From Candidatus Iainarchaeum sp. (GTDB taxonomy: Archaea; Micrarchaeota; Micrarchaeia; Anstonellales; Bilamarchaeaceae), in assembly GCA_028714535.1 (NCBI GenBank), contig JAQTME010000006.1, positions 1-64,000 of the forward strand: DNA of 64,000 nucleotides, read 5' to 3'. This document shows positions 1 through 64,000 of the stretch, piece by piece (position 1 is the first letter of the stretch; the number at the start of each line of letters is the position of its first letter). The position numbers were made by a program, and so were the translations under genes. Below the pieces are notes generated by a model. The model did no database searches and was not told the origin of the DNA. It worked only from the letters and a program-made list of their open reading frames with translations.

Positions 1-2538
1 CACCTTGACGGTTACGCCGCTTATGGTCGTGGACTCGCCTTCACCAAGGGTCACGATGCTCTTGCTCGACGAAGTTGCGTTCGCCGAGGACGGAGCAAGG
101 AACCATTGTGCCTGCGCAAGCTTGTGAGCCATGGTAAAGGTCATGGATGTTGACGACTGGCTGTCAAACTTCGAGCCGCGCTCGGAGATGTAGCCGGTGT
201 CCACCATTCCGGAGTTCGCTTCAACAGGTCCAGACGGCACGTCCGGCACAGCGCCCGAATAGAAGTTCGGAGCCGCGTTCGCCGTAGCGTGGCCATACCG
301 GATCTTGTCGTTGTCCGAAGTCAGGGTGAATGTACCCGTGTTCGTGTTGTCCAACGAGTTGAAGTCCATGGTCGCGTCAGCCGGAGTTCCAGTGTCGACA
401 TCCTTCACACCGAACATGTAGTAGTCTACAAAGCTGCTCGATGTGCCGGTGCCGGCCTTCTCCGCTATTGCGAACCACACCTGGGGCGTGACCGCAGCAC
501 CATACGGGCTTTCACCAATCGCCGAAACAGGGGGCACTGGCAGGGAGTACAGCAAGTCACCAAGCTGGTTGTCACCTCCTGCGTCCACGTCGTCACCCCG
601 TTCAATCAGGATGGCACCACCCCTTGGCGGAGTGAACTGCGTGTCGCCGTCAGCGATTGCCTGGTACTTGACTTCAGTACCCGGGTTTGCGAACGAGCCG
701 TACTCGGCGTAACCGTAGTTCGTGCTGGAGGAAGACTCCTTCATGAACACGGTACCAACTGACAGGTTGGTAGCTGTCGACGCGTTATAGCCGCAGGCCG
801 CTGAGTCTGCACCAGTCGTTGCACCGTCCATAGACACGATGAACCTGTTGTCTGAAAGTTCACCCGCGCTGTCGGTTCTCGCGACTGAGAACACCGAGCC
901 GCTGTCTGTTGAGCTGACCTCCATATAGGGCGCGAATATTGTACAGTTCGTCCTATCGGCAGACGAGTTCAACGGACCGCTGCTCGCAGAGATGGTCTTG
1001 GAAGAGGTCTTGATGTCGAATTTCAGCTTGAATTTCTTGCTGGCATCGAGATCAAGTCCCTTGTAGGACAGTCTCCACACTGCTGGGTCCTGCACCAACG
1101 GCACATAGTCGCCGGCGTTGAGGATGTCATCACCGCTGCTCGATACCTGGTCGACGCTGTCTGAGTAGACAACAATCGTCCTCAGGGTATCTGGGAGCAA
1201 CTGCGCTGCCGATCCACTGGCTGCGTCAAGGTTCTTCCATCCGAGCGCTACCCTGTAGCCGTCGTTGGTTCCCTGGCCCTGGTCGAGCTTCTGGCCGTCC
1301 TTGAGCTCCAATTCCTTGGAGAAGATGGCTACATCAGCCCACTTCGCGCCGAAGGTATAACCAGGTGCTACCTTGTAGACATGGAACCTGTACTTCTTCC
1401 CGCCGATGGTGTACTCCTTTGTCGAAGCCGGGTCCACCTTGTCCTTTTTCAGGACGTTGCCGTTCGCGTCCAATATGGACAGAATGGCTGACGTGGTGTC
1501 ACCGTGGGCCTCGAGGTCATCCAGCTGGAATTTCAGGTTGTCCACCGGGAGCGATTCGCCCTGGTTCAGGATGCCGGAAACGGATTCCTTCGCCAGCTTC
1601 ACAGTGCCTCCATTCACAAGCGTGTTTTCGCTTGTAATGTCGGGTGTGGTCGGCGCTTCCATTTCGCTGATTATCCAGTCCTCGCCCAGGAAGCTCAACT
1701 TGAGCTTGTGCGTCTCCGTGGAGTCGTCAGGCTTCAGCGGCGCGGTCGTCTTACAGGAGGTGTAGTCAGAATCCACTGCTACGGAACACTCCGGTATGCC
1801 AATCTGCTTTCCGCCCGGACCATCGAACTTCAAGGTGTAGGCGATGAATTTCAGGTCGCCAACGACTGCCTTGTCGTCCTTGGAGTACTTGTTGTCTCCG
1901 TTGATCCAGATGTCCTGCTTCTCGACGAAGCTCTTGCCCGAGTCTGTGTCGGTCAAGGTCCTGTCCGCAAAGGTCGAGAGCTGGTTGCCGCTTATCCTGT
2001 ACATGAAGGTCTGCGACAGCCCGATGTTGCCAGTTGCACCGTCGGTGAACGGGTTGGCGTTGTCGGACGTGTCAGCGCCTCCTATCGGATATGCGCTGTC
2101 CGTGTTGGTTGCATCAGTGTCCGGTCTCCTGTCCTGAAGGGTCCTGTCAATCCAGTCTCCTATCAGGTTGTTCCCGGTCCACGTTCCTGCCGCAACCGAG
2201 CCCGGCACGGTTATTTCCAGCCTTGCCTTCTCGTTGCTTATCGCGCATGTGCCAGCCGAACCGCCAGCGCCGCCTGCAGCGCAGGTAGCTGTCCCCGAGA
2301 CCTGAGCAGTCAATGTTGAGCTCTTATAGGTCTCGCTGACCATCTTGCCTGCGATCAAAGCTGCTGCGACACCATCGCTCGGGTGTGCTGCGCTTCCCAC
2401 GACAACCTTCGCCACTGGGGCTCCGTTGTCGTCTACCAGCGTCGTCGAGCCGAACATAAGTCCGGCGAACGCCGCTGAGCTGGCGAGAATTGTCGCGCCT
2501 GCGACAATTGCGCCCATCTTTCTTAGATTCACTTTCAT
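1..2538 (-). CDS. S-layer protein, 3' end beyond window
   Basis: The frame is open from the ATG at 2538 to base 1, giving 846 codons with no stop, so the C-terminus lies outside the window. A GAGGTGA ribosome-binding site sits five bases before the start. The N-terminus has a signal peptide (about residues 1-25: KMGAIVAGATILASSAAFA). It is followed by a segment like the N-terminal domain of methanococcal S-layer proteins (VAKVVVGSAAHPSDGVAAA, then AALIAGKM). The rest is Ser/Thr/Asp/Gly-rich, predicted beta, with few cysteines, as expected for an exported lattice protein. It probably forms the main cell-surface layer. The family call rests on the N-terminal motif; the central part is not recognisable by eye. 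Confidence 0.8.
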   Translation of the reverse strand, partial: MKVNLRKMGAIVAGATILASSAAFAGLMFGSTTLVDDNGAPVAKVVVGSAAHPSDGVAAALIAGKMVSETYKSSTLTAQVSGTATCAAGGAGGSAGTCAISNEKARLEITVPGSVAAGTWTGNNLIGDWIDRTLQDRRPDTDATNTDSAYPIGGADTSDNANPFTDGATGNIGLSQTFMYRISGNQLSTFADRTLTDTDSGKSFVEKQDIWINGDNKYSKDDKAVVGDLKFIAYTLKFDGPGGKQIGIPECSVAVDSDYTSCKTTAPLKPDDSTETHKLKLSFLGEDWIISEMEAPTTPDITSENTLVNGGTVKLAKESVSGILNQGESLPVDNLKFQLDDLEAHGDTTSAILSILDANGNVLKKDKVDPASTKEYTIGGKKYRFHVYKVAPGYTFGAKWADVAIFSKELELKDGQKLDQGQGTNDGYRVALGWKNLDAASGSAAQLLPDTLRTIVVYSDSVDQVSSSGDDILNAGDYVPLVQDPAVWRLSYKGLDLDASKKFKLKFDIKTSSKTISASSGPLNSSADRTNCTIFAPYMEVSSTDSGSVFSVARTDSAGELSDNRFIVSMDGATTGADSAACGYNASTATNLSVGTVFMKESSSSTNYGYAEYGSFANPGTEVKYQAIADGDTQFTPPRGGAILIERGDDVDAGGDNQLGDLLYSLPVPPVSAIGESPYGAAVTPQVWFAIAEKAGTGTSSSFVDYYMFGVKDVDTGTPADATMDFNSLDNTNTGTFTLTSDNDKIRYGHATANAAPNFYSGAVPDVPSGPVEANSGMVDTGYISERGSKFDSQSSTSMTFTMAHKLAQAQWFLAPSSANATSSSKSIVTLGEGESTTISGVTVKV

Positions 2539-2647
2539 TCTTTCACCTCAGATTTTTTTCACCGCCCGTTGGGCCGTCTGAAAAATGCTATCGGCGGTGT
2601 TTACTTTTTTCGGCCCAAAAACCCGACAGACAACTGCCATCGGGCTC

Positions 2648-2667
2648 GGATAGGGAATACCCTATCC
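2648..2667 (-). promoter_or_regulatory. Stem-loop in the S-layer leader
   Basis: Perfect inverted repeat GGATAGGG / CCCTATCC with a 4-base loop, inside the presumed 5' leader of the S-layer mRNA. It could stabilise the message or be a dyad operator. The rest of the 2539-2811 gap is AT-rich without an evident gene. Confidence 0.4.
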
Positions 2668-2735
2668 GCACTCTCTCTCTTGACAAGGTCTTTCTCAAAA
2701 TGTTTAAAAAGGTTGTGCCCAAACCTAAACTGCAG

Positions 2736-2743
2736 TTTATAAA
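2736..2743 (-). promoter_or_regulatory. TATA-like box of the S-layer gene
   Basis: TTTATAAA on the minus strand, followed by a leader of roughly 170 nt before the S-layer ATG. A second AT-rich box at 2703-2710 is an alternative. A leader this long is unusual here, since most neighbouring genes look leaderless. Confidence 0.45.
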
Positions 2744-2811
2744 TTACTGTTTTAAGTAAGACAATAAGCGTAGTATAGGCATGGTGATTGACGTATTACG
2801 GCAGATAACGT

Positions 2812-3678
2812 TCATTTCACATCGACCTTCATGCCGTCGTAGGCTATCTCCGTATCCTTGAACACCGCCCTTGCCTGCTCAAGAAGCTCCTTCACGTCGG
2901 CATATCTCGGGCTGATGTGGGTCAATATGAGCCTTTTCACGCCTGCTTTCTTCGCCACGGCAGCGGCATCGGCCGCGGTGCTGTGCATGCGCTCGGCGGC
3001 CTCGTCCTTTCTCGACGAGTCGAAAGTCGCCTCGTGGACGAGGAGATCAGCGCCCTTGGCAGCATCAAGTATATTAGTATCAGGAAGGCAGTCCCCGCCA
3101 TAGACGAGCTTCCTGCCGGGCTTCACCCAGCTGACGTCGGCGAGCTTCACTGTGCCTTTCGCCGTCTTCACAGAGCCCTTCTGCTGGATCTCGCGGAAAA
3201 GCCGCCCGCTCAGCCCGAGCGAATGGGCCTTGTCCTCGTGGAACTTGATTTTCTCCTTTTCCAGGAAGGCAAGGCCGTAGGCGTCCTTGCAATGCTTCAC
3301 TGCGAACGCGTCGACGCTGAAATCCGCGGTGCGGTACAGCTCGCCCTTCTTCATCTTCTCGGGCGCTGCGAACGCGTAGCGCTCGAAGTCATCCCTCACG
3401 CCGGGAAAAAACACCGGCAGCTTCTTCGGCGAAACAGACGACAGTTTCAGCGTCTCGAGCAGGCCGAACATGCCGAGGTAGTGGTCGAGGTGCGGGTGGG
3501 TTATGAATATGGCGCTGATGCTGCCGTAGCCTGCCTTGTAGCGCATGAGCTGCCTCTGCGTCCCTTCGCCGCAGTCCCAAAGCAGCAGCTCGCTCTCGTA
3601 TTTGACCGCCATGGCAGGCATGCCGCGCTCCACCGTAGGGATGCTGCCCGAGGTGCCGAGGAACGTTATCTGGAACAT
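2812..3678 (-). CDS. rnz: Ribonuclease Z (tRNA 3' endonuclease)
   Basis: A 288-residue metallo-beta-lactamase protein that cleaves the 3' trailer from tRNA precursors. The N-terminus (FLGTSGSIPTVERG) and the zinc motif HPHLDH (His61, His63, Asp65, His66) are typical of RNase Z. Further ligands are in YGGDCLPDT, HEATF, HSTAADAA and THISPRY near the C-terminus. Length is close to the usual ~300 residues. A TATA-like box (CTAAAATA, about 3704) lies 26 nt before the ATG, implying a leaderless mRNA. The gene is monocistronic and divergent from the NTPase gene. Confidence 0.95.
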   Translation of the reverse strand: MFQITFLGTSGSIPTVERGMPAMAVKYESELLLWDCGEGTQRQLMRYKAGYGSISAIFITHPHLDHYLGMFGLLETLKLSSVSPKKLPVFFPGVRDDFERYAFAAPEKMKKGELYRTADFSVDAFAVKHCKDAYGLAFLEKEKIKFHEDKAHSLGLSGRLFREIQQKGSVKTAKGTVKLADVSWVKPGRKLVYGGDCLPDTNILDAAKGADLLVHEATFDSSRKDEAAERMHSTAADAAAVAKKAGVKRLILTHISPRYADVKELLEQARAVFKDTEIAYDGMKVDVK

Positions 3679-3758
3679 AGGTAGGATAACGGAAGCTACG
3701 TATTTTAGAGTTGCCGCCCGGCAGCCGGGTTTTTAAGATTTGCCCGGGTGGCTAGTGC

Positions 3759-4496
3759 ATGCCACGGAACTTCTTCATCACTGGGATGCCGAAATCAGGC
3801 AAGACCACGCTCCTGAGCAGGATCGCTGATGAATTGAGGTCGCACGGCCTGCGGGTCGGCGGGTTCGTCTCGCCTGAGGAGAAGGAGCACGGCACCAGGA
3901 CGGGGTTCTACATAAGGAACCTGGATACCGGCGAGCTCGGCCGGCTTGCCGAGGTGGATGCTGACGGCCCGAAGGTGAGCAAGTACCACGTCGACATCAA
4001 ATCGTTCGAGAACGCGGTTCTCCAGTCCCTGGAGAGATTCGAGCGCTACGACGTCATAGTCATAGACGAGATAGGCAGGATGGAGCTGAAGAGCCAGAAA
4101 TTCTCGGAACTGCTCGACCGGATAGTCGAGTCGCCCACGCCGCTCATCGCTTCGCTGCACAACGATTTCGTGGAAAGGTACGGCCAGGCCGGCGAGGTCG
4201 TATTCCTGGACCCGGCAAACCGCGAGCAGGTATACAACGAGCTTGTCCAGAAGGTGAAGGCCATAGGGAAGAAGGCCACGCCGAAGGCTGCCGCGCGGAA
4301 AGCGCAGGCAAAGGCCATGCCGGCCAAGCGGAAGGCAGCACGTAAAGCGCCAGCAGTGAAAAAAGCCAGGCCGGCCGTGAAGAGGGGGGAGGCGGTGAAG
4401 GTGGCGAAGAAAAAGGGAAAGAAGGAGAAGAAGGAAAGGGGGGGACGGGAGGAGAAAGGGGTCGTGGAGCACCTCAAGGAGCTCCTCGGTTTCTGA
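3759..4496 (+). CDS. THEP1-type nucleoside-triphosphatase with Lys/Ala-rich tail
   Basis: A P-loop NTPase of the THEP1 family. Walker A is GMPKSGKTT (residues 9-17) and Walker B is VIVIDEIGRME (Asp103, Glu104). The catalytic domain covers about residues 1-165. It is followed by a strongly basic Lys/Ala/Pro-rich tail of about 75 residues and a short C-terminal helix (VVEHLKELLGF). The tail is absent from standard THEP1 proteins and resembles a nucleic-acid-binding extension. A TATA-like box at 3731-3738 sits 25 nt before the ATG (leaderless). The 3' end overlaps the convergent glycosylase gene by 23 bp. Confidence 0.85.
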   Translation: MPRNFFITGMPKSGKTTLLSRIADELRSHGLRVGGFVSPEEKEHGTRTGFYIRNLDTGELGRLAEVDADGPKVSKYHVDIKSFENAVLQSLERFERYDVIVIDEIGRMELKSQKFSELLDRIVESPTPLIASLHNDFVERYGQAGEVVFLDPANREQVYNELVQKVKAIGKKATPKAAARKAQAKAMPAKRKAARKAPAVKKARPAVKRGEAVKVAKKKGKKEKKERGGREEKGVVEHLKELLGF

Positions 4497-5046
4497 GATC
4501 CTTGCCCCATTCGACAATCAGCGCGCGATATTCCTTGTAGACCGGCACTGAGCGCGGAAGCGAGGATTCGAAAAACCGCTTGTAGTCGTCGTATTCCCTG
4601 CTTTCGAACAGCTTATGGTGCGCGCAGAAGCGCCGCGTATAAGCGTCAATCACGAAATGGGGCAGGCCGAACGCGTATAAAAGTATCGAGTCGGCGGTCT
4701 CTTTTCCCACGCCCTTCACCGCGAGCAGCTCGTCCCGCGCAGGCGGCGAGCCGCGCCGGCTTATCTCCACGTATTTCCTTGTCAGCAGCTTCAGCCTTCC
4801 GGCCTTCTGCCTGTAGAACCCGCTCGGGCGGATGAGCGACTCGAGCCTGGCGCGCCGCATGCGGAGCACCTTGCCCGGCGACAACGCTCCGGCCTTTTTC
4901 AGGTTGGCTATCGCCCTCTCAACGTTGCGCCAGTTCGTATTCTGGGTGAGCAGGGCGCCGACAACGACCTCGTACTGCGTCTCGGCCGGCCACCAGCGCT
5001 GCGTCCCGTATTCCCGCAGCAAGCTCCGGTAAAGGCGCATCAGCAT
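4474..5046 (-). CDS. Endonuclease III/MagIII-like DNA glycosylase (HhH-GPD)
   Basis: A 190-residue base-excision repair glycosylase. It has the N-terminal LLTQNTNWRNVE helix, a helix-hairpin-helix (LLAVKGVGKETADS, about 108-121) and the catalytic Asp134 in FVIDAYTRR. No 4Fe-4S cysteine cluster follows, so it is closer to the MagIII-type or 'endonuclease III-related' group than to classical Nth. Substrate could be alkylated or oxidised bases and is not determined. It starts 4 nt after the stop of the upstream methyltransferase-like gene and is probably co-transcribed with it. Confidence 0.85.
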   Translation of the reverse strand: MLMRLYRSLLREYGTQRWWPAETQYEVVVGALLTQNTNWRNVERAIANLKKAGALSPGKVLRMRRARLESLIRPSGFYRQKAGRLKLLTRKYVEISRRGSPPARDELLAVKGVGKETADSILLYAFGLPHFVIDAYTRRFCAHHKLFESREYDDYKRFFESSLPRSVPVYKEYRALIVEWGKDLRNRGAP

Positions 5047-5050
5047 GGCA

Positions 5051-6109
5051 TCAACCGTTTTTCTTCAGGCATGCGAATTCGTGCAGCGCGGCAATAAATG
5101 TTTCGGTCGTGCCTATTCCGGGTATAGTATCCGTCCCGGCCTCGGCCAGCGGGAGCCGATAGGTTTCGAAAAACACCGGGCTGAATCCTGAGGCCATGCC
5201 CACCAGCAAATCAAGCCCCACGTGCCGCTCGCCGTCAAATCCGAGCCTGGGCGCGGAAATCAGCACCAGCCCCCCATCCGGCCCTTCGTGGCAGTAAACG
5301 ACACGCTCCCTGTTATCAGGCGTCACCGCCACCGTCACGTATGCCACGGATGCGGATACCGCCAGGCTGCGGCCAGGCTCCAGGATTCGGTGTGCCTCGG
5401 CGAGATGAACGAGCGCGGCGACCAGCTGTATCGGCGGAACCTGCCCCCCGTCCGAAAGGTTGCAATCGTCGCCGAACTTCATCTTCAGTTTGGTGTCCAG
5501 CCATGCGATGGGCAGGGGATAGATGTTGGGCAGCACGTCGTCCGACAGCACGAAACTGAAGCTGTCGCTTTCCAAAGGCAGCGGCCGCAAGTCGCTCTCC
5601 AGGGGAGGAGCGGCAAGGATTCCGCGGACCACGGCAGCCGCATCTGTTCCCGAAGACGAGCGGCCTATGGCTTCCTCGGCCCTGGCGACTACGCGCCCCA
5701 CGTAAGCAGACGCATCGCATACTAACACCGACACTTTGCCGCGCAGATGCTCGGGGAGGCGCTGCCGCGCAATCTCCGGCCCTTCAGCATCAACGTCAAG
5801 AAGGACTACTTCGTCAAAACGGCCGGCCAGGCATTCAAGCTGGAAATCGCCGCAGTTGCCGGGCCCGGCTACCAGCGCGCGGCCGTTGCCGCTGAAGCCG
5901 GCCGCTAGACCGACCTGCTTTTGGTGCCAGGCGAGAAATGGGTTGAAGAAAGCCGCGGGCACGCCGCAACGGGAATCGGACCGCCGGATGCGGTTGACGA
6001 GCGTGTAGACTTCGGCGAGGCTCTTAGCCTTGCGCATCTCAGTTTGGAAATCCACGCCCCAGGAATTCATGCGGGACAGAATCCGCGGGTCCATGCTGAC
6101 CTTCTGCAT
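5051..6109 (-). CDS. Rossmann-fold, SAM-methyltransferase-like protein
   Basis: A 352-residue protein of unknown function. The central segment ALVAGPGNCGDFQLECL followed by FDEVVLLDVDAE resembles motifs I and II of class I SAM-dependent methyltransferases. A later LPLESDSFSFVLSDDVLPN resembles motif IV, and EAHRILEPGRSLAVS resembles the region after it. No substrate motif is recognisable. The ATG at 6109 lies 27 nt from a clear TATA box, so the mRNA is probably leaderless. It heads a two-gene unit with the DNA glycosylase. Confidence 0.6.
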   Translation of the reverse strand: MQKVSMDPRILSRMNSWGVDFQTEMRKAKSLAEVYTLVNRIRRSDSRCGVPAAFFNPFLAWHQKQVGLAAGFSGNGRALVAGPGNCGDFQLECLAGRFDEVVLLDVDAEGPEIARQRLPEHLRGKVSVLVCDASAYVGRVVARAEEAIGRSSSGTDAAAVVRGILAAPPLESDLRPLPLESDSFSFVLSDDVLPNIYPLPIAWLDTKLKMKFGDDCNLSDGGQVPPIQLVAALVHLAEAHRILEPGRSLAVSASVAYVTVAVTPDNRERVVYCHEGPDGGLVLISAPRLGFDGERHVGLDLLVGMASGFSPVFFETYRLPLAEAGTDTIPGIGTTETFIAALHEFACLKKNG

Positions 6110-6132
6110 GGATGGGTCTATGTGTGTTTAAA

Positions 6133-6140
6133 TTTATATA
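6133..6140 (-). promoter_or_regulatory. TATA box for the methyltransferase-like gene
   Basis: TATATAAA on the minus strand, centred 27 nt before the ATG at 6109. This is the clearest example of the leaderless layout seen throughout the host part. Confidence 0.65.
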
Positions 6141-6149
6141 ACAATGTGT

Positions 6150-7232
6150 TCAAATCGCAGGCGGGGTTATATCCACGCGCGACTGGACGTACCGCAGCTT
6201 CAGCGCCTCGAATATCTTGTCCAGCTCTGCGGCCGGGAGGTCCAGCATGATGGCCGCGTCCCTGAGCTCCCGCAGCCGCTCCATGCGGTCCGGGGAGGAC
6301 GGCATGAGGACGAGCGGCACGACGCCCTTGGACGCTATTTCCGATGCGGCGGCCTGGACCTCGGGGCAGAGGGGCTTCATCGCGGCCGCTATCTTCGCCA
6401 GCTCCTGTCCAGAGCTCAGGGGGTCGTACTCCCTGCCCACGCGCCTCATGAAGAAAAGCATCTTGGGATGGCTGAACGGAAGGGCGGACATGCCGAGGCC
6501 ACGGCCTATGAAGATGAGCTTGCCTGCGGATTCCGCATCCGAGAAATCAGGGCGCTCGACGCAGCAGGCCACGTATGACGGCTTGGCCATGCCGAGCGCG
6601 CAGCTGTGCAGGAGCATGTGGGAATCCCTTTTTTCGTCCGATGACGTGAAGGAGCGCAGGATGATGAGGATGTCTCCGATGGCGTAGCCGTCGATGGCGC
6701 CGGCAACCCGGTCGGCCTGCTTGGCGCATATGAGGAAATACCCGGGCAGGGCGGTGTTCGCCTCCCTGCATTTGGAAAGCAGGCGCTGGCCTTCCTTGAA
6801 GTCCAGCGAATCCGGCTTTGGCATGGCGAACGACACGGCGCCCTCCTCGAGCACGCCGTGCAGGTGGCTCCGGTCCACCCATTCCGGAAGCAGGTCGAGC
6901 GCAGGCAGGACCGCGCCGGGGCCGGCCCCGAGCGATTTCGGGAGCGGGGGGATCTCATGCTCTGACGGGACCACAGGCTGTATCGGGGGAAGGGTGAGCG
7001 GCGCAGCCCTCGGCTCGGGGGCTGCCGGAAATGCGGTTTTTGCGGCGCTTGGCGCCTTCACGATTTTTTTCGGCGCCTTTTTCTTCAGCGCCGGCTTCTT
7101 CCGCAGCGGCGCCTTTTTGGCAGGCTTCACCTTCGGCGGCGCTTTCTTTTTTATCCTGGATTTGGGAATCTTCTTCGCTTTCCGGACGGGCGCTTTCCGT
7201 TTAGGGGCAGGTTTCTTTTTCGCTTTAGCCAT
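6150..7232 (-). CDS. Unknown protein with basic Lys/Pro/Ala-rich N-terminus
   Basis: I do not recognise this protein. The preferred start is the ATG at 7232 (MAKAKKKPAPKRK), giving 360 residues; an open extension upstream would overlap the mscL gene. About 75 residues of Lys/Ala/Pro-rich sequence, like a histone-H1 tail, precede a globular domain of about 250 residues (PEWVDRSHLHGVLEEGAVSF through the C-terminus). No catalytic motif is evident. It lies 14 nt downstream of mscL and may be part of the same transcript. Confidence 0.65.
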   Translation of the reverse strand: MAKAKKKPAPKRKAPVRKAKKIPKSRIKKKAPPKVKPAKKAPLRKKPALKKKAPKKIVKAPSAAKTAFPAAPEPRAAPLTLPPIQPVVPSEHEIPPLPKSLGAGPGAVLPALDLLPEWVDRSHLHGVLEEGAVSFAMPKPDSLDFKEGQRLLSKCREANTALPGYFLICAKQADRVAGAIDGYAIGDILIILRSFTSSDEKRDSHMLLHSCALGMAKPSYVACCVERPDFSDAESAGKLIFIGRGLGMSALPFSHPKMLFFMRRVGREYDPLSSGQELAKIAAAMKPLCPEVQAAASEIASKGVVPLVLMPSSPDRMERLRELRDAAIMLDLPAAELDKIFEALKLRYVQSRVDITPPAI

Positions 7233-7246
7233 GGGCAGTTCACAAC

Positions 7247-7585
7247 CTACTTCTTGGTGACCTTTTCCTCTTTCAGCACCATCTTCGCGATGAGGAACAC
7301 CACGAAGGCGATGACGATGAAGTTGATGCACGCCGCGATGAACGCGCCCGAGCCAAACTTGAACGGCCCGATAAGCAGGAGTGCGGTCTGCCAGTCGCCA
7401 CCAGGAAGAATCGGCGCGATGAGCGGCATTATGATGTTGTCCACCAGCGACTTGACCAATGACGTCGCAGCAACGGCCATGATGAATGCGACCGCCAACC
7501 CCATCACCTTGTATTCCTGCAGGAAGTCCTTGAATTCGGATATGATTCCCATGAAATAGGAAGGCAGGGAAAGGATAAAAACCAT
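7247..7585 (-). CDS. mscL: MscL-type mechanosensitive channel
   Basis: A short (112-residue) membrane protein with the MscL pattern. It has an amphipathic N-terminal helix (IISEFKDFLQEY), TM1 (MGLAVAFIMAVAATSLVKSL), a DNIIMPLIAPI segment, a short periplasmic loop and TM2 (INFIVIAFVVFLIAKMVL), ending in a Lys-rich tail. It would open under membrane tension and release solutes. Start is uncertain: the ATG at 7585 overlaps the upstream stop (TAATG), while the ATG at 7552 begins closer to canonical MscL. Confidence 0.8.
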   Translation of the reverse strand: MVFILSLPSYFMGIISEFKDFLQEYKVMGLAVAFIMAVAATSLVKSLVDNIIMPLIAPILPGGDWQTALLLIGPFKFGSGAFIAACINFIVIAFVVFLIAKMVLKEEKVTKK

Positions 7586-7866
7586 TAGGGTGGGGATGAG
7601 AGGCGTTTCCTTTTCCCTGCCTTGACGAAGACGTTCCTCAAATCCTCGAGGAATCCGCACCGCCTGTCGGTGTAGAAAAGCACAAGGTTGCCCTTGCGCT
7701 CGGTGAAGAGAAGGCCGAGGTCCACGAGGCTGTCCAGTTCTTTCTTCGCTTCAGAGGAGGATACTCCGGCGCGCCTTGCGATTTCCCTGAGGTGTAGGCC
7801 CTCGGAGAAAAGTACGACGCCCAGGACGGATACCTCGGCCTTGGAGCGGAAAAGCCGTTCCAACAT
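7585..7866 (-). CDS. Small winged-helix DNA-binding protein
   Basis: A 93-residue protein with an ArsR/MarR-like winged helix: HLREIARRAGVSSSEAKKELDSLVDLGLLFTERKGNLVLFYTD split into recognition helix and wing. The C-terminal RRCGFLEDLRNVFVKAGKRKR is basic. A TATA-like box at 7891-7900 lies 28 nt before the ATG. It overlaps mscL by one base, so it may regulate or simply be co-expressed with the channel. Confidence 0.75.
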   Translation of the reverse strand: MLERLFRSKAEVSVLGVVLFSEGLHLREIARRAGVSSSEAKKELDSLVDLGLLFTERKGNLVLFYTDRRCGFLEDLRNVFVKAGKRKRLSSPP

Positions 7867-7938
7867 GTTCTTTTAGGTAGAACAGTTGTTATTTTAAAGC
7901 TAACGGTTATAGGCGATAGGGCGATGGCTGAAGCAGTA

Positions 7939-8011
7939 TGGGCCCGCGCGGGATCGAACCGCGAATCTCCACTGTGTGAGAGTGGCGTCTTAACCATTCG
8001 ACTACGGGCCC
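7939..8011 (-). tRNA. tRNA-Val (CAC)
   Basis: Complete cloverleaf on the minus strand: 7-bp acceptor (GGGCCCG / CGGGCCC), D arm, anticodon stem CCACT/AGTGG around a loop with anticodon CAC, and T arm with TTCGATC. No intron and no encoded CCA. Confidence 0.95.
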
Positions 8012-8049
8012 TCTGAATGTGCGGATGAGAATGACTTATCTGCAAAAAG

Positions 8050-8060
8050 GTTTTATATAC
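8050..8060. promoter_or_regulatory. TATA element between the divergent tRNA genes
   Basis: TTTTATATAC lies about 26 nt before the tRNA-Gln 5' region. Read on the other strand, it lies about 40 nt before tRNA-Val. One near-symmetric box may serve both tRNA genes. Confidence 0.55.
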
Positions 8061-8085
8061 TGTTCCTGCGCACTTAGACCCAAGC

Positions 8086-8158
8086 AGCCCCGTCGTCTAG
8101 CGGCCAAGGATAGTGGGCTTTGGACCCATTGACGGCAGTTCGAATCTGCCCGGGGCTA
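8086..8158 (+). tRNA. tRNA-Gln (UUG)
   Basis: Complete cloverleaf: acceptor AGCCCCG / CGGGGCT, anticodon loop CTTTGGA with anticodon TTG, and T arm GGCAG-TTCGAAT-CTGCC. Intronless, no encoded CCA. Confidence 0.95.
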
Positions 8159-8219
8159 TAATTTTCCCGCGCACAATAAAGTGAACAAGCGTTCAAAAAA
8201 TTAAACAACCGATTCCGCG

Positions 8220-8666
8220 TCAGGATTTTCTCCGGAGCGCGAGCGAGGCGCCGGCTATGCCAAGCAGCCCCAGGGCAGGCCCGCAGCATGCAGGCCCCCC
8301 GTTGCCAGGGGGATTGGACACGCAGTCCTCGACCTGGCTCCAGCACAGGTCATCGCAGTACTGGTTTGTCTCGCCGCTGTTCCTGCATGCGTTGAAGCAG
8401 TTCGCGAAGGCCATGCCGCAGCCGGAATTGGGCGCCTCGCAGTTGATAAGGCCGGGCCTGCAGACCGCTGAGATGCACGTATCGAACTTGTCCTGGTCCC
8501 CGCCATCGCAGGTTGTCACGTCGTTGGCTGTCTCGGGCGTGCCGCCAGCCGCGCCGGTGCAGCAGTTCGACATGCACTCGTCTTCCAGTGCGCTGCAGTC
8601 GAGTGGGATGGGATTGGCGAAGGAGAGCTGCAGCAGCAGGCCCAAAACAACGAACGCAAGCTTCAT
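8220..8666 (-). CDS. Secreted cysteine-rich small protein with C-terminal anchor
   Basis: A 148-residue protein with an N-terminal signal peptide (MKLAFVVLGLLLQLSFA). A body with many cysteines in paired CxxxC and CC patterns (DECMSNCC, CDDLCWSQVEDC) follows. It ends with a hydrophobic helix (ALGLLGIAGASLALRRKS) and basic residues, as in surface proteins held by a C-terminal segment. Function unknown. It begins 15 nt after the proS stop and is probably on the same transcript. Confidence 0.7.
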   Translation of the reverse strand: MKLAFVVLGLLLQLSFANPIPLDCSALEDECMSNCCTGAAGGTPETANDVTTCDGGDQDKFDTCISAVCRPGLINCEAPNSGCGMAFANCFNACRNSGETNQYCDDLCWSQVEDCVSNPPGNGGPACCGPALGLLGIAGASLALRRKS

Positions 8667-8681
8667 TTCAGTCCCCCAGTC

Positions 8682-10118
8682 TCAGTATTGCCTGGCCGCA
8701 TACAGGTAAACCGTCGCCGGATTGCCGCAGGCGATGCACTTTTTCCCTTCGGGCTTCTCAGGCGCGCCGAACAGGGAGCCGCGCATGTTGGCCTGGTGCT
8801 TCTCCTTGACGATGTCGGCGCATTTCTCGCCATCCATGCCGTCGCTGCAGAACGGGACGCGCACGAACCCGTGCATGTCAAGCTTCTTCCCAAGCTCGCC
8901 CATGCTGTCCGCGAACGACAATTTGTCGGAGAACCACTTGTCTGCCTTCTCCTTGATGTTCTTGTCGATGGACTGCGCAATCTCGCCCAGCTTCGCATCC
9001 AGCTCCGCCGTCTTCACCTTTATCTTCTCGCCCGTGTCGCGCCTGGCGACGACCACGGTGCCTGATTCTATGTCGCGCATGCCGATTTCAACGCGCAGCG
9101 GCACGCCCTTCATCTCCCATTCGTTGAACTTGAAGCCGGGCGTCCGGTCCGAGTCGTCTATCCTGGTCACGAAGCAGCAGCCGATGGCGTTCGCCACCTC
9201 CCGGCACGCCTGGAGGACCCGTTCCCTGGTCTCTTCCTTGATTATGGGCACGATGACGACCTGCACGGGCGCGAGCCTGACCGGGAGCACGAGCCCCTTG
9301 TCGTCGCCGTGCGTCGCTATGACGGCGGCGTAGATGCGCGAGATGCACGGGCCGTAGCAGGTCTGCCAGACGTATTCCTCCTTGCCCTTGTCGTCCGTGT
9401 ATTTTATGCCGAACGCCTTGGAGAAGTGCTGGCCGAGCATGTGCGTGGACGGCAGCTGCAGCGCGCGGCCGTCTGGCATGAGCGTATCGGCGGCATAGGT
9501 GTCCTCGGCGCCTGCGAACTTGTCCCACTGCGGCCTCCTGAAGAACAGGAACGGCACTGCGAACTGGCCGTGGATGACCTGCTCGGCCATCTCCATGTCC
9601 TCGCGCACCTGCCCCATCGCGCCCTCGCGGGTGGCGAAGCAGTCGTGGGCCTCTATCCAGTGGAATTCCCTGCTGCGTATGAACGGCTTCGTCGCCTTGG
9701 TCTCGTGGCGCCAGACCTGGCACCGCTGGTAGATTTTCAGCGGCAGGTCGCGCGTTCCGTGTATCCAGAGGGCGTACAGGGGGTACATCGCGGTCTCGCT
9801 GGTGGGCCGCATGGCATATTTCTCCTCGAGCTTGGCGCCGCCGGCGTGCGTGACCCAGAAGACCTCGGGCACGAAGCCCTTCACGTGGTCGCTTTCGCGC
9901 GTGAGGTATTCCTCCGGTATGAGCGCCGGGAAAAGCGCTGGCACGTGGCCGCGCGACTCCACCGCGTCCTCGTACATGGCATACATGCGGTTCATGGACA
10001 TGACGGCCCATGGCCTGAAGACTATGAAGCCCTTTATCCCGTAGCGCAGGTCGCACAGCTCGGCTTCCTTGGTTATAGTATTGTACCATTCTGAGAAATC
10101 AGATTTTTTCAGCTGCAT
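8682..10118 (-). CDS. proS: Prolyl-tRNA synthetase (archaeal/eukaryotic type)
   Basis: A 478-residue class II synthetase that charges tRNA-Pro. Motif 2 is visible around KIYQRCQVWRHETKATKPFIRSREFHWIEAHD, split here as QVWRHETKA and FIRSREFHWIE. The anticodon-binding domain follows (LAPVQVVIVPI). The archaeal/eukaryotic C-terminal zinc domain has cysteines in FCSDGMDGEKC and KKCIACGNPA, ending in a terminal Tyr (AARQY). A TATA-like CTTTAAAACC lies about 37 nt before the ATG, leaving a roughly 10-nt leader. Confidence 0.95.
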   Translation of the reverse strand: MQLKKSDFSEWYNTITKEAELCDLRYGIKGFIVFRPWAVMSMNRMYAMYEDAVESRGHVPALFPALIPEEYLTRESDHVKGFVPEVFWVTHAGGAKLEEKYAMRPTSETAMYPLYALWIHGTRDLPLKIYQRCQVWRHETKATKPFIRSREFHWIEAHDCFATREGAMGQVREDMEMAEQVIHGQFAVPFLFFRRPQWDKFAGAEDTYAADTLMPDGRALQLPSTHMLGQHFSKAFGIKYTDDKGKEEYVWQTCYGPCISRIYAAVIATHGDDKGLVLPVRLAPVQVVIVPIIKEETRERVLQACREVANAIGCCFVTRIDDSDRTPGFKFNEWEMKGVPLRVEIGMRDIESGTVVVARRDTGEKIKVKTAELDAKLGEIAQSIDKNIKEKADKWFSDKLSFADSMGELGKKLDMHGFVRVPFCSDGMDGEKCADIVKEKHQANMRGSLFGAPEKPEGKKCIACGNPATVYLYAARQY

Positions 10119-10239
10119 ATGAAAACCAAGTCCAATCTGAACGAAATTGGTTTTAAAGGTTCTTGGGGGCGCGACTACGGACTAATGACGTATGCCGCCT
10201 GAAAAGGTTTAAAAACCTCCGGCATATTGAGAGAATACG

Positions 10240-11391
10240 ATGAGAGCCCTTACTATGAGGACCATAGTGAAGCGCCCCGAAGCAGGGATGCAAAAAAAAC
10301 CATGCTTAGATGGCGTGCTGCACGAAGGCCCGGCCCGCATGCCAAAGCCGCCCAGTACCAATCACCATATCCAGGGCGGCAGGCTGCCAAAGGCATACCT
10401 CGACTCGCACTCCATGTGGAGGCGCTGCTATTATGCCAAGAACAGGACCGCCAGGGGATACAGCGCGAGGAACGCCGAGGCGGCCATATGCGGCATGCGC
10501 TGGAACTATTACGTGAGCTTCGGCAAGCACATACACCTGGCCGCAGCAGAGGAGCGCCACGCGAACGCGACGACCGGCGGCCACATGAGGAACGTTTCGC
10601 ACAATACAGCAACGGAAAATGCCAACGAAGTGCATGAATACCGCTACGCATGCGCGGCCCAGGACACAGGCGTGGCACAGGCCGCGGGCAGCACATATGC
10701 AATGGCATATGTGATGCAGGGCGCACCGGCATACGGCCAGATGGCGCAGGCCCCGGCAGGCGGCACAGTGGCGGCAGCTGAAAACTGCGGCTGTGTAGCG
10801 CTGCAGGCAGCCGAGGGCAACGCACGGCCGGCCTCATACGCAACGCAGGGAAGCGTCGGGGCAGGAAACACACAGCAGGCTGGATTTTCAGTTCATGTTC
10901 CACAGCAGGCTGGCGCCAGCCCGGCAGGGCACCATCAGCACCACTGGCATGCAACGGCTGGGGCCGCCTGGCAGGGGAGCGGGGCTCCGCAGGCACAGCG
11001 CCACATGGCAGCGCAGCTCATTCCGATTTCAAGGGGCGCATCATCCACCAGCATCGAGGAGAATGTGCGCGTGGTGCAGATGGACATCACGCTGAGCATA
11101 TCGTACAACCCGCTGTCGCAGCTGTCTTATACGCCGACATATCAGGTTGGCATATATAGCAACGCCCAGGCAGTTGCAGCCCAGCCAGCAGCCGATGCGG
11201 CGGCCCAGCCCGCAGTTTACGCAGCAACCAACTGGAGCCCCGCACAACTGGTGGCAGCTGAAGCGACGGCAGCGGCCGTATCGTTGCAGGCAGCAGTGCC
11301 GGCAGCCCAGCAGGAAACTGGCTACATCGGCAGCACTGGCAAAAAGCAGTTCATGCTCAAGGTTGCTCACGCTGACGCGATTCCTGAATGA
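10240..11391 (+). CDS. Ala/Gln/His-rich protein of unknown function
   Basis: A 383-residue protein I do not recognise. The N-terminal ~120 residues are basic with Tyr/Trp/Cys/His (WRRCYYAKNRTARGYSAR). The remainder is low-complexity Ala/Gln/Gly/Pro/Tyr-rich, with a more ordered patch near VVQMDITLSISYNPLSQL and a C-terminal KKQFMLKVAHADAIPE. Translation from this ATG is supported by a TATA-like GTTTAAAAA (10207-10215) about 28 nt upstream, within an AGGTTT..AAACCT dyad. No signal peptide or TM helix. The call that it is expressed is moderate. Confidence 0.55.
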   Translation: MRALTMRTIVKRPEAGMQKKPCLDGVLHEGPARMPKPPSTNHHIQGGRLPKAYLDSHSMWRRCYYAKNRTARGYSARNAEAAICGMRWNYYVSFGKHIHLAAAEERHANATTGGHMRNVSHNTATENANEVHEYRYACAAQDTGVAQAAGSTYAMAYVMQGAPAYGQMAQAPAGGTVAAAENCGCVALQAAEGNARPASYATQGSVGAGNTQQAGFSVHVPQQAGASPAGHHQHHWHATAGAAWQGSGAPQAQRHMAAQLIPISRGASSTSIEENVRVVQMDITLSISYNPLSQLSYTPTYQVGIYSNAQAVAAQPAADAAAQPAVYAATNWSPAQLVAAEATAAAVSLQAAVPAAQQETGYIGSTGKKQFMLKVAHADAIPE

Positions 11392-11394
11392 GAA

Positions 11395-11928
11395 TCAGGC
11401 CTTGTTTATTAGTTCCACGAGCCTCGGCTGATATGCCGAAGGGATATTCGCCGCCTCGGGCGGGGGTAGGAACCCGCACAGCTTGGACGCGGCGCTGATG
11501 CGCGGCTCGATGTCCAGGTATTCGGTCATTATCGCCTCGAACGGTTTGGCGTAATAGGACGAACCGAGCATCCTGCAGACGTCCTTGCGTATGGAAAAGT
11601 AAAGCGCATATAACCCGGCATTGTCCTGCTTAAGCGACTCATCACGTATCTGCACGGTCCGCTCCATCAGGAACAGGGCCATCGCAAGCTTGCGTGAGGC
11701 GTTGAAGGCCTCCTGCTTTTGCATCACGGAGGACCGACGCGCGTATCCGAGAATCTGCGTGTCGAGAATGCGCTGGACGTAAGCCAGCTCAGTCGACTGC
11801 GCTTCCTCCGCCCTCAGGTGCGCAGGAATTTTCTTTTTGGAATACTGGGACAGCTTCAGGTGCAAGGACTTCAGGCCGTTGCGGCTGCCCGCGTCTCCTT
11901 CGCGGGCGCGTTCGAGGTCATCCACCAT
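11395..11928 (-). CDS. Helical hypothetical protein
   Basis: A 177-residue protein of unknown function, mostly alpha-helical. It has an acidic start (MVDDLERAREGD), a central helical stretch rich in Gln/Arg/Ala, and the C-terminus PSAYQPRLVELINKA. The ATG at 11928 is preferred over longer forms because a TATA-like TTTTTATTAATC box (about 11948-11960) lies 26 nt upstream. It is convergent with the Ala/Gln-rich gene, 4 bp apart. Confidence 0.6.
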   Translation of the reverse strand: MVDDLERAREGDAGSRNGLKSLHLKLSQYSKKKIPAHLRAEEAQSTELAYVQRILDTQILGYARRSSVMQKQEAFNASRKLAMALFLMERTVQIRDESLKQDNAGLYALYFSIRKDVCRMLGSSYYAKPFEAIMTEYLDIEPRISAASKLCGFLPPPEAANIPSAYQPRLVELINKA

Positions 11929-12095
11929 GACTGAACTACCAGCCGGATTAATAAAAACCTTTCCACTGCCGGCTGCATGGAACTGGAATATCTGGGCAAT
12001 GCCGCCGGGCTTGATGCTCGGCGATGGCAGCAGCGAGGGTGCCGGGAAAACCAATCTCTTCATGGCATGATTTGGCCTGGAACTGTAATTAAAGC

Positions 12096-12119
12096 TTGGT
12101 AATACACATGAATTACCAA
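12096..12119. repeat. Inverted repeat in intergenic gap
   Basis: Perfect 8-bp dyad TTGGTAAT / ATTACCAA with an 8-bp spacer, in the 12064-12246 gap. A TATA-like TAATTAAAG lies just to its left, and a GCGCTGAAAGCGC hairpin to its right. It is a candidate operator for the operon starting at 12247; no gene is evident in the gap. Confidence 0.4.
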
Positions 12120-12246
12120 TAATAGCAACAGAAACAGCGGGCAGGGCGCTGAAAGCGCGGCCTGGCGGTAACGACGGCGCCGGGCGGGCTTGCCATTAAA
12201 TGCTTATCCTGGCTTAAACAGATATCATGCCCGCGGGGGGATTGAC

Positions 12247-12561
12247 ATGGTGAAAAGCAGCGCGTCCGGTGAAACGAAGGCAGGAAAACGCTCCATGGAA
12301 GACATAGACGAGATGGAGAAGCTCACGCTGGAGAAGGCCAACAAGGCGCTCTCAGTGATAGAGAACACGCTGGCCATATGGGAGGCCTCCAGGGAGAAGC
12401 CCGAGGACCTGAAGCCCCGCATAAGCAGGCTCAAGTATTTCTACGAGGCGCTCACCGGATGGGAGAAGAAGATGCTTAAATCCATGGCGAAGGACGAGGA
12501 CGTGGACGCGCGCATAGGGCACCTGCGCGAGTTCAGCGACATCTGCCACGCTTATGCATAG
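12247..12561 (+). CDS. Small helical protein upstream of the giant gene
   Basis: A 104-residue, charged, all-helical protein (EDIDEMEKLTLEKANKALS, then GWEKKMLKSMAKDEDVDARI). Unknown function. The ATG at 12247 is preferred: a TATA-like TTAAATGCTTA at about 12196-12206 leaves a leader of roughly 20 nt. It directly precedes the giant gene, with a 7-nt gap or an 8-nt overlap depending on the latter's start, so the two are probably co-translated. Confidence 0.6.
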   Translation: MVKSSASGETKAGKRSMEDIDEMEKLTLEKANKALSVIENTLAIWEASREKPEDLKPRISRLKYFYEALTGWEKKMLKSMAKDEDVDARIGHLREFSDICHAYA

Positions 12562-12568
12562 TGATCAA

Positions 12569-15500
12569 ATGGGCGGACCAGCACAGAAAGAGCAGGACCT
12601 CACGCAACGGATAGACACCAGCGAGGCCACCCTCAGGGCGGTGCTCAGCAGCGTGCCGTCCCCCATGGCAGCCAAGTCGGCACAGCTCACCGGCCAGGTT
12701 GAGAACGCGGAGGGCCGCGTGCGCGAACTGATTGGCCTCGCGAAGCAGATAGACGGCATGTTCGGCCGCAGTGTGGCTGGCGAGATAGCCGACATCTCCA
12801 AGGAGATCGGCCGCATGCGCGCCCAGCTCGGCGCCATAGGCACTGAGCAGGTGGCTGGCGTGAACGAACGCTACCGCGGCCAGGCCCAGCGCATAGACCA
12901 GGAGCTGAGCGGAGTGGAAACGCGCCTGGGCGGCAGGTCGCTTTCAGAATCCAGGGATGCCTTCAACAATGCACGCGCGGGGGTGGAGATGCTTTCCGAA
13001 ACCATATCCGCGGCCAGGGGCCTGTTCACGGCCGGCGCGCCGCAGGAGATGGTGGCCGCCACGGACATGGCGCTCGAACTCTTCAGCAAAGGCGAGCCTG
13101 AGCGCGCGAGGCTGCTGCTCAAGGCAGCGAACATGTTCATAGACAACAGGGAGTTCTTCACCAGCGACACAGGAAAGCCCGGCGCCGCAAGCCTGGCGGT
13201 GTTCGCAACAGCGCTGGCTGACGGGCAGATGGACACCGCCAAGGCGGACGCCATCCTGGGCAGGTTCATGAGCTCCCTGGCCTACCCGCCCGAGCAGAGG
13301 GCGGCTGACAGGGACGTCATAGCCGGGAGCGTGAAGGAGCTCGGGGCTGAGGCAGCAGGGAAGATAGCGGCCACACTCGACACATGGCTGGGGCAGGAGA
13401 ATGTGGAGGGCGCGAAAAAGCTTGCGGACATGGCATTCACGTACATGAAGCTGGCCGAGGCCGGCAAGGATGCCGCGGCCCTGGACACCCTGAAAGCTGC
13501 GATGATGGTTTATGCGGACACGGGGCTGCAGGAAGCCGGCGCCAGGTTCTCCGACACTGCGGCGCGCATGATGTTCGCAGGCGACATCGGGAAGCTCAGG
13601 GACACGGTCAGCGCCTGGGGCCTGGGAGCGCCGAAGTCCGTGACGCAGAACGCGCTTGAAAGGACAGAGGAGCTCCTCCAGGAGAAAAAGTACGGGGAGG
13701 CAGGGAACCTGCTCACATTCACGGCGATGTATGCCGACAGCATCAACACGCTCGGCCTGGCGAAGAGGCCGGATGCGCCGCTCAGCCAGGACGCGGCCAG
13801 CAGCATAGGCAACATGGCCAGGGCGCTCGGCGCGCTCGGGCGCGGCGAGGCCATGGATGACGGCACTGACGCGGGGATGCTGTTCGTGGAAAACTACAAG
13901 GCGGCGGTCCGCAGCGGCCAGGCGATGGCGCTCCAGCGCAGCTACCAGGGCCTTAGGCAGAAATTCGACGGGAATGTGGCTTGGGCGAAGGGGCTGGAGC
14001 CAGGGCTGGTGCCGCTGGGCACCAGACACAAGGACGGGACCTGGCCTGGCAGCATGAAGATTGCCGAATTGCGCGAATACGAAACGAAATCAGGCGATGC
14101 CGCATTGAAGGGGCAGACGCTCGACCAGCTTCTCACGGCCTGCGGCAGGGCGGCGCAGAGCGGCGATGCTGAGGCATACGGCAGGTCCATGGACGCGTTC
14201 ACGAAGAGGTTCTCGCTCGTCTCGTCAAGATACTTCGCAGGGCAGATGGCCGGTGGAGTAGAGCAGATGGCCAAGGCCCTGGAATCCATAAAGAAGGCGT
14301 ACGGCGGGGGGGGGCCTGCTGATGCGTCTTCCAGGCTGGACAGGCTAGGCGACGGCATGCGGGAATTCTCCGCAGAGCTGCGCAGCGGGGCGAAGCTGGA
14401 TGAGACCGTCCCGAGGCTGCAGTACGATGCGCTGTGCAGCGCGTTCAAGCGCGAGCAGGCAGCGGCAATGATAACCAACCAGGCCGGACTGAACGAGGGC
14501 TATGCGTCCATGGCCAAGGGCATCACAGGGAGCATGGCCGGGGTCAGCCTGAAGGAAAGCACAGTGCATTTCACCAATGCGAAGAAAGCGCTGCTGAACG
14601 GCGACAATGCAACGGCCAGGAGAGAATACGAGGCAGCCATGAACCAGCGTCAGGCGGCCCTGGCGCTGTTCAGCGCGTTCGGGAAGGAGAAGGAAGGCGG
14701 CGTGGACGTGAGGCCGCTGTTCGACGGCTGGCGCAAGACCCACATGGACATATTCGACGGCGTGCTTGCGGGGAAGGACACTGCGAAGCTGCAGGAACGC
14801 GTGGGGCTCGTTGAGATTTCTGTGTTCGCGCTTCCGGAAAAAGAGCGCGGCTTCATTGATTTCTCCCGTGGGCAAAAGAATATAAGGGAGTTTGCGCTTG
14901 CAGGAAAGACCGCCGAGGCAGAGGCCGAATGGGCCAGGATGCAGAAAGCGCTCGAGATGCAGAAGCTCTGGACCAACGTGGGGAAGACCGTAGCCGGCAT
15001 CGCCGTGGGCTTCGTGCCTGGCGGGCAGCTGGTCTCGGCGGCCATATTCACGAGCATGGTGACCAACCAGGCTATAGACGAGGCCGCGGCCACGGGCCGC
15101 GTGAGCGGCATGACCTGGGCCATGCTCGGCATAACGGTCGCGACCGTGGGGCTCGGCGGCGTGGTGAGCGAACTGAAGCAAGCGGCAGAAATCGCGAAGT
15201 CCCTCGGAAGGTTAAGGGCAGCGGCCACATACGGCACCGCAGCGAAAGGGCTCACGGTCACAGGGCTGGGCGCGGGCGCGGTGATGACCGGGCTCGCGAT
15301 ACCAGCGACCATACAGGCGTTCAGGGAAGGCAGGTACGGGGAGGCGTGGTTCAACGTGGCCATGATGGCATTCCCGTTCGCGCACATGGGGGCGGTGCAC
15401 GTGCGCGGCAGGATAACTGCCGCGCGCACCAGGGCAGCAGACGCCAAGGCCGCAGGCGAATTCAACAGGGAGATGGAAGCGCTGCTGCACGGGAAGGCGG

Positions 15501-18500
15501 CCATGGTGCCGGAGAGGGTAGTGCAGCCAGGGGAAACCGCGCGGCCTGTAGAGGCTGCAAACCTGGCGGCGTATGAGACGTACATGAAAACAGGGATGCT
15601 TCCGGAAAAGCCGACCCAGGCCCATCTCGATTATATCCAGGAAAGGCTGCGCGGCGCGACGCACGAGGAGGCCATGGCGATGGCAGGCGGCACGTACAGG
15701 GGACCGACAGCTGCTGAGATAAAGCGGCGGATGGAAGCGGCCAGGGACAACGAGGCGTGCAGCAGCACAGTGGAATCGTTCGATTTCAGGGCGGCGGACA
15801 GGGCGGCGGTGGACGCGGCCATAATGGAACGCGGCGCAGCGCGCAGGTGGATGGCAGGCGGCGAGGAACTGGCAGGCGAGGCCGCCTCCACCGGAAGGAT
15901 ACTGCGGGGCATAGAAAGCCACATAACAGCGCTCGTGCGCGGGGGCGAGGACCTGGACGTCATAGTGGTCTCCGGGGACAAGGCCAAGCTCAACCAGATA
16001 AACCAGATGATGGGGCGCGGATACGGCGACCACGCGCTCGACGCGTACCGCGAGCTGCTCAGGCGCTCGGTGTACGACGCGAGCGGCAAGGACGGGATAG
16101 CGTTCCTGGTAAGGCCGTCCCAGAGCGGCGATGAGGCGATTGGCGTCATAATAGTCAGGGGAGGGGCAGGCGGCAGCGTCCATGAACGGCTGGCCGGCGC
16201 GCTGGCCAGGAATACGAGGACTGTATTCGACGAATATATGCAGCCTGAGCATCCGCAGACCCTCGCGCCGGTGAGGGGCCTGGTCCGCGACCCGCTTGAC
16301 CTGGTGGCTGAAGCCATAGACGTCAGCGAGCCTGTGGCCGTGAGGCGGGGCGCCGGAGGCAGGGTCGCCGCGGCCAACAGGGACGGGACCGACGCCATGG
16401 TGACTCACCAGATAGAGACGCCGGCAGGCAGGGAGACCGTGACGGAGTTCATGCCCAAGCTGGTACGCAGCGCTGACGAGCAGGGCTCGGCAAGCCACGC
16501 GCCGCACATGAGGAGGATGCTCAACAGCGGCGTGGATACCGAGATACGCAGGGCCCAGAACATAGCCGAGATTACAGTGGGCCAGCGGGTCAGCGGCATG
16601 GCTTTCGAGATGAGGCTGGAGGTAACCGACCCGACGGTACTCGCCGAAGCGCGCGCCCTCCTCCCAAAGACCAGGAAGGCGCTTGCAGAGGTGCTCACCA
16701 ACAGGTTCGACATCAGGGCATTCAACACGTTCCTGGGCCACTACGGCGCCAACAAGGTCGTGAACGCCGTGGAGGCTGCGGCCGGGGAATACGCGGCCGC
16801 CGGCGGCCTCACCATACGGCGCCTGGGCACGATGAAATACGTAATGGAAGGCGGCACGCCCGAGCAGATAAGCGCGCTCAACGCGCACGTGAGCGGCAGG
16901 CTCAGGCAGGCTGGCATGAAGTTCAGGGTGGGCGACGGCGTCCGCCCGGGCAGCGCAGTGGAGAATGCCAGCGCGGCTGACGCGCTCGCAACAATATCCA
17001 ACGGCCACCTGAAGCTGGAGTGGGGGGCCGCGAACTACGAGAACGCCAACGCGATAATAAGCTCCATGGCCATAGGCAACGACGAGACGCTCATGCGGCT
17101 GCTGGGCAGCGACTACGGGCACATGCGCGGCCTGGTGGATCTCGTGCGGAAAAACCCGGCGATAAGGAACGTGGAGGACCTGATGATAGCCCTGCACGAT
17201 ACGAGGCTGGGCGGAACCGGCGGCCCTGCCATGGAGACGGCGTTCAAGGCGTTCGTGACCGGCAGGGGCACTGAGTTCAGGGGGATGCTGGAGACGCTCG
17301 CGCCGCCTGCCGAAGCGATGGTGCTTAGGAGGGCGGTCGGCGCGGAAGAAGTGGTGTTGCAGCGCGCCCCGGAGGCTCCGCGGTCAGAACGGGCGCCGCA
17401 AAGGGCGCCCCAGCAGGCAATTGAAACGCTGGAGAGGAGCATAGGCGCTAAGCCGCGCGGGGCAGAGCTCGAAGCCGCCCTGAAGATGCTGGCGACCGAG
17501 GAGGAAAGGGCAGTGGCCAGGGTGCTTGACGCAATCATGGTAGGAGAGGTGAAGGGGAAGCTGCCTCCTGAATACCGGCGCGTGATTGACGACATAGGCA
17601 AAGAGGGCCTGGGCAAGGCAGGGGAGGCCGCTGCCGCAGCTGAAAGGGCGCTCATAGTAGTCTCGTCAGTTCCGGATGTGATGAACGCAAGAAGCGTGAT
17701 TGCGATGGAGGAGGCCATGGCCACGCAGGGCATAAAGGGCGAACTGGCCGAGGATGCCATAGCGCTGTTCAAGACAATCAAGAGCATGCACCTGAAGGAC
17801 AGCGAGATGAGGTGGAGCGGGGAAGACCACTTCGCGGTAATGGACCGCATCGAGCGGGGCGTTCCTGAGCCCGAGGCGGTCATACAGGTCGCCGCGGAGA
17901 AGAAGGCTGCCTACGAGCAGGCTGCAGATGCTCTCCAGGCTGCGCTGCAAAACGAGCGGCAATTCAGGCAGACAGATGCTGAGCTCGCAATGAACCTGCT
18001 GCGCTGGCGCTACGGCAGGAAGATGGACTTCACGGACCAGCAGGTCCTCACAAAGAAGGTGCTTGATGCGCTCGATCGGCATTTTGACGAAGGCAAGGGG
18101 GATGTCGAGGCAGTCATCGCCACCGCAAAACAGATGGCGAAGGAGAAGGCGGTGGCTGGGGCGCCACAACTCGGTGAACCCAGCCGGACCGCACTCACTG
18201 AAATGTTAGGGAAGGGCGCAATAGGCGAAAGGTATCTTGGCTACTTCACGGAGAACGGGCTCACAGACGACTTCTTAGCCATGGCGGCGCGGAAGATAGG
18301 CGGCGGGAAGATTGAAAGCCCGGCCGTCAGGAGCCTTCTGTTCGAGATGTTCAACATGGCACCTGACGAGCTCAGGGCATATTTCAGGCTCGCAGCAAAA
18401 GTGGAAAGGGTGCCGCTTCTTGACACGGAAAGCATTGCGAAAAGTCCGCAGGCCAGGGCGTTCAGGGAAGGCAGGGGCGAGGTGCCAACTGCGCCGTTGC

Positions 18501-25232: not shown

Positions 25233-26224
25233 GCGTGGTCGAAGGTGAGCTGCGTCCTGCACTGGGAGTCTTCCTGCAGGAACCCGGATATGAACAGCTT
25301 GAAGTAGCCCAGCAGGGGCACCCTCAGGAGGACCTTGCCGCGCGCGTTCTCCTGGGGCGCCGGGTGGTTGGTGAGGCCGGTGCCGTAGTCATAGACCTGG
25401 ATGTCCAGGACCGGGTTGTTGTCGCCACGCGTGACGTAGTAATATTTGCCGTCAACGCCTATCCTGAACATCGCCCGGTGGACTATGTCGCCTATTGCAG
25501 CGTAGATGTCCGCCCTGGGCGGCTGGTAGACTATGACGTCGTTGGAGAAGTTCGTGAGGTACTCGCGGCCGTGGAACGCGACGGATTTCAGGCACGGTTC
25601 GTAAAGGCTTGAGCCGGTCGAGAAGGATATCGGGCATGCCTGGTACCTGTATGTGAACGCGCCCTTGTGCTCGACCACTGATTCAGGATTGCGCTTGAAG
25701 GCGTCGCACACTGCGGCCTGGTGGCTGAGGCAGTAGGCGAAGATGGAGCCGTCCATGGATAGGTTGCTGCCGTTGTAGTATATCGTCGCGCGGTCGGAAA
25801 GCGAAGCGAGCTCGGCTGCGCTCATGTTGATGTCGTAGGCGCGGACCGGCGCGCCCTGCACGATGACGAAATCGCCGCGCTGGAGGTTCGGCAGCATGCT
25901 GCACGAGACGACCGCGGATACCGGCGAACTGGTGTTGAGCACGAACGATGCGCCGTACCATGCGGCCACCGCGACAACCAGAGCTATGATGGTGTCGACA
26001 ATCTCATGTTTCCAGCCGTGGGCCTGCGCGCCTTCCTTGACCTCGAGGCCGACGTAGGCGACAATCTCGACAACCACGAGCGCTGCTATGAGCGTTGGGA
26101 TGAAGCTCAATGAGGCGCTGTCGCGCAGCAGCCAGTTGGAAACAAGGAATAGCAAAAGCGTGCCGAGGAGCACCACGGCTGCGGAGGGCGGCTTCCTGAG
26201 GAACTGCTTCGGGTCTAGGTCCAT
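25229..26224 (-). CDS. Signal peptidase I (archaeal Sec11 type) with a large insertion
   Basis: Membrane protease that removes signal peptides from exported proteins. The catalytic Ser109 is in VVSCSMLPNLQRGDFVIV. The general base is a histidine as in Sec11 (GDIVHRAM, His249) instead of bacterial Lys. The conserved YVTRGDNNPVLD follows. At 331 residues it is about twice the usual archaeal length. It has three or four N-terminal TM helices (residues 17-97) and an extra ~100-residue extracellular insertion with four cysteines (about 130-225). It follows rpoL by 11 nt. Its substrates should include the many signal-peptide proteins in this window. Confidence 0.85.
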   Translation of the reverse strand: MDLDPKQFLRKPPSAAVVLLGTLLLFLVSNWLLRDSASLSFIPTLIAALVVVEIVAYVGLEVKEGAQAHGWKHEIVDTIIALVVAVAAWYGASFVLNTSSPVSAVVSCSMLPNLQRGDFVIVQGAPVRAYDINMSAAELASLSDRATIYYNGSNLSMDGSIFAYCLSHQAAVCDAFKRNPESVVEHKGAFTYRYQACPISFSTGSSLYEPCLKSVAFHGREYLTNFSNDVIVYQPPRADIYAAIGDIVHRAMFRIGVDGKYYYVTRGDNNPVLDIQVYDYGTGLTNHPAPQENARGKVLLRVPLLGYFKLFISGFLQEDSQCRTQLTFDHA

Positions 26225-26235
26225 CTGAACGACCG

Positions 26236-26511
26236 CTACTTGGACAGGTCTGAGAATTTCTTGCTGAAATCCGACACTTCCGACTTTATCTCATCCAGCT
26301 TCTCGAGGACGAGCTTCGCCGGATCCCCCTTCTTGGTCTTGACGATGAGCTTGACCGAATCCACGAGCGGGTGCTCTACTTTGGACGCGGCGAACTCCAC
26401 GTCCTTCTCTGCGCTGAGCTTCTCCGCCAGCAGCTGGCCGAGCGACTGGTCCGAGTCGTTGAGCTCCAGCTCCAGAGTGTTCTTCTCGTTGAGCAAAACC
26501 TTCACTTCCAT
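26236..26511 (-). CDS. rpoL: RNA polymerase subunit Rpo11 (RpoL)
   Basis: A 91-residue subunit with the Rpo11 pattern: LNEKNTLELELNDSDQSLGQLLAE, the central VEFAASKVEHPLVDSVKLIV, and a long C-terminal helix. It pairs with Rpo3 in the polymerase assembly platform. Its ATG follows the csl4 stop directly, a csl4-rpoL order known from other archaea. Confidence 0.95.
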   Translation of the reverse strand: MEVKVLLNEKNTLELELNDSDQSLGQLLAEKLSAEKDVEFAASKVEHPLVDSVKLIVKTKKGDPAKLVLEKLDEIKSEVSDFSKKFSDLSK

Positions 26512-27207
26512 CTAAACAGCCTCCTGGTTTGGGCGCCCCCTGGGCCTGAATGAGCCGCGGGGCCTGCCGAATCTGCCTTCGCGGGGCCTGCCGCCCTCGC
26601 GCGGCCTGTAGCCTTCGCGCGGCCGGTACGGGCGGGATTCGCCGCCCTCTGGCGCTGCCGTCGGGTGGCCGGCGATTTTCCTGCGCTCCTTCCAGCCGCA
26701 ATCACTGCAGATGAATATTTCGCCTTTTAAATCCATGGCATGCCTGCACTTCGGGCAGAAGACGGCCACGACGCCATATTCAGGCGGGAAGACGCTTATC
26801 TCTATGCCTGTCTTCTCTATGCTCTGCACCCGCGCCTTGATTATGTCCCCTATCTTGACCTCGTGCCTTATGTCGGGCACGTAGCCGCGGCGGATGGCTG
26901 TCACCGGGAGGACCGCGTCCACTTCCAGGCCCCTTCCCTTGCCTTCGACCTCGCTGGATGGGATGCAGGCCGCGACGGCCTTGTTCAGGCTGGTCTTGAA
27001 TATCACGCAGTAGACGTCCATGCCCACGCGCGGCGTTTCCAGCACGCGGCCCTTGCTCCTGACGACCGCCTTGCCCTCGAGGGTCATGCTTTCGCCCATT
27101 GCGCTCGAGTATATCTCGTCGTTCTCAGCATAGCAGTTCTCTCCCGGTTCCGCCTCCTCGTAGCTCGAGACGTGCTCCCCTGGGAGAACTAGCTTCTTTT
27201 TGTCCAT
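26512..27207 (-). CDS. csl4: Exosome cap subunit Csl4 with RG-rich tail
   Basis: A 231-residue S1-domain protein of the exosome cap. It has the N-terminal LVLPGEHVSSYEEAEPGE motif, an S1 core (HEVKIGDIIKARVQSIEKTG), and a zinc ribbon with CPKCRHAM and CSDCGW. It ends in an unusually long Arg/Gly/Pro-rich tail of about 50 residues with repeated YRPREG/GRPREG units. The tail resembles RGG RNA-binding repeats and is not a standard part of archaeal Csl4. SD-like AGAGGT precedes the ATG. Confidence 0.92.
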   Translation of the reverse strand: MDKKKLVLPGEHVSSYEEAEPGENCYAENDEIYSSAMGESMTLEGKAVVRSKGRVLETPRVGMDVYCVIFKTSLNKAVAACIPSSEVEGKGRGLEVDAVLPVTAIRRGYVPDIRHEVKIGDIIKARVQSIEKTGIEISVFPPEYGVVAVFCPKCRHAMDLKGEIFICSDCGWKERRKIAGHPTAAPEGGESRPYRPREGYRPREGGRPREGRFGRPRGSFRPRGRPNQEAV

Positions 27208-27305
27208 GGCATTACCTCTGAATGAAGTAGAATGAAGATACTATAAAGTGCAAGACTTTTTAAAATACCCGCTTAACAGATTACTATCGCTTAGAGGCTT
27301 TTGAA

Positions 27306-28547
27306 ATGAAACGACCGATCCTGGTGCTGTGCATAGACCGCGACAACGACCTTTTCGAGAAGGCGAAGGTCAGCGGCCCGCTGATAGGCCGCGAGCGGAA
27401 CCTGCAGGGCGCGATGGCGCTCGCATTGGCAGACCCTGAGGACCCGGACTCCAACGCCATATTCTATGCGGTCAAGATATACGACCAGATGCGCAGGGAC
27501 GGCGATAGCACAGAGGTCGTCACGCTCACCGGGGACAAGGCGCTCGGCATGAAGGCGGACCGGAGCGTGAGCGCGCAGCTGGACAAGATAGTGACCGAGC
27601 TCAACCCGACGTCGTGCGTGCTGGTGTCCGACGGCGCGTCCGACGAGGAGATACTCCCGATAATCAAGTCCAGGCTGAAGGTCGACTCCACGAAAATCGT
27701 GTTCATAAAGCAGGCCAAGGAGCTGGAGAAGACGTATTTCGTGCTGCTGGAGAAGCTGCGCGACCCGTACTTCGCCAGGATAATCATCGGCATACCGGCC
27801 ATACTCATACTGCTGTTCTCCCTTTCGAGCTATTTCGGGTTCGGCTGGCAGCCGGTCGGCCTCATCGTCGGCGTCTACCTGCTGCTGCGCATATTCGGCG
27901 TGGACGAGCTCGCCATAGGCATCATAAAGGACTTTAGGTTCTCGTTCGAGCGCACCAGCTGGATAGGGTACGTGGGCGCGGTGGCCATATTCGCCATAGC
28001 ATTGTTCATAGGGTACCAGACCGCGCAGAAGGCCGTATCGCTGAACCTGTCTCCGGAGAAATTCGTATCGCTCGTGGTCGGGAGCATCGTGTGGATAGCC
28101 CTCATGGGCCTGCTCATGATAATGGCTGGCAAGGCCATCGACGCGGTCATGGAGAGGAAGAAATACGCGGCGACAAAATACCTGCTCTACTCGTCCGCCG
28201 CGGTCGTGACGACCATCGTCATCCTGGTCGGCAGCATGTGGGTGGCCAACCTGAACGAGCCGTACGTCGATTTCGGCATGTTCCTGCTGACCGTGGCCGC
28301 GTGCGTGGCGCTCGGCTATATCGCCACATGGGCCATCAACTGGTACCGCAAGGAGATACTCGTAGACATGAAAATCGAGGGGAAAGAGGCGATATCCGAG
28401 CGCGGCACGTACCTTGGCAGGATAGTCGGCGTGGACGCGAGGAAGGGCAGGCTCATCATACAGACCGTATTCGAGAAGAAGTACAGCATGCCTGTCACGG
28501 CCGTGGTTTCCGTCGAGGACAACGTCGTGGTGAAATCCACGGATTAG
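27306..28547 (+). CDS. DUF373 family membrane protein
   Basis: A 413-residue archaeal protein. The N-terminal cytoplasmic domain (about 1-155) has the DUF373 signature [15 protein letters not shown], then [18 protein letters not shown] and [16 protein letters not shown]. Six or so TM helices follow, then a short C-terminal soluble domain ([19 protein letters not shown]). Function unknown. TATA-like TTTTTAAAAT at about 27258. It is divergent from csl4 and overlaps the lon gene by 4 bp. Confidence 0.85.
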
Positions 28548-30514
28548 CCGTTCAGCTTCTTCATCTTCCTGAGGAGCTCCTTCTTGTTCTTCCCTTCGGC
28601 CAGCACGTGCCCGAGGACCTCCGCGATGTCGTCCACCTGGATTATCTCTATCTTTTCGGCCCTTTCCCTGGGCAGGTAGACGTCCTGGGCGTTCGCCTTG
28701 GGTATGAGGACCTTCCTTATGCCGGCATCCATGGCCGCCTCTATCTTCGCGGTTATGCCGCCCACTGGCAGGACGCGGCCGCGGACGTCGAGCGAGCCGG
28801 TCATGGCCATGCCCTGGTGGACCGGTATCGAGGAGAGCGCGGAAATCACGGCGACCGCGGTGGATATCGAGGCGCTGTCGCCTTCCACGCCCTCGTAGGT
28901 CTGCAGGAACTGGATGTGCAGGTCGGTCCGCGTGATCTCGGTCCCGATGTACCGCTTGAAAATCGCGGAAACGTTGTCAACTGCCTCTTTCGCTATCGTT
29001 CCGAGCTTGCCGGTGGCGATTACCTTCCCCTCGCTCCTTGACGCGGCCGGCGTGGCCTCGGCCACTATGGGCAGTATGAGGCCTGCGCGCGAGTCGCCGA
29101 GCACCGCGAGGCCGTTCACGCGCCCTATGGCGTCGCCGCTGGTCACGATGGTCTGGTATTCCTTTTTCATGTCTATTATCCTGGTGCCGAGCTGGCTCTC
29201 GATGGACCTGAAGACCTTCCGCGCCTCGACCACTTCCGCGCGCGTGACCAGCTTGAGGCCGCGGTCCCTGGCCACGTCGCCCGCGGCGCGGATAAGGCCG
29301 CCCAGCTCCCTGAGGTTGAGCGCGAACTTCTTCCTCCTGCCTGACATGCGCCTGGATTCCTCGATTATCTCGTTCACGGCGCCGGGATCGAACGGCGGTA
29401 TGCGCCCGTCGCGCTTTATCTCCTGGGCCACGAAACGCACCAGCTTGTCCTCGTTCTCCGGCGTGTCGTCCATGAAGTCCTCGACGTAAATCTCATAGCC
29501 GCCGCCCCGTATCCTGGAGCGGAGCGCGGGATGGAGGTGTGCCATGTCCGGAAGGTTGCCCGAGGCGACGAGCACGAAGTCCGTGGGGATGGGCTGGGTC
29601 TTGACAAGCGCGCCTGAGCTCATCTCGCTCTGCCCGGTTATCGGGTATCTCTTCTCCTGCATGGCCGTGAGCAGCTCCTGCTGCCAGTTGAGCTTCAGCG
29701 ATGCTATCTCGTCTATGAACAGCACGCCCCTGCTCGCCTGGTGGATCGCGCCCGCTTCAACGCGCAAGTGCGCTGGCGTGCCCAGGCCCCCGCTCTGCAG
29801 CGGGTCGTGCTTGACATCGCCGAGCAGCGAGCCTGCGCGCGAGCCGGTCGCGTCTATGAACGGCGCGGTCATGCGCTCGCTGTTGTCGACTATGAGCTTT
29901 GGGGTCGCGTCCTCGCGCGGCATCAGCCTCCGCCCGAGCCCGGCTGTGGCATTGGACAGTATGTAGAGCAGGCCGAGGCCCAGCATGGTCACTATTATGA
30001 ACCATTTGACGCTGTCCGTGAGCTGGGCGTAAAGCCCCACGTAGAGCAGTATGAGGCCGAGGCTGCCGATAATGAATATCGACGGGATGCCCTTGTGCTC
30101 GGCCTCCTGCTTCTGGAACGCGAGCCTGCGGCCGAGCCCTGTGCGGATTTTTTTCGGCAGCTCGTTTTTCGGCGCTGTCCTGAGCGTTTCAATCTCCCGC
30201 GGGGAGAAGTACCTCAGCAGGCCGTTCTTCTTCAGGTAATCGTGTTCCGGATAGGTCTTGACCACGCGGACGACGGGCTGGTTCTCGTTGTTCGGGTTCG
30301 GGTATACGAGCACGTCCTCCAGCGTCTCGGCCTGCATCAGCTCTGCCATGGCCTGGGCCATCATGCTCTTGCCGGTGCCAGGGGAGCCCATGAGCAGGAC
30401 GTTGCGCTTCTGCCTGGCCGCCTTCCGTATGATTTCCACTGCCTTGTCCTGCCCGATTATCTGGTCGATGAGCTTCTCTGGGACAGGGACTTCGGCTGTA
30501 CTGCTGTATTTCAT
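28544..30514 (-). CDS. lonB: Membrane-bound Lon protease (LonB)
   Basis: An ATP-dependent protease of about 656 residues. AAA+ domain: Walker [10 protein letters not shown] and Walker [17 protein letters not shown]. Two TM helices sit inside the AAA domain ([36 protein letters not shown]), the hallmark of archaeal LonB. The C-terminal protease has Ser in [17 protein letters not shown] and Lys in [14 protein letters not shown]. The ATG at 30514 is 27 nt from a TATA-like TTTATATT, so probably leaderless. It would degrade misfolded membrane and cytosolic proteins. Confidence 0.95.
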
Positions 30515-30560
30515 GAGGAGGGTATATTGCACGACGGAATATAAATTCCTTTGCCCGCGG

Positions 30561-33500
30561 CTACTCCTTTTTCCTGAAGCGGAAGGTGCCGCGCAGGTAA
30601 AGCGCCACCAGCGCGAAGACTATGACCGCGGTGGTGAGGAGCGGGACCGCCAGGTCCTGCAGCGCGGCGACGCCCGGCGAGACGGACGCCTTGGCGCCTG
30701 TGCCTGCGGCCGCGTTGAGGTTTAGCACCAGGACCGGCTGGCCGTTCTGGAAGAGCGCGATGTTGTACTGCCCGGCCGCCTGCGGGGTGAAGTTAAGCTG
30801 GCCGTTCGCATCGGTCGTCCCCGTAATCCTGGTGCCGTTGGGGCCGGCTATCACCACGTCGCAGTTCCTGCAGAGCCCGCCGCTGGCCATGGTCGGGTTT
30901 ATGACCACCGCCTCCCCGACAGGGACTCCCACGACCGGAGCGGCGATTGTGACGTTGAGCGGATTGATGCAGAAGTGTTGCGTGCAGTTGAGCCCCTGGG
31001 CGCAGGGGCGGCAGTCAGGCGCTTCGCCGCACTGCCACTGCTCGGCGACCGCGTGGGCGGCTATGCGGCCGCATGCGGTTATGTTAGAGCAGGAGCCGCT
31101 CGTCCGGCCGAGCGGGATGTCGCAGCGCTGGTTGTCCGCGCACTGGTCGTCGGCAGCGCAGCATGAGGGGGCGATGCACTGCGGTGGCTGCGCCACGCAC
31201 TGGTGGCCCTGGCAGGTCTGGTTGGCGCCGCAGGGGCAGGGCACGCAGGAACCGGCGGAACAGCGCTCATCCGACGCGCAGTCGGAATCCATGGTGCACT
31301 CGGGCGGCGTGTATGCCACGCACTGGTGGCTCTGGCAGGTCTGGTTGGCGCTGCAGGCCGAGTCGGAGCAGCATTCGTAGGGATTGCACAGGTGGTCGGC
31401 CACCTGGCCGCAGGGGCACGGCACCGCCACACAGGAGCCGTCGGAGCACATCTCATCCATGGCGCAGTCGCCGTCGCGCTGGCACAGGGGCTGGGGCTGG
31501 CTGTGGTCGGATTCCTGAGAGCGTAACGTTACGTTCCGGGTCTCTGAATCACCCCGGCTCCCGGCGCTGGAGAATGCCGTTGCGTTGTAGTAGTAGAAGC
31601 CGTAGCTGAGGTTCGTGAAGTTGGCGAAGTAGTCCGAGGTGTACCCGACCGATAAGCGCGTGAGGTTCCCGAACCGGTCGTAGAGGTAGATGGTGACGTT
31701 TGCCAAGCTGCCGCTCAGGACGGAAACGTTTATCTGGACGTATTTGTGCTTCTTGGTGCCGTTGTCCGAGATGTTCACGAAGGAAACGACCGGCGTCAGG
31801 CTGTCTATGTTGAAGTTGATTGTGGAGCTGTTGGTGTTGCCGGCGCTGTCGTTGTCATAGACCGTGATGTTGTCGAGCCCCTCGGGGCCTGTGAAGGAGC
31901 CGTTGTCGCAGGACGGGAGCGCGACGGGCGCGGCGCCGTTGAGCACGTACCAGCAGGAGACTAGGTTGGTGTCGTTGGCCGTGTAGTTCAGGGCGATGGA
32001 GGTGTAATTGTACCACTTGCCCTGCACCGGGCTCTGGACGGATATCTGCGGCACAATGCTGTCTATGTTGAAGCCGACTGTGGAGCTGTTGACGTTGCCG
32101 GCCGAGTCGTTGTCATAGACTGTTATGGTGTTGTTCTGCTGGACGCCGGTGATTGTGGTGTTGGCGCAGCCGGGGAGCGCGACGGGCGCGGCGCCGTTGA
32201 GCACGTACCAGCAGGAGACCAGGTTGGTGTCGTTGGCCGTGTAGTTCAGGGCTACGCTGGTCGAATCGTACCATGTGCCCTCTGTCGGCGCCTGGATTGA
32301 GACCTGCGGCGTTATGCTGTCTATGTTGAAGCCGACGGTGGAGCTGTTGGTGTAGCCGACGCTGTCGTTGGCATATACGGTTATGGTGTTGTTCTGCTGG
32401 ATGCCTGTGATTGTGGTGTTGGCGCAGGAGGGCAGCAGGACCGGCGCGGCGCCGTTGAGCACGTACCAGCACGACTGCAGCTCGAAGCCGCCGACGGTGT
32501 AATTCAGCGCCAGGATGGTGGAGTTGTAAGGCGTGGCGTTGGCCGGGGCCTGGATAGAGACCTGCGGGAGCGGCCTCGGCGTTGATTCGTCCGTCCAGTT
32601 GGGATTACCGTAGCAGTTGGGCTCGGCCGTCGCGACCTTGATGGTCCCGTTCCAGTCGGTCTTCCCGTTGCCGTTGTCGTCCACCCCGTTGTTGCACTGG
32701 ACGCAGGTGCCGGCGTTGCCGTCCGCGCCGACCTCAAGGCCCTGGTACCAGCCGATGCTCGACTGGTTGGTGTCGGACATGTTGAAGGCGGACGAGCCGC
32801 AGGCGAGGCGATAGTCATTGGTACTGCTATTCACAAACAACGGGTTCGCTACCACATCTCCCGTCCCATTTAGGGGGGAGGACACCCCGTAAAACACGTT
32901 GTAGGAACTATTCGGGATGTTGGGGTAAGTATAGTTGAAGTACGTTATGTTCGCAAATATGTTATTCTTCATGAATGCGTTGCCACCCCAGTAGAAAAAG
33001 CTCGCCCTGGCGAAAGTGTTGTTTTCGGCATAGACGCTTGCGGCGTTGGCGGTGTACGCCATGCTGACATTGTATATGAGGTTGTTGTAAATACGGGAAT
33101 TGCCGTTGAAAACGTCGATGGCAACTCCGATGTTGGCAATGGTGTTGTTCATTATGATGTTGCTGGAAGACCCGCCTCCCAGGACTACACCATTGGAGCC
33201 CGATGAGCCTCCGATGACGTTGTTCTTTATGGTTTGGTTATTGTAGGGCGAGACTATGGCCTGGCCATTGCTGAGAACGGTCATGTCAGATACGGTGCCG
33301 TAGCCGGCGTTGAAGGTTATTGTATTGCCGCTGGTTGAAGTGAGGATTGTGATTCCGGGCCCCGAGCCCTGCAGCGCAAGGCCTACCCTGTTCACCACAA
33401 TGTTCCCGCTGTAGGTGCCTGGCGCTATCATTATTATCTGGGCTGGCGGTGCACCGGATGCCAAGTCTGCTGCCTTCTGTATTGTCGCGAACGGCTTTGT

Positions 33501-34502
33501 CTGGCTTCCGTCCCCTGTCGAGTCATTCCCGTTTGTCCCGTCAACATACCAGATTGGGCCGTCATAGGGCAAAGGCCCCAGGTCAACGCACGGCCCAAGG
33601 TACCAGCCCCTGTTGCTCAGGTTTCCTTCCGAGCTGTTTACCGCCGGGCTGCCGCACATCAGCCTGTAGTCGTTGCTGGTGTAGTTCACGAAAAACGGGT
33701 TTGCATAAATGTCCCCGGTTCCGTCCGTCAAGCCGCTAAACTCAGAAATGTCGCTGTAGATATTGTACCTTGAGGTTGGAGAGGCGCCCTGGTGGAACGT
33801 TCCCACGCCACGGAATATGTTGTTCTTCATGACCATCGATGGCCCAGAACTGAGGACGAGAGAAGGGTAGGCGTTTATCTTTGCGAAAGTGTTGTTGTAG
33901 AGATAGGTGGGGCTGCTCACTCCCGCGATCATTGCGTATGGGCTGGTTGTTATGTTATAGAAAAGATTGTTGTAGATATGTAGGTTATCCCCGTATTCCT
34001 TGAATATCACCGTGGGGGCGGATATGTTGGCGAATATGTTGTTTATGACGTATATGTTTGAGTACCCCCCGGCCGACATGAGAGTGAAGGCTTTGCCGGT
34101 TATTGTGCAGTCCCGGACTGTCGGATTTTGCACGGAGTTGGATAGCTTGATTGAATAGTCGCCCTGGGTTGTTATCTTGAAGCCGGCAACGGTTACTCCT
34201 CCGGAGGATACGGTCACTGCCAATGCGGTGCCCTGGATTGTCGTGTTGTCCCTTCCGGCGCCCTGCAATGTGAGGTTTGTCTTGTTTACCACGACATCCT
34301 CGGTGTAGGTCCCATTGAAGACATATACCGTGTCATTCGCGTTCGCCTGCCCTATCGCATAATTTATCGTGAGGCATGGCGAGGCGGAGTCCGTGCACGT
34401 GCTGTTGTCCGTCCCGTTCGTAGCCACGTAAAGCGAGGCGAAGGACGGGCTGGCGAGTAGCATTATGAGAGCGGCTATTGTTATAATGTATGACATCCTC
34501 AT
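30561..34502 (-). CDS. Giant surface protein: beta-helix, Ig-like repeats, Cys-rich repeats, C-terminal TM
   Basis: A 1,313-residue exported protein with a signal peptide (about 1-22). Residues ~25-290 and ~310-570 are two right-handed beta-helix blocks rich in NNxF/NNTI turns ([22 protein letters not shown]). Three near-identical Ig-like repeats cover ~645-905 ([24 protein letters not shown]). Cysteine-rich Dickkopf-like repeats ([17 protein letters not shown]) span ~1000-1180. A final beta domain and one TM helix end in FRFRKKE. Probably a cell-surface adhesin or carbohydrate-binding protein. Many Asn-X-Ser/Thr sites suggest heavy N-glycosylation. TATA-like TTTTTAAAG is 27 nt before the ATG. 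Confidence 0.85.
31790..32575 (-). repeat. Three tandem Ig-like repeats
   Basis: Three copies of a module of about 250 bp that are also very similar in DNA. Each encodes [16 protein letters not shown] (or LPGC) and ends in FNIDS(I/L). Copies 2 and 3 share long identical runs, pointing to recent duplication or homogenisation. Confidence 0.75.
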
Positions 34503-34581
34503 GGAGGTATAATTACATTAAAACGCTTTAAAAAGAGATGACTGATTTTCCTGCACGGAACGGCCTGGAAACCTCCGGAGC

Positions 34582-35811
34582 TCATGAAACGGTCGTGAGG
34601 CCATCGAACGCGATGCGCGGGGCGGACAGCCCGCCGAGCGTGCGGACGCCCTTTTCCACTGCAGCTATGTCGGCGAACATCCTGAACACGTTCCCGCTCA
34701 GCATGAAGCCGCGCACGGGCGTGCGCCTCCCCTTGTCCACCAGGAATGCGACGCTCACCTCCAGGCCGAAATCGCCGGTGGTGGCGTTGGCGGTGTGCGA
34801 GCCGTGCATGGAGTGTATCTCCAGGTGGCGGCCGATGCCTGAGAGGTCCTTCCTGTCGCCACCCGGTATGGTGATGTTGGACTGCCCTATGGAGGGCTGC
34901 CGCTCGTAGGACTCCCTGCCGCACGCGCCGGCCTGCCTTTCCCCTGCCAGCGCAGCTGTCTCGCGGTCGGACAGGAACGATGCGACAGTGCCGCGGTCCA
35001 CAAGCGGCCTGCGGGCAGACGGCGTGCCCTCGTCATCGAACGGACGCGCCTCAGCGCCTTCCGCCAGCCCATCGTCGCACAGCGTGAATTTTTCCGAGAA
35101 CATCCTTGCGCCCTGCCTGAGCCGGGTGGTCTTCCTGCGCTTCCAATCCGCTGAAAACGACTGGAGGAAGACGTCCATGATGCTGTCCAGCGCCTCGAGT
35201 TCCAGGACAACCGTGCAATCGCCGCTTTCGGGCTTTTTCGCGCCACGCATGGCCTTCGCCATCTCCGCGGCTTTCATGCCTGCGTCGCGGAGCGACGATT
35301 GCGTGGGCGCGCGGTTGGAGGTCAGGTAGGCGAAGCCGAAGCCGTCGCCGTCCATGCACTCCGTGTAGGCCGAGAACCAGGTCTTGTCGTAGGCGCCCGA
35401 GAATCCGCTGCTGTTCTCCAGCCCCACGTGTGAATTCCCGCTGGACAGCATGACGCGGGCCCTGCCGCCCTTTGATTGCGCTGCTTCGCGCACGGTCCCG
35501 ACATAGCCGCGCAGCTCTGCATAGTCCATGGCGGCGAGCTGCGGGTCGAATATGTCCGGCTTCGCACAATCGCTCCGGGGCGCGAAGGAGAAGCCGCTCC
35601 TGACCGAGAAGCGTGATAGCCTTTTCGCGCGCCCAACCGCCTTTTCCACCTCATCATCGCGCTGGCAGTAGGCGAACCCCAGCCGGCCGTTCTCAAGAAC
35701 GCGGATGCCATAGCCAGCTGACGCAGCGGATTCCTTCACCTTGAGCTCGTCCCCGGTGAACGTGAAGCTGGCCGAGTCAGAGCGGGAATGGTATATCTCG
35801 TGCGCGGGCAT
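34582..35811 (-). CDS. TldD/PmbA family protein
   Basis: A 409-residue protein of the modulator-of-gyrase family. The family block FDDEGTPSARRPLVDRGTVASFL, split as FDDEGTPSARRPL and VDRGTVASFL, is clear. FGLEVSVAFLVDKGRRTPVRG and NVFRMFADIAAVEK are also present. The zinc HExxxH of TldD is absent, so it fits the PmbA (TldE) side. A TATA-like box at about 35837 lies 26 nt before the ATG. No TldD partner is in the window, though these proteins normally act as TldD-TldE heterodimers. Confidence 0.85.
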   Translation of the reverse strand: MPAHEIYHSRSDSASFTFTGDELKVKESAASAGYGIRVLENGRLGFAYCQRDDEVEKAVGRAKRLSRFSVRSGFSFAPRSDCAKPDIFDPQLAAMDYAELRGYVGTVREAAQSKGGRARVMLSSGNSHVGLENSSGFSGAYDKTWFSAYTECMDGDGFGFAYLTSNRAPTQSSLRDAGMKAAEMAKAMRGAKKPESGDCTVVLELEALDSIMDVFLQSFSADWKRRKTTRLRQGARMFSEKFTLCDDGLAEGAEARPFDDEGTPSARRPLVDRGTVASFLSDRETAALAGERQAGACGRESYERQPSIGQSNITIPGGDRKDLSGIGRHLEIHSMHGSHTANATTGDFGLEVSVAFLVDKGRRTPVRGFMLSGNVFRMFADIAAVEKGVRTLGGLSAPRIAFDGLTTVS

Positions 35812-35843
35812 ATTGGTTTAAATCCGCACGGAGGATTAAAAAC

Positions 35844-36374
35844 ATGAGACTTTTCACCGCCGTGCCGGTGCCCGCTGAGCTCCGCGAGAGGATGGCAGCG
35901 CTTGGAAAGGAGATACGCCAGGAGGGCATCGTGCCTGTGAAGCCGGAGAACATGCACCTGACGCTGAAATTCCTCGGCGAAACCGACGAGCGGAAGCTCG
36001 CCGGGCTGGAGCAGGCGCTGCGCGGCATCAGGTTCGCCCCTTTCAGCTGCATTGTGAAGGGCGTGGGCGTTTTCCCTGACGAGCACTATATCAAGGTCGT
36101 CTGGGCAGGGGTGGAAAGCGGCGGGAAGCTCGAGGCGCTCGCAAAGGACGTCCAGCAGCCGCTGCGCGGCTTCGGCGATGACGAGCGGTTTTCCGCGCAC
36201 ATAACGATAGCCAGGGTTAAGAGAAGGGCGGACCTGCGCCAATTCCTCGAAAAGCACAGGAACGACGAGTTCGGCGCTTTCACCGTCTCTTCGTTCGAAC
36301 TGATACAGAGCGTGCTAGGGCCCGAAGGCCCGAAATATTCTACGATAGCAGAATTTGAAGCGGGCGCATTTTGA
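35844..36374 (+). CDS. thpR: RNA 2',3'-cyclic phosphodiesterase (2H family)
   Basis: A 176-residue 2H phosphoesterase with both catalytic tetrapeptides: HLTL (His38, Thr40) and HITI (His119, Thr121). It opens RNA 2',3'-cyclic phosphates to 2'-phosphates, the opposite side of the end chemistry made by RtcA. Both a TATA-like GTTTAAATC about 24 nt upstream and a GGAGG before the ATG are present. The intergenic 32 bp carries the divergent tldD-like promoter on the other strand. Confidence 0.93.
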   Translation: MRLFTAVPVPAELRERMAALGKEIRQEGIVPVKPENMHLTLKFLGETDERKLAGLEQALRGIRFAPFSCIVKGVGVFPDEHYIKVVWAGVESGGKLEALAKDVQQPLRGFGDDERFSAHITIARVKRRADLRQFLEKHRNDEFGAFTVSSFELIQSVLGPEGPKYSTIAEFEAGAF

Positions 36375-36378
36375 AGAT

Positions 36379-38982
36379 TCAGCCTGCTTTCCTGCCCCTG
36401 TAGATGATGTATGCGGCGCATGCGATTGCCGCGACGATCAAGGCGAGCCAGACCGGCTGGCCTGTGACCGCATCGGATATGGCGGTCGCCAGGGGCGTCT
36501 CCTTCTGCTGCGGAGCGGCAAGCGGGTGCGAGTATATGCTTATGGACCTGCCGCCTTTGACTGAAGTGAATGTGTAGGTGCCGGTTTCGTTCAGCGGAAG
36601 GCTGAATCCGCCGTTGGCATCGGTGGTGCCGCGTCCTCTGGCTCCGGATGGCGAAACCCAGGTGATTTCACAGTATGCGCACGGCCCTGAGGCGCTGGTG
36701 ACCGTGAGCGTGACCCCTCCGGCTGCCTCGGCTGGAGCTGACATGGCAGGCTGCGACACACAGCTGCCGGCGTCGCAGTACTGCCCTGTGGGGCACTCGG
36801 AGCCCAGGGTGCAGCCCGTCTCCGAAGTAGCGTTCCCAGGCGCAGTCTGGTTCGTCATATTGGTCTGGTTCTGTTGCGGGGGCAAGGCCGGCTTGTCCAC
36901 GCAGGCGTGGCTGGCGCAGGACTGGTTGGCCTGGCAGTCCGAATCCGCGCAGCAGGCGTATGGAACGCACGCGTGGTTCTCCACAGCGCCGCAGGCGCAT
37001 TGGACTGCAACGCACGAGTTGCCGCTGCACGTCTCGCTGGCTGTGCAGTCCGAATCTGCACAGCACGCGTAGGCCACGCACTGGTGGTCCTGGACAACGC
37101 CGCATGCGCAGGCGACTGCCACGCATGAGCCGCCTGAGCACGCCTCTGCGGCCGGGCAATCCCCGTCTGCAGCGCACTCGGGAGACGGCGAAGATGAGGA
37201 TGAGGACTGCTCCTGAACCCTTGAGAATGTGCGCGTCCCGCCGGTGCCCGTATTGTTGGCATCGTCGGTGCATGCCACGCTCCAGTTGTGGCCGCCCAGG
37301 GCGATGCCTGTGATTACGAAGCTAGTGGGCGTGCCGTTGAGCACCGAGCTGTTCGTCTGGTTGGAGGCGCCGTCAAGGAAGACTGAGCAGTTCAGGATGG
37401 CGCTCGTGTCGTCCACGGCAGTGAACCTGAATGTCATGGTGGCTGGGCTGAAGGAACTGCCGTTGGCTGGGGAGTTCAGGGTGACTGCCGGCGCCGTGGT
37501 ATCGCCAAGCACCAGGATGCCGAAGGTGCTGAATGAGCTGACGTTCGAGAGGGCGAGGGCATTCGTCACCGTGTCCGGCGTGGCGTTCATCTGGAGCCAG
37601 GTGCCGTTATACTTCCAGAGGCTGAAGCGGGCCTCGTCGTAGCCCCCTGCGGCCACTTCCGCATCGGTCCAGGCCCAGGACAGGGAGTCTATTGACGAGC
37701 CTGCAGCCGGGGAGATGGTCAGGAATTTTCCGGAGAAGCTGGTATAGTTGTCCGGCAGGGCCGCAGGAAGGGAAGACCAGTTCATGGAATAGGATTCGGA
37801 TACGTCGAGGTCGTCATTCAGCGAGAGGTTGGTGAATTGTGAGACGTTGCCGGTCGGGTTGTCGAAGATGGCCGCGGCGAAGCTGAGGGTGAGGGGAACG
37901 CCATCACTGGATACGCTGAAGTCGTCGGTGTTGTTGTAGTAGTGTTCCGAAGTCAGGTTGGTCAGGGTGGACTGCAGAACGTAGGCGCCGCCGAGAAGGT
38001 TCATGAAGACGCTGTTCCCCATGAGGATGTTGTTGCTGGAGTCGCTGGTAAAGTAGAGGCCGTAGAGCATGTTGTTGTAGGCCGAGTTGCCGATGACGGT
38101 GTTGTTGAAGGCGTGGTTGAAGTAGAAGCCGTAGAGCGTGTTGTTGTAGCCGGAGTTGCCGGTGAGGCTGTTGTTGACTGTGTAGTGGAGGTAGAAGCCG
38201 CTGTCTGAGTTGTTGTAGGCGACGTTGTTGGCGATGACGCTGTCCCGGGGGTAGTAGAAGTAGAAACCGTGTATGAAGTTGCCATAGGCTATGTTGTTGG
38301 AGACGTTTACCGGGCCTGGCTCGTCTTCCAGTAAAAAGTTGAAGCCGTAATACGAATTGTTGTAGGCGGTATTGTTGAACAGGGTGTTATAGGCGCTGCT
38401 GTAGAGGTAGAAGCCGTCATGCGAGTTGTTGTAGGCGATGTTGTTGGAGAAGAGGTTGTTGACGCTTATGGAGAGCTGGAAACCGCTGTAGTTGCTGGCA
38501 GACGCGGTGTTATTGTAGAGGGTGTTGTTGTGGCTGTAATCGAGGAAGAATGCCGATACCGAGCTGTTGGTGACTGAATTGTTGTAAAGGTCGCTGTAGT
38601 TGGACTCGCGGAGGTAAACCGCCCGGTCGTATCCTGACAGCCGGCAGTTCCTGACAGTCACGTTTTGCACTGAGCCGAGTACGCCGTTAAGCACGATGCC
38701 TGAGGTGGTGTTGAAAGAGAGGTCTGTGCTGCCAAAGGGGAGATTGCTGGTGATGTTGTGGCCGCCGCAGTCTAAAATTACGTCGGATACGTTGATGTCG
38801 ATGCAGGTGACGTGGTCATTCCACGCCGGGATGGCTGGAACTATGAAGGGCGCCCCTGTGAGGTCCGTGGTGAGGGAGTAGGTGCCAGGGCTGGACAGCA
38901 CCGAGCAGTTTGAAACATTTATGGCAAAGGTAGAAGAGGCCACCAGCACTATGAACGCCAGGGGAACAAGCAGGGATTTCAT
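36379..38982 (-). CDS. Surface protein: beta-helix (NosD-like), Ig-like domain, Cys-rich repeats, TM
   Basis: An 867-residue exported protein with start MKSLLVPLAFIVL and signal peptide (about 1-19). A parallel beta-helix of short NN-turn repeats (YNNSHDGFYLYSSAYNTLF style) covers about 100-330. An Ig-like domain is at ~495-590 (VTLNSPANGSSFSPATMTF). Cysteine-rich repeats (CACGVVQDHQCVAYACCADSDC) lie at ~600-700, then a beta domain and one TM helix (WLALIVAAIACAAYIIY). TATA-like CTTTTTATATG lies about 26 nt upstream. It is a paralogue of the proteins at 30561 and 40094. The start coordinate is reliable to about one base. Confidence 0.85.
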   Translation of the reverse strand: MKSLLVPLAFIVLVASSTFAINVSNCSVLSSPGTYSLTTDLTGAPFIVPAIPAWNDHVTCIDINVSDVILDCGGHNITSNLPFGSTDLSFNTTSGIVLNGVLGSVQNVTVRNCRLSGYDRAVYLRESNYSDLYNNSVTNSSVSAFFLDYSHNNTLYNNTASASNYSGFQLSISVNNLFSNNIAYNNSHDGFYLYSSAYNTLFNNTAYNNSYYGFNFLLEDEPGPVNVSNNIAYGNFIHGFYFYYPRDSVIANNVAYNNSDSGFYLHYTVNNSLTGNSGYNNTLYGFYFNHAFNNTVIGNSAYNNMLYGLYFTSDSSNNILMGNSVFMNLLGGAYVLQSTLTNLTSEHYYNNTDDFSVSSDGVPLTLSFAAAIFDNPTGNVSQFTNLSLNDDLDVSESYSMNWSSLPAALPDNYTSFSGKFLTISPAAGSSIDSLSWAWTDAEVAAGGYDEARFSLWKYNGTWLQMNATPDTVTNALALSNVSSFSTFGILVLGDTTAPAVTLNSPANGSSFSPATMTFRFTAVDDTSAILNCSVFLDGASNQTNSSVLNGTPTSFVITGIALGGHNWSVACTDDANNTGTGGTRTFSRVQEQSSSSSSPSPECAADGDCPAAEACSGGSCVAVACACGVVQDHQCVAYACCADSDCTASETCSGNSCVAVQCACGAVENHACVPYACCADSDCQANQSCASHACVDKPALPPQQNQTNMTNQTAPGNATSETGCTLGSECPTGQYCDAGSCVSQPAMSAPAEAAGGVTLTVTSASGPCAYCEITWVSPSGARGRGTTDANGGFSLPLNETGTYTFTSVKGGRSISIYSHPLAAPQQKETPLATAISDAVTGQPVWLALIVAAIACAAYIIYRGRKAG
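37274..37426 (-). repeat. 153-bp exact repeat, copy 1
   Basis: Identical at every base to 41274-41426. It encodes part of the Ig-like domain and adjoining SFVITGIALGGHNWSVAC. Identity extends to wobble positions while flanks diverge, indicating recent gene conversion or duplication. Confidence 0.9.
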
Positions 38983-39103
38983 GACATTGTAGCGCAGGGA
39001 ACATATAAAAAGAATGCCGTGCGCCCACGCCGATTGTGCCGGCCGCCAGCCCTGGCGGATGGGCATGGAAAAAATCGGGATAAAGAAAAATAAAGAAGAA
39101 AAT

Positions 39104-40009
39104 TCACGCCAACGCGTTCATGACCTGCTGTATCTTCGCGTACTCAGGGCTGGCTATGATGACATAGAGCGCCTTGCCCTCGGACATGCCCCAGGCGAAG
39201 CCGGCCGCGGTGGCGGCTGCGGAAACCTTGTCCTTGGTCGTCTTTGTGGCGTCAACAAGGATGTAGAAGGTCGGCGTGCCTGCGCTTTGGGTGTTAGCCT
39301 GGGACATCGTGCCCCACTCACTGGTAAATACGGCGACCTTTGCCACGTACGTCCTGTTGTCCACGCATGCGTTGAACTTCACGGTGTCGATGCCGGCCAC
39401 GGTCGCGCCAAGCGCCTTGAGGTTGGCCTGGGAATACTTCCCGTTGTTCTCAGAGGTGTCCTGGGCGTTGAATATCGCGTCGTGCATCTCGAAGAACTTG
39501 CCCTGGTCCTGCGCGCAGAAGGCGGCATTGGCCGCGTTGACCGATTCGTCTGCTGCGGAATCGTCGCCAAGGAAAGCCACCGGGATGAACCTGAAGCTCG
39601 CCTTGCCCGCGTCCACGTAGTCAGTTTCGAACTTCTTGACCGTTCCGGTTATGGCCGCGTATTGGGCAGCGTATGGCTTGCCCCAGGCCATGCCGCAGAA
39701 CGGGCACTGGAAGTCTGAGAATTCAAGCAGCGAAACCTTGCTGCCGGCCTGGCCCATGAGCGGCGCCAGTTCCATTGACGGTGGAAGCACCATGGTCTTG
39801 ACAACTTCTGCGGGCGGCGTGTTGTTCACCGGCTGCGTGTTGTTCGCAGGCGGCTGCTGTTGCTGCGTATTGTTGCACTGCGGCGCCGCGGCCTTCACAA
39901 GGCCGAAGCCCTGGGTGAAGACCGAGACCACCAGCAGGCATGCCAGCACGGCTATTGCAACACCGTACATAGTATCCTTGCTGATTGTTATGGTATCCTG
40001 TTCTCCCAA
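39104..40009 (-). CDS. Membrane-anchored DsbA-like thiol oxidoreductase
   Basis: A 301-residue protein that probably oxidises or isomerises disulfides outside the cell. An N-terminal TM anchor (about 15-32) is followed by an Asn/Gln/Pro linker and a thioredoxin/DsbA fold with active site CPFC (Cys102, Cys105). The cis-Pro loop is GTPTFYI. Translation from TTG at 40009 is chosen because GAGGTGA sits seven bases before it. A TATA-like box lies at about 40060. It sits between two very cysteine-rich surface-protein genes on the same strand, its likely clients. Confidence 0.88.
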   Translation of the reverse strand: MGEQDTITISKDTMYGVAIAVLACLLVVSVFTQGFGLVKAAAPQCNNTQQQQPPANNTQPVNNTPPAEVVKTMVLPPSMELAPLMGQAGSKVSLLEFSDFQCPFCGMAWGKPYAAQYAAITGTVKKFETDYVDAGKASFRFIPVAFLGDDSAADESVNAANAAFCAQDQGKFFEMHDAIFNAQDTSENNGKYSQANLKALGATVAGIDTVKFNACVDNRTYVAKVAVFTSEWGTMSQANTQSAGTPTFYILVDATKTTKDKVSAAATAAGFAWGMSEGKALYVIIASPEYAKIQQVMNALA

Positions 40010-40093
40010 ATAAATCACCTCAAATCGGAAAAAAGTTAAGCATATTCGCACTGGCGTTTATATAAATGTTTTGAAAACTTCCGGCAGCGGCCG

Positions 40094-43000
40094 TCACTGG
40101 CTGGGCGGCGCCTCTTTTTCTGCCCCTCTGCTGCGGCCCCGATGCCTGAGGTATACGACCAGGCTGACGACAATTATGAGCAGGATCATGAGCCAGAACT
40201 GCGATTTAACGATGGCGTTGTATATCACCGTGGCAGGGGGGAGTTCCTCCTCCAGCCCCGGTGCGCGTGCAGCTAATATGCTGACAGCCCTGCTCTCCCT
40301 CACCAGCGTCACCGTGTAGGTGCCGTTCTCGTTGAGCGTGAGGTTGAATTGGCCGTTGGCATCGGTATTGGCGCTGCTTTTCGCTCCTGAGGGCGATGAC
40401 AGCGCAAGTACGCAGGAAACACATGGCCCCGAGGGGTAGGTGACCGTGATTGTTTTGTTTTCACCGACAAAGTCCTTGCCGGTGACGGTTATGAGCGCCG
40501 GGGGCGTGCACTGGCGGTTTATGCAGATGTCGCCCTGCGGGCACAGCGGGCAGCCAGGCTCAGGCCCGCAGGCATATGTGACCCAGGCGTGACCGGCAGC
40601 ATAGCCGCATTTGCCGGTCACATCGGCGCAGGCTGCGTTGTTGCAGAACTGCGTCGCCATGCACTGCTCGCTGGTGTTGCATTCCCCGCCGGGCGCCACG
40701 GGCGGCGGGCTGCCGCCTCCTGGGCCGGGCTGCAGGACGCATGCGTTGTTGCTGCATGACCTGCCTTCACCGCAATCCGAGTCCCGGCAGCAGGCGTATG
40801 CGGAGCAGCGGTGGTTTTCCACCCTCCCGCAGTCGCACGCCACCGCCCTGCAGGTGCCGGCAGCCACGCCGGCGGACAGGTCGCAATACTCGGCTGCGTT
40901 GCATTGGTCGTCGGATGCGCATTCGAACGCATACATGCAGACGCCTCCTTTGCACACCTCGCCCTGGCGGCAGTCGCTGTCTGCAGCGCACTGCAGCGGC
41001 AAGGGGGCCGAGCAGGTGTGGTTGTTCTGGCATATCTGGCCTGCAGGGCATTGTGAATCAAGGCAGCAGGCGTAAGCGATGCACTGGTGGTTCTGGACCA
41101 GCCCGCAGGCGCATGGCACCGCAGTGCAGGCGCCGCCGATGCACGTATCGCTGTCGGAGCAGTCGGCATCAACCGAGCATTCCGGAGAGGAGGGAGGCGG
41201 TGAAGACGGCTCTGCCACCCTGGAGAAGTCCCGCAGTTCGCTGGTGCCCGTGTTGGCCGAGCTGTCAGTGCAGGCCACGCTCCAGTTGTGGCCGCCCAGG
41301 GCGATGCCTGTGATTACGAAGCTAGTGGGCGTGCCGTTGAGCACCGAGCTGTTCGTCTGGTTGGAGGCGCCGTCAAGGAAGACTGAGCAGTTCAGGATGG
41401 CGCTCGTGTCGTCCACGGCAGTGAACGTGAATGTCAGGGTGCCTGGCGTCAATGCGGAATTGTTGGCAGGGGAGGAAAGGGTGACTATGGGCGGGGCGGT
41501 GTCGTTGAACTGCAATATGCCGAACGTGCTGAACCCCGAGAGGTTGGAAAGCCGCAGGGTGTTCGTGGCCGTGTCAGGGGTCCCGTTCACAAGCGTCCAG
41601 CCTGCGCCGTATTCCCATAGCGTGAAGCGCGATTCGTTGTAGCCGGGAAGCTCGCCGTCCGTCCAACTCCAGGCGATGGAGTCGATGGACGGTGCGCCGG
41701 AGCCGGAGATGTTAATGAACTTGTTTGCAAAGGCGCCGTAGGTCGCGGGGATGGGGGCCGGACGGGAGGACCACTCGATGGAATATGACTCGCCTGGGCC
41801 GACGCTGTCGTTGAGTGAGAGGCTGGTGAAGTTCTGGAAGCTGCCGGCGCGGTTGTCGAATGTGATATTGGAGAGGTTGACGCTGATTGCAGAGCCGCCT
41901 GCGCCCACCCCAAAGTCTGCGGCGTTGTTGTAGTAATATTCGCCGGTAAATGTGTTGTTGGGGCCAGAGTCGACGGAGGCGCCATGATCCGAGTTATTGT
42001 AGGCGGTGTTGCTGATGAAGCGGTTGTTGGGGCTGGAGAAGACGGCGAAGCCATAGTTGTTGTTGAAGGCGAAGTTGTTGATGAGGGTGCTGCTGTCGGA
42101 GCCTGACATGAAGGTGAAGGCGTAGAGGGTATTGCGGACGGTGTTGTTTGTGAAGGTGTTGTAGGAACCGGAGTTTAGATAAAAACCGTCTTGTGAATTG
42201 TTGTAGGCGGTGTTGTTTGTGAAGTTGTTGTAGGAACCGGAAGCGATGTAAAAGTCAGCATTGGGGTTGTTGAAGGCGGTGTTGTTGGTGAAGGTGTTGT
42301 TGTTGGCGGATGAGAGGATGAAGCCAAAAACATTATTGCCATAGGCCGTGTTGTCGGCAATGCCGTTGCTGCTGGAAGCGACGATATCGAAGCCATAATT
42401 GGTGTTGTTACAGGCCAGGTTGTTGGCAATAGTATTATTGTCGGACGCGGTGTTAAGCAGGAACCCCTGGTAGGTATTGTTGCATGCGGTGCTGCCCGTG
42501 ATTGTGTTGCCGGTGCCGGCGACTAGGCCGAAGCCGTTGGTATTGTTGAATGCGCCGTCATCGGTCAGGTTGTTGCCGGAGGAGCCGGAGATAATATAGA
42601 AACCGAACTGCGGGCTGCCACGCGCGGTGTTGTTGGCAAGGGTGTTGTTTGAGCACGCCTGGAGATAGAAACCGGAATTTGAGTTGTTGTATGCCGTGTT
42701 GTTGGTGAAGTTGCCGCCGTTGCTGGAGAAGAGGTCGAAGCCGCTGAGGAGGTTGTCGTAGGCGGTGTTGTTGGCGAGGCGGTTGTTTGAGCTGGAGGAG
42801 AGGTAGAAGCCGCTGAAGGAGTTGCCGTAGGCGCTGTTGCCCGTGAAATTCATGCTGCCGGAGGATGTGAGCTGGAAGCCGTTGCCGGTGTTGTTGCGCG
42901 CATTGTTGTTGGTGAGGTTGTTGTTATTCGAGGCGGTGCTTAATGCGAAGCCCACGCCGTTGATGCCGTAGGCGGAGTTGTTGGCGAGCGTATTGTTCTG

Positions 43001-44098
43001 GGCGTCATTTAATGAGAACCCCGAATCGAAGCCGTCATAGGCGCTATTGTTGGTAAGGGCATTGTTGTTGCCGGACTGGAGTGTAAAGCCGCCGCTGTTG
43101 TTGTATGCGGAGTTGCCGGTGAGGTTGTTGCCGGAGTTGCCCAGGAAGTAGAAGCCGGGGTAGGGGTGGTTGTATGCCGTGTTGTTGACGAGAGTGTTGT
43201 TGGAACAGGAGAAGAGGTCGTAGCCGCTGAGGAGGGTGTCGCTGGAGGTGTTGTTGATGAGGTTGCTGTAGTCTGGGCCGGTGTCGATTACGAAACCGGC
43301 GCCGGTGTTGTTGTAGGCGGAGTTGCCGGTCAGGTTGTTGCCGGAGCTGGAATTGAGGTAGAACCCCCTGCCGGAATTGTCATATGCGCTGTTGCCGGTG
43401 AGGACGTTGTCCGTGCTGGAGGTGACGAAATAGAAGCCGGAGCTGGCACTGCTGAAGGCGGTGTTGCTGGTGAAATTGTTGCCTGGGCTGGCATCCAGGT
43501 AGAAGCCGTAACTGTTTCCGTAAGCGGTGTTGTTGACATATGTGTTGTTGGTGGAGCCGCCGTCGAGCCAGAAGCCGTAATCGGGAGCGTTGTCATAGGC
43601 GCTGTTGTTGGCCACGGTGTTGTTGTTGGATTGCGATATGAAGAAGCCATTGCTGTTATTGTATGCGGTGTTTTTGATGATGATGTTGCCGGGAACATTC
43701 CCGAAGACATAGAAGCCGTTGAACGAGTTGTTGAAGGCCGTGTTGTTGGCCAGTGTCACATTAGAGGAGGAAAAAAGCTCGATTCCGCGGCCGTAGCCGG
43801 ACATGGTGCAGTTCCTTATGGTCAGGTTGGTGACGCCCAATAGCGAGGTGGCTATGGCCTCCGTAGTGCCGATGGTGCCGTTGTTCGTGATGCTGAAGCC
43901 GTTGCAGTCCAGCACCACGTCATTGGCATTCACCAGGATGCATACGACTCTGGAGCCGGACGGGTTGGGCGCGCCGGTGAGGCTGGCATTGAGCACGTAG
44001 GTGTCGGCACTGGAGAGGATTGCGCAGGTGGAAACGTTCGTGGCGAGGGCTGAGCTTGCCAGAAGCAGAAGCCCCAGTAGCAATGCTGTTTTCCGCAT
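40094..44098 (-). CDS. Giant surface protein: long beta-helix, Ig-like domain, Cys-rich repeats, TM
   Basis: A 1,334-residue exported protein; signal peptide at residues 1-20. About 30 NosD-like beta-helix coils cover ~100-720 (units such as SNNTLVNNTAYN with NN turns). These are followed by a beta domain, an Ig-like domain (~865-950), and cysteine-rich repeats (~970-1200: CACGLVQNHQCIAYACC, CDCGRVENHRCSAYACC). A final beta domain and one TM helix (FWLMILLIIVVSLVVYL) precede a charged tail. It resembles archaeal surface proteins that bind polysaccharide. The longest of the three paralogues; all share the domain order. Confidence 0.85.
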   Translation of the reverse strand: MRKTALLLGLLLLASSALATNVSTCAILSSADTYVLNASLTGAPNPSGSRVVCILVNANDVVLDCNGFSITNNGTIGTTEAIATSLLGVTNLTIRNCTMSGYGRGIELFSSSNVTLANNTAFNNSFNGFYVFGNVPGNIIIKNTAYNNSNGFFISQSNNNTVANNSAYDNAPDYGFWLDGGSTNNTYVNNTAYGNSYGFYLDASPGNNFTSNTAFSSASSGFYFVTSSTDNVLTGNSAYDNSGRGFYLNSSSGNNLTGNSAYNNTGAGFVIDTGPDYSNLINNTSSDTLLSGYDLFSCSNNTLVNNTAYNHPYPGFYFLGNSGNNLTGNSAYNNSGGFTLQSGNNNALTNNSAYDGFDSGFSLNDAQNNTLANNSAYGINGVGFALSTASNNNNLTNNNARNNTGNGFQLTSSGSMNFTGNSAYGNSFSGFYLSSSSNNRLANNTAYDNLLSGFDLFSSNGGNFTNNTAYNNSNSGFYLQACSNNTLANNTARGSPQFGFYIISGSSGNNLTDDGAFNNTNGFGLVAGTGNTITGSTACNNTYQGFLLNTASDNNTIANNLACNNTNYGFDIVASSSNGIADNTAYGNNVFGFILSSANNNTFTNNTAFNNPNADFYIASGSYNNFTNNTAYNNSQDGFYLNSGSYNTFTNNTVRNTLYAFTFMSGSDSSTLINNFAFNNNYGFAVFSSPNNRFISNTAYNNSDHGASVDSGPNNTFTGEYYYNNAADFGVGAGGSAISVNLSNITFDNRAGSFQNFTSLSLNDSVGPGESYSIEWSSRPAPIPATYGAFANKFINISGSGAPSIDSIAWSWTDGELPGYNESRFTLWEYGAGWTLVNGTPDTATNTLRLSNLSGFSTFGILQFNDTAPPIVTLSSPANNSALTPGTLTFTFTAVDDTSAILNCSVFLDGASNQTNSSVLNGTPTSFVITGIALGGHNWSVACTDSSANTGTSELRDFSRVAEPSSPPPSSPECSVDADCSDSDTCIGGACTAVPCACGLVQNHQCIAYACCLDSQCPAGQICQNNHTCSAPLPLQCAADSDCRQGEVCKGGVCMYAFECASDDQCNAAEYCDLSAGVAAGTCRAVACDCGRVENHRCSAYACCRDSDCGEGRSCSNNACVLQPGPGGGSPPPVAPGGECNTSEQCMATQFCNNAACADVTGKCGYAAGHAWVTYACGPEPGCPLCPQGDICINRQCTPPALITVTGKDFVGENKTITVTYPSGPCVSCVLALSSPSGAKSSANTDANGQFNLTLNENGTYTVTLVRESRAVSILAARAPGLEEELPPATVIYNAIVKSQFWLMILLIIVVSLVVYLRHRGRSRGAEKEAPPSQ
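41274..41426 (-). repeat. 153-bp exact repeat, copy 2
   Basis: Identical to 37274-37426 and exactly 4,000 bp away. See copy 1. Confidence 0.9.
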
Positions 44099-44199
44099 CA
44101 ATAGTATTGATGCCGAGGCGAGATTTTAATTGTTCTGATGGCGCCCTGGAAAGCCAAGAGTTAAGAATTTTGACGGATTTATCCGCCCGGGAGGATATC

Positions 44200-44895
44200 A
44201 TGGCAACGCTTGACAACGCGATAATAGCATCCTATGAGAAGGGCGGCAAGAAGTTCGAGATCTACGTGGATCCGGACGCGGCCTATGCATGGCTCGACAA
44301 GCGCAAGACCGACTTCAAGAACATGCTCGTCGCAGAAGAGATATATTCCGACGCGAGGAAGGCGGAGAAGGCCAAGCCGCCCGATGTGCTGGCGGTGTTC
44401 GGCACCAACGACATCATGGCCGTGCTGGAATTCATCATGAAGAACGGCGAGGTCCAGCTGACCACCGAGCAGAAGAGGAAGAAGGCAGAGGAAAAACGGA
44501 AGCAGATAGTCGCCATACTGCTCCGCGAGGCCATTGACCCGCGCACCAAGGCGCCGCACACCCAGATAAGGCTGGAGAACGCCATGGAGCAGGCCAGGAT
44601 ACACGTGGACCCGTTCAAGGACGCCCGCGAGCAGCTGGACGACGTAGTGAAGGAGCTGCGGCCCATACTGCCTATGAAGTTCGAGAAGCTGAAGATTGCG
44701 GTGAAGATACCTGCGGCGTTCGCCCACAAGTGCTATGGCACGCTGAAGAACTACGGCATGCAGCGCGAGGAGTGGACCAAGGCCGGCGACCTCATCGCAG
44801 TCGTGGAGATATTCGGCGGCATGCAGGGGGAGTTCTACGACAAGCTGAACAAGCTCACCGGCGGCCAGGTGGAGACCAAGCAGTTGCCGGGCTGA
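44200..44895 (+). CDS. sdo1: SBDS ribosome maturation protein
   Basis: A 231-residue protein of the SBDS family. In archaea it acts in late 50S subunit maturation. Family blocks: IASYEKGGKKFEIYVDPDAA, DVLAVFGTNDIMAVLEFI, and the C-terminal RNA-binding fold (KIAVKIPAAFAHKCYGTL). The ATG at 44200 follows GAGGAT. It starts the SBDS-Rrp4-Rrp41-Rrp42 run typical of archaeal exosome loci. Confidence 0.95.
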   Translation: MATLDNAIIASYEKGGKKFEIYVDPDAAYAWLDKRKTDFKNMLVAEEIYSDARKAEKAKPPDVLAVFGTNDIMAVLEFIMKNGEVQLTTEQKRKKAEEKRKQIVAILLREAIDPRTKAPHTQIRLENAMEQARIHVDPFKDAREQLDDVVKELRPILPMKFEKLKIAVKIPAAFAHKCYGTLKNYGMQREEWTKAGDLIAVVEIFGGMQGEFYDKLNKLTGGQVETKQLPG

Positions 44896-45033
44896 AATGG
44901 GGCTAATTAAAAATCTTTTCTTTCAATAAAATTGCTGTACGAGACACAAAAAGGAGATCCACACTAAAAGAATCTCTTTTTGAATTGCCAGGACTTCCGT
45001 TCTGCGGAAGCTGGAACCAACGAGGTTTTGAAA

Positions 45034-45759
45034 TTGGAATATGACAGCGGGGCTGCTAAGCCCCAGGCAGAAGAGGGTTTTGTCAGGGACAAAAAAATCG
45101 TTTTGCCCGGAGAGAAGATAGCGGAGGGGAAGCTGAACCTGCCCAATACGTTCACCGAAGGCAATGAGACGTTCGCAGCGGTGATAGGCATGCTAGACAG
45201 CGAGGGCAGGTACATACCGCTCGAGAACCGCTACCGCCCGTCCGTGGGCGACATAGTGGTCGGCATCGTCACCGACGTGCGCCACGCGGGCTACGAGGTG
45301 GACCTGAACCTCCCGGAAGGCGGGTTCATACCCACGCGCGACATGCGCATCAACCTGCAGCTAGGCGACTTCGTCATCTGCAAGGTAAAGATGGTGAACG
45401 AGGTCGGCGACGTGGACCTGGGCGAGGTGCGCAGGCTGCCGAAAGGGAAGATAGTGGAGTTCCCGTCGGCCAAGGTCCCGAGGCTCATAGGCCGCAAGAG
45501 CAGCATGCTCATGCTCCTCAAGGACTATGCGGGCGGGGACATCATGGTCGGCAACAACGGCCTGGTCTGGATAAGCGAGAGGAGCGACATGCCTCTCGTG
45601 CTCAAGGCCATAAAGCTCATAGAGAAGAAGGCGCACAAGTCAGGGCTTACTGACGAGGTCGCGTCCATGCTCAGGGCAGAGCGCGGCGAGAGGCCTGCGC
45701 CGGCGGCCCCTGAGGCTGAAGGCAGGGAAGAGGAAGGTGAACAATATGTCAGACAGTGA
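45034..45759 (+). CDS. rrp4: Exosome subunit Rrp4
   Basis: Exosome cap protein, about 241 residues. N-terminal domain RDKKIVLPGEKIAEGK, then S1 (RPSVGDIVVGIVTDVRHAGYE, split as GDIVVGIVTDVRHAG) and KH (VPRLIGRKSSMLMLLKDYAG) domains. It ends in an acidic Ala/Pro/Glu tail. TTG at 45034 is chosen: GAGG precedes it by 8 nt. A longer form from TTG at 44980 is open but may start before the promoter-derived 5' end. It overlaps rrp41 by 14 bp. Confidence 0.92.
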   Translation: MEYDSGAAKPQAEEGFVRDKKIVLPGEKIAEGKLNLPNTFTEGNETFAAVIGMLDSEGRYIPLENRYRPSVGDIVVGIVTDVRHAGYEVDLNLPEGGFIPTRDMRINLQLGDFVICKVKMVNEVGDVDLGEVRRLPKGKIVEFPSAKVPRLIGRKSSMLMLLKDYAGGDIMVGNNGLVWISERSDMPLVLKAIKLIEKKAHKSGLTDEVASMLRAERGERPAPAAPEAEGREEEGEQYVRQ

Positions 45760-46492
45760 AGGCAAGGTACAGCTTATAATAGACGGAAAAAGGCTTGACG
45801 GCAGGAGCCCTGATGACCTCAGGAACCTGCGCATACAGGCGGGCGTGCTCGGCGAGGCAGACGGCTCTGCGTTCGTCCAGTGGGGAGGCAACAAGGTGAT
45901 TTGCGGCGTATACGGCCCGCGCGAGTGCATCCCGAGGCATGACATAAACCCGTACCGCGCGGTGATAAAGTGCAGGTACATGATGTCGCCGTTCGCGTCG
46001 CTGGAGGAGCACGGCAGGAGCGGCCCGTCAAGGCGCAGCACCGAGCTCTCCAAGGTCATACGGGAGGTTTTCGAGAACCTGATAATCGCGGAGCGTTTCC
46101 CGAACACGCAGATAGACATCTACATCGACGTGCTGCAGGCGGAGGGAGGGACGCGGACCGCGTCGGTGACCGCCGCCGCGGTCGCGCTGGCGAACGCAGG
46201 CATACCGATGAAGGACATGGTATCCGCCGTGGCTGTCGGCAAGGCGGGAAACGTCCTGCTGGTGGACCTCGGCAAGGCCGAGGACAACTTCGGCCAGAGC
46301 GACATGCCGGTGGCGATATCGGCCAGGGACAAGAAGATACTGCTGCTGCAGATGGACGGCATGCTCACGAGGGAAGAGATTAAGACCATGCTCGACATGG
46401 CGGAGCGCGGCTGCGGCAAGCTCAACCAGGAGCAGGCCAACGCCCTGAAGAGGTTCTACGAGGAGGGCGAGGAAGCCAAGTTCAGGATGTGA
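45746..46492 (+). CDS. rrp41: Exosome catalytic subunit Rrp41
   Basis: A 248-residue RNase PH-fold subunit that supplies the phosphorolytic active site. The N-terminal DGRSPDDLRNLRIQAGVLGEADGS is typical, and the RRSTELSKVIREVFEN block carries RNA-binding arginines. IDIYIDVLQAEGGTRTASVTA and the LGKAEDNFGQSDMPVA aspartate region complete the site. Translationally coupled to rrp4 and rrp42. Confidence 0.96.
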   Translation: MSDSEGKVQLIIDGKRLDGRSPDDLRNLRIQAGVLGEADGSAFVQWGGNKVICGVYGPRECIPRHDINPYRAVIKCRYMMSPFASLEEHGRSGPSRRSTELSKVIREVFENLIIAERFPNTQIDIYIDVLQAEGGTRTASVTAAAVALANAGIPMKDMVSAVAVGKAGNVLLVDLGKAEDNFGQSDMPVAISARDKKILLLQMDGMLTREEIKTMLDMAERGCGKLNQEQANALKRFYEEGEEAKFRM

Positions 46493-46497
46493 TTACG

Positions 46498-47289
46498 ATG
46501 GGTGAAGAAGCAAGGGACATGATAATGTCGCACATAAGAAGGGACATACTCAGCAACACGCTCAGCAAGGGCACAAGGTTCGACGGCAGGGGCTTCGACG
46601 AATACCGCAAGATAGAGGTGCAGCGCGGCGTGCTGGACAGCGCGGAAGGGTCTGCGCTGGCCACCATAGGCGAGACCAAGGTGCTCGTGTCGTCCAAGTT
46701 CGACATCGTGAAGCCGTTCGCAGACAGGCCCAAGGAGGGCGTGCTGGTTACGAACGGCGAGCTGCTCCCGCTGGCATCGCCGCTGTTCGAGCCGGGCCCG
46801 CCGAACGAGAACTCAATAGAGCTCGCGAGGGTCGTGGACCGTGCGGTGAGGAGCTGCGAGTGCATAGACCTGGGTTCGTTCTACGTGGATGAGGACAAGG
46901 TGCTGGGCATCTACCTGGACATCTACGTGCTCAACTACGCAGGCAATTTCATCGATGCGGCGACGCTGGCCGCGACCGCTGCGCTCATGGACACGAAAAG
47001 GCCGAAAGTCGAGAACGGCAAGATAGTCAGGGGCCAGTACACAGGCCCGCTCAACCCGACCGCGCTCCCGATATCGACGACCATGATAAAGGTGGGCAAC
47101 ACCTGGCTCGTGGACCCGTCAAGGGAGGAAGAGCGCGTGAAGGAGACCGTGCTCACCATCGCGACAACCGAAAAGCACGTTTGTGCGGTCCAGAAGGGCA
47201 AGGGCTCGCTCACAAAGGACGAGTTCCTCTCGGCGATAGACATAGCTTTTAAAAGAGGGAACGACATAAGAAAAATGCTAAAGGGGTAG
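46498..47289 (+). CDS. rrp42: Exosome subunit Rrp42
   Basis: A 263-residue RNase PH-fold partner of Rrp41, forming the hexameric ring. Landmarks are RFDGRGFDEYRKIEVQRGVLDSAEG, split as FDGRGFDEYRKIEV and RGVLDSAEG. LGIYLDIYVLNYAGNFIDAA and DPSREEERVKETVLTIATTE follow. The ATG at 46498 lies 5 nt after the rrp41 stop; a GTG at 46489 is an alternative. Confidence 0.95.
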   Translation: MGEEARDMIMSHIRRDILSNTLSKGTRFDGRGFDEYRKIEVQRGVLDSAEGSALATIGETKVLVSSKFDIVKPFADRPKEGVLVTNGELLPLASPLFEPGPPNENSIELARVVDRAVRSCECIDLGSFYVDEDKVLGIYLDIYVLNYAGNFIDAATLAATAALMDTKRPKVENGKIVRGQYTGPLNPTALPISTTMIKVGNTWLVDPSREEERVKETVLTIATTEKHVCAVQKGKGSLTKDEFLSAIDIAFKRGNDIRKMLKG

Positions 47290-47295
47290 AGGCAG

Positions 47296-47529
47296 ATGCG
47301 CACACAGAAATTCGGAGCTTCAATCAGGAAACTGGTGGACAAGGCCATAACCGCCAAGCGCGCCAGGTACGAATGCCCTAAATGCCACAAGCTCAAGGTC
47401 AAGAGGGCCGGCACTGCCAAGTGGAACTGCAGGTCATGCGGCGCCATTTTCGCAGGCGGAGCCTATTCGTTCAAGACCGAGGCCGGCGAGATAGCCGCGC
47501 GCGTGGCGCTTGAATACGCAAAAGAGTGA
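47296..47529 (+). CDS. rpl37ae: 50S ribosomal protein eL43 (L37Ae)
   Basis: A 77-residue zinc-ribbon protein: CPKCHKLKVKRAGTAKWNCRSCG split as YECPKCHK and WNCRSCG with four cysteines intact. GAGG precedes the ATG. It lies directly upstream of the Rpo12-like gene, an order conserved in archaea. Confidence 0.96.
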   Translation: MRTQKFGASIRKLVDKAITAKRARYECPKCHKLKVKRAGTAKWNCRSCGAIFAGGAYSFKTEAGEIAARVALEYAKE

Positions 47530-47533
47530 TAGG

Positions 47534-47668
47534 ATGGCGGAATACACAGACATAAAGACGGGAACGACAGTGAACGTGACCGGGGACAAGTTCAACTTCC
47601 CCACCACAGGCGCGAAGATCCTTCTCAAGAAGAGGCCGCCGATTGCCAAAGAGGTAAAGACGGACTGA
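47534..47668 (+). CDS. rpoP: RNA polymerase subunit Rpo12 (RpoP) lacking its zinc cysteines
   Basis: A 44-residue ORF, placed where rpoP sits after eL43 in archaea. The C-terminal half (TGAKILLKKRPPIAKEVKTD) matches the Rpo12 ending GxRIL(Y/F)KxRPPIxKxVKA. All four zinc ligands are gone. The N-terminal CxxC is replaced (YTDIKTG), and the CPYCG is replaced by FPTTG. A GGAT ribosome-binding site precedes the ATG. Its stop overlaps the next start by one base, so it is translated as part of the operon. The protein must fold without zinc if it is functional. Confidence 0.8.
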   Translation: MAEYTDIKTGTTVNVTGDKFNFPTTGAKILLKKRPPIAKEVKTD

Positions 47669-47901
47669 TGTTCACCACAAGCCGGTACGCGGGCCCCGCA
47701 ACACGCCGCATGGCGAGGAAACTGGCCGAGGAGGCCGGCGAGCCTTTCGTGGCGAGGGGCAAGCGGACCGTGGCGCAGCTCGCCGCGCTGGCAAGGAAGA
47801 TGGGCGAGGAGCGCGTTTCCATATTGGAGGAACGCGGGAAAACGCCGGGGAAAACCGCCGTGGTGCGGGTTTCGGAGACCGGCGAGTGGGAATGGGTATG
47901 A
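47668..47901 (+). CDS. Short Brix-domain-like protein
   Basis: A 77-residue protein resembling the start of archaeal Brix/Imp4-like ribosome-biogenesis proteins: FTTSRYAGPATRRMARKLAE, split as TTSRYAGPATRRMA and KLAEEAGEPFVARGKRT, then ERVSILEERGKTPGKTAVV. The family is usually about twice this length, so this is a minimal or truncated form. Context between Rpo12 and Pcc1 matches archaeal clusters with this gene. It overlaps both neighbours. Confidence 0.6.
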   Translation: MFTTSRYAGPATRRMARKLAEEAGEPFVARGKRTVAQLAALARKMGEERVSILEERGKTPGKTAVVRVSETGEWEWV

Positions 47902-48137
47902 AGTGCCTCATAGAAGCTGGCTTCCCTGATGCGGCGGCCGCCAGGGCTGCCATGGCCGCGCTTGCGCACGAAGGCGCAGCGGGCGGGAGGTCCTCGGCGA
48001 CGCTCGATGCGAACGGGAAAACGCTGGCGATACGCATTGAGGCACGGGATGCCGTGGCGCTGCGCGCCGCAGCAAATGCATATTTAAGGGCGCTTGCAGT
48101 ATTTGAAGGCGTCGAAAGGGGTGCGAATGATGACTAA
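47898..48137 (+). CDS. pcc1: KEOPS complex subunit Pcc1
   Basis: A 79-residue alpha/beta protein with the Pcc1 pattern: EAGFPDAAAARAAMAALAHEG, split as AGFPDAAAARAAMAAL, then TLAIRIEARDAVALRAAANAY and LRALAVFEG. Pcc1 dimerises the KEOPS complex that makes tRNA t6A. The ATG at 47898 overlaps the preceding stop (ATGA). No Kae1 or Bud32 is in the window. Confidence 0.8.
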   Translation: MKCLIEAGFPDAAAARAAMAALAHEGAAGGRSSATLDANGKTLAIRIEARDAVALRAAANAYLRALAVFEGVERGANDD

Positions 48138-48495
48138 CGGCAGGAAAGACAACGAAGACCTGAACAGGAGCCTTGTGGAATACGAGAACATGGAGAAACA
48201 GCTCGAGGTGCTCCTCATCCAGAAGCACCAGCTGCAGCTGCAGTCCAACGAGGTAAGGCACGCGCTCGATGAGCTCAAGAAGGCCAGCGGCGAGGTATAC
48301 CGCTCGGTGGGCGCCATAATGCTCCACACGACAAAGGAGTCTGCTGAAACCGACCTCAAGGAAAGGCAGGAGATAATAGACGTCAAGCTCAACGCGATCA
48401 ACAAGCAGGAGGAGAAGCTCCGCTCCACGGTCATGGACAGCCAGAAGAAGCTTCAGGAGAAAATGAAGGAGTATGGAAAGGGAGGCAGCAAGTAA
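48127..48495 (+). CDS. pfdB: Prefoldin beta subunit
   Basis: About 122 residues of two coiled-coil arms joined by a beta-hairpin region (SGEVYRSVGAIMLHTTKESA), the prefoldin beta pattern. It forms the hexameric chaperone with an alpha subunit elsewhere. It overlaps pcc1 by 11 bp and the DHH gene by 23 bp. Confidence 0.9.
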   Translation: MMTNGRKDNEDLNRSLVEYENMEKQLEVLLIQKHQLQLQSNEVRHALDELKKASGEVYRSVGAIMLHTTKESAETDLKERQEIIDVKLNAINKQEEKLRSTVMDSQKKLQEKMKEYGKGGSK

Positions 48496-49429
48496 ATTCG
48501 CTGATTTCCTGGCCAAGTACGGCAAGAAGAAGCTTGCCATCGCCACACACTCCAGGGCAGACGCCGACGGCCTCTCATCCGCATTCGCGCTCAGCAGGCA
48601 CCTTCCCGGAAGCGTGATATGCAGCTCTGAGGAGCCTGGCGAGGGCGCGTCCATGCTCGCAGAGAAGCTCGGCATAGGGCTGAAGCAGATATCATCGCTT
48701 TCGAAGAAGGACTTCGAAGGGCTCATTGTCGTCGATACAAGCGCGTACACGCTCCTGCCGGAGGCGCGCGGCTGGAAGCTGCTCCTCATAATAGACCATC
48801 ACAGGGCGGACGGGCGCGACATGAAGGGCGAATTCGCGGTAATAGACGAGAACGCGCCGTCCTCGGCTGAAATCATGGCCAACATGCTGCCGAAGCTGGA
48901 CAGGGAAACCGCGTTCGGGCTGGCGGTCGGCATAATATCGGACGCGGCGCGCTTCAAATCCGCGCGTGCGGATACGTTCGAGACGCTGGCCCGGCTCATG
49001 AAGGGATGGAAGCTCGATTATGCGGAGCTGCTTTCCTACGCTGAGCCTGAGGCCAAGGCAGAGGCGAAGATAGCCATGCTCAAGGCCATGCAGCGGGTGC
49101 AGTTCGTATACGGCGGCGGCTGCCTGGTCGCGACCAGCGAGGTCGGGGGCAACGAGAGCGACGCCGCATCGCTCATCTCAGAGGCCGCGGACGTCGCGTT
49201 CGTGGCCAAGTGGAAGGACCAGGAGAAGGAGACCAGGATATCGGCCAGGGCAGCGAAGCACGTCACCATACCGCTCAACAAGGTCATGGGCGAGGTCGCG
49301 AAGACGCTCGGCGGGGCAGGCGGCGGGCATGCGAAGGCCGCGGGGGCGTCGCTGAAGGCGCACACGGACGAAGCGCTTAAAGAATGCGTTGATACATTCA
49401 TAAGAATCGCAGAGAGGGAGAAAAAATGA
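48473..49429 (+). CDS. DHH/DHHA1 family phosphoesterase
   Basis: A 318-residue protein with DHH motifs: IATHSRADADGLSSAFAL (motif I), VVDTSA, and LLIIDHHRADGR (the DHH motif). The C-terminal DHHA1 domain ends in the glycine-rich GGAGGGHAKAAGASL. RecJ-like or oligonucleotide/cyclic-dinucleotide phosphodiesterases share this; the exact substrate is unknown. It is embedded between prefoldin and purA. Confidence 0.88.
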   Translation: MEREAASKFADFLAKYGKKKLAIATHSRADADGLSSAFALSRHLPGSVICSSEEPGEGASMLAEKLGIGLKQISSLSKKDFEGLIVVDTSAYTLLPEARGWKLLLIIDHHRADGRDMKGEFAVIDENAPSSAEIMANMLPKLDRETAFGLAVGIISDAARFKSARADTFETLARLMKGWKLDYAELLSYAEPEAKAEAKIAMLKAMQRVQFVYGGGCLVATSEVGGNESDAASLISEAADVAFVAKWKDQEKETRISARAAKHVTIPLNKVMGEVAKTLGGAGGGHAKAAGASLKAHTDEALKECVDTFIRIAEREKK

Positions 49430-50412
49430 ACACGATAATAGTCGGCGGGCAGTATGGGGACGAGGGCAAGGGCAAGATAATATCCCACCTGGCGCTCACT
49501 GACGACCCCGACGTGATAGCGCGCGGGGGCGTCGGCCCCAACGCAGGCCACGAGGTCAATTACAAGGGAAAGCGCTATCCTTTGCGGCTCGTGCCGTGCG
49601 GCTTTGTCAATGAACGGTCCCGCCTGCTCATCGGCGCAGGGGTTTTCGTCAATCCTGAGGTGTTCCTGAAGGAGCTAGACCTGATAAACGGCCACAAGAG
49701 GTGCTTCATAGACTTCAGGGCAGGCCTGATAACCAAGGAGAACATAGAAAGAGACGGCGCTTCTGAGAACTCCAAGAAGATAGGGACGACAAAGACAGGG
49801 TGCGGCCCTGCAGTCTCTGACAGGGTGAACAGGATAGGGAAGATGGTGGCCGACGCGCCCGAGCTGAAGCCGTATCTCACGGACGTGGTGAAAGAGGTCA
49901 ACCAGGCGAAGAATGTCATGGTTGAAGGGACCCAGGGGTTCATGCTATCGGTGCTATACGGGACTTATCCGTTCGTCACCTCCAAGGACACGTCGGCATC
50001 GACCATAGCGGCTGACGTCGGGCTGGGCCCGACGAAGATAGACGAGGTCATAATGGTAATAAAGTCGTATACGACGCGCGTTGGCAGCGGGCCGCTCAAG
50101 GACGAGCTGGGGGTGGAGGCGGCCAAGGCGAAGAACATGCAGGAATACGGCACTGTGACTGGCAGGCCGAGGCGGTCTTCGCCCAACCTGCATTTCGACG
50201 ACCTGCGGCTGGCCGCGACCGTGAACGGCGCGACCCAGATAGCCATGACCAAGGTGGACATCCGCTTCCCTGGCAACGACCGCGTGCGCGAATACGCGGA
50301 ACTGACCAAAGAGGCCAGGGCGTTCATAGAGGATGCCGAGAGGAAGATGGGCGTGCCGATAACGCTGATAGGCACGGGCCCTGACGCCCTCGACATAATA
50401 GACAGGAGATAA
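49426..50412 (+). CDS. purA: Adenylosuccinate synthetase (short archaeal form)
   Basis: A 328-residue enzyme for GTP-dependent conversion of IMP to adenylosuccinate. It has the GTP loop GGQYGDEGKGK, GGVGPNAGHEV, the KIGTTKTGCGPAVSDRV IMP-binding block, and EGTQGFMLSVLYGTYPFVTS split as EGTQGFML and GTYPFVTSKDTSAS. About 100 residues shorter than bacterial PurA, as in other archaeal short forms. Start overlaps the DHH stop by 4 bp. Confidence 0.95.
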   Translation: MNTIIVGGQYGDEGKGKIISHLALTDDPDVIARGGVGPNAGHEVNYKGKRYPLRLVPCGFVNERSRLLIGAGVFVNPEVFLKELDLINGHKRCFIDFRAGLITKENIERDGASENSKKIGTTKTGCGPAVSDRVNRIGKMVADAPELKPYLTDVVKEVNQAKNVMVEGTQGFMLSVLYGTYPFVTSKDTSASTIAADVGLGPTKIDEVIMVIKSYTTRVGSGPLKDELGVEAAKAKNMQEYGTVTGRPRRSSPNLHFDDLRLAATVNGATQIAMTKVDIRFPGNDRVREYAELTKEARAFIEDAERKMGVPITLIGTGPDALDIIDRR

Positions 50413-50802
50413 TCACTGCAGGGCTGCGAGCGCCTTTTGGTTGTCGGATGAGCCGAACAGCACGTAGGACTTCTCGTACATGGTAAGCGAGAATGCGTAG
50501 AACAGGTTTATGCCAGCGGCTGCCAGCTTTCCAGTCGCCTCGGCCATGGTGCCGGGCCTGTTCTCGAGCTTGGCGAGCACGACCTCCTTCTCATTCACCC
50601 TCAGGCCGAGCTTCCGCAGGGCTTCCCTGGCCCTGGGCACGTCTTCGTTCTCAACAACGAGATGGGCGCCTATCCCACGGTCCTCCGGGGGCATTATCAT
50701 GATCTTTATGCCTCCTTTCTCCAGAAGGCCTGCCACTTTTGACACTCCCCTAAAATCAGATTTTTCCAGGAACAATTCCGTGACTATCCGCGTGTCGTTC
50801 AT
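50413..50802 (-). CDS. ACT-domain protein
   Basis: A 129-residue protein of two ACT-like repeats: the N-terminal half (TELFLEKSDFRGVSKVAGLL) and a clearer C-terminal one (LAKLENRPGTMAEATGKLAAAGINL). ACT domains bind amino acids or other small ligands and act as regulators. No catalytic domain. The promoter box GATTTATAC at about 50833-50842 leaves a short leader. It lies just outside the provirus left end. Confidence 0.8.
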   Translation of the reverse strand: MNDTRIVTELFLEKSDFRGVSKVAGLLEKGGIKIMIMPPEDRGIGAHLVVENEDVPRAREALRKLGLRVNEKEVVLAKLENRPGTMAEATGKLAAAGINLFYAFSLTMYEKSYVLFGSSDNQKALAALQ

Positions 50803-50896
50803 GGTCCCACCGTAACAATATTGCAGGGGATGGTGTATAAATCTAACGCCGCGGGCATGAACGGCGCTCCGTTCCTGACCGTCGTTTTATAGCAAT

Positions 50897-50918
50897 AAAA
50901 CGCCGAGGGCAGGATTTG
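50897..50918. repeat. attL (displaced copy of tRNA-Ser 3' end)
   Basis: AAAAC then GCCGAGGGCAGGATTTG, identical to the right copy. The flanks are not tRNA-like, so this is the displaced host 3' end. It lies between the ACT gene and the integrase. In the 50803-51051 gap the remaining sequence is GC-rich and open on the plus strand up to TAG at 50998-51000. Confidence 0.9.
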
Positions 50919-51051
50919 CCGTGACGCGCGGCTCCTGGTCTGGGAGGCCCGGGCACGTGCCCCCCAGCGGCCATACACGGCCGTCCCGTCGCCTTCATAG
51001 TGTCCCTTTATGTCTTTTTCAGTGCATATACTCTTTTTGAGGTGGTGAGGG

Positions 51052-51852
51052 ATGGACCGTGAATTCAAGGAGTTCAGCCGCAGCTTCGCCCGGCGCGTGG
51101 CCCGGGCGCCGCACTGGCAGATCAAGGAGCTCAGCAAGATCTGCCGCGACGCTGCCAAGGCCCGGTTCCCCTGGCACACCAGGAAGTGCGAGCTCATAGA
51201 AAAGGCATTCACGGACCAGGAGCTCGCGCAGCTCCTGGAGGTGGTGGACGATCCGCAGGACCGGCTCTGCTACATGGCCCTGGCCCTCCTGGGCCTGCGC
51301 GTAGGCGAGCTGGCGCAGCTGCGCGGCCGTGACCTCCAGGGAGATGAGCTCCGCATCACGGCCTCCAAAGGATCCTTCAGCGGCCTCCTGCGGCTGCCTC
51401 CTGCACTCCTGGAGATGATCCCGCCCAGGAGGCCGGGCGAGCTCCTGTTCTCCAGGACGGCAAAGCAGCTCAGGGACCACTTCGGCAGGTACCGGCATGA
51501 GGCCGGCCTGGACCAGATCTACTGCTACACAGAGCCCGGAGGACGTGCCCGGCACAGGAATCCGCGTTACCGGCTGTCCCTTCATTCGCTGAGGCATTAT
51601 GCGATCCAGCGCGTGTACAACGCAACCCGGGACCCGGACCTGGCGCGGCGTTTCGCCAGGCACCGGAAGCTGCAGACCACGCTGGGATATTTCAAGAGCT
51701 CGCGCAAGGAGGACGTGGAGGACGTGCTCGCGCAACTCTCCGGCCACCTGAAAGCATGTGCCTCTCCTGGGCGGCTCCAGGGCACGCGGCAGCTTTATAT
51801 AGGGTCTGTGGTTGCAGAAAGTGGGGCGAAAACGCGGCCGCTGCCATGCTGA
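51052..51852 (+). CDS. int: Tyrosine recombinase (integrase)
   Basis: A 266-residue integrase with the full catalytic set: Arg83 (LGLRVGELAQL), Lys106, His178-xx-Arg181 (LHSLRHYAIQ), His204 and Tyr213 (TLGYFKSS). The ATG follows GAGGTGGTGAGGG. It is intact and not split by the attachment site, unlike the SSV-type partitioned integrases. It should catalyse integration at tRNA-Ser and, with helpers, excision. Confidence 0.93.
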   Translation: MDREFKEFSRSFARRVARAPHWQIKELSKICRDAAKARFPWHTRKCELIEKAFTDQELAQLLEVVDDPQDRLCYMALALLGLRVGELAQLRGRDLQGDELRITASKGSFSGLLRLPPALLEMIPPRRPGELLFSRTAKQLRDHFGRYRHEAGLDQIYCYTEPGGRARHRNPRYRLSLHSLRHYAIQRVYNATRDPDLARRFARHRKLQTTLGYFKSSRKEDVEDVLAQLSGHLKACASPGRLQGTRQLYIGSVVAESGAKTRPLPC

Positions 51853-51994
51853 AAAAATCCTTAATTAGGTTAGTTTAACCTACTCCAGCAATCGTCCGGC
51901 GTAAAACTCAGCTGGCCGGCCACGAGCTCGAGCAGCTGACCAGGATCTCCTGGAGATCGAGCTCGAGGACCTACGCTGTGGTGGTAATGAGTGG
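51853..51994. other. Non-coding gap with dyads at the end of the structural operon
   Basis: Between int (plus) and the holin-like gene (minus). It contains AGGTTA-GTT-TAACCT, a 7-bp dyad GATCTCC-T-GGAGATC, and two GAGCTCGAG copies flanking it. These may end convergent transcription or bind a protein. No convincing gene. Confidence 0.45.
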
Positions 51995-52240
51995 TTAGGC
52001 TGTCCCAATCTTCGGGCCTGTTTGGACTGTGGAGGCCACCTTCCGGGTCCGTCCCTGCTTTGAATTCAGCACGTCCAGGTGGATGGACAAAGAACGCGTG
52101 GCGTCCGTGTTTGCAGTGGTGGAAGCGGTCAGATTGTCCAGGGCGGATGTGATTTTGGTGAGGAGCACCTGCCGGTCGTAGATCAGGTATGCCACGAACA
52201 GGCCCAGGGCCCCGTACTGCACCAGCGCGTCTTCGATCAT
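51995..52240 (-). CDS. Small membrane protein, holin-like
   Basis: An 81-residue protein with one N-terminal TM helix (ALVQYGALGLFVAYLIYDRQ) and a helical, charged tail. The layout resembles BhlA/holin-type phage proteins, but single-TM proteins are too generic for certainty. Its ATG directly follows the previous stop (TGAATG). Last gene of the structural operon, a common place for lysis or release functions. Confidence 0.5.
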   Translation of the reverse strand: MIEDALVQYGALGLFVAYLIYDRQVLLTKITSALDNLTASTTANTDATRSLSIHLDVLNSKQGRTRKVASTVQTGPKIGTA

Positions 52241-52399
52241 TCAGATGCGCCCCGCCACATACGCAGCCCAGAGCACGTCCAGCTTCTTCTTGTCGGTGGT
52301 GGCGTCTTGCCCGTCCTGCTTCCGCTTGGCCTTCTCGGCTATGCGGTCCTCGTTTTTGTAGGAGGGCGTCGGGTCTATAGTCTCAGCTGCTTTCGGCAT
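52241..52399 (-). CDS. Small charged protein (52 aa)
   Basis: Encodes MPKAAETIDPTPSYKNEDRI followed by a Lys-rich helix and LDVLWAAYVAGRI. Unknown. The ATG is 1 nt after the spike gene stop, and its own stop abuts the holin-like gene, which supports expression. Confidence 0.6.
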   Translation of the reverse strand: MPKAAETIDPTPSYKNEDRIAEKAKRKQDGQDATTDKKKLDVLWAAYVAGRI

Positions 52400-52400
52400 G

Positions 52401-53384
52401 TCAATCCCCCACCAAGCCGTAGCCCTTGCAGCTCGGCGTGTCTGCGTCTGAACCTGTGCCCTGGCTCAGCGTGATCTTCATCTTGGCTCCCGTGAGCGTT
52501 TGTGCGCCGCCCAGGTCTACCCAGCTATCCACGGCCTGGCCGGTCTTCTGCCAGGTCCCATCTCCGGTGTAATCTATGGCCCAGGTGCAGGTGTTGCCAG
52601 TGGCCAGGGCGAGAAGATAGGGGTGGAGCCTGAGCCGTGAATAACTGCCGTCCATGGCCGTGAGGGCGATGGTCTGAATGTGCCGGGAGGTTGCAGCTGC
52701 CGTTGCTTCAGTCGTTACGCTCACGATGCCGTCTGCGTACCCACTGCCGGTGCTGCTATGGTCCGTGAAATTGAACACCGCGCCACCAGTTTTGGGATAG
52801 CTAACGCCGGTGTTGTAGGCGCGGCTGTAGTTGCTGCCGGAGTTGTCGAGAAGGATATAGTAAACGGTCGATGCGGCCAGGGCCACATGTGGGGAGAATG
52901 TTGCGACGTCTCCTGAAAAGGTGGCCGTCCCAAGGACCGTCGTCTTGTTGCTCGCCGTAATCCGGCACCGCGTGGCTGTGCAGGTGCTCTTTTTTGTTAC
53001 GGACACAATTGGATTGCATGCACTGGTTGTTGTTATCTGCTCACCAGCTGCTCCAGCATCCACCGTGTTTGAGCCCAGGGTTTCCCCAAGCGTTTCCGGA
53101 GCTGTAGCCGCAAAGTGCGCGGTGTGAGAAGTGCCGCTGAAAATCGTGTCTGTGTTCGCCGTGTCCACCGTATTCCTTTTGCCGTCGGCGTCTGAAAAGA
53201 ATTCTGGTTGTGCCGCACTATAATTTATGCCGGCCGTGCTTTCTACGAAGACGTTGCCGACCATGAGCTCGGCTATCTGATTGTTCAGGGATGCGTTGAG
53301 TTTCGGCGGTGTCACCGCACCAGCTGCCAGCTTGCTGGTCGTGACTGAGCCGTCAGTTACCGCGTTGCTGGAGCCAAACCCCAT
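52401..53384 (-). CDS. Spike or receptor-binding virion protein (probable)
   Basis: A 327-residue protein, beta-rich and Ser/Thr/Gly-rich. Its N-terminus DGSVTTSKLAAGAVTPPKLN is the trimerising repeat found at the base of many phage fibres. A beta domain with two internal cysteine pairs follows (SACNPIVSVTKKSTCTATRC), and the C-terminus ends in a discoidin/jelly-roll-like strand pattern (WVDLGGAQTLTGAKMKITLS). Likely the host-recognition spike at capsid vertices. It adjoins the preceding gene with no gap. Confidence 0.65.
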   Translation of the reverse strand: MGFGSSNAVTDGSVTTSKLAAGAVTPPKLNASLNNQIAELMVGNVFVESTAGINYSAAQPEFFSDADGKRNTVDTANTDTIFSGTSHTAHFAATAPETLGETLGSNTVDAGAAGEQITTTSACNPIVSVTKKSTCTATRCRITASNKTTVLGTATFSGDVATFSPHVALAASTVYYILLDNSGSNYSRAYNTGVSYPKTGGAVFNFTDHSSTGSGYADGIVSVTTEATAAATSRHIQTIALTAMDGSYSRLRLHPYLLALATGNTCTWAIDYTGDGTWQKTGQAVDSWVDLGGAQTLTGAKMKITLSQGTGSDADTPSCKGYGLVGD

Positions 53385-53729
53385 TTAATCCGCCTCGTAT
53401 GCGTTCACCATGACCTGGAAGTGCCCGGCTGTTGTGGTGTTGGCATTCTTAACCAGGAATGCGACGGTTGCGCCCTTGGGGACGGGAACGTCCAGGCGTG
53501 GGAGCTCTATGCTGTTGATCGTGGAAAGCGAGCTGATGTCATCCGCGACAACGAAGCCGTTGATGCTGATCGTGAACGTGCCGTCAGCCTGGAGCGTGCT
53601 GTCGTAGGCGATCACCACTTCCTCTAGCAGTATGTTCCCGTCCTTGTCGTTCGTCCAGGTGTACGGCGTTTCGTCTGATGCGGCCACGCTCTGCGGACCT
53701 GAGACTTTTCCAACGAAGCGGATCTTCAT
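53385..53729 (-). CDS. Small beta-rich structural protein
   Basis: A 114-residue protein with alternating hydrophobic strands (EEVVIAYDSTLQADGTFTIS, SIELPRLDVPVPKGATVAFL). Size and position before the spike gene suggest a single jelly-roll minor capsid or penton protein. Not recognised by sequence. Confidence 0.55.
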   Translation of the reverse strand: MKIRFVGKVSGPQSVAASDETPYTWTNDKDGNILLEEVVIAYDSTLQADGTFTISINGFVVADDISSLSTINSIELPRLDVPVPKGATVAFLVKNANTTTAGHFQVMVNAYEAD

Positions 53730-53924
53730 TCAGACAACCTCCTGGATTATCTTCTCGAATATGCCCTCGGCGACCTTCTGGATCTTCTTCGCCGTTTTCT
53801 GCTGCGGACCCGGAGTGCGCGCCGCGATTATCACTGGCGCCAGGACTGGGCTTGAATAGCTGATGATCTTCGCTACGGTCTTCGAATGTTTTTTCACGGC
53901 TCGGCGTGCGAGATCCCCGATCAT
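53730..53924 (-). CDS. Small basic protein (64 aa)
   Basis: Encodes MIGDLARRAVKKHSKTVAKI, a hydrophobic centre (SSPVLAPVIIAARTP) and an amphipathic end (IFEKIIQEVV). Unknown; possibly membrane- or DNA-associated in the virion. It overlaps its upstream neighbour by 4 bp. Confidence 0.6.
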   Translation of the reverse strand: MIGDLARRAVKKHSKTVAKIISYSSPVLAPVIIAARTPGPQQKTAKKIQKVAEGIFEKIIQEVV

Positions 53925-54331
53925 TCTTTCCTCACCGCCACGAACAGGAGCAACAGCACTATGCCGCAGCCTATCAGCGCCATTTTCAGCATGTCGTCTT
54001 CCTGTTCCTTGATCGTACGCCCTACTCCAGCCACTGCGGTCTGGACTGCTGCACCCGCTCCGGTCACGACGCCTACAGCTGCACCCGTGACCTTGGCCTC
54101 CACGCTGTTGATGGTCTGCTGTGCACCAACCACGGCTCCGGTTACGGCACCTGTGGCTGCGGCCACGGTGCTCTGCAGGGGTTTCCAGATCAGGGCCCCC
54201 AGGTCCTGCTCAATCTTAGAGACGCCCGCCTGGATGGCGTTCATGAGTGACTGCGCAATCTGATCAAGCGACCAGAAGGGGAAGGGCCGGATTGTATAGA
54301 CATTCGGCAGCCTAATGTCCAGGGGGTTCAT
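53921..54331 (-). CDS. Virion membrane protein with C-terminal TM
   Basis: A 136-residue protein. The central Ala/Gly/Val-rich amphipathic stretch (about 55-105) is followed by one TM helix (MALIGCGIVLLLLFVAV) near the C-terminus. Alternating small residues are common in viral internal-membrane proteins. Function unknown. Confidence 0.6.
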   Translation of the reverse strand: MNPLDIRLPNVYTIRPFPFWSLDQIAQSLMNAIQAGVSKIEQDLGALIWKPLQSTVAAATGAVTGAVVGAQQTINSVEAKVTGAAVGVVTGAGAAVQTAVAGVGRTIKEQEDDMLKMALIGCGIVLLLLFVAVRKE

Positions 54332-54335
54332 GAGA

Positions 54336-54806
54336 TCACGACCCTATGAAGCCAGGGCCATACCGTGAATTGAGGTCTGCGATATTCGCCTGCCTCGCGG
54401 CTTCGCGCTCAGAGGCCGAGGCGTGAGCCCCGCCTATGTCCACCAAGTGAGAGCCACCGCCCACATCGGTTACCCGGGTAACGAGAGGATTTCCGCCGAC
54501 ATTTGACTGTATCGGCGTTCCAGGTCCCTGGGTCCTTGCAATCTGCGCGGCTGCGGTCGCTGCCGCTCCTGTCCCATGTGCGGCCACGTAGCCGGCCGTG
54601 CCGGCACCGTAGCTGTCAGGCGCAGGCGTCGGGTTGGTGAGGCCGGCGCCGGTATTCGCGTCACCCTGGGAGGCTGCACTGGCCGTGCTGCCGGTTATGC
54701 CCGAGCCAGCGGCGCTGGCGTCGCTGCCCGGCTTCTTGGAAAAGTAAATCGCGGCCAGGGCTACAACCCCGGCCACAACAACCAAAATCGCTGCCGCGCC
54801 CTTCAT
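54336..54806 (-). CDS. Virion membrane protein with N-terminal TM
   Basis: A 156-residue protein with one N-terminal TM (AILVVVAGVVALAAIYFS) and a Gly/Ala/Ser/Thr-rich linker. The C-terminal HASASEREAARQANIADLNS resembles the ASEEEHEAARQANLKRMGKA end of the protein at 57853. It overlaps the capsid gene by 4 bp. Probably a membrane-associated virion protein. Confidence 0.6.
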   Translation of the reverse strand: MKGAAAILVVVAGVVALAAIYFSKKPGSDASAAGSGITGSTASAASQGDANTGAGLTNPTPAPDSYGAGTAGYVAAHGTGAAATAAAQIARTQGPGTPIQSNVGGNPLVTRVTDVGGGSHLVDIGGAHASASEREAARQANIADLNSRYGPGFIGS

Positions 54807-55666
54807 GCCGGGGGCGCCTCGGTGTAGAACACGTAGAGGCTCAGGGTGTCCGCTGTACCGTTGATGAGCTTCAGCACGGTCCTGTCGCTTGCAACGAACG
54901 GAGTCACGGGCAGGAGGAGATAGCCCGAGATGTGCGCGGCGCCCCTGGCCGTGTCCAGGTATTGCTGGAGGTCGGCAGTCAGGAGGTCGTGCTCCTCACC
55001 ACCGGCCGCCGAAAAGACAGCTTCGGTCAGGTATGCCTCGGTCAGGCCCAGCGCGATCGCGGTGATCCTCTTTCCACGCGGAAGGTAGGACGCGATGCTG
55101 TTGGTGCCGATTGCAAGGGAGACGGTCGTCTTGGTGACACCTTCGGTCACATCAGTGCTACCGTCGCGGTACATGCCGGTTACTGTGAAGGTGACTGATG
55201 CCCCGGTGCATCCGGAGGTCGCCAGCACGGAGTACGGCGCATAGACCACCTGGATCTTTGCCGGGAGGTCCTTGCTGTCCACGCTCCACTGGAGCACGAA
55301 CTGGTTTGTCTCGGCGGTGTTCTGCACTGCGCTGGCCCAGCTCTCGCTCTTTCCGTACCTGGAGCTCAGGTACTGGAGCAGGTTGAGGTCCGTGCCGTTG
55401 ATGGACTGGGAAATGTTCTTCCCCGAGCGCGTGAGGATCCGGATCTCAGCTATCGCCCGGTTGATCGTCTGCGCGCTGGACAGCGTACCGGCTGCGGTCA
55501 CGCTCAGCTGCACGCTGAAGCCGACCAGGTCGCCCAGGTTTGGGATCTCTATGGCCGTGCCGTTCTGCTGAGCCGCGCTCAGCGCCTTCGTCTCAGCCAT
55601 TATTGACTTTGAGCGAAGCGTCATGTCCCCGTTCTTTGCCTTGTACTGTCCGTAAAGTCCTGGCAT
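54803..55666 (-). CDS. Probable major capsid protein (double jelly-roll candidate)
   Basis: A 287-residue, beta-rich protein without cysteine clusters or TM helices. The ATG at 55666 follows GGTGA. Two successive domains are visible. One (about 25-140) has IEIPNLGDLVGFSVQLSVTA and ends near QFVLQWSVDSKD. The other (about 145-285) has VTFTVTGMYRDGST, KRITAIALGLTEAYLTEA and SGYLLLPVTPFVASDRTVL. The size is close to the smallest double jelly-roll proteins such as PM2 P2. Two-domain structure, operon position and the linked A32-type ATPase support the call; the fold itself is inferred. Confidence 0.65.
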   Translation of the reverse strand: MPGLYGQYKAKNGDMTLRSKSIMAETKALSAAQQNGTAIEIPNLGDLVGFSVQLSVTAAGTLSSAQTINRAIAEIRILTRSGKNISQSINGTDLNLLQYLSSRYGKSESWASAVQNTAETNQFVLQWSVDSKDLPAKIQVVYAPYSVLATSGCTGASVTFTVTGMYRDGSTDVTEGVTKTTVSLAIGTNSIASYLPRGKRITAIALGLTEAYLTEAVFSAAGGEEHDLLTADLQQYLDTARGAAHISGYLLLPVTPFVASDRTVLKLINGTADTLSLYVFYTEAPPA

Positions 55667-55671
55667 GTTTT

Positions 55672-56034
55672 TCACCCGGCCCTCATCGAAATCCCTTTCG
55701 TCAGGTCCAGAATTATCCCCGCACTCGCGGCCCATTTTGCCGCCACCAGGATCGCAGCTGCGAATGCCGCGCCCAGGGACAGTTTGAGGCCGATGTCGTT
55801 CTTGAACACAGTCATGAACACGGCCGCGAGAGCAAGTGAAATCACCAGCTGGAGCTCCTGCGTCCAATTGGCCAGCTGCGGCACAACCTTTGTGATCATC
55901 GGCATCACGTAAACAGTCAGTACGCCGACCACGGCAGCCCCGCCGAACATCCACAAAACGTCAGCTAAAAGAGAGGTGCCCAATCCCGGGATTTTCTTGG
56001 CCGCTTCGACGGCCCCAGAAACAACATCAGTCAT
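55672..56034 (-). CDS. Three-TM membrane protein, first gene of structural operon
   Basis: A 120-residue protein with hydrophobic segments at about 22-45 (ADVLWMFGGAAVVGVLTVYV), 62-78 and 86-105. Unknown role, likely an internal-membrane virion protein. Its promoter lies just upstream. Confidence 0.65.
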   Translation of the reverse strand: MTDVVSGAVEAAKKIPGLGTSLLADVLWMFGGAAVVGVLTVYVMPMITKVVPQLANWTQELQLVISLALAAVFMTVFKNDIGLKLSLGAAFAAAILVAAKWAASAGIILDLTKGISMRAG

Positions 56035-56058
56035 ACTGAAGGGTGCGGATTAGGATGG

Positions 56059-56070
56059 ATTTATAACCCC
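56059..56070 (-). promoter_or_regulatory. Promoter of the structural operon
   Basis: TTATAAATC on the minus strand, centred about 28 nt before the ATG at 56034. It probably drives the genes from 56034 down to 51995. Confidence 0.6.
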
Positions 56071-56074
56071 ACCA

Positions 56075-56113
56075 ACGTCGGAGAAATCAGGAATTCTCGG
56101 GTTGTTCCGACGT
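56075..56113. promoter_or_regulatory. Candidate operator upstream of the structural promoter
   Basis: Perfect 8-bp dyad ACGTCGGA / TCCGACGT (56075-56082, 56106-56113). Another TCCGACGT is at 56175-56182, and ACGTCGG recurs in the RHH/AbrB divergent promoter at 60482-60488. Confidence 0.45.
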
Positions 56114-56130
56114 GGAAGCCGGGTTTTGCT

Positions 56131-56754
56131 TTATATACCCCTTATCGGCTCTGGACCATGTATCTGGCACCTGTTCCGACGTACGGGGTCGCTCCTGGGC
56201 CAGTACAGGTACTGGTACGGGCGCAGCCTTTGCATGAGCTCGGACGGCTTCATTCCGTCGGTGGCCGGCATGTAGGCGTCCACCTGGTCCAGGGCCGAAC
56301 CGCAGACTGAGAAGACGATCAGGTGCTGGCACTGCCGGATCAGGGGCGCCATGCCGACGAAGTCCTGCGCCAGGAGGAGGGCCCCGACGTGCCTATGCCG
56401 GCCGCGCCGTATCAGCGTGAGGAGATTGTCCGGTATGGAATTCACGCCGACGTAGTCCATGACCTCCGGGACCGTGAAAACCCTCCGGCCACGTGCAAAT
56501 ACGACGTTGCAGACGTGGGCGAATTGCGCCTCCTTGTCCGCACGGCCCTCCTGGAAGGGATCGTAGGCTATGGCTTTCTGCCTCCAGTCCACGGCCGCAA
56601 GCCGGCTGACTGCCCCGGGGAACTCGCCTTCAGTGTCATAGACGAAGTACGGGAAGCCCCAGCCCTGGAGAAGGTACTTGGCCAAGGCTGTCTTCCCGCA
56701 CTCGCTGGGGCCGATTATGAGCGTTTTATCCTGAAGGCGGAACAGGGGCAACAC
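56131..56754 (-). CDS. HerA/FtsK-superfamily genome-packaging ATPase (A32-like)
   Basis: A 207-residue P-loop ATPase, the size of viral A32-type packaging enzymes. Walker A is GPSECGKTA (about 15-23). FVYDTEGEFPG and the AIAYDP strand follow. The Walker-B-like RRVFTVPEVMDYVG keeps Glu97, but the preceding Asp is Pro. The HerA-type sensor is GALLLAQDFVGMAPLIRQCQHL (Gln130). It would pump viral DNA into the capsid. GTG start at 56754; overlaps the preceding gene by 29 bp. Confidence 0.82.
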   Translation of the reverse strand: MLPLFRLQDKTLIIGPSECGKTALAKYLLQGWGFPYFVYDTEGEFPGAVSRLAAVDWRQKAIAYDPFQEGRADKEAQFAHVCNVVFARGRRVFTVPEVMDYVGVNSIPDNLLTLIRRGRHRHVGALLLAQDFVGMAPLIRQCQHLIVFSVCGSALDQVDAYMPATDGMKPSELMQRLRPYQYLYWPRSDPVRRNRCQIHGPEPIRGI

Positions 56755-57460
56755 CTATCGCAGCTGCGGCCGCCGGCGACTTCTTGCTCATGTCGGCCTG
56801 GACCTTGTCCCAGGCCTTCTTTGCAGCCGGGAACCTCGACGCTACGAACATGCCCTCGATCACCAGGATGTCGCCCCAGAAGATGAGGTCGGCGTACGTC
56901 ATGTCCTTCACGTACTTCAGCGCGATCCTCCGGCCCAGCCGCCCGAACTGCTTACGCTCAACGTCGCTCAGTGGTTTCTCCAGGGCCGTGGCCGGGAGGT
57001 CATGGAGGTACAGATAGAGCTCCGCGACCATATCCCTGAGCTCCTGGAGGTCCTGAGCAGAGATCACATCAGACGCCGCGTCCCCGATCTCTGAGATTGT
57101 TTCTGGGAATTCCTGGACTTGAGGCGGTGATGCCTGGCCCTCCTGGGCCGGCTGTGCCGCCGGTGCAGCTGGAGGCGGCGGCATCTGTTCAACCTTCAGC
57201 ATGTCATCTATTGGTACATCCTCAGGCTTCGTCGGTAGTTCTGACGTGGAAGCCGGTGCCGGGCTTTGTGCATTCCCGGGTTTTGATTTTTCCTGTGCTT
57301 TCGCTGTGCCAGCTGAGGAATTCCCGGTTTTTGCCAGGAACTCTTTATACACATTTTCCGAGTGCTTACGACCGGCATGGGCCAGTCTTGCGGCCTCCTT
57401 TGGATTTTTCCCCTGGCTGTACAGCTCAAGTAGCTGCTGTTTTTTGGTTGTCGATTCCAT
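56726..57460 (-). CDS. HTH protein with Pro/Ala linker
   Basis: A 244-residue protein. The N-terminus (residues 1-40: LLELYSQGKNPKEAARLAHA) looks like a resolvase-type helix-turn-helix. A long Pro/Gln/Ala-rich linker leads to a helical C-terminal domain (VERKQFGRLGRRIALKYVKD). Unknown; DNA binding linked to packaging is possible. Confidence 0.6.
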   Translation of the reverse strand: MESTTKKQQLLELYSQGKNPKEAARLAHAGRKHSENVYKEFLAKTGNSSAGTAKAQEKSKPGNAQSPAPASTSELPTKPEDVPIDDMLKVEQMPPPPAAPAAQPAQEGQASPPQVQEFPETISEIGDAASDVISAQDLQELRDMVAELYLYLHDLPATALEKPLSDVERKQFGRLGRRIALKYVKDMTYADLIFWGDILVIEGMFVASRFPAAKKAWDKVQADMSKKSPAAAAAIGVAPVPPSG

Positions 57461-57710
57461 CAGTCTTCACCTTCACAAATTCCTTCACCAGATCGCCCAG
57501 CTTCCCGCCCACGTACACTCTGCCGAGAGCCGTGCCGTCCGCGTCTGCTACGTTGATCATGAGCTCATACTTCCCGGCGCCGGTGTCCAGGACCTTCACG
57601 CCGCCGCTGTCCACGTGCTTTTGCAGCAGCTTCCGGATCTCCCCCTTCATGATCGCCTCGATGTCGATACCGAAACGCCTGGCGACCTTCACTGCCTTGT
57701 CAGTATCCAT
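57426..57710 (-). CDS. Small alpha/beta protein
   Basis: A 94-residue protein: an N-terminal helix pair (AVKVARRFGIDIEAIMKGEI) and a beta segment (GKYELMINVADADGTALGRV). Unknown. The C-terminus overlaps the next gene by 35 bp. Confidence 0.6.
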   Translation of the reverse strand: MDTDKAVKVARRFGIDIEAIMKGEIRKLLQKHVDSGGVKVLDTGAGKYELMINVADADGTALGRVYVGGKLGDLVKEFVKVKTDGIDNQKTAAT

Positions 57711-57856
57711 CGTTCTTCCTCCATGTGCTTTTTCAGCGATGATCTCCAGTGCTGCACTGTGGCCAGGGTCTTCTTTGTCTGGAGCTCCGGGTGCCGATGG
57801 AGCTCGGCCAACTGGCCCATCGCACCCAGGATGATCGCGTTGTTGCGATCACTCAT
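57689..57856 (-). CDS. Small protein (55 aa)
   Basis: MSDRNNAIILGAMGQLAELH, then a basic helix ending HMEEERWILTRQ. The start overlaps the preceding stop (ATGA at 57853-57856), and its own end overlaps the next start, which supports translation. Unknown function. Confidence 0.6.
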   Translation of the reverse strand: MSDRNNAIILGAMGQLAELHRHPELQTKKTLATVQHWRSSLKKHMEEERWILTRQ

Positions 57857-58182
57857 GCTTTCCCCATCCGCTTCAGGTTGGCCTGCCTGGCCGCTTCGTG
57901 CTCCTCCTCACTGGCCGGAGGGCGCGTGCTCAGGATCTTGTCCCCGGTCGCCACTGTGTAGCGGACCGTGAGGGGATCGCCGTCCACGTCAATCTCTATC
58001 GGCGTGTTGGGACCCTCCCTCAGAAGGATCGCGGCAACCTGGCCGGCCTTCGTGACCCTCGTCTGGCCGTTGAAACTGACGCTATGCGGCTGCTTCAACA
58101 GCTCGTCCAGATCTGCTTTGCTAAGTTCCATTTTCACCAGCTCCTCCAGGAGGGGCCTGCGCTCCTCCGTGAACATGATCAT
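57853..58182 (-). CDS. Small hypothetical protein
   Basis: A 109-residue protein with an N-terminal helix (LLEELVKMELSKADLDELLK), a small beta region (IEIDVDGDPLTVRYTVATGD), and the tail ASEEEHEAARQANLKRMGKA, which resembles that of the 54336 protein. Unknown. Confidence 0.6.
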   Translation of the reverse strand: MIMFTEERRPLLEELVKMELSKADLDELLKQPHSVSFNGQTRVTKAGQVAAILLREGPNTPIEIDVDGDPLTVRYTVATGDKILSTRPPASEEEHEAARQANLKRMGKA

Positions 58183-58331
58183 TCCCCATAGAGCGCCCTG
58201 GCCTCCTCAAGGCCTGAACGCGCCTGGCGCACGGCCAGCTGGCCAAGGGTCAGGCTGATCGTAACGCCGTTCTTGTTCGTGAAAATCAAAAAGAGAAAGG
58301 AATCTCCCGGGCCCTGGAGGTCGAGCATCAT
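58179..58331 (-). CDS. Small hypothetical protein (50 aa)
   Basis: The ATG at 58331 overlaps the previous stop (ATGA). The protein has a strand-rich start (SFLFLIFTNKNGVTISLTLG) and a helical end. A longer upstream start would overlap the neighbour fully. Unknown. Confidence 0.55.
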   Translation of the reverse strand: MMLDLQGPGDSFLFLIFTNKNGVTISLTLGQLAVRQARSGLEEARALYGE

Positions 58332-58540
58332 GGTTTCGGCCTCCGTGCCAGGATACCGGCCAGACGGCTCCGTAGTTGGCGGTACTCCCACTCACTCAGA
58401 CGGCTCAGCCTGGGCGTTGCAGACCACCAGCTCGCAGGTGCCGGAATTTCTCCAGGCACTTCTTCATAGAAAAACAACGCCGCAAATGGCCTGCCGAACC
58501 AGATCCGCTCAGTCGCAAAAATCTTTTCCAAAATGTTCAT
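58328..58540 (-). CDS. Small hypothetical protein (70 aa)
   Basis: MNILEKIFATERIWFGRPFA, then a Trp/Arg-rich C-terminus (WEYRQLRSRLAGILARR). Basic. Starts 11 nt after its upstream neighbour. Unknown. Confidence 0.55.
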   Translation of the reverse strand: MNILEKIFATERIWFGRPFAALFFYEEVPGEIPAPASWWSATPRLSRLSEWEYRQLRSRLAGILARRPKP

Positions 58541-58550
58541 AGTGCATCCC

Positions 58551-58865
58551 TCAGTCTATGCGCGTGATCGCGTTTCCTTCGAGGCCGGTGATCAACTTCC
58601 GGATCTTCGCCACGGCCTCCAGGACGGCCGTGTGGTCCTTGTCGTCCAGCTTCTTTTTGTTTGCCAGCAGCAGGTACCTCTGCATATTATCGAGGTTGCC
58701 CTGGACCTTCAGTTTCGTCTCCTCCAGGCTGAGTGCGTGGCCGCGTTTGACAGCCACGGCCTGCTCCAGGATCAGGGAGATGTCAGAGCCGCAGTAGTCT
58801 CTGGTCGCTTTGCTGACCCACACATTCCCCTTCACTTTTTCTTGTCCGTTGGCTGGTCGCCCCAT
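58551..58865 (-). CDS. Helical hypothetical protein
   Basis: A 104-residue, mostly helical, charged protein (SLILEQAVAVKRGHALSLEE, DHTAVLEAVAKIRKLITGLE). A GGTGA precedes the ATG. It is the first gene left of the cruciform/iteron region and may encode an initiator or regulator, but no motif supports this. Confidence 0.55.
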   Translation of the reverse strand: MGRPANGQEKVKGNVWVSKATRDYCGSDISLILEQAVAVKRGHALSLEETKLKVQGNLDNMQRYLLLANKKKLDDKDHTAVLEAVAKIRKLITGLEGNAITRID

Positions 58866-58878
58866 CGTTTCACCGGGT

Positions 58879-59165
58879 TTTTTCCTGAATTTCCTGACTG
58901 TTTTCCTGAAATTCAGGAAAATACTTCCGCTCTGAAAAACATGAGTTTATAGCCGAAATTCGGCGGTAAACTCATGCAGACGCCGCCGCCTACGACGTAG
59001 TAACTACTACGCCGTTACAACGACCGTGACACTGCGCTTGGACGAAAGGTCCAAGAGGGTGGTCTGGAGGGGTTTTACTCCGAATTTCGGCGGTAAACCC
59101 CATGCGTGTTATCGGAGGTTTTTTCCTGATTTTCCTGAATTCCTGAATTTCCTGACTGAATTTTC
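58879..59165. other. Iteron/cruciform region, candidate replication origin or control region
   Basis: TTCCTGA-type iterons lie at both ends (58882-58921 and 59121-59159). Two related palindromes lie between: arms 58940-58949/58967-58976 around GCCGAA-A-TTCGGC, and arms 59069-59077/59094-59101 around CCGAA-T-TTCGG. Both share the inner TTCGGCGGTAAA. A perfect TTTTCCTGAA-A-TTCAGGAAAA (58901-58921), CGTAGT-AACT-ACTACG and CTTGGAC-N5-GTCCAAG lie within. The interval 58866-59074 has no gene; the right iterons overlap the C-terminal codons of the next gene. Confidence 0.6.
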
Positions 59166-59284
59166 GCTTGCTTCAGGACCTTGAATTTTTGATTGCCGCA
59201 TTTTTTGCAGCGGACATCGTACTGTGAGACTGGCGCCTGGCACTTTGCACAGATCCACGTTTTCTCAGGTGCTGGTCCATTCAT
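59075..59284 (-). CDS. Zinc-ribbon protein
   Basis: A 69-residue protein with a clear CxxC..CxxC ribbon (WICAKCQAPVSQYDVRCKKCG) near the N-terminus. A low-complexity C-terminus is encoded by the iteron block. Similar rubredoxin-like ribbons occur in archaeal viral regulators. Unknown function. Confidence 0.65.
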   Translation of the reverse strand: MNGPAPEKTWICAKCQAPVSQYDVRCKKCGNQKFKVLKQAKIQSGNSGIQENQEKTSDNTHGVYRRNSE

Positions 59285-59311
59285 AGCATCGCCTTCTGTG
59301 GTGATCTCAGC

Positions 59312-59561
59312 TCACGCTTTCGCTTTGCACTCCGGGCACGTGCCCCATTTCACGCCTTCCTTCTCCTGTTCGCAGGTCCTGCACTTCTTGAGCTCTGTCG
59401 ATTTCTCTTTCCGGGGGGGGGGCGGCTGGCCCTGCAGCTGCAGCAGGGATGGCCCTGCGTTTCACATAAGCGAAGTACGCCTGCACGTCCTCGGGCAGGC
59501 CTTCGACCTCGGCCACATCTCCAGCATCGTCCAATCTCACTCTGACCTCGCCTTTTTCCAT
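59312..59561 (-). pseudogene. Zinc-ribbon protein frame-split at a 10-C run
   Basis: The start MEKGEVRVRLDD (ATG 59561, after AGGAGG) reads to the Pro tract encoded by ten C residues (G run at 59413-59422). Beyond it the same frame gives no recognisable domain and ends at 59307. The neighbouring frame gives KCRTCEQEKEGVKWGTCPEC, a perfect zinc ribbon, ending at 59312. A run of nine C would join them. This is either a sequencing/assembly error, a real mutation or phase variation; the intended product would be about 82 residues. Confidence 0.6.
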
Positions 59562-59565
59562 GATC

Positions 59566-59808
59566 TCAATCCTCCTCATCGTCGCCGCTTTCGTCCCAGA
59601 TGCATGTGCAGCTGCTCAACAGTTTTCCGCACCAGGGGCATCTCGGCTCATCAATTTGGCGGGCGCCACCAGCCGGCAAAGTAGTGAGAGGCGGGAGTGT
59701 CAGCTGGTGGCACCGTTCGCCAGGAGGATGAGGAGAGCCGGCAGACTGCAACGGTGCTCGACATCCAGCTGCCGGGTCCCCTATCCTCCCATGCGCGTGA
59801 AATTTCAT
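59566..59808 (-). CDS. Small protein with CPWC motif
   Basis: An 80-residue protein with RCPWCGKLLSSCTC, a possible zinc site, and an acidic end (DESGDDEED). The ATG overlaps the previous stop (ATGA). Unknown. Confidence 0.6.
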   Translation of the reverse strand: MKFHAHGRIGDPAAGCRAPLQSAGSPHPPGERCHQLTLPPLTTLPAGGARQIDEPRCPWCGKLLSSCTCIWDESGDDEED

Positions 59809-59978
59809 GGAGCTGCCTCGCTCGGCAAAACATTCTCACAGGCAGCCAGGAACAGGGCTATGTCGTTGAAATGCCCAATGTACTCTGCCGCCTTGGATCT
59901 AGGAAACGCCTTCATAACTTCTGTCAGCGCTTCACTGCACGACTTCGCTTCCTCCTTCGATGCTTTTCCCTGTGTCAT
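59805..59978 (-). CDS. Small helical protein (57 aa)
   Basis: MTQGKASKEEAKSCSEALTE onward, helical throughout. ATG at 59978 overlaps the previous stop (ATGA); longer frames upstream lie over other genes. Unknown. Confidence 0.6.
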   Translation of the reverse strand: MTQGKASKEEAKSCSEALTEVMKAFPRSKAAEYIGHFNDIALFLAACENVLPSEAAP

Positions 59979-60103
59979 AAAACCATCTCCGTGATCGCGG
60001 CGGCCAGCTGGCCGCGTTTCTCCGGCGTTGAATAATTGCTCGGGCTGATGTGCGGGACGACGTTGTTGAGGGCGGCCACACAGGCACGCAGAGGGACGTT
60101 CAC
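59975..60103 (-). CDS. Small protein (42 aa)
   Basis: GTG start at 60103 follows GGAGG and overlaps the previous stop (GTGA). MNVPLRACVAALNNVVPHIS onward. Unknown. Confidence 0.55.
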   Translation of the reverse strand: MNVPLRACVAALNNVVPHISPSNYSTPEKRGQLAAAITEMVL

Positions 60104-60288
60104 TTTTTGGCCTCCGTGTGCTCTTTGTGGAATTTGTAACCCATTTCGGCGATGAACGCATCTCTCCATTCTTCGGCCGCCTGCTCATACTTCACAGCGA
60201 GACGCGCGTAGTACATCCAGTAGCAGAGCGGCCGTCTGCATCGTCTTCCGTTCACGATGGAGCATGGAATAGACGGGATGTCTTTCAT
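60100..60288 (-). CDS. Small Cys/Tyr-rich protein (62 aa)
   Basis: IPCSIVNGRRCRRPLCYWMY at the N-terminus has three cysteines; the C-terminus is basic. ATG overlaps the RHH gene stop (ATGA). Unknown. Confidence 0.6.
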   Translation of the reverse strand: MKDIPSIPCSIVNGRRCRRPLCYWMYYARLAVKYEQAAEEWRDAFIAEMGYKFHKEHTEAKK

Positions 60289-60431
60289 GAGCTCGCCTTC
60301 TTTTTGAGTGTATCCAGTTCGTCCAGGAGGACGTTCAGCGCCGCATCGTCTGGGAGTGCAGGATGTGGTTTGTGCTTGCGAAAACGAGCCTTAGTCTGCG
60401 CGGAAACCCGGAGGGATGTTATTTCATTCAT
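60285..60431 (-). CDS. Ribbon-helix-helix regulator
   Basis: A 48-residue protein with the archaeal viral/plasmid RHH pattern: strand TSLRVSAQTKARFRKHK, then DDAALNVLLDELDTLKKK. First gene of the small-protein operon. Its ATG lies 27 nt from a TATA box (TATATAAA, about 60453-60463), so leaderless. Probably represses the divergent promoter region. Confidence 0.7.
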   Translation of the reverse strand: MNEITSLRVSAQTKARFRKHKPHPALPDDAALNVLLDELDTLKKKASS

Positions 60432-60536
60432 GCGCGTATATTTTCATTAATGTTTATATACCTTTCATTTTACGCCGTTGAACGTCGGTAGATACATTTA
60501 AATATATTTTTATATATGTTTAGCACAGGTGATAAC
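60432..60536. promoter_or_regulatory. Divergent promoter region between RHH and AbrB genes
   Basis: Two AT-rich TATA elements: GTATATAAA (minus, about 60458) for RHH, and ATTTTTATATATG (plus, about 60507) for AbrB. Between them is ACGTCGG (60482-60488), the same core as at the structural promoter. Layout resembles a lysogeny switch. Confidence 0.55.
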
Positions 60537-60899
60537 ATGCTTGATAGCGGAACCTTGTATCTCGACGACAAAAGGAGGATCGCAACCTTGCCTAAAGCCA
60601 TTCGTGCAAAAATGAAGCAGGACGGTTGGACGGACGGCAACATCATCTGGGATTACAACGAACAGACCAAGTGCCTCGTTATGAAACAACGAAATACAGT
60701 GATTCAAATCGACCGTGAAGACATCACAGAAACCAGAGATAACCTCAGAGAAATGAACCGGCTAATGAAAAAAATGCGCACTGCAACTACACTATCCGAG
60801 CAGGACTCAATCAAAGTGGAGATGCAGCAGCTATCTACAAAGGCCATGCACCACATGGAGCGATTAGCTGCAAAAGAAAACGCCGAGGGCAGGATTTGA
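60537..60899 (+). CDS. AbrB-like regulator ending in the attachment site
   Basis: A 120-residue protein. The N-terminal swapped-hairpin AbrB-like domain is visible (LYLDDKRRIATLPKAIRAKM, then NIIWDYNEQTKCLVMKQ), followed by a helical C-terminus. AGGTGAT precedes the ATG. The last codons (ENAEGRI) are att core. The TGA stop is made by the last two core bases plus one base of tRNA-Ser, so the reading frame is closed by the host. In the excised circle it would run on for 27 codons (see findings). Confidence 0.75.
   Translation: MLDSGTLYLDDKRRIATLPKAIRAKMKQDGWTDGNIIWDYNEQTKCLVMKQRNTVIQIDREDITETRDNLREMNRLMKKMRTATTLSEQDSIKVEMQQLSTKAMHHMERLAAKENAEGRI
60877..60898. repeat. attR (functional 3' end of tRNA-Ser)
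   Basis: Identical to 50897-50918. It provides the 3' acceptor and T-arm bases that keep tRNA-Ser intact after integration. Confidence 0.92.
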
Positions 60900-60962
60900 A
60901 CCTGCAATCCCAAAGGGACCGGTTTTCAAGACCGGCGCACTACCGGGTTATGCGACCTCGGC
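60881..60962 (-). tRNA. tRNA-Ser (UGA)
   Basis: Complete type II cloverleaf on the minus strand: acceptor GCCGAGG / CCTCGGC, anticodon stem CCGGT/ACCGG around CTTGAAA with anticodon TGA, variable arm TCCC-TTT-GGGA, and T arm GCAGG-TTCAAAT-CCTGC. Its 3' end is the viral attachment site. Confidence 0.95.
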
Positions 60963-60984
60963 TCACGAGCGAAGCGAGTGAGCT

Positions 60985-61020
60985 GAGGCGCGATGGACGA
61001 AAAACGTCCAGCTGCGCCTC
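60985..61020 (-). terminator. Nested stem-loop between scpB and tRNA-Ser
   Basis: GAGGCGC / GCGCCTC (60985-60991, 61014-61020) encloses TGGACG-AAAAA-CGTCCA (60994-61010). On the minus strand it follows the scpB stop and precedes tRNA-Ser. It could end scpB transcripts or aid tRNA 5' processing. No U-tract follows. Confidence 0.35.
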
Positions 61021-61036
61021 GGCATAAAACGCAAAG

Positions 61037-61567
61037 TCATTCTGAAGGCTGCTCTTCCTGTGGCTGCTCTTCCACGGCAGGCAGCGTCTGCTGCGGCGTT
61101 TCCTCCGGCTGCTGCGCCTGCACGAAATACTTCCTGAACTTCTCTGTCAGCGTGAGCTTGGACGAGCGCCCGGCCTTCTGCGACTTCACGAAGCCGGATT
61201 CTACGAGTTCCTGCACGTCGCCATAGACCTTGGTGCCGATGCGTTTCACCAGCTGGGATTTGAGGATGCCGTCGTGCTTGGAGAGGTATGCCAGCGTGCG
61301 GAGCGCGCTCTTGCTTATCTCGGCCTCCTGGGCGAACTGCTTCACCCTGCCGGCCATCTCGGCCCGGACGCGCATCTCGTACTTGCCGTCCGCGCCGGAG
61401 ATCTCCAGCCCGCTGTTGCGTGCCTCGTAATCGCTCTTCAGCTCCTCTATCACGGACTGTAGGTAGCCCAGGGCGCCTATGCCCGTGAGCGTGCGTATCT
61501 CCTCCAGCGTCATGGAGCGGCCGCTTATGAAAAGCGCTGCCTCGATGAGCTTCTTCTCTTCCTTCAT
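61037..61567 (-). CDS. scpB: ScpB-like chromosome segregation protein
   Basis: A 176-residue winged-helix kleisin-associated protein. It has the N-terminal EEKKLIEAALFISGRSMTLE, the RTLAYLSKHDGILKSQLVKR wing block, and GSRSSKL-like variants near RSSKLTLTEKFRKYF. It works with SMC and ScpA in chromosome condensation. A low-complexity Pro/Gln/Glu tail of about 30 residues is an addition. No scpA or smc is in the window. Confidence 0.88.
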   Translation of the reverse strand: MKEEKKLIEAALFISGRSMTLEEIRTLTGIGALGYLQSVIEELKSDYEARNSGLEISGADGKYEMRVRAEMAGRVKQFAQEAEISKSALRTLAYLSKHDGILKSQLVKRIGTKVYGDVQELVESGFVKSQKAGRSSKLTLTEKFRKYFVQAQQPEETPQQTLPAVEEQPQEEQPSE

Positions 61568-61568
61568 C

Positions 61569-62093
61569 TTAGTTACCCCTGGCGAATTGTATTAGTTGCT
61601 TGGAATAGTTTATAGCATCAAGTTTTTTCTTCTTTTGCCTTACGGCCTGCGCCAGGGCAGCGGCAGATGCGGCCACGGTCCGCCTTGACGTGTCCAGCTC
61701 CAGCGGCCTTTTCAGGTATTCCTGCTCCACGCGCTGTGTGCAGTAGTCCAGCAGCTCCGCGGCGATGTTGTCGTTGAGCTTCCTGGCACCGTAGCCGCGC
61801 TTCGCAAGCCTGCGCTTCAGCACGCGCGGGTCCGTGCGCAGCACGAAGACGAAATCGGCCGGCAGCTTCAGCTCGCATGCCAGGTGGCCTTCGGCCACGT
61901 AGCCGTCCCTGCGGCGCAGGAAGCTGAGCGCAGCGGCGAGCTTCCGTATGTCGACCTCGTGCGTCCTGCCGGCGAGCCTGCGCTTGCGGACGATTTTCTT
62001 TATGTCTATGAGCTCCAGCCCGAGCAGTGCGGCCAGCTTCCTCGCTATCACGCTCTTGCCTGTCCCTGGCGTGCCGGTTATCACGATGCGCAT
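61569..62093 (-). CDS. AK6/Fap7-like adenylate kinase
   Basis: A 174-residue P-loop kinase with ITGTPGTGKSVIARKLAALL and DVDIRKL-type NMP-site sequence (HEVDIRKLAAAL). VFVLRTDPRVLKRRLAKRGY and LNDNIAAELLDYC are the family signatures. Archaeal Fap7 acts in 40S maturation with uS11. ATG at 62093; the scpB start follows by 1 nt. Confidence 0.9.
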   Translation of the reverse strand: MRIVITGTPGTGKSVIARKLAALLGLELIDIKKIVRKRRLAGRTHEVDIRKLAAALSFLRRRDGYVAEGHLACELKLPADFVFVLRTDPRVLKRRLAKRGYGARKLNDNIAAELLDYCTQRVEQEYLKRPLELDTSRRTVAASAAALAQAVRQKKKKLDAINYSKQLIQFARGN

Positions 62094-62097
62094 GGAA

Positions 62098-62409
62098 TCA
62101 CAGTTTAGCCGAAAGCGTCTTGAAGTATCCCCGCGCCTGCCCCAGCGCCCCGGCGCCCTTTTCCGTGAGCTCGTAGTATTTGCGGCGCTCCTGGAACTCG
62201 GACCTTATCAGCCCTTCGCCCTCCAGCTTGTAGAGGACGATGTAAATCATTATCTTGTTCGGCCTGAACCCGAACCCCTTCTCGATGGCATCGTCCAGCT
62301 CGTAGGCGTAGAGCTTCTTCTTCCGCCTCAGCAGGGAAAGCACGTAGAGCCAGAGGTTCTCGGAGGTGAGAAGGCGCCTGAGCCGCTTGATGGGAGCTGT
62401 GGGTCCCAT
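62098..62409 (-). CDS. PadR-family winged-helix regulator
   Basis: A 103-residue protein with the PadR pattern: LYVLSLLRRKKKLYAYELDD, then IMIYIVLYKLEGEGLIRSEF and the YYELTEKGAGAL wing. Transcription factor. It starts 2 nt after the stop of the large unknown gene and precedes the AK6-like gene. Confidence 0.85.
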   Translation of the reverse strand: MGPTAPIKRLRRLLTSENLWLYVLSLLRRKKKLYAYELDDAIEKGFGFRPNKIMIYIVLYKLEGEGLIRSEFQERRKYYELTEKGAGALGQARGYFKTLSAKL

Positions 62410-62411
62410 AA

Positions 62412-64000
62412 TCAGCCTCTTTTCTTTTTCTCTTCCTGTCTCTTGCGCTCTTTTTTCTCTAATTCTTCCTGCGTGGCGATAGAGACGCCGGATCTCTCAA
62501 TTGGTGCTTTGGATCCGCGCTGCGGCGTTTCTTCGACTGGCGCCTTTGCAGGCTGCTCTCTTTGCAGTTCGGACCTTGACGGCGGCGTTTCGCGCTCCTT
62601 CGCCAACTGTGGCTGTTCGGACGGTTTTGAAGGCGGCGTTTCAGGCGGCGGTTTCGGCGGCTCTTCGCCTCCGCCTCCACCTCTCCTTGGCGCCTCGGCC
62701 GGAGGCGCGGGCGGCCGGCGCTCCATGCCTTCGACTGCCTGCCCGATTGGCCCGAGCCTGAACTCCACTGATGCACGCACTGCGGCCAGGTCGGCACGGC
62801 CCGCTGCTTCAGAAGTGTTCATAGAACCGAAGACTTCCCTGCTGACCCTCTCGAAGTCAGGCTGCGGCCCCATATCCACAGGGATAGTGCCACTTCTTGC
62901 CTGGGAAAGCTGCCCTATTGCAGAGGAAACCTGGTCCAGTGCTGCCCTGGAAGCCATTGCTGTCTCCCGCGCCTGGGTGAGATTGCCAAGCAAGGCTGCT
63001 TTTTGCCCGAGTTCGTACAACTTCAGCACATCCGCAGGTGGCAAGGATTTACCTTCGCTAAGAGCATTCCGTACGAGTTCGTGCATATTCGGCATGTCCG
63101 CAGTGGACAGGGTTTCGCCTCCGGTAAGGGCCTGATATAGCCGATTTGCTGCGCTTGTGGTGCTGGCAAGTTCGTTTTTGACCCACTGGGCGGTTATCGG
63201 CTGTGAAGTGCCAGCTGGCTGCACCAGGGCAACTCTCTGCTCAAGTTCGCTTGCTTTGAGTTCAGCTGCCTGATTAAAGGAGTGCATTTGCTGGTATATT
63301 GAGGCGACCTGGCCTTGGGCAGCTGGCAGGTTGCCTTCGCTCATCTGCGTATGCGCATCGTGCCATTTGTTGGCAAGGAGCTTGGCGTAATCGTCTGGGC
63401 TATCTGCGCCAGCGGGCAGGATGCGCCTGAAATCCAGGGCATGCGCCAGGTTGCTGGTGCCGCCATCGGCTCTTTCGGTTTCATTGCCCTTGAAGCCGCC
63501 TGCGCGCTTCATTTCCTCTTTCAGACCGAAGTCCCAATAATCGCGCTCTGACTTCACGAATTCGTTTGATAGCGGCGTCCTGAAATCGCCCTTGAAGATG
63601 CCCTGCTGGAGCGCCCCAATCATGCCTGCCATGTTCTCCAGCGGCTTGTCCAGCTGTATGTTTGATCTGGCCTCATTGGGCATGGACAGGCTGCCTGAAT
63701 ATTGCGGCTTGGATAGGAGTTCGACCGTGTGGTGTTCCCTCCAGATACCAGTCCCTTTGTCCTCTTTCATGAGGTTGCCCGTATTGCTGAGAATATCAAC
63801 CTGGAAAATGGGGATGCCGCTGCCCTGCGGGTTTGCGCCGGTCCCGTAAAGCTGGTTCACCACCGGTTCTGGAACCTTGGCGCGTGCGAGTTCTGCCTTG
63901 AAGTCCCCGATTTCCTTCTTCAATGCATTGAACATTTCAGGCCGCACGGCGTCAGTAATGCTCTTCGCATTGTCAGGAGGCAGTGCCCCTTTCTGTTGGA
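62412..64000 (-). CDS. Large unknown protein, 5' end beyond window
   Basis: The frame is open through the right edge: residues continue upstream of GTG at 63947 with no stop, so the start lies outside. At least 528 residues are visible. It is mostly helical and Ala/Gln-rich (ENMAGMIGALQQGIFKGDF), with no enzyme motif seen. A Pro/Gly/Glu-rich region and a Lys/Arg/Glu tail follow (ELEKKERKRQEEKKKRG). The composition is like that of the giant protein at 12569, but no shared domain is evident. Confidence 0.65.
   Translation of the reverse strand, partial: QQKGALPPDNAKSITDAVRPEMFNALKKEIGDFKAELARAKVPEPVVNQLYGTGANPQGSGIPIFQVDILSNTGNLMKEDKGTGIWREHHTVELLSKPQYSGSLSMPNEARSNIQLDKPLENMAGMIGALQQGIFKGDFRTPLSNEFVKSERDYWDFGLKEEMKRAGGFKGNETERADGGTSNLAHALDFRRILPAGADSPDDYAKLLANKWHDAHTQMSEGNLPAAQGQVASIYQQMHSFNQAAELKASELEQRVALVQPAGTSQPITAQWVKNELASTTSAANRLYQALTGGETLSTADMPNMHELVRNALSEGKSLPPADVLKLYELGQKAALLGNLTQARETAMASRAALDQVSSAIGQLSQARSGTIPVDMGPQPDFERVSREVFGSMNTSEAAGRADLAAVRASVEFRLGPIGQAVEGMERRPPAPPAEAPRRGGGGGEEPPKPPPETPPSKPSEQPQLAKERETPPSRSELQREQPAKAPVEETPQRGSKAPIERSGVSIATQEELEKKERKRQEEKKKRG

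Follow-up and report, generated by a model that had tools for sequence, protein, structure and literature searches.

A repeat-and-hairpin block in a Micrarchaeota double-jelly-roll provirus, a candidate origin or copy-control site

Viruses of the Micrarchaeota (DPANN) are hardly known, and a full-text literature search for Micrarchaeota together with double jelly-roll gave no match in the library covered. The window considered here, a stretch of 64,000 nucleotides from an archaeon of this phylum, raises the question of what is controlled at a block of about 290 bp in which eight copies of TTCCTGA/TCAGGAA form two arrays of four with four hairpins between them. A preliminary description of this DNA had seen in the block a symmetric candidate viral origin. 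Judged from its sequence, the block is most likely a repeat-and-hairpin control site of a known type in a little-known virus group.

The setting of the block is viral. The region around it is a complete-looking double-jelly-roll provirus: a 22-bp direct repeat bounds it, an integrase gene adjoins and the corresponding site is empty in a congeneric genome (G015), a combination which documents site-specific integration at a tRNA-Ser gene. The hallmark features are:

50897-60898, provirus of 10.0 kb in the 3' end of tRNA-Ser(TGA), delimited by the 22-bp direct repeat, the tRNA and the empty site
51052-51852, plus strand, tyrosine integrase (Pfam Phage_integrase, 5.8e-9; phrog_216)
54803-55672, minus strand, double-jelly-roll capsid protein, with relatives in three Micrarchaeota genomes and a matching AF2 model
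56131-56754, minus strand, A32-like packaging ATPase (phrog_2666 terminase, 1.7e-14; weak Pox_A32)

The att repeat, AAAACGCCGAGGGCAGGATTTG, occurs at 50897-50918 and 60877-60898; one copy lies within the 3' end of the tRNA-Ser(TGA) gene (60881-60962) and the integrase gene adjoins the opposite one. In G015 the flanking genes (kinase, ScpB, tRNA-Ser, then adenylosuccinate synthetase and DHH) lie within 8.4 kb, without the element. The host genome of the provirus measures 1.14 Mb and belongs to the Micrarchaeota, and the named relatives that carry a provirus of the same type are likewise Candidatus Micrarchaeota. The AF2 model of the capsid protein, of modest confidence (pLDDT 57), matches PRD1 P3 and the STIV MCP in Foldseek at an E-value of about 1e-11 and AMDV5_4 at 5e-14. 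Relatives of this protein were found in three of the 300 other genomes of the phylum (L018, L019 and L020), all with a counterpart of the ATPase near the capsid gene; a further candidate ATPase relative, L052, was discarded, its profile match spanning the P-loop only. Neither the phage collection nor IMG/VR contained a sequence match to the provirus, and scans of IMG/VR with the ATPase, the small protein P0002 and the capsid protein (single and aligned) found no relatives. At the right border, a divergent gene of 127 aa on the plus strand (60516-60899) reaches with its 3' end into attR and the tRNA; its product could by eye be an AbrB-like regulator and has no notable Pfam match.

The block itself and the two open frames beside it are composed as follows:

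58551-58865, minus strand, P0002, 104 aa, with a good codon score, starting 16 nt beyond the left array; candidate iteron binder
58882-58919, plus strand, left iteron array: TTCCTGA at 58882, 58891 and 58903, inverted at 58913
58940-58976, no strand, palindrome A, 18-nt arms with 16 pairs
58992-59015, no strand, middle hairpin, ACGACGTAGTAACTACTACGCCGT
59039-59055, no strand, short hairpin, TTGGACGAAAGGTCCAA
59069-59101, no strand, palindrome B, 16-nt arms with 13 pairs, related to palindrome A
59123-59155, plus strand, right iteron array: direct TTCCTGA at 59123, 59132, 59140 and 59149, spaced 8-9 bp
59075-59284, minus strand, P0001, small zinc-ribbon frame, its 3' end extending across the right array and into palindrome B

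That such a block exists, well beyond chance, is borne out by shuffling, which produced no comparable cluster. In 40 shuffles of the 10-kb element, TTCCTGA/TCAGGAA never occurred more than twice per 300 bp, whereas the block holds eight copies. Its 8-mer repeat-pair score (84) is the highest of the element, against a shuffle maximum of 10; the cluster of short repeats expected of an iteron-type origin is therefore present. The second-highest repeat density of the provirus lies at 51147-51350, where copies of CCAGGAG are found within the integrase gene. In the 1.14-Mb host genome the block is the only site with a tandem TTCCTGA cluster, and a protein that binds it would therefore act at one place. 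We also considered a host Orc1 origin box and rejected it, the surroundings of the host Orc1/Cdc6 gene (C12) being devoid of a TTCCTGA array; blastn of the block against phages gave no match. The two arrays have CAGTCAGGAAATTCAGGAA exactly in common on the minus strand and differ in spacing, which is partly 10-12 bp in the left one, where 58901-58921 also forms a perfect dyad, TTTTCCTGAAATTCAGGAAAA. The symmetry attributed to the iterons does not hold, since seven of the eight point one way and 58913-58919 is the single inverted copy.

The palindromes fare better. Both lie where they had been placed, although they are imperfect and their mismatches fall at different positions: the arms of A (58940-58957/58959-58976) are 89% complementary and those of B (59069-59084/59086-59101) 81%. 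Arms of 18 nt with at least 16 pairs appeared in none of 40 shuffles, and arms of 16 nt with at least 13 pairs on average 0.2 times per shuffled element. The inner half said to be common to A and B proved to be an identical right half, TTCGGCGGTAAAC, with differing left halves; exact copies of CCGAAWTTCGGCGGTAAAC number two, and a search of 84 genomes of the order likewise gave two only. The outer arms (CATGAG/CTCATG versus GGGG/CCCC), previously read as a sign of selection on symmetry, do pair in both palindromes but are at most suggestive of it, because a double change is seen in just two pairs (A-T to G-C and T-A to G-C). The two hairpins between the palindromes (58992-59015 and 59039-59055) are an addition to the earlier account. 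Two resemblances to the palindrome core were dismissed: an exact match in IMG/VR, on a 175-kb contig, is by our own estimate about what chance gives in a collection of that size, and GAGAAATTCGGCGGTATAC at 7160 of L019, which lies in coding sequence and forms no dyad, was taken as chance. Elsewhere in the provirus, at 59662-59714, an inverted repeat (GGCGCCACCAGCCGGCA / TGTCAGCTGGTGGCACC) with a fold z of about -5 lies within a small zinc-motif frame.

On the minus strand, the operon runs from a strong TATA box at 60465 through small overlapping frames and the frame 59075-59284 to the block, P0002 and the structural genes. The open frame 59075-59284 overlaps the right array and the beginning of palindrome B with its 3' end, where its codon score is poorest; the intergenic gap at the block, of 209 bp, is the longest of the element. 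Upstream in this operon, at 59307-59579 (minus strand), a zinc-ribbon frame is interrupted by a run of C, probably a homopolymer frameshift (assembly error, decay or phase variation), since another frame continues past the run and reads CRTCEQEKEGVKWGTCPECKAKA and a stop. P0002 fits a strand-helix-helix pattern by eye, and its AF2 model (pLDDT 55) is without a strand; it has no notable Pfam, PDB or NCBIfam match, and Foldseek of this low-confidence model gave no meaningful match. Its homology to ribbon-helix-helix-like (RHH-like) proteins of L019 and L020 was dropped as unproven (z about 0.2), together with a three-row alignment (A3) linking them that scored well only because it had been trained on them. 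Promoters were sought with a TATA matrix trained on 149 upstream regions of host genes, which have the box at about -30 to -23 relative to the start codon. Within the provirus, the strongest TATA boxes fall in one region, and the best promoters at 60448-60521:

60432-60515, no strand, divergent promoter region, free of iterons

The matrix scan detected weak sites only in the block, with no strong promoter (12 bits at the strong sites versus 4.2 in the block, or 18 versus 6.8 on another scale).

Proviruses in three other Micrarchaeota genomes (L018, L019 and L020) allow a comparison of layout. An unbiased repeat-pair scan, in which clusters were counted outside the repetitive structural genes, found one in L019 (6835) and one in L020 (12960), with scores of 26 against a shuffle maximum of 11 and of 24 against 12, respectively, although the repeats of the structural genes outscore both. 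In L019, ATTCCAAAATTGGAAG occurs twice at 6838-7019, at a distance of 166 bp and on either side of two hairpins, and an RHH-like gene follows directly at 7040; in L020, at 12981-13142, repeats of the ATTGCAATACACTTGCAAT type, spaced by about 137 bp, enclose a stretch of 26-32% GC, with dyads of the TTGCAATACACT type around this AT-rich stretch, downstream of the core of an RHH-like gene. Both blocks are noncoding or weakly coding and have no sequence in common with that of the window; the two RHH-like proteins are homologous to one another (z 4.9), with capsid proteins about 31% identical to that of the window in both proviruses. In L018, which has the capsid protein, the same scan found no repeat-flanked block; near its att site it encodes a winged-helix protein of 298 aa (P0006, L018:13694-14590), possibly an alternative replication protein or regulator. 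The recurrence of a repeat-flanked layout in three of four elements, with differing sequences, lends moderate support to an origin; it is given no more weight because the sample is small and the relatives were compared once the first block was known.

The reading that we tentatively favour, at somewhat less than even probability, is that the block serves the excised virus as a cis-acting origin or copy-control site, to which a small virus-encoded DNA-binding protein, perhaps the product of 58551-58865, would bind. It is preferred because the repeats have a single location, the strong promoters lack iterons, the block lacks a strong promoter and the layout recurs. The earlier proposal of a viral origin accordingly keeps the provirus, the blocks of two relatives, the missing strong promoter, the longest gap, the top repeat density and the genome-unique cluster on its side. 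Against it stand the missing initiator and L018, the lack of a block in the latter counting against an origin, by the earlier description's own standard, unless the replication module was exchanged. The unrelated sequences of the L019 and L020 blocks, the higher-scoring repeats of the structural genes there and the lack of detectable homology between P0002 and their RHH-like proteins also weigh against it. Among the element proteins scanned with Pfam and PHROGs, no Rep, primase, MCM, Orc1 or polymerase was recognised and no cognate Rep initiator lies alongside the iterons, P0002 being without a match; a Rep endonuclease with a catalytic tyrosine (Rep-Arvir or HUH) likewise gave no match in the provirus, where distant forms may escape. 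Since no initiator is recognised, origin function is an inference; so are the identity of the binder and the recruitment of host proteins. GC skew, which had been proposed as a check, has its minimum at 59990, near the block, yet follows gene direction and was rejected as evidence.

Under the origin or copy-control reading, the excised, circular form of this Micrarchaeota double-jelly-roll virus would use the block in cis. P0002, the most plausible binder, would bind both TCAGGAA arrays cooperatively; the bound arrays would be brought together, and the protein would assist in extruding or melting the intervening hairpin region. Replication proteins would then load, presumably host-encoded because no viral initiator is recognised. 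Binding to the left array might also reduce the expression of P0002, and autoregulation is allowed in addition since this gene adjoins the block. A bolder and unlikely extension is a class of fast-evolving origins of Micrarchaeota double-jelly-roll viruses in which repeat arrays around a core of 100-170 bp, hairpin or AT-rich, would be bound by a small viral protein that recruits the host machinery without a viral Rep; repeat and binder would change together, the layout would be kept and the module could be swapped, perhaps for P0006 in L018.

The main rival, doubtful in our judgement and less probable than an origin, makes the block the operator or promoter region of P0002 and the late operon, where a small repressor on the repeats would keep the late genes of the provirus silent. 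The left array lies 16 nt before P0002 and would cover the predicted transcription start of a TATA-like GGCTATAAAC in the palindrome (minus strand, 58944-58953), the mismatches of which (GG to TA) give rise to TATAAAC; moreover, RHH regulators of archaeal viruses bind repeated sites, polymerise on DNA and repress their own promoters (PMC5569661). However, the TATA-like sequence scores weakly (4.2 bits, rank 58) and lacks a BRE, P0002 has no TATA at -30 to -23, its position in host genes, the block of L020 lies downstream of the RHH-like gene core and not before it, and the right array and the four hairpins would be left unexplained. It is improbable that the hairpins act in RNA, as a terminator, processing or stability element of the minus-strand transcript where it passes from early to late genes. 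The block folds well (z of -5.3 as DNA, -5.7 and -6.6 as RNA), the value of -6.6 for minus-strand RNA being the lowest of the element, and TTTTT follows palindrome A on that strand; yet palindromic DNA folds well on either strand, no Rfam family was found in the block (Rfam matched the tRNA only), the terminator scan does not list it and the repeats outside the hairpins would have no role. Slightly less probable again is a packaging or partition site, with four 8-9-bp repeats per array under a small protein and feeding the A32-like ATPase that the provirus encodes, for although runs of four adjoining short repeats, direct and occasionally inverted, recall parS of pSM19035 (PMC9499535), no ParA-like protein was found among the element proteins scanned and no observation connects the repeats with packaging.

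An origin here would provide a testable minimal replicon for a double-jelly-roll virus in which no initiator is recognised, and a basis for developing genetic tools; were it an operator instead, the block would still be the place from which the provirus is likely controlled.

Iteron origins of plasmids have about one iteron per two helical turns. The block resembles them in its short direct-repeat arrays adjoining a gene that putatively encodes a small DNA-binding protein. It differs in its spacing (8-9 bp, widening to 10-12 bp within the left array), in having no recognised Rep and in what separates the arrays, where GC-rich hairpins take the place of an AT-rich melting region. The arrays bound by SvtR/AvtR (PMC5569661) and by omega at parS of pSM19035 (PMC9499535) are similar in their tandem short sites, mostly direct with one inverted, and in the adjacent gene for a small putative DNA-binding protein. 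Such tandem repeats are present here at 8-9-bp steps, with cooperative binding putative, whereas P0002 is RHH-like by eye only, no ParA was found among the element proteins scanned and the hairpins that separate the arrays here are without parallel in those systems. In the Natrinema virus SNJ2, a bipartite rolling-circle origin of the Rep-Arvir family was tested genetically, and its binding part differs among relatives (PMC13107129). Like the block, it occupies about 200 noncoding bp of a temperate archaeal virus and places an inverted-repeat binding site beside a hairpin (PMC13107129); unlike SNJ2, with one hairpin and one binding site, the block has four hairpins and eight iterons, its role in replication is putative and the provirus has no recognised DUF7845/Rep-Arvir or other Rep. 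With STIV and AMDV5, finally, the provirus shares the double-jelly-roll capsid fold and an A32-type ATPase, and it differs from them as an integrated 10-kb element of a Micrarchaeota host.

Follow-up and report, generated by a model that had tools for sequence, protein, structure and literature searches.

A Micrarchaeota provirus with a double-jelly-roll capsid and an attachment site between two genes of the same direction

The window analyzed in this work (64,000 nt of contig JAQTME010000006.1 of Candidatus Iainarchaeum sp., Micrarchaeota) contains an integrated element whose rightmost gene is completed by a base of a host tRNA gene. This raises the question of what integration does to the genes on both sides of the attachment site, i.e., whether the altered C-terminus of a small viral protein acts as a "built-in state sensor", as proposed in an earlier note on this DNA, or whether it is the integrase gene that is mainly affected.

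The provirus and its insertion site

The element, of about 10 kb, lies inside a tRNA-Ser(TGA) gene, between direct repeats (50919–60876). Sequence comparison within the window revealed exact copies of the 22-bp repeat AAAACGCCGAGGGCAGGATTTG at positions 50897–50918 (attL, the host-left junction, whose left flank is syntenic with an empty site) and 60877–60898 (attR). The latter copy constitutes the 3' end of tRNA-Ser, from the T-loop to the terminator T-run; the tRNA gene itself, which is the attB target, was located with ARAGORN at 60881–60962 on the minus strand. In the genome G147, of the same genus, the order ScpB, tRNA-Ser(TGA), ACT gene, purA is uninterrupted, without an insert, and CGTTTTTT follows directly after tRNA-Ser. 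The empty site and the sequence after its tRNA indicate that the core is the host T-loop-to-terminator region and that the insert is real. A junction search of IMG/VR gave no attP of an excised circle, and no circle was seen. In another genome (G125, L056 about 2020–2150), the T-loop of tRNA-Ser is seemingly broken by about 45 nt, where the window provirus recombines, which is a possible intron or insertion.

The element is a provirus of a double-jelly-roll (DJR) capsid virus. Both defining proteins, i.e., a DJR major capsid protein (MCP) and a packaging ATPase, are encoded within it. The MCP gene, which marks the element as a virus, occupies positions 54803–55666 (minus strand), and the AlphaFold model of its 287-aa product (pLDDT 71.5) matches the DJR MCP of STIV (2bbd; Foldseek E 2.3e-12) and PRD1 (E 2.7e-12). 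The packaging-type ATPase is encoded at 56131–56754 (minus strand; phrog_2666, head and packaging, E 1.7e-14; weak Pox_A32), and the tyrosine recombinase (integrase) gene int, intact when integrated, at 51052–51852 on the plus strand (PF00589, E 5.8e-9; phrog_216, E 4.4e-17). A decayed provirus, in which the att sites and the ORF arrangement would be relics without current excision, would be consistent with the fact that neither a circle nor a close relative was found, but the open frames of the integrase, capsid protein, and ATPase genes and the identity of the 22-bp repeats make it extremely improbable.

MCP relatives, showing 29–31% identity, were found in the genomes G031, G035, and G121, while the MCP matches in G036 and G251 were too weak for use. 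Searching viral and genome collections with the MCP gave no members beyond the three from whole genomes, and no paper on jelly-roll-capsid proviruses of Micrarchaeota turned up in the literature collection searched. The DJR-capsid proviruses of Micrarchaeota recognized here (window 50919–60876 and loci L038, L039, and L040) are 10–12 kb long in the three cases with resolved ends.

The split stop codon and the extended frame

The rightmost ORF of the element (60537–60899, plus strand; alternative start 60516), preceded by a Shine-Dalgarno-like AGGTGAT, encodes a protein of 120 aa in the integrated state. It runs into the repeat and ends with ...KENAEGRI-TGA, where TG belongs to the repeat and the last base, A60899, to the T-loop of the tRNA. 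The coordinates of the repeat, the tRNA, and the ORF thus bear out the proposal of the earlier note that the ORF ends with ENAEGRI within the att core and that the host tRNA completes its TGA; the extent of the core had to be corrected, as the true repeat spans 60877–60898 and not 60870–60899.

Joining of position 60898 to 50919 in silico, as in the attP of an excised circle, showed that the frame continues with CRDARLLVWEARARAPQRPYTAVPSPS up to a TAG at 50998–51000, which lengthens the product from 120 to 147 aa. The anticipated 27 open codons (50919–51000, plus strand) were found in this reconstruction, and so was their high GC content (0.76). The segment is at the same time the 5' leader of int, as the TAG lies 51 nt before this co-directional gene (ATG 51052); int is in the same frame as the extended gene, with two stops between them, perhaps by coincidence. 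Provided that recombination falls within the 22-bp identity, the att sites make it very likely that the C-terminus differs between the circle and the provirus, as had been claimed, and we regard the changed C-terminus of the small protein as a real consequence of integration.

The 27-codon open extension is not meaningful by itself, being expected by chance about half the time. In Markov resampling of the 133-nt int leader, 26–27 codons stayed open in 49–50% of trials, and in resampling from the GC-rich 82 nt alone the frame was open in 66% of trials. Within the extension no coding signature was detected (the local codon-usage score is negative, and a better-scoring frame lies on the reverse strand), and its C-terminal end, ...YTAVPSPS, does not resemble an ssrA tag. 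With a GC content of 0.46 the small gene is AT-rich and the tail is GC-rich, which would be the expectation for a tail that is no more than the leader of int. This leader contains the palindromes GGGCACGTGCCC (12 bp; 50951–50962) and ACGGCCGT (50977–50984), possible protein binding sites, so a DNA-site function could constrain it instead.

The position of the small gene, divergent from the leftward genes, suggests that its product may be a regulator; the leftward (structural) genes begin with an ORF at 60285–60431 (minus strand) with a TATA-like TTTAAATG 71 nt upstream. The earlier designation of the product as "AbrB-like" is not statistically supported. Residues 3–27 are in register with the signature of the AbrB/SpoVT swapped-hairpin regulators, with a weak profile match (hhalign probability 5.5%, obtained with two bacterial reference sequences that may be approximate), but support from Pfam, NCBIfam, PDB sequences, or fold is lacking: the protein had no significant match in the three collections, and the gene was not among the matches at E 10 in a PF04014 search of its own genome. 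The structural model is of low confidence (pLDDT 62, below 55 in the N-terminal part) and has a helical hairpin at the C-terminus; a fold search with this model gave no PDB match at E 0.001 and none with E <0.4, and nearly all matches were helical. The last predicted helix comprises residues 86–116, and the 27-residue tail begins after it.

The search for homologues of the small protein in IMG/VR, phages, and the family genomes gave none except a protein of G170, 35% identical to its N-terminal half over 75 aa (E 7.7e-6). This 76-aa chromosomal protein, encoded away from att sites, is devoid of the C-terminal half, and the conserved extended C-terminus, for which the earlier note had advised to look, was therefore seen in no homologue. 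In the region L041 8687–10135 of G170, the gene of this protein adjoins two short genes of the same strand, with products of 162 and 232 aa, and the group may be a small mobile or defence cassette. As for the state sensor, the difference between 120 and 147 aa stands, since it follows from the att sites, but the chance-level openness, the missing coding signature, and the lack of a tailed homologue leave the sensing itself doubtful.

Related elements and the integrase promoter

The relatives chosen by capsid protein for comparison of the terminal genes were L038 and L040; L039 was left out, as its contig stops short of the att site. The integrase gene of L038 (G031; 3996–5114, minus strand) runs into the repeat CCCTCCCTCGGCATG (4002–4016 and 15683–15697) and ends with AEGGI-TGA, the stop lying in the T-loop of the tRNA; the circle would extend its product by 27 codons, from 372 to 399 aa. 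The second relative, L040 (G035), the empty site of which is present in G031, is placed at the tRNA-Leu 5' end and has a short 7-bp GGAGGGG core (5555–5561 and 15983–15989), deduced by comparison with G031. Its rightmost gene, which agrees with the window gene in location and direction, takes a TAG from the tRNA; in the circle its product would grow from 106 to 140 aa, with the 34-codon continuation ending before int. The L040 site (15983–16120) represents an apparent integration at the 5' end of a tRNA-Leu gene that contains an intron, with a repeat of merely 7 bp.

A terminal gene with a tRNA-supplied stop and an open continuation was thus present in three of three resolved members (the window element, L038, and L040), and the joint chance of all three frames being open this far is about 0.055. 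Relatives without an open extension, named in the earlier note as evidence against its claim, were not encountered among those with resolved att sites; the continuations in L038 and L040 concern different genes and have unrelated sequences. The survey of 40 further loci, 38 of which were picked around integrases, included 20 other tRNA-flanked elements, each with an integrase inside, and only two of these (L079 and L098) had an ORF of at least 90 aa leaving the core with its stop outside the core. Fisher's test for 3/3 versus 2/20, calculated by hand, gave 0.0056, with the 90-aa limit for ORFs set in hindsight and L040 reached by another route. In L081, an apparent fusion of an ORF with the integrase across attP was rejected, as the ORF is not gene-like.

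These data bear on two explanations of the altered C-terminus. According to the first, it is a neutral by-product: a gene of a compact genome ends at the att site, the antisense T-loop ATTTGAACC offers a TGA, and either C-terminus works. The same T-loop TGA stops the L038 integrase and apparently also the L098 ORF (ending with GVAGI); the T-loop supplies this stop generally, so a part of the arrangement is built into tRNA targeting. Openness at chance level and a tail lying beyond the last predicted helix fit this explanation as well, but the occurrence of the arrangement in all three resolved members of the group, against two of the 20 other elements, speaks against it (with the above reservations on cut-off and ascertainment), and we consider it rather unlikely.

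According to the second explanation, the 147-aa circle form and the 120-aa provirus form differ in activity or stability and integration sets lysogeny, as in mycobacteriophage BPs. The gene order is that of BPs, the change in length is similar (33 residues in BPs vs 27), and the terminal genes of L038 and L040 likewise have tRNA-supplied stops and open continuations. Yet a single extension of such length arises by chance half the time, its sequence is not common to the relatives, it has no coding bias and differs sharply in GC content from the gene, the affected gene of L038 is the integrase and not a regulator, the tail is not an ssrA-like tag, and the small protein is a putative repressor at most. 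We find a true switch of this kind unlikely.

The reading to which we are somewhat inclined is that in this DJR provirus attP sits where two genes of the same direction meet, that a single promoter drives both of them in the circle, and that integration uncouples int. It is based on the geometry of the repeats and the tRNA, the empty site in the same genus, the gene order with the reconstructed junction, and a contrast in TATA scores. The latter come from a simple matrix and not from mapped starts; for calibration, tRNA and host genes were scored (tRNA-Gln 8.3, tRNA-Val 6.0, ACT 6.0, purA 4.5); tRNA-Ser scored just 1.6, so the matrix misses some promoters. Before the small gene (60497–60516, plus strand), TATA-like boxes TTTAAATA (60497) and TTTATATA (60509) have scores of 8.0 and 8.3, in the top 0.014% of window positions, whereas the best score in the 133-nt int leader is 2.6, which resembles operon-internal genes (about −2 to 3).

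In the circle the order would be promoter, regulator-position gene, attP, and integrase, and one promoter would transcribe both genes, giving the integrase and the 147-aa small protein. Integration would cut this transcription unit, so that int loses the promoter of the small gene and the small protein takes its 120-aa form. Judging from the sequence, integration probably separates the integrase from its promoter, and the main effect is probably that the integrase is switched off once integrated. Boxes of moderate score in the host flank left of attL (TTTATAGC, 3.5 at 50886, and TGTATAAA, 4.8 at 50834) could drive int in the provirus, which counts against the uncoupling.

In 17 of 21 surveyed elements with int beside the att site, int has either no leader or a leader devoid of boxes scoring at least 4, and in all 17 such a box occurs across attP within 400 nt, a weak criterion, as chance matches are common in AT-rich DNA. 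Most of the elements L064–L101 (about 20) have the integrase start at or over the att core, which implies that the promoter or the N-terminal context must change on integration.

Comparison with known systems

Placing attP between int and its promoter would be a simple way to silence the integrase after integration, and the survey suggests that, even without a switch, Micrarchaeota elements commonly set attP between the integrase and a likely promoter. State-dependent int promoters are known from ICEKp1, ICEclc, and ICEEc1 (PMC13023037). In these elements, as presumably in the window element, the circle promoter of int is located at the far element end and joined to int by circularization. They are, however, bacterial ICEs, and integrated ICEKp1 uses the host tRNA promoter, whereas the tRNA of the window lies at the far end from int.

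In archaeal suicidal integrases (SSV/pTN3/pT26-2-type), attP is located in the integrase gene and integration splits it (review PMC8371274). The likeness consists in attP lying within a viral gene whose product is changed by integration; in the window element int stays whole and the C-terminus of another gene product changes. Assignment to the SSV type was rejected, as int (51052–51852) is entirely inside the element.

The closest known system is the integration-dependent immunity of mycobacteriophage BPs, described for clusters G, I, N, and P (PMC4557955). In BPs, attP is located in the repressor gene with the integrase gene next to it; the viral form of the repressor is 33 residues longer and is degraded through an ssrA-like tag, whereas the form made by the provirus is active (PMC4557955). 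The window element shares with BPs an attP in the 3' end of a small gene, altering its C-terminus, the co-directional integrase gene directly downstream in the viral form, a divergent gene opposite, and a longer viral form. The differences are that the BPs repressor is proven and its viral form carries an ssrA-like tag, while in the window system there is no such tag, the regulator is putative, the virus is an archaeal DJR virus, and the stop is supplied by a tRNA. No archaeal case of integration-dependent immunity turned up in the literature collection searched.

Should the 120-aa and 147-aa forms differ in their action, an archaeal virus would have the integration event as its lysogeny switch, the way mycobacteriophages do. 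The far-reaching version, in which Micrarchaeota DJR viruses have attP at the 3' end of one viral gene and use it as a state switch that, together with the loss of the int promoter, locks lysogeny, i.e., an independent archaeal counterpart of BPs, appears to us quite unlikely. The safer reading is that attP, situated between the regulator-position gene and int, alters how the product of the former ends and how the latter is transcribed, and by analogy the window system may be a possible archaeal variant of the integration-dependent immunity of BPs.
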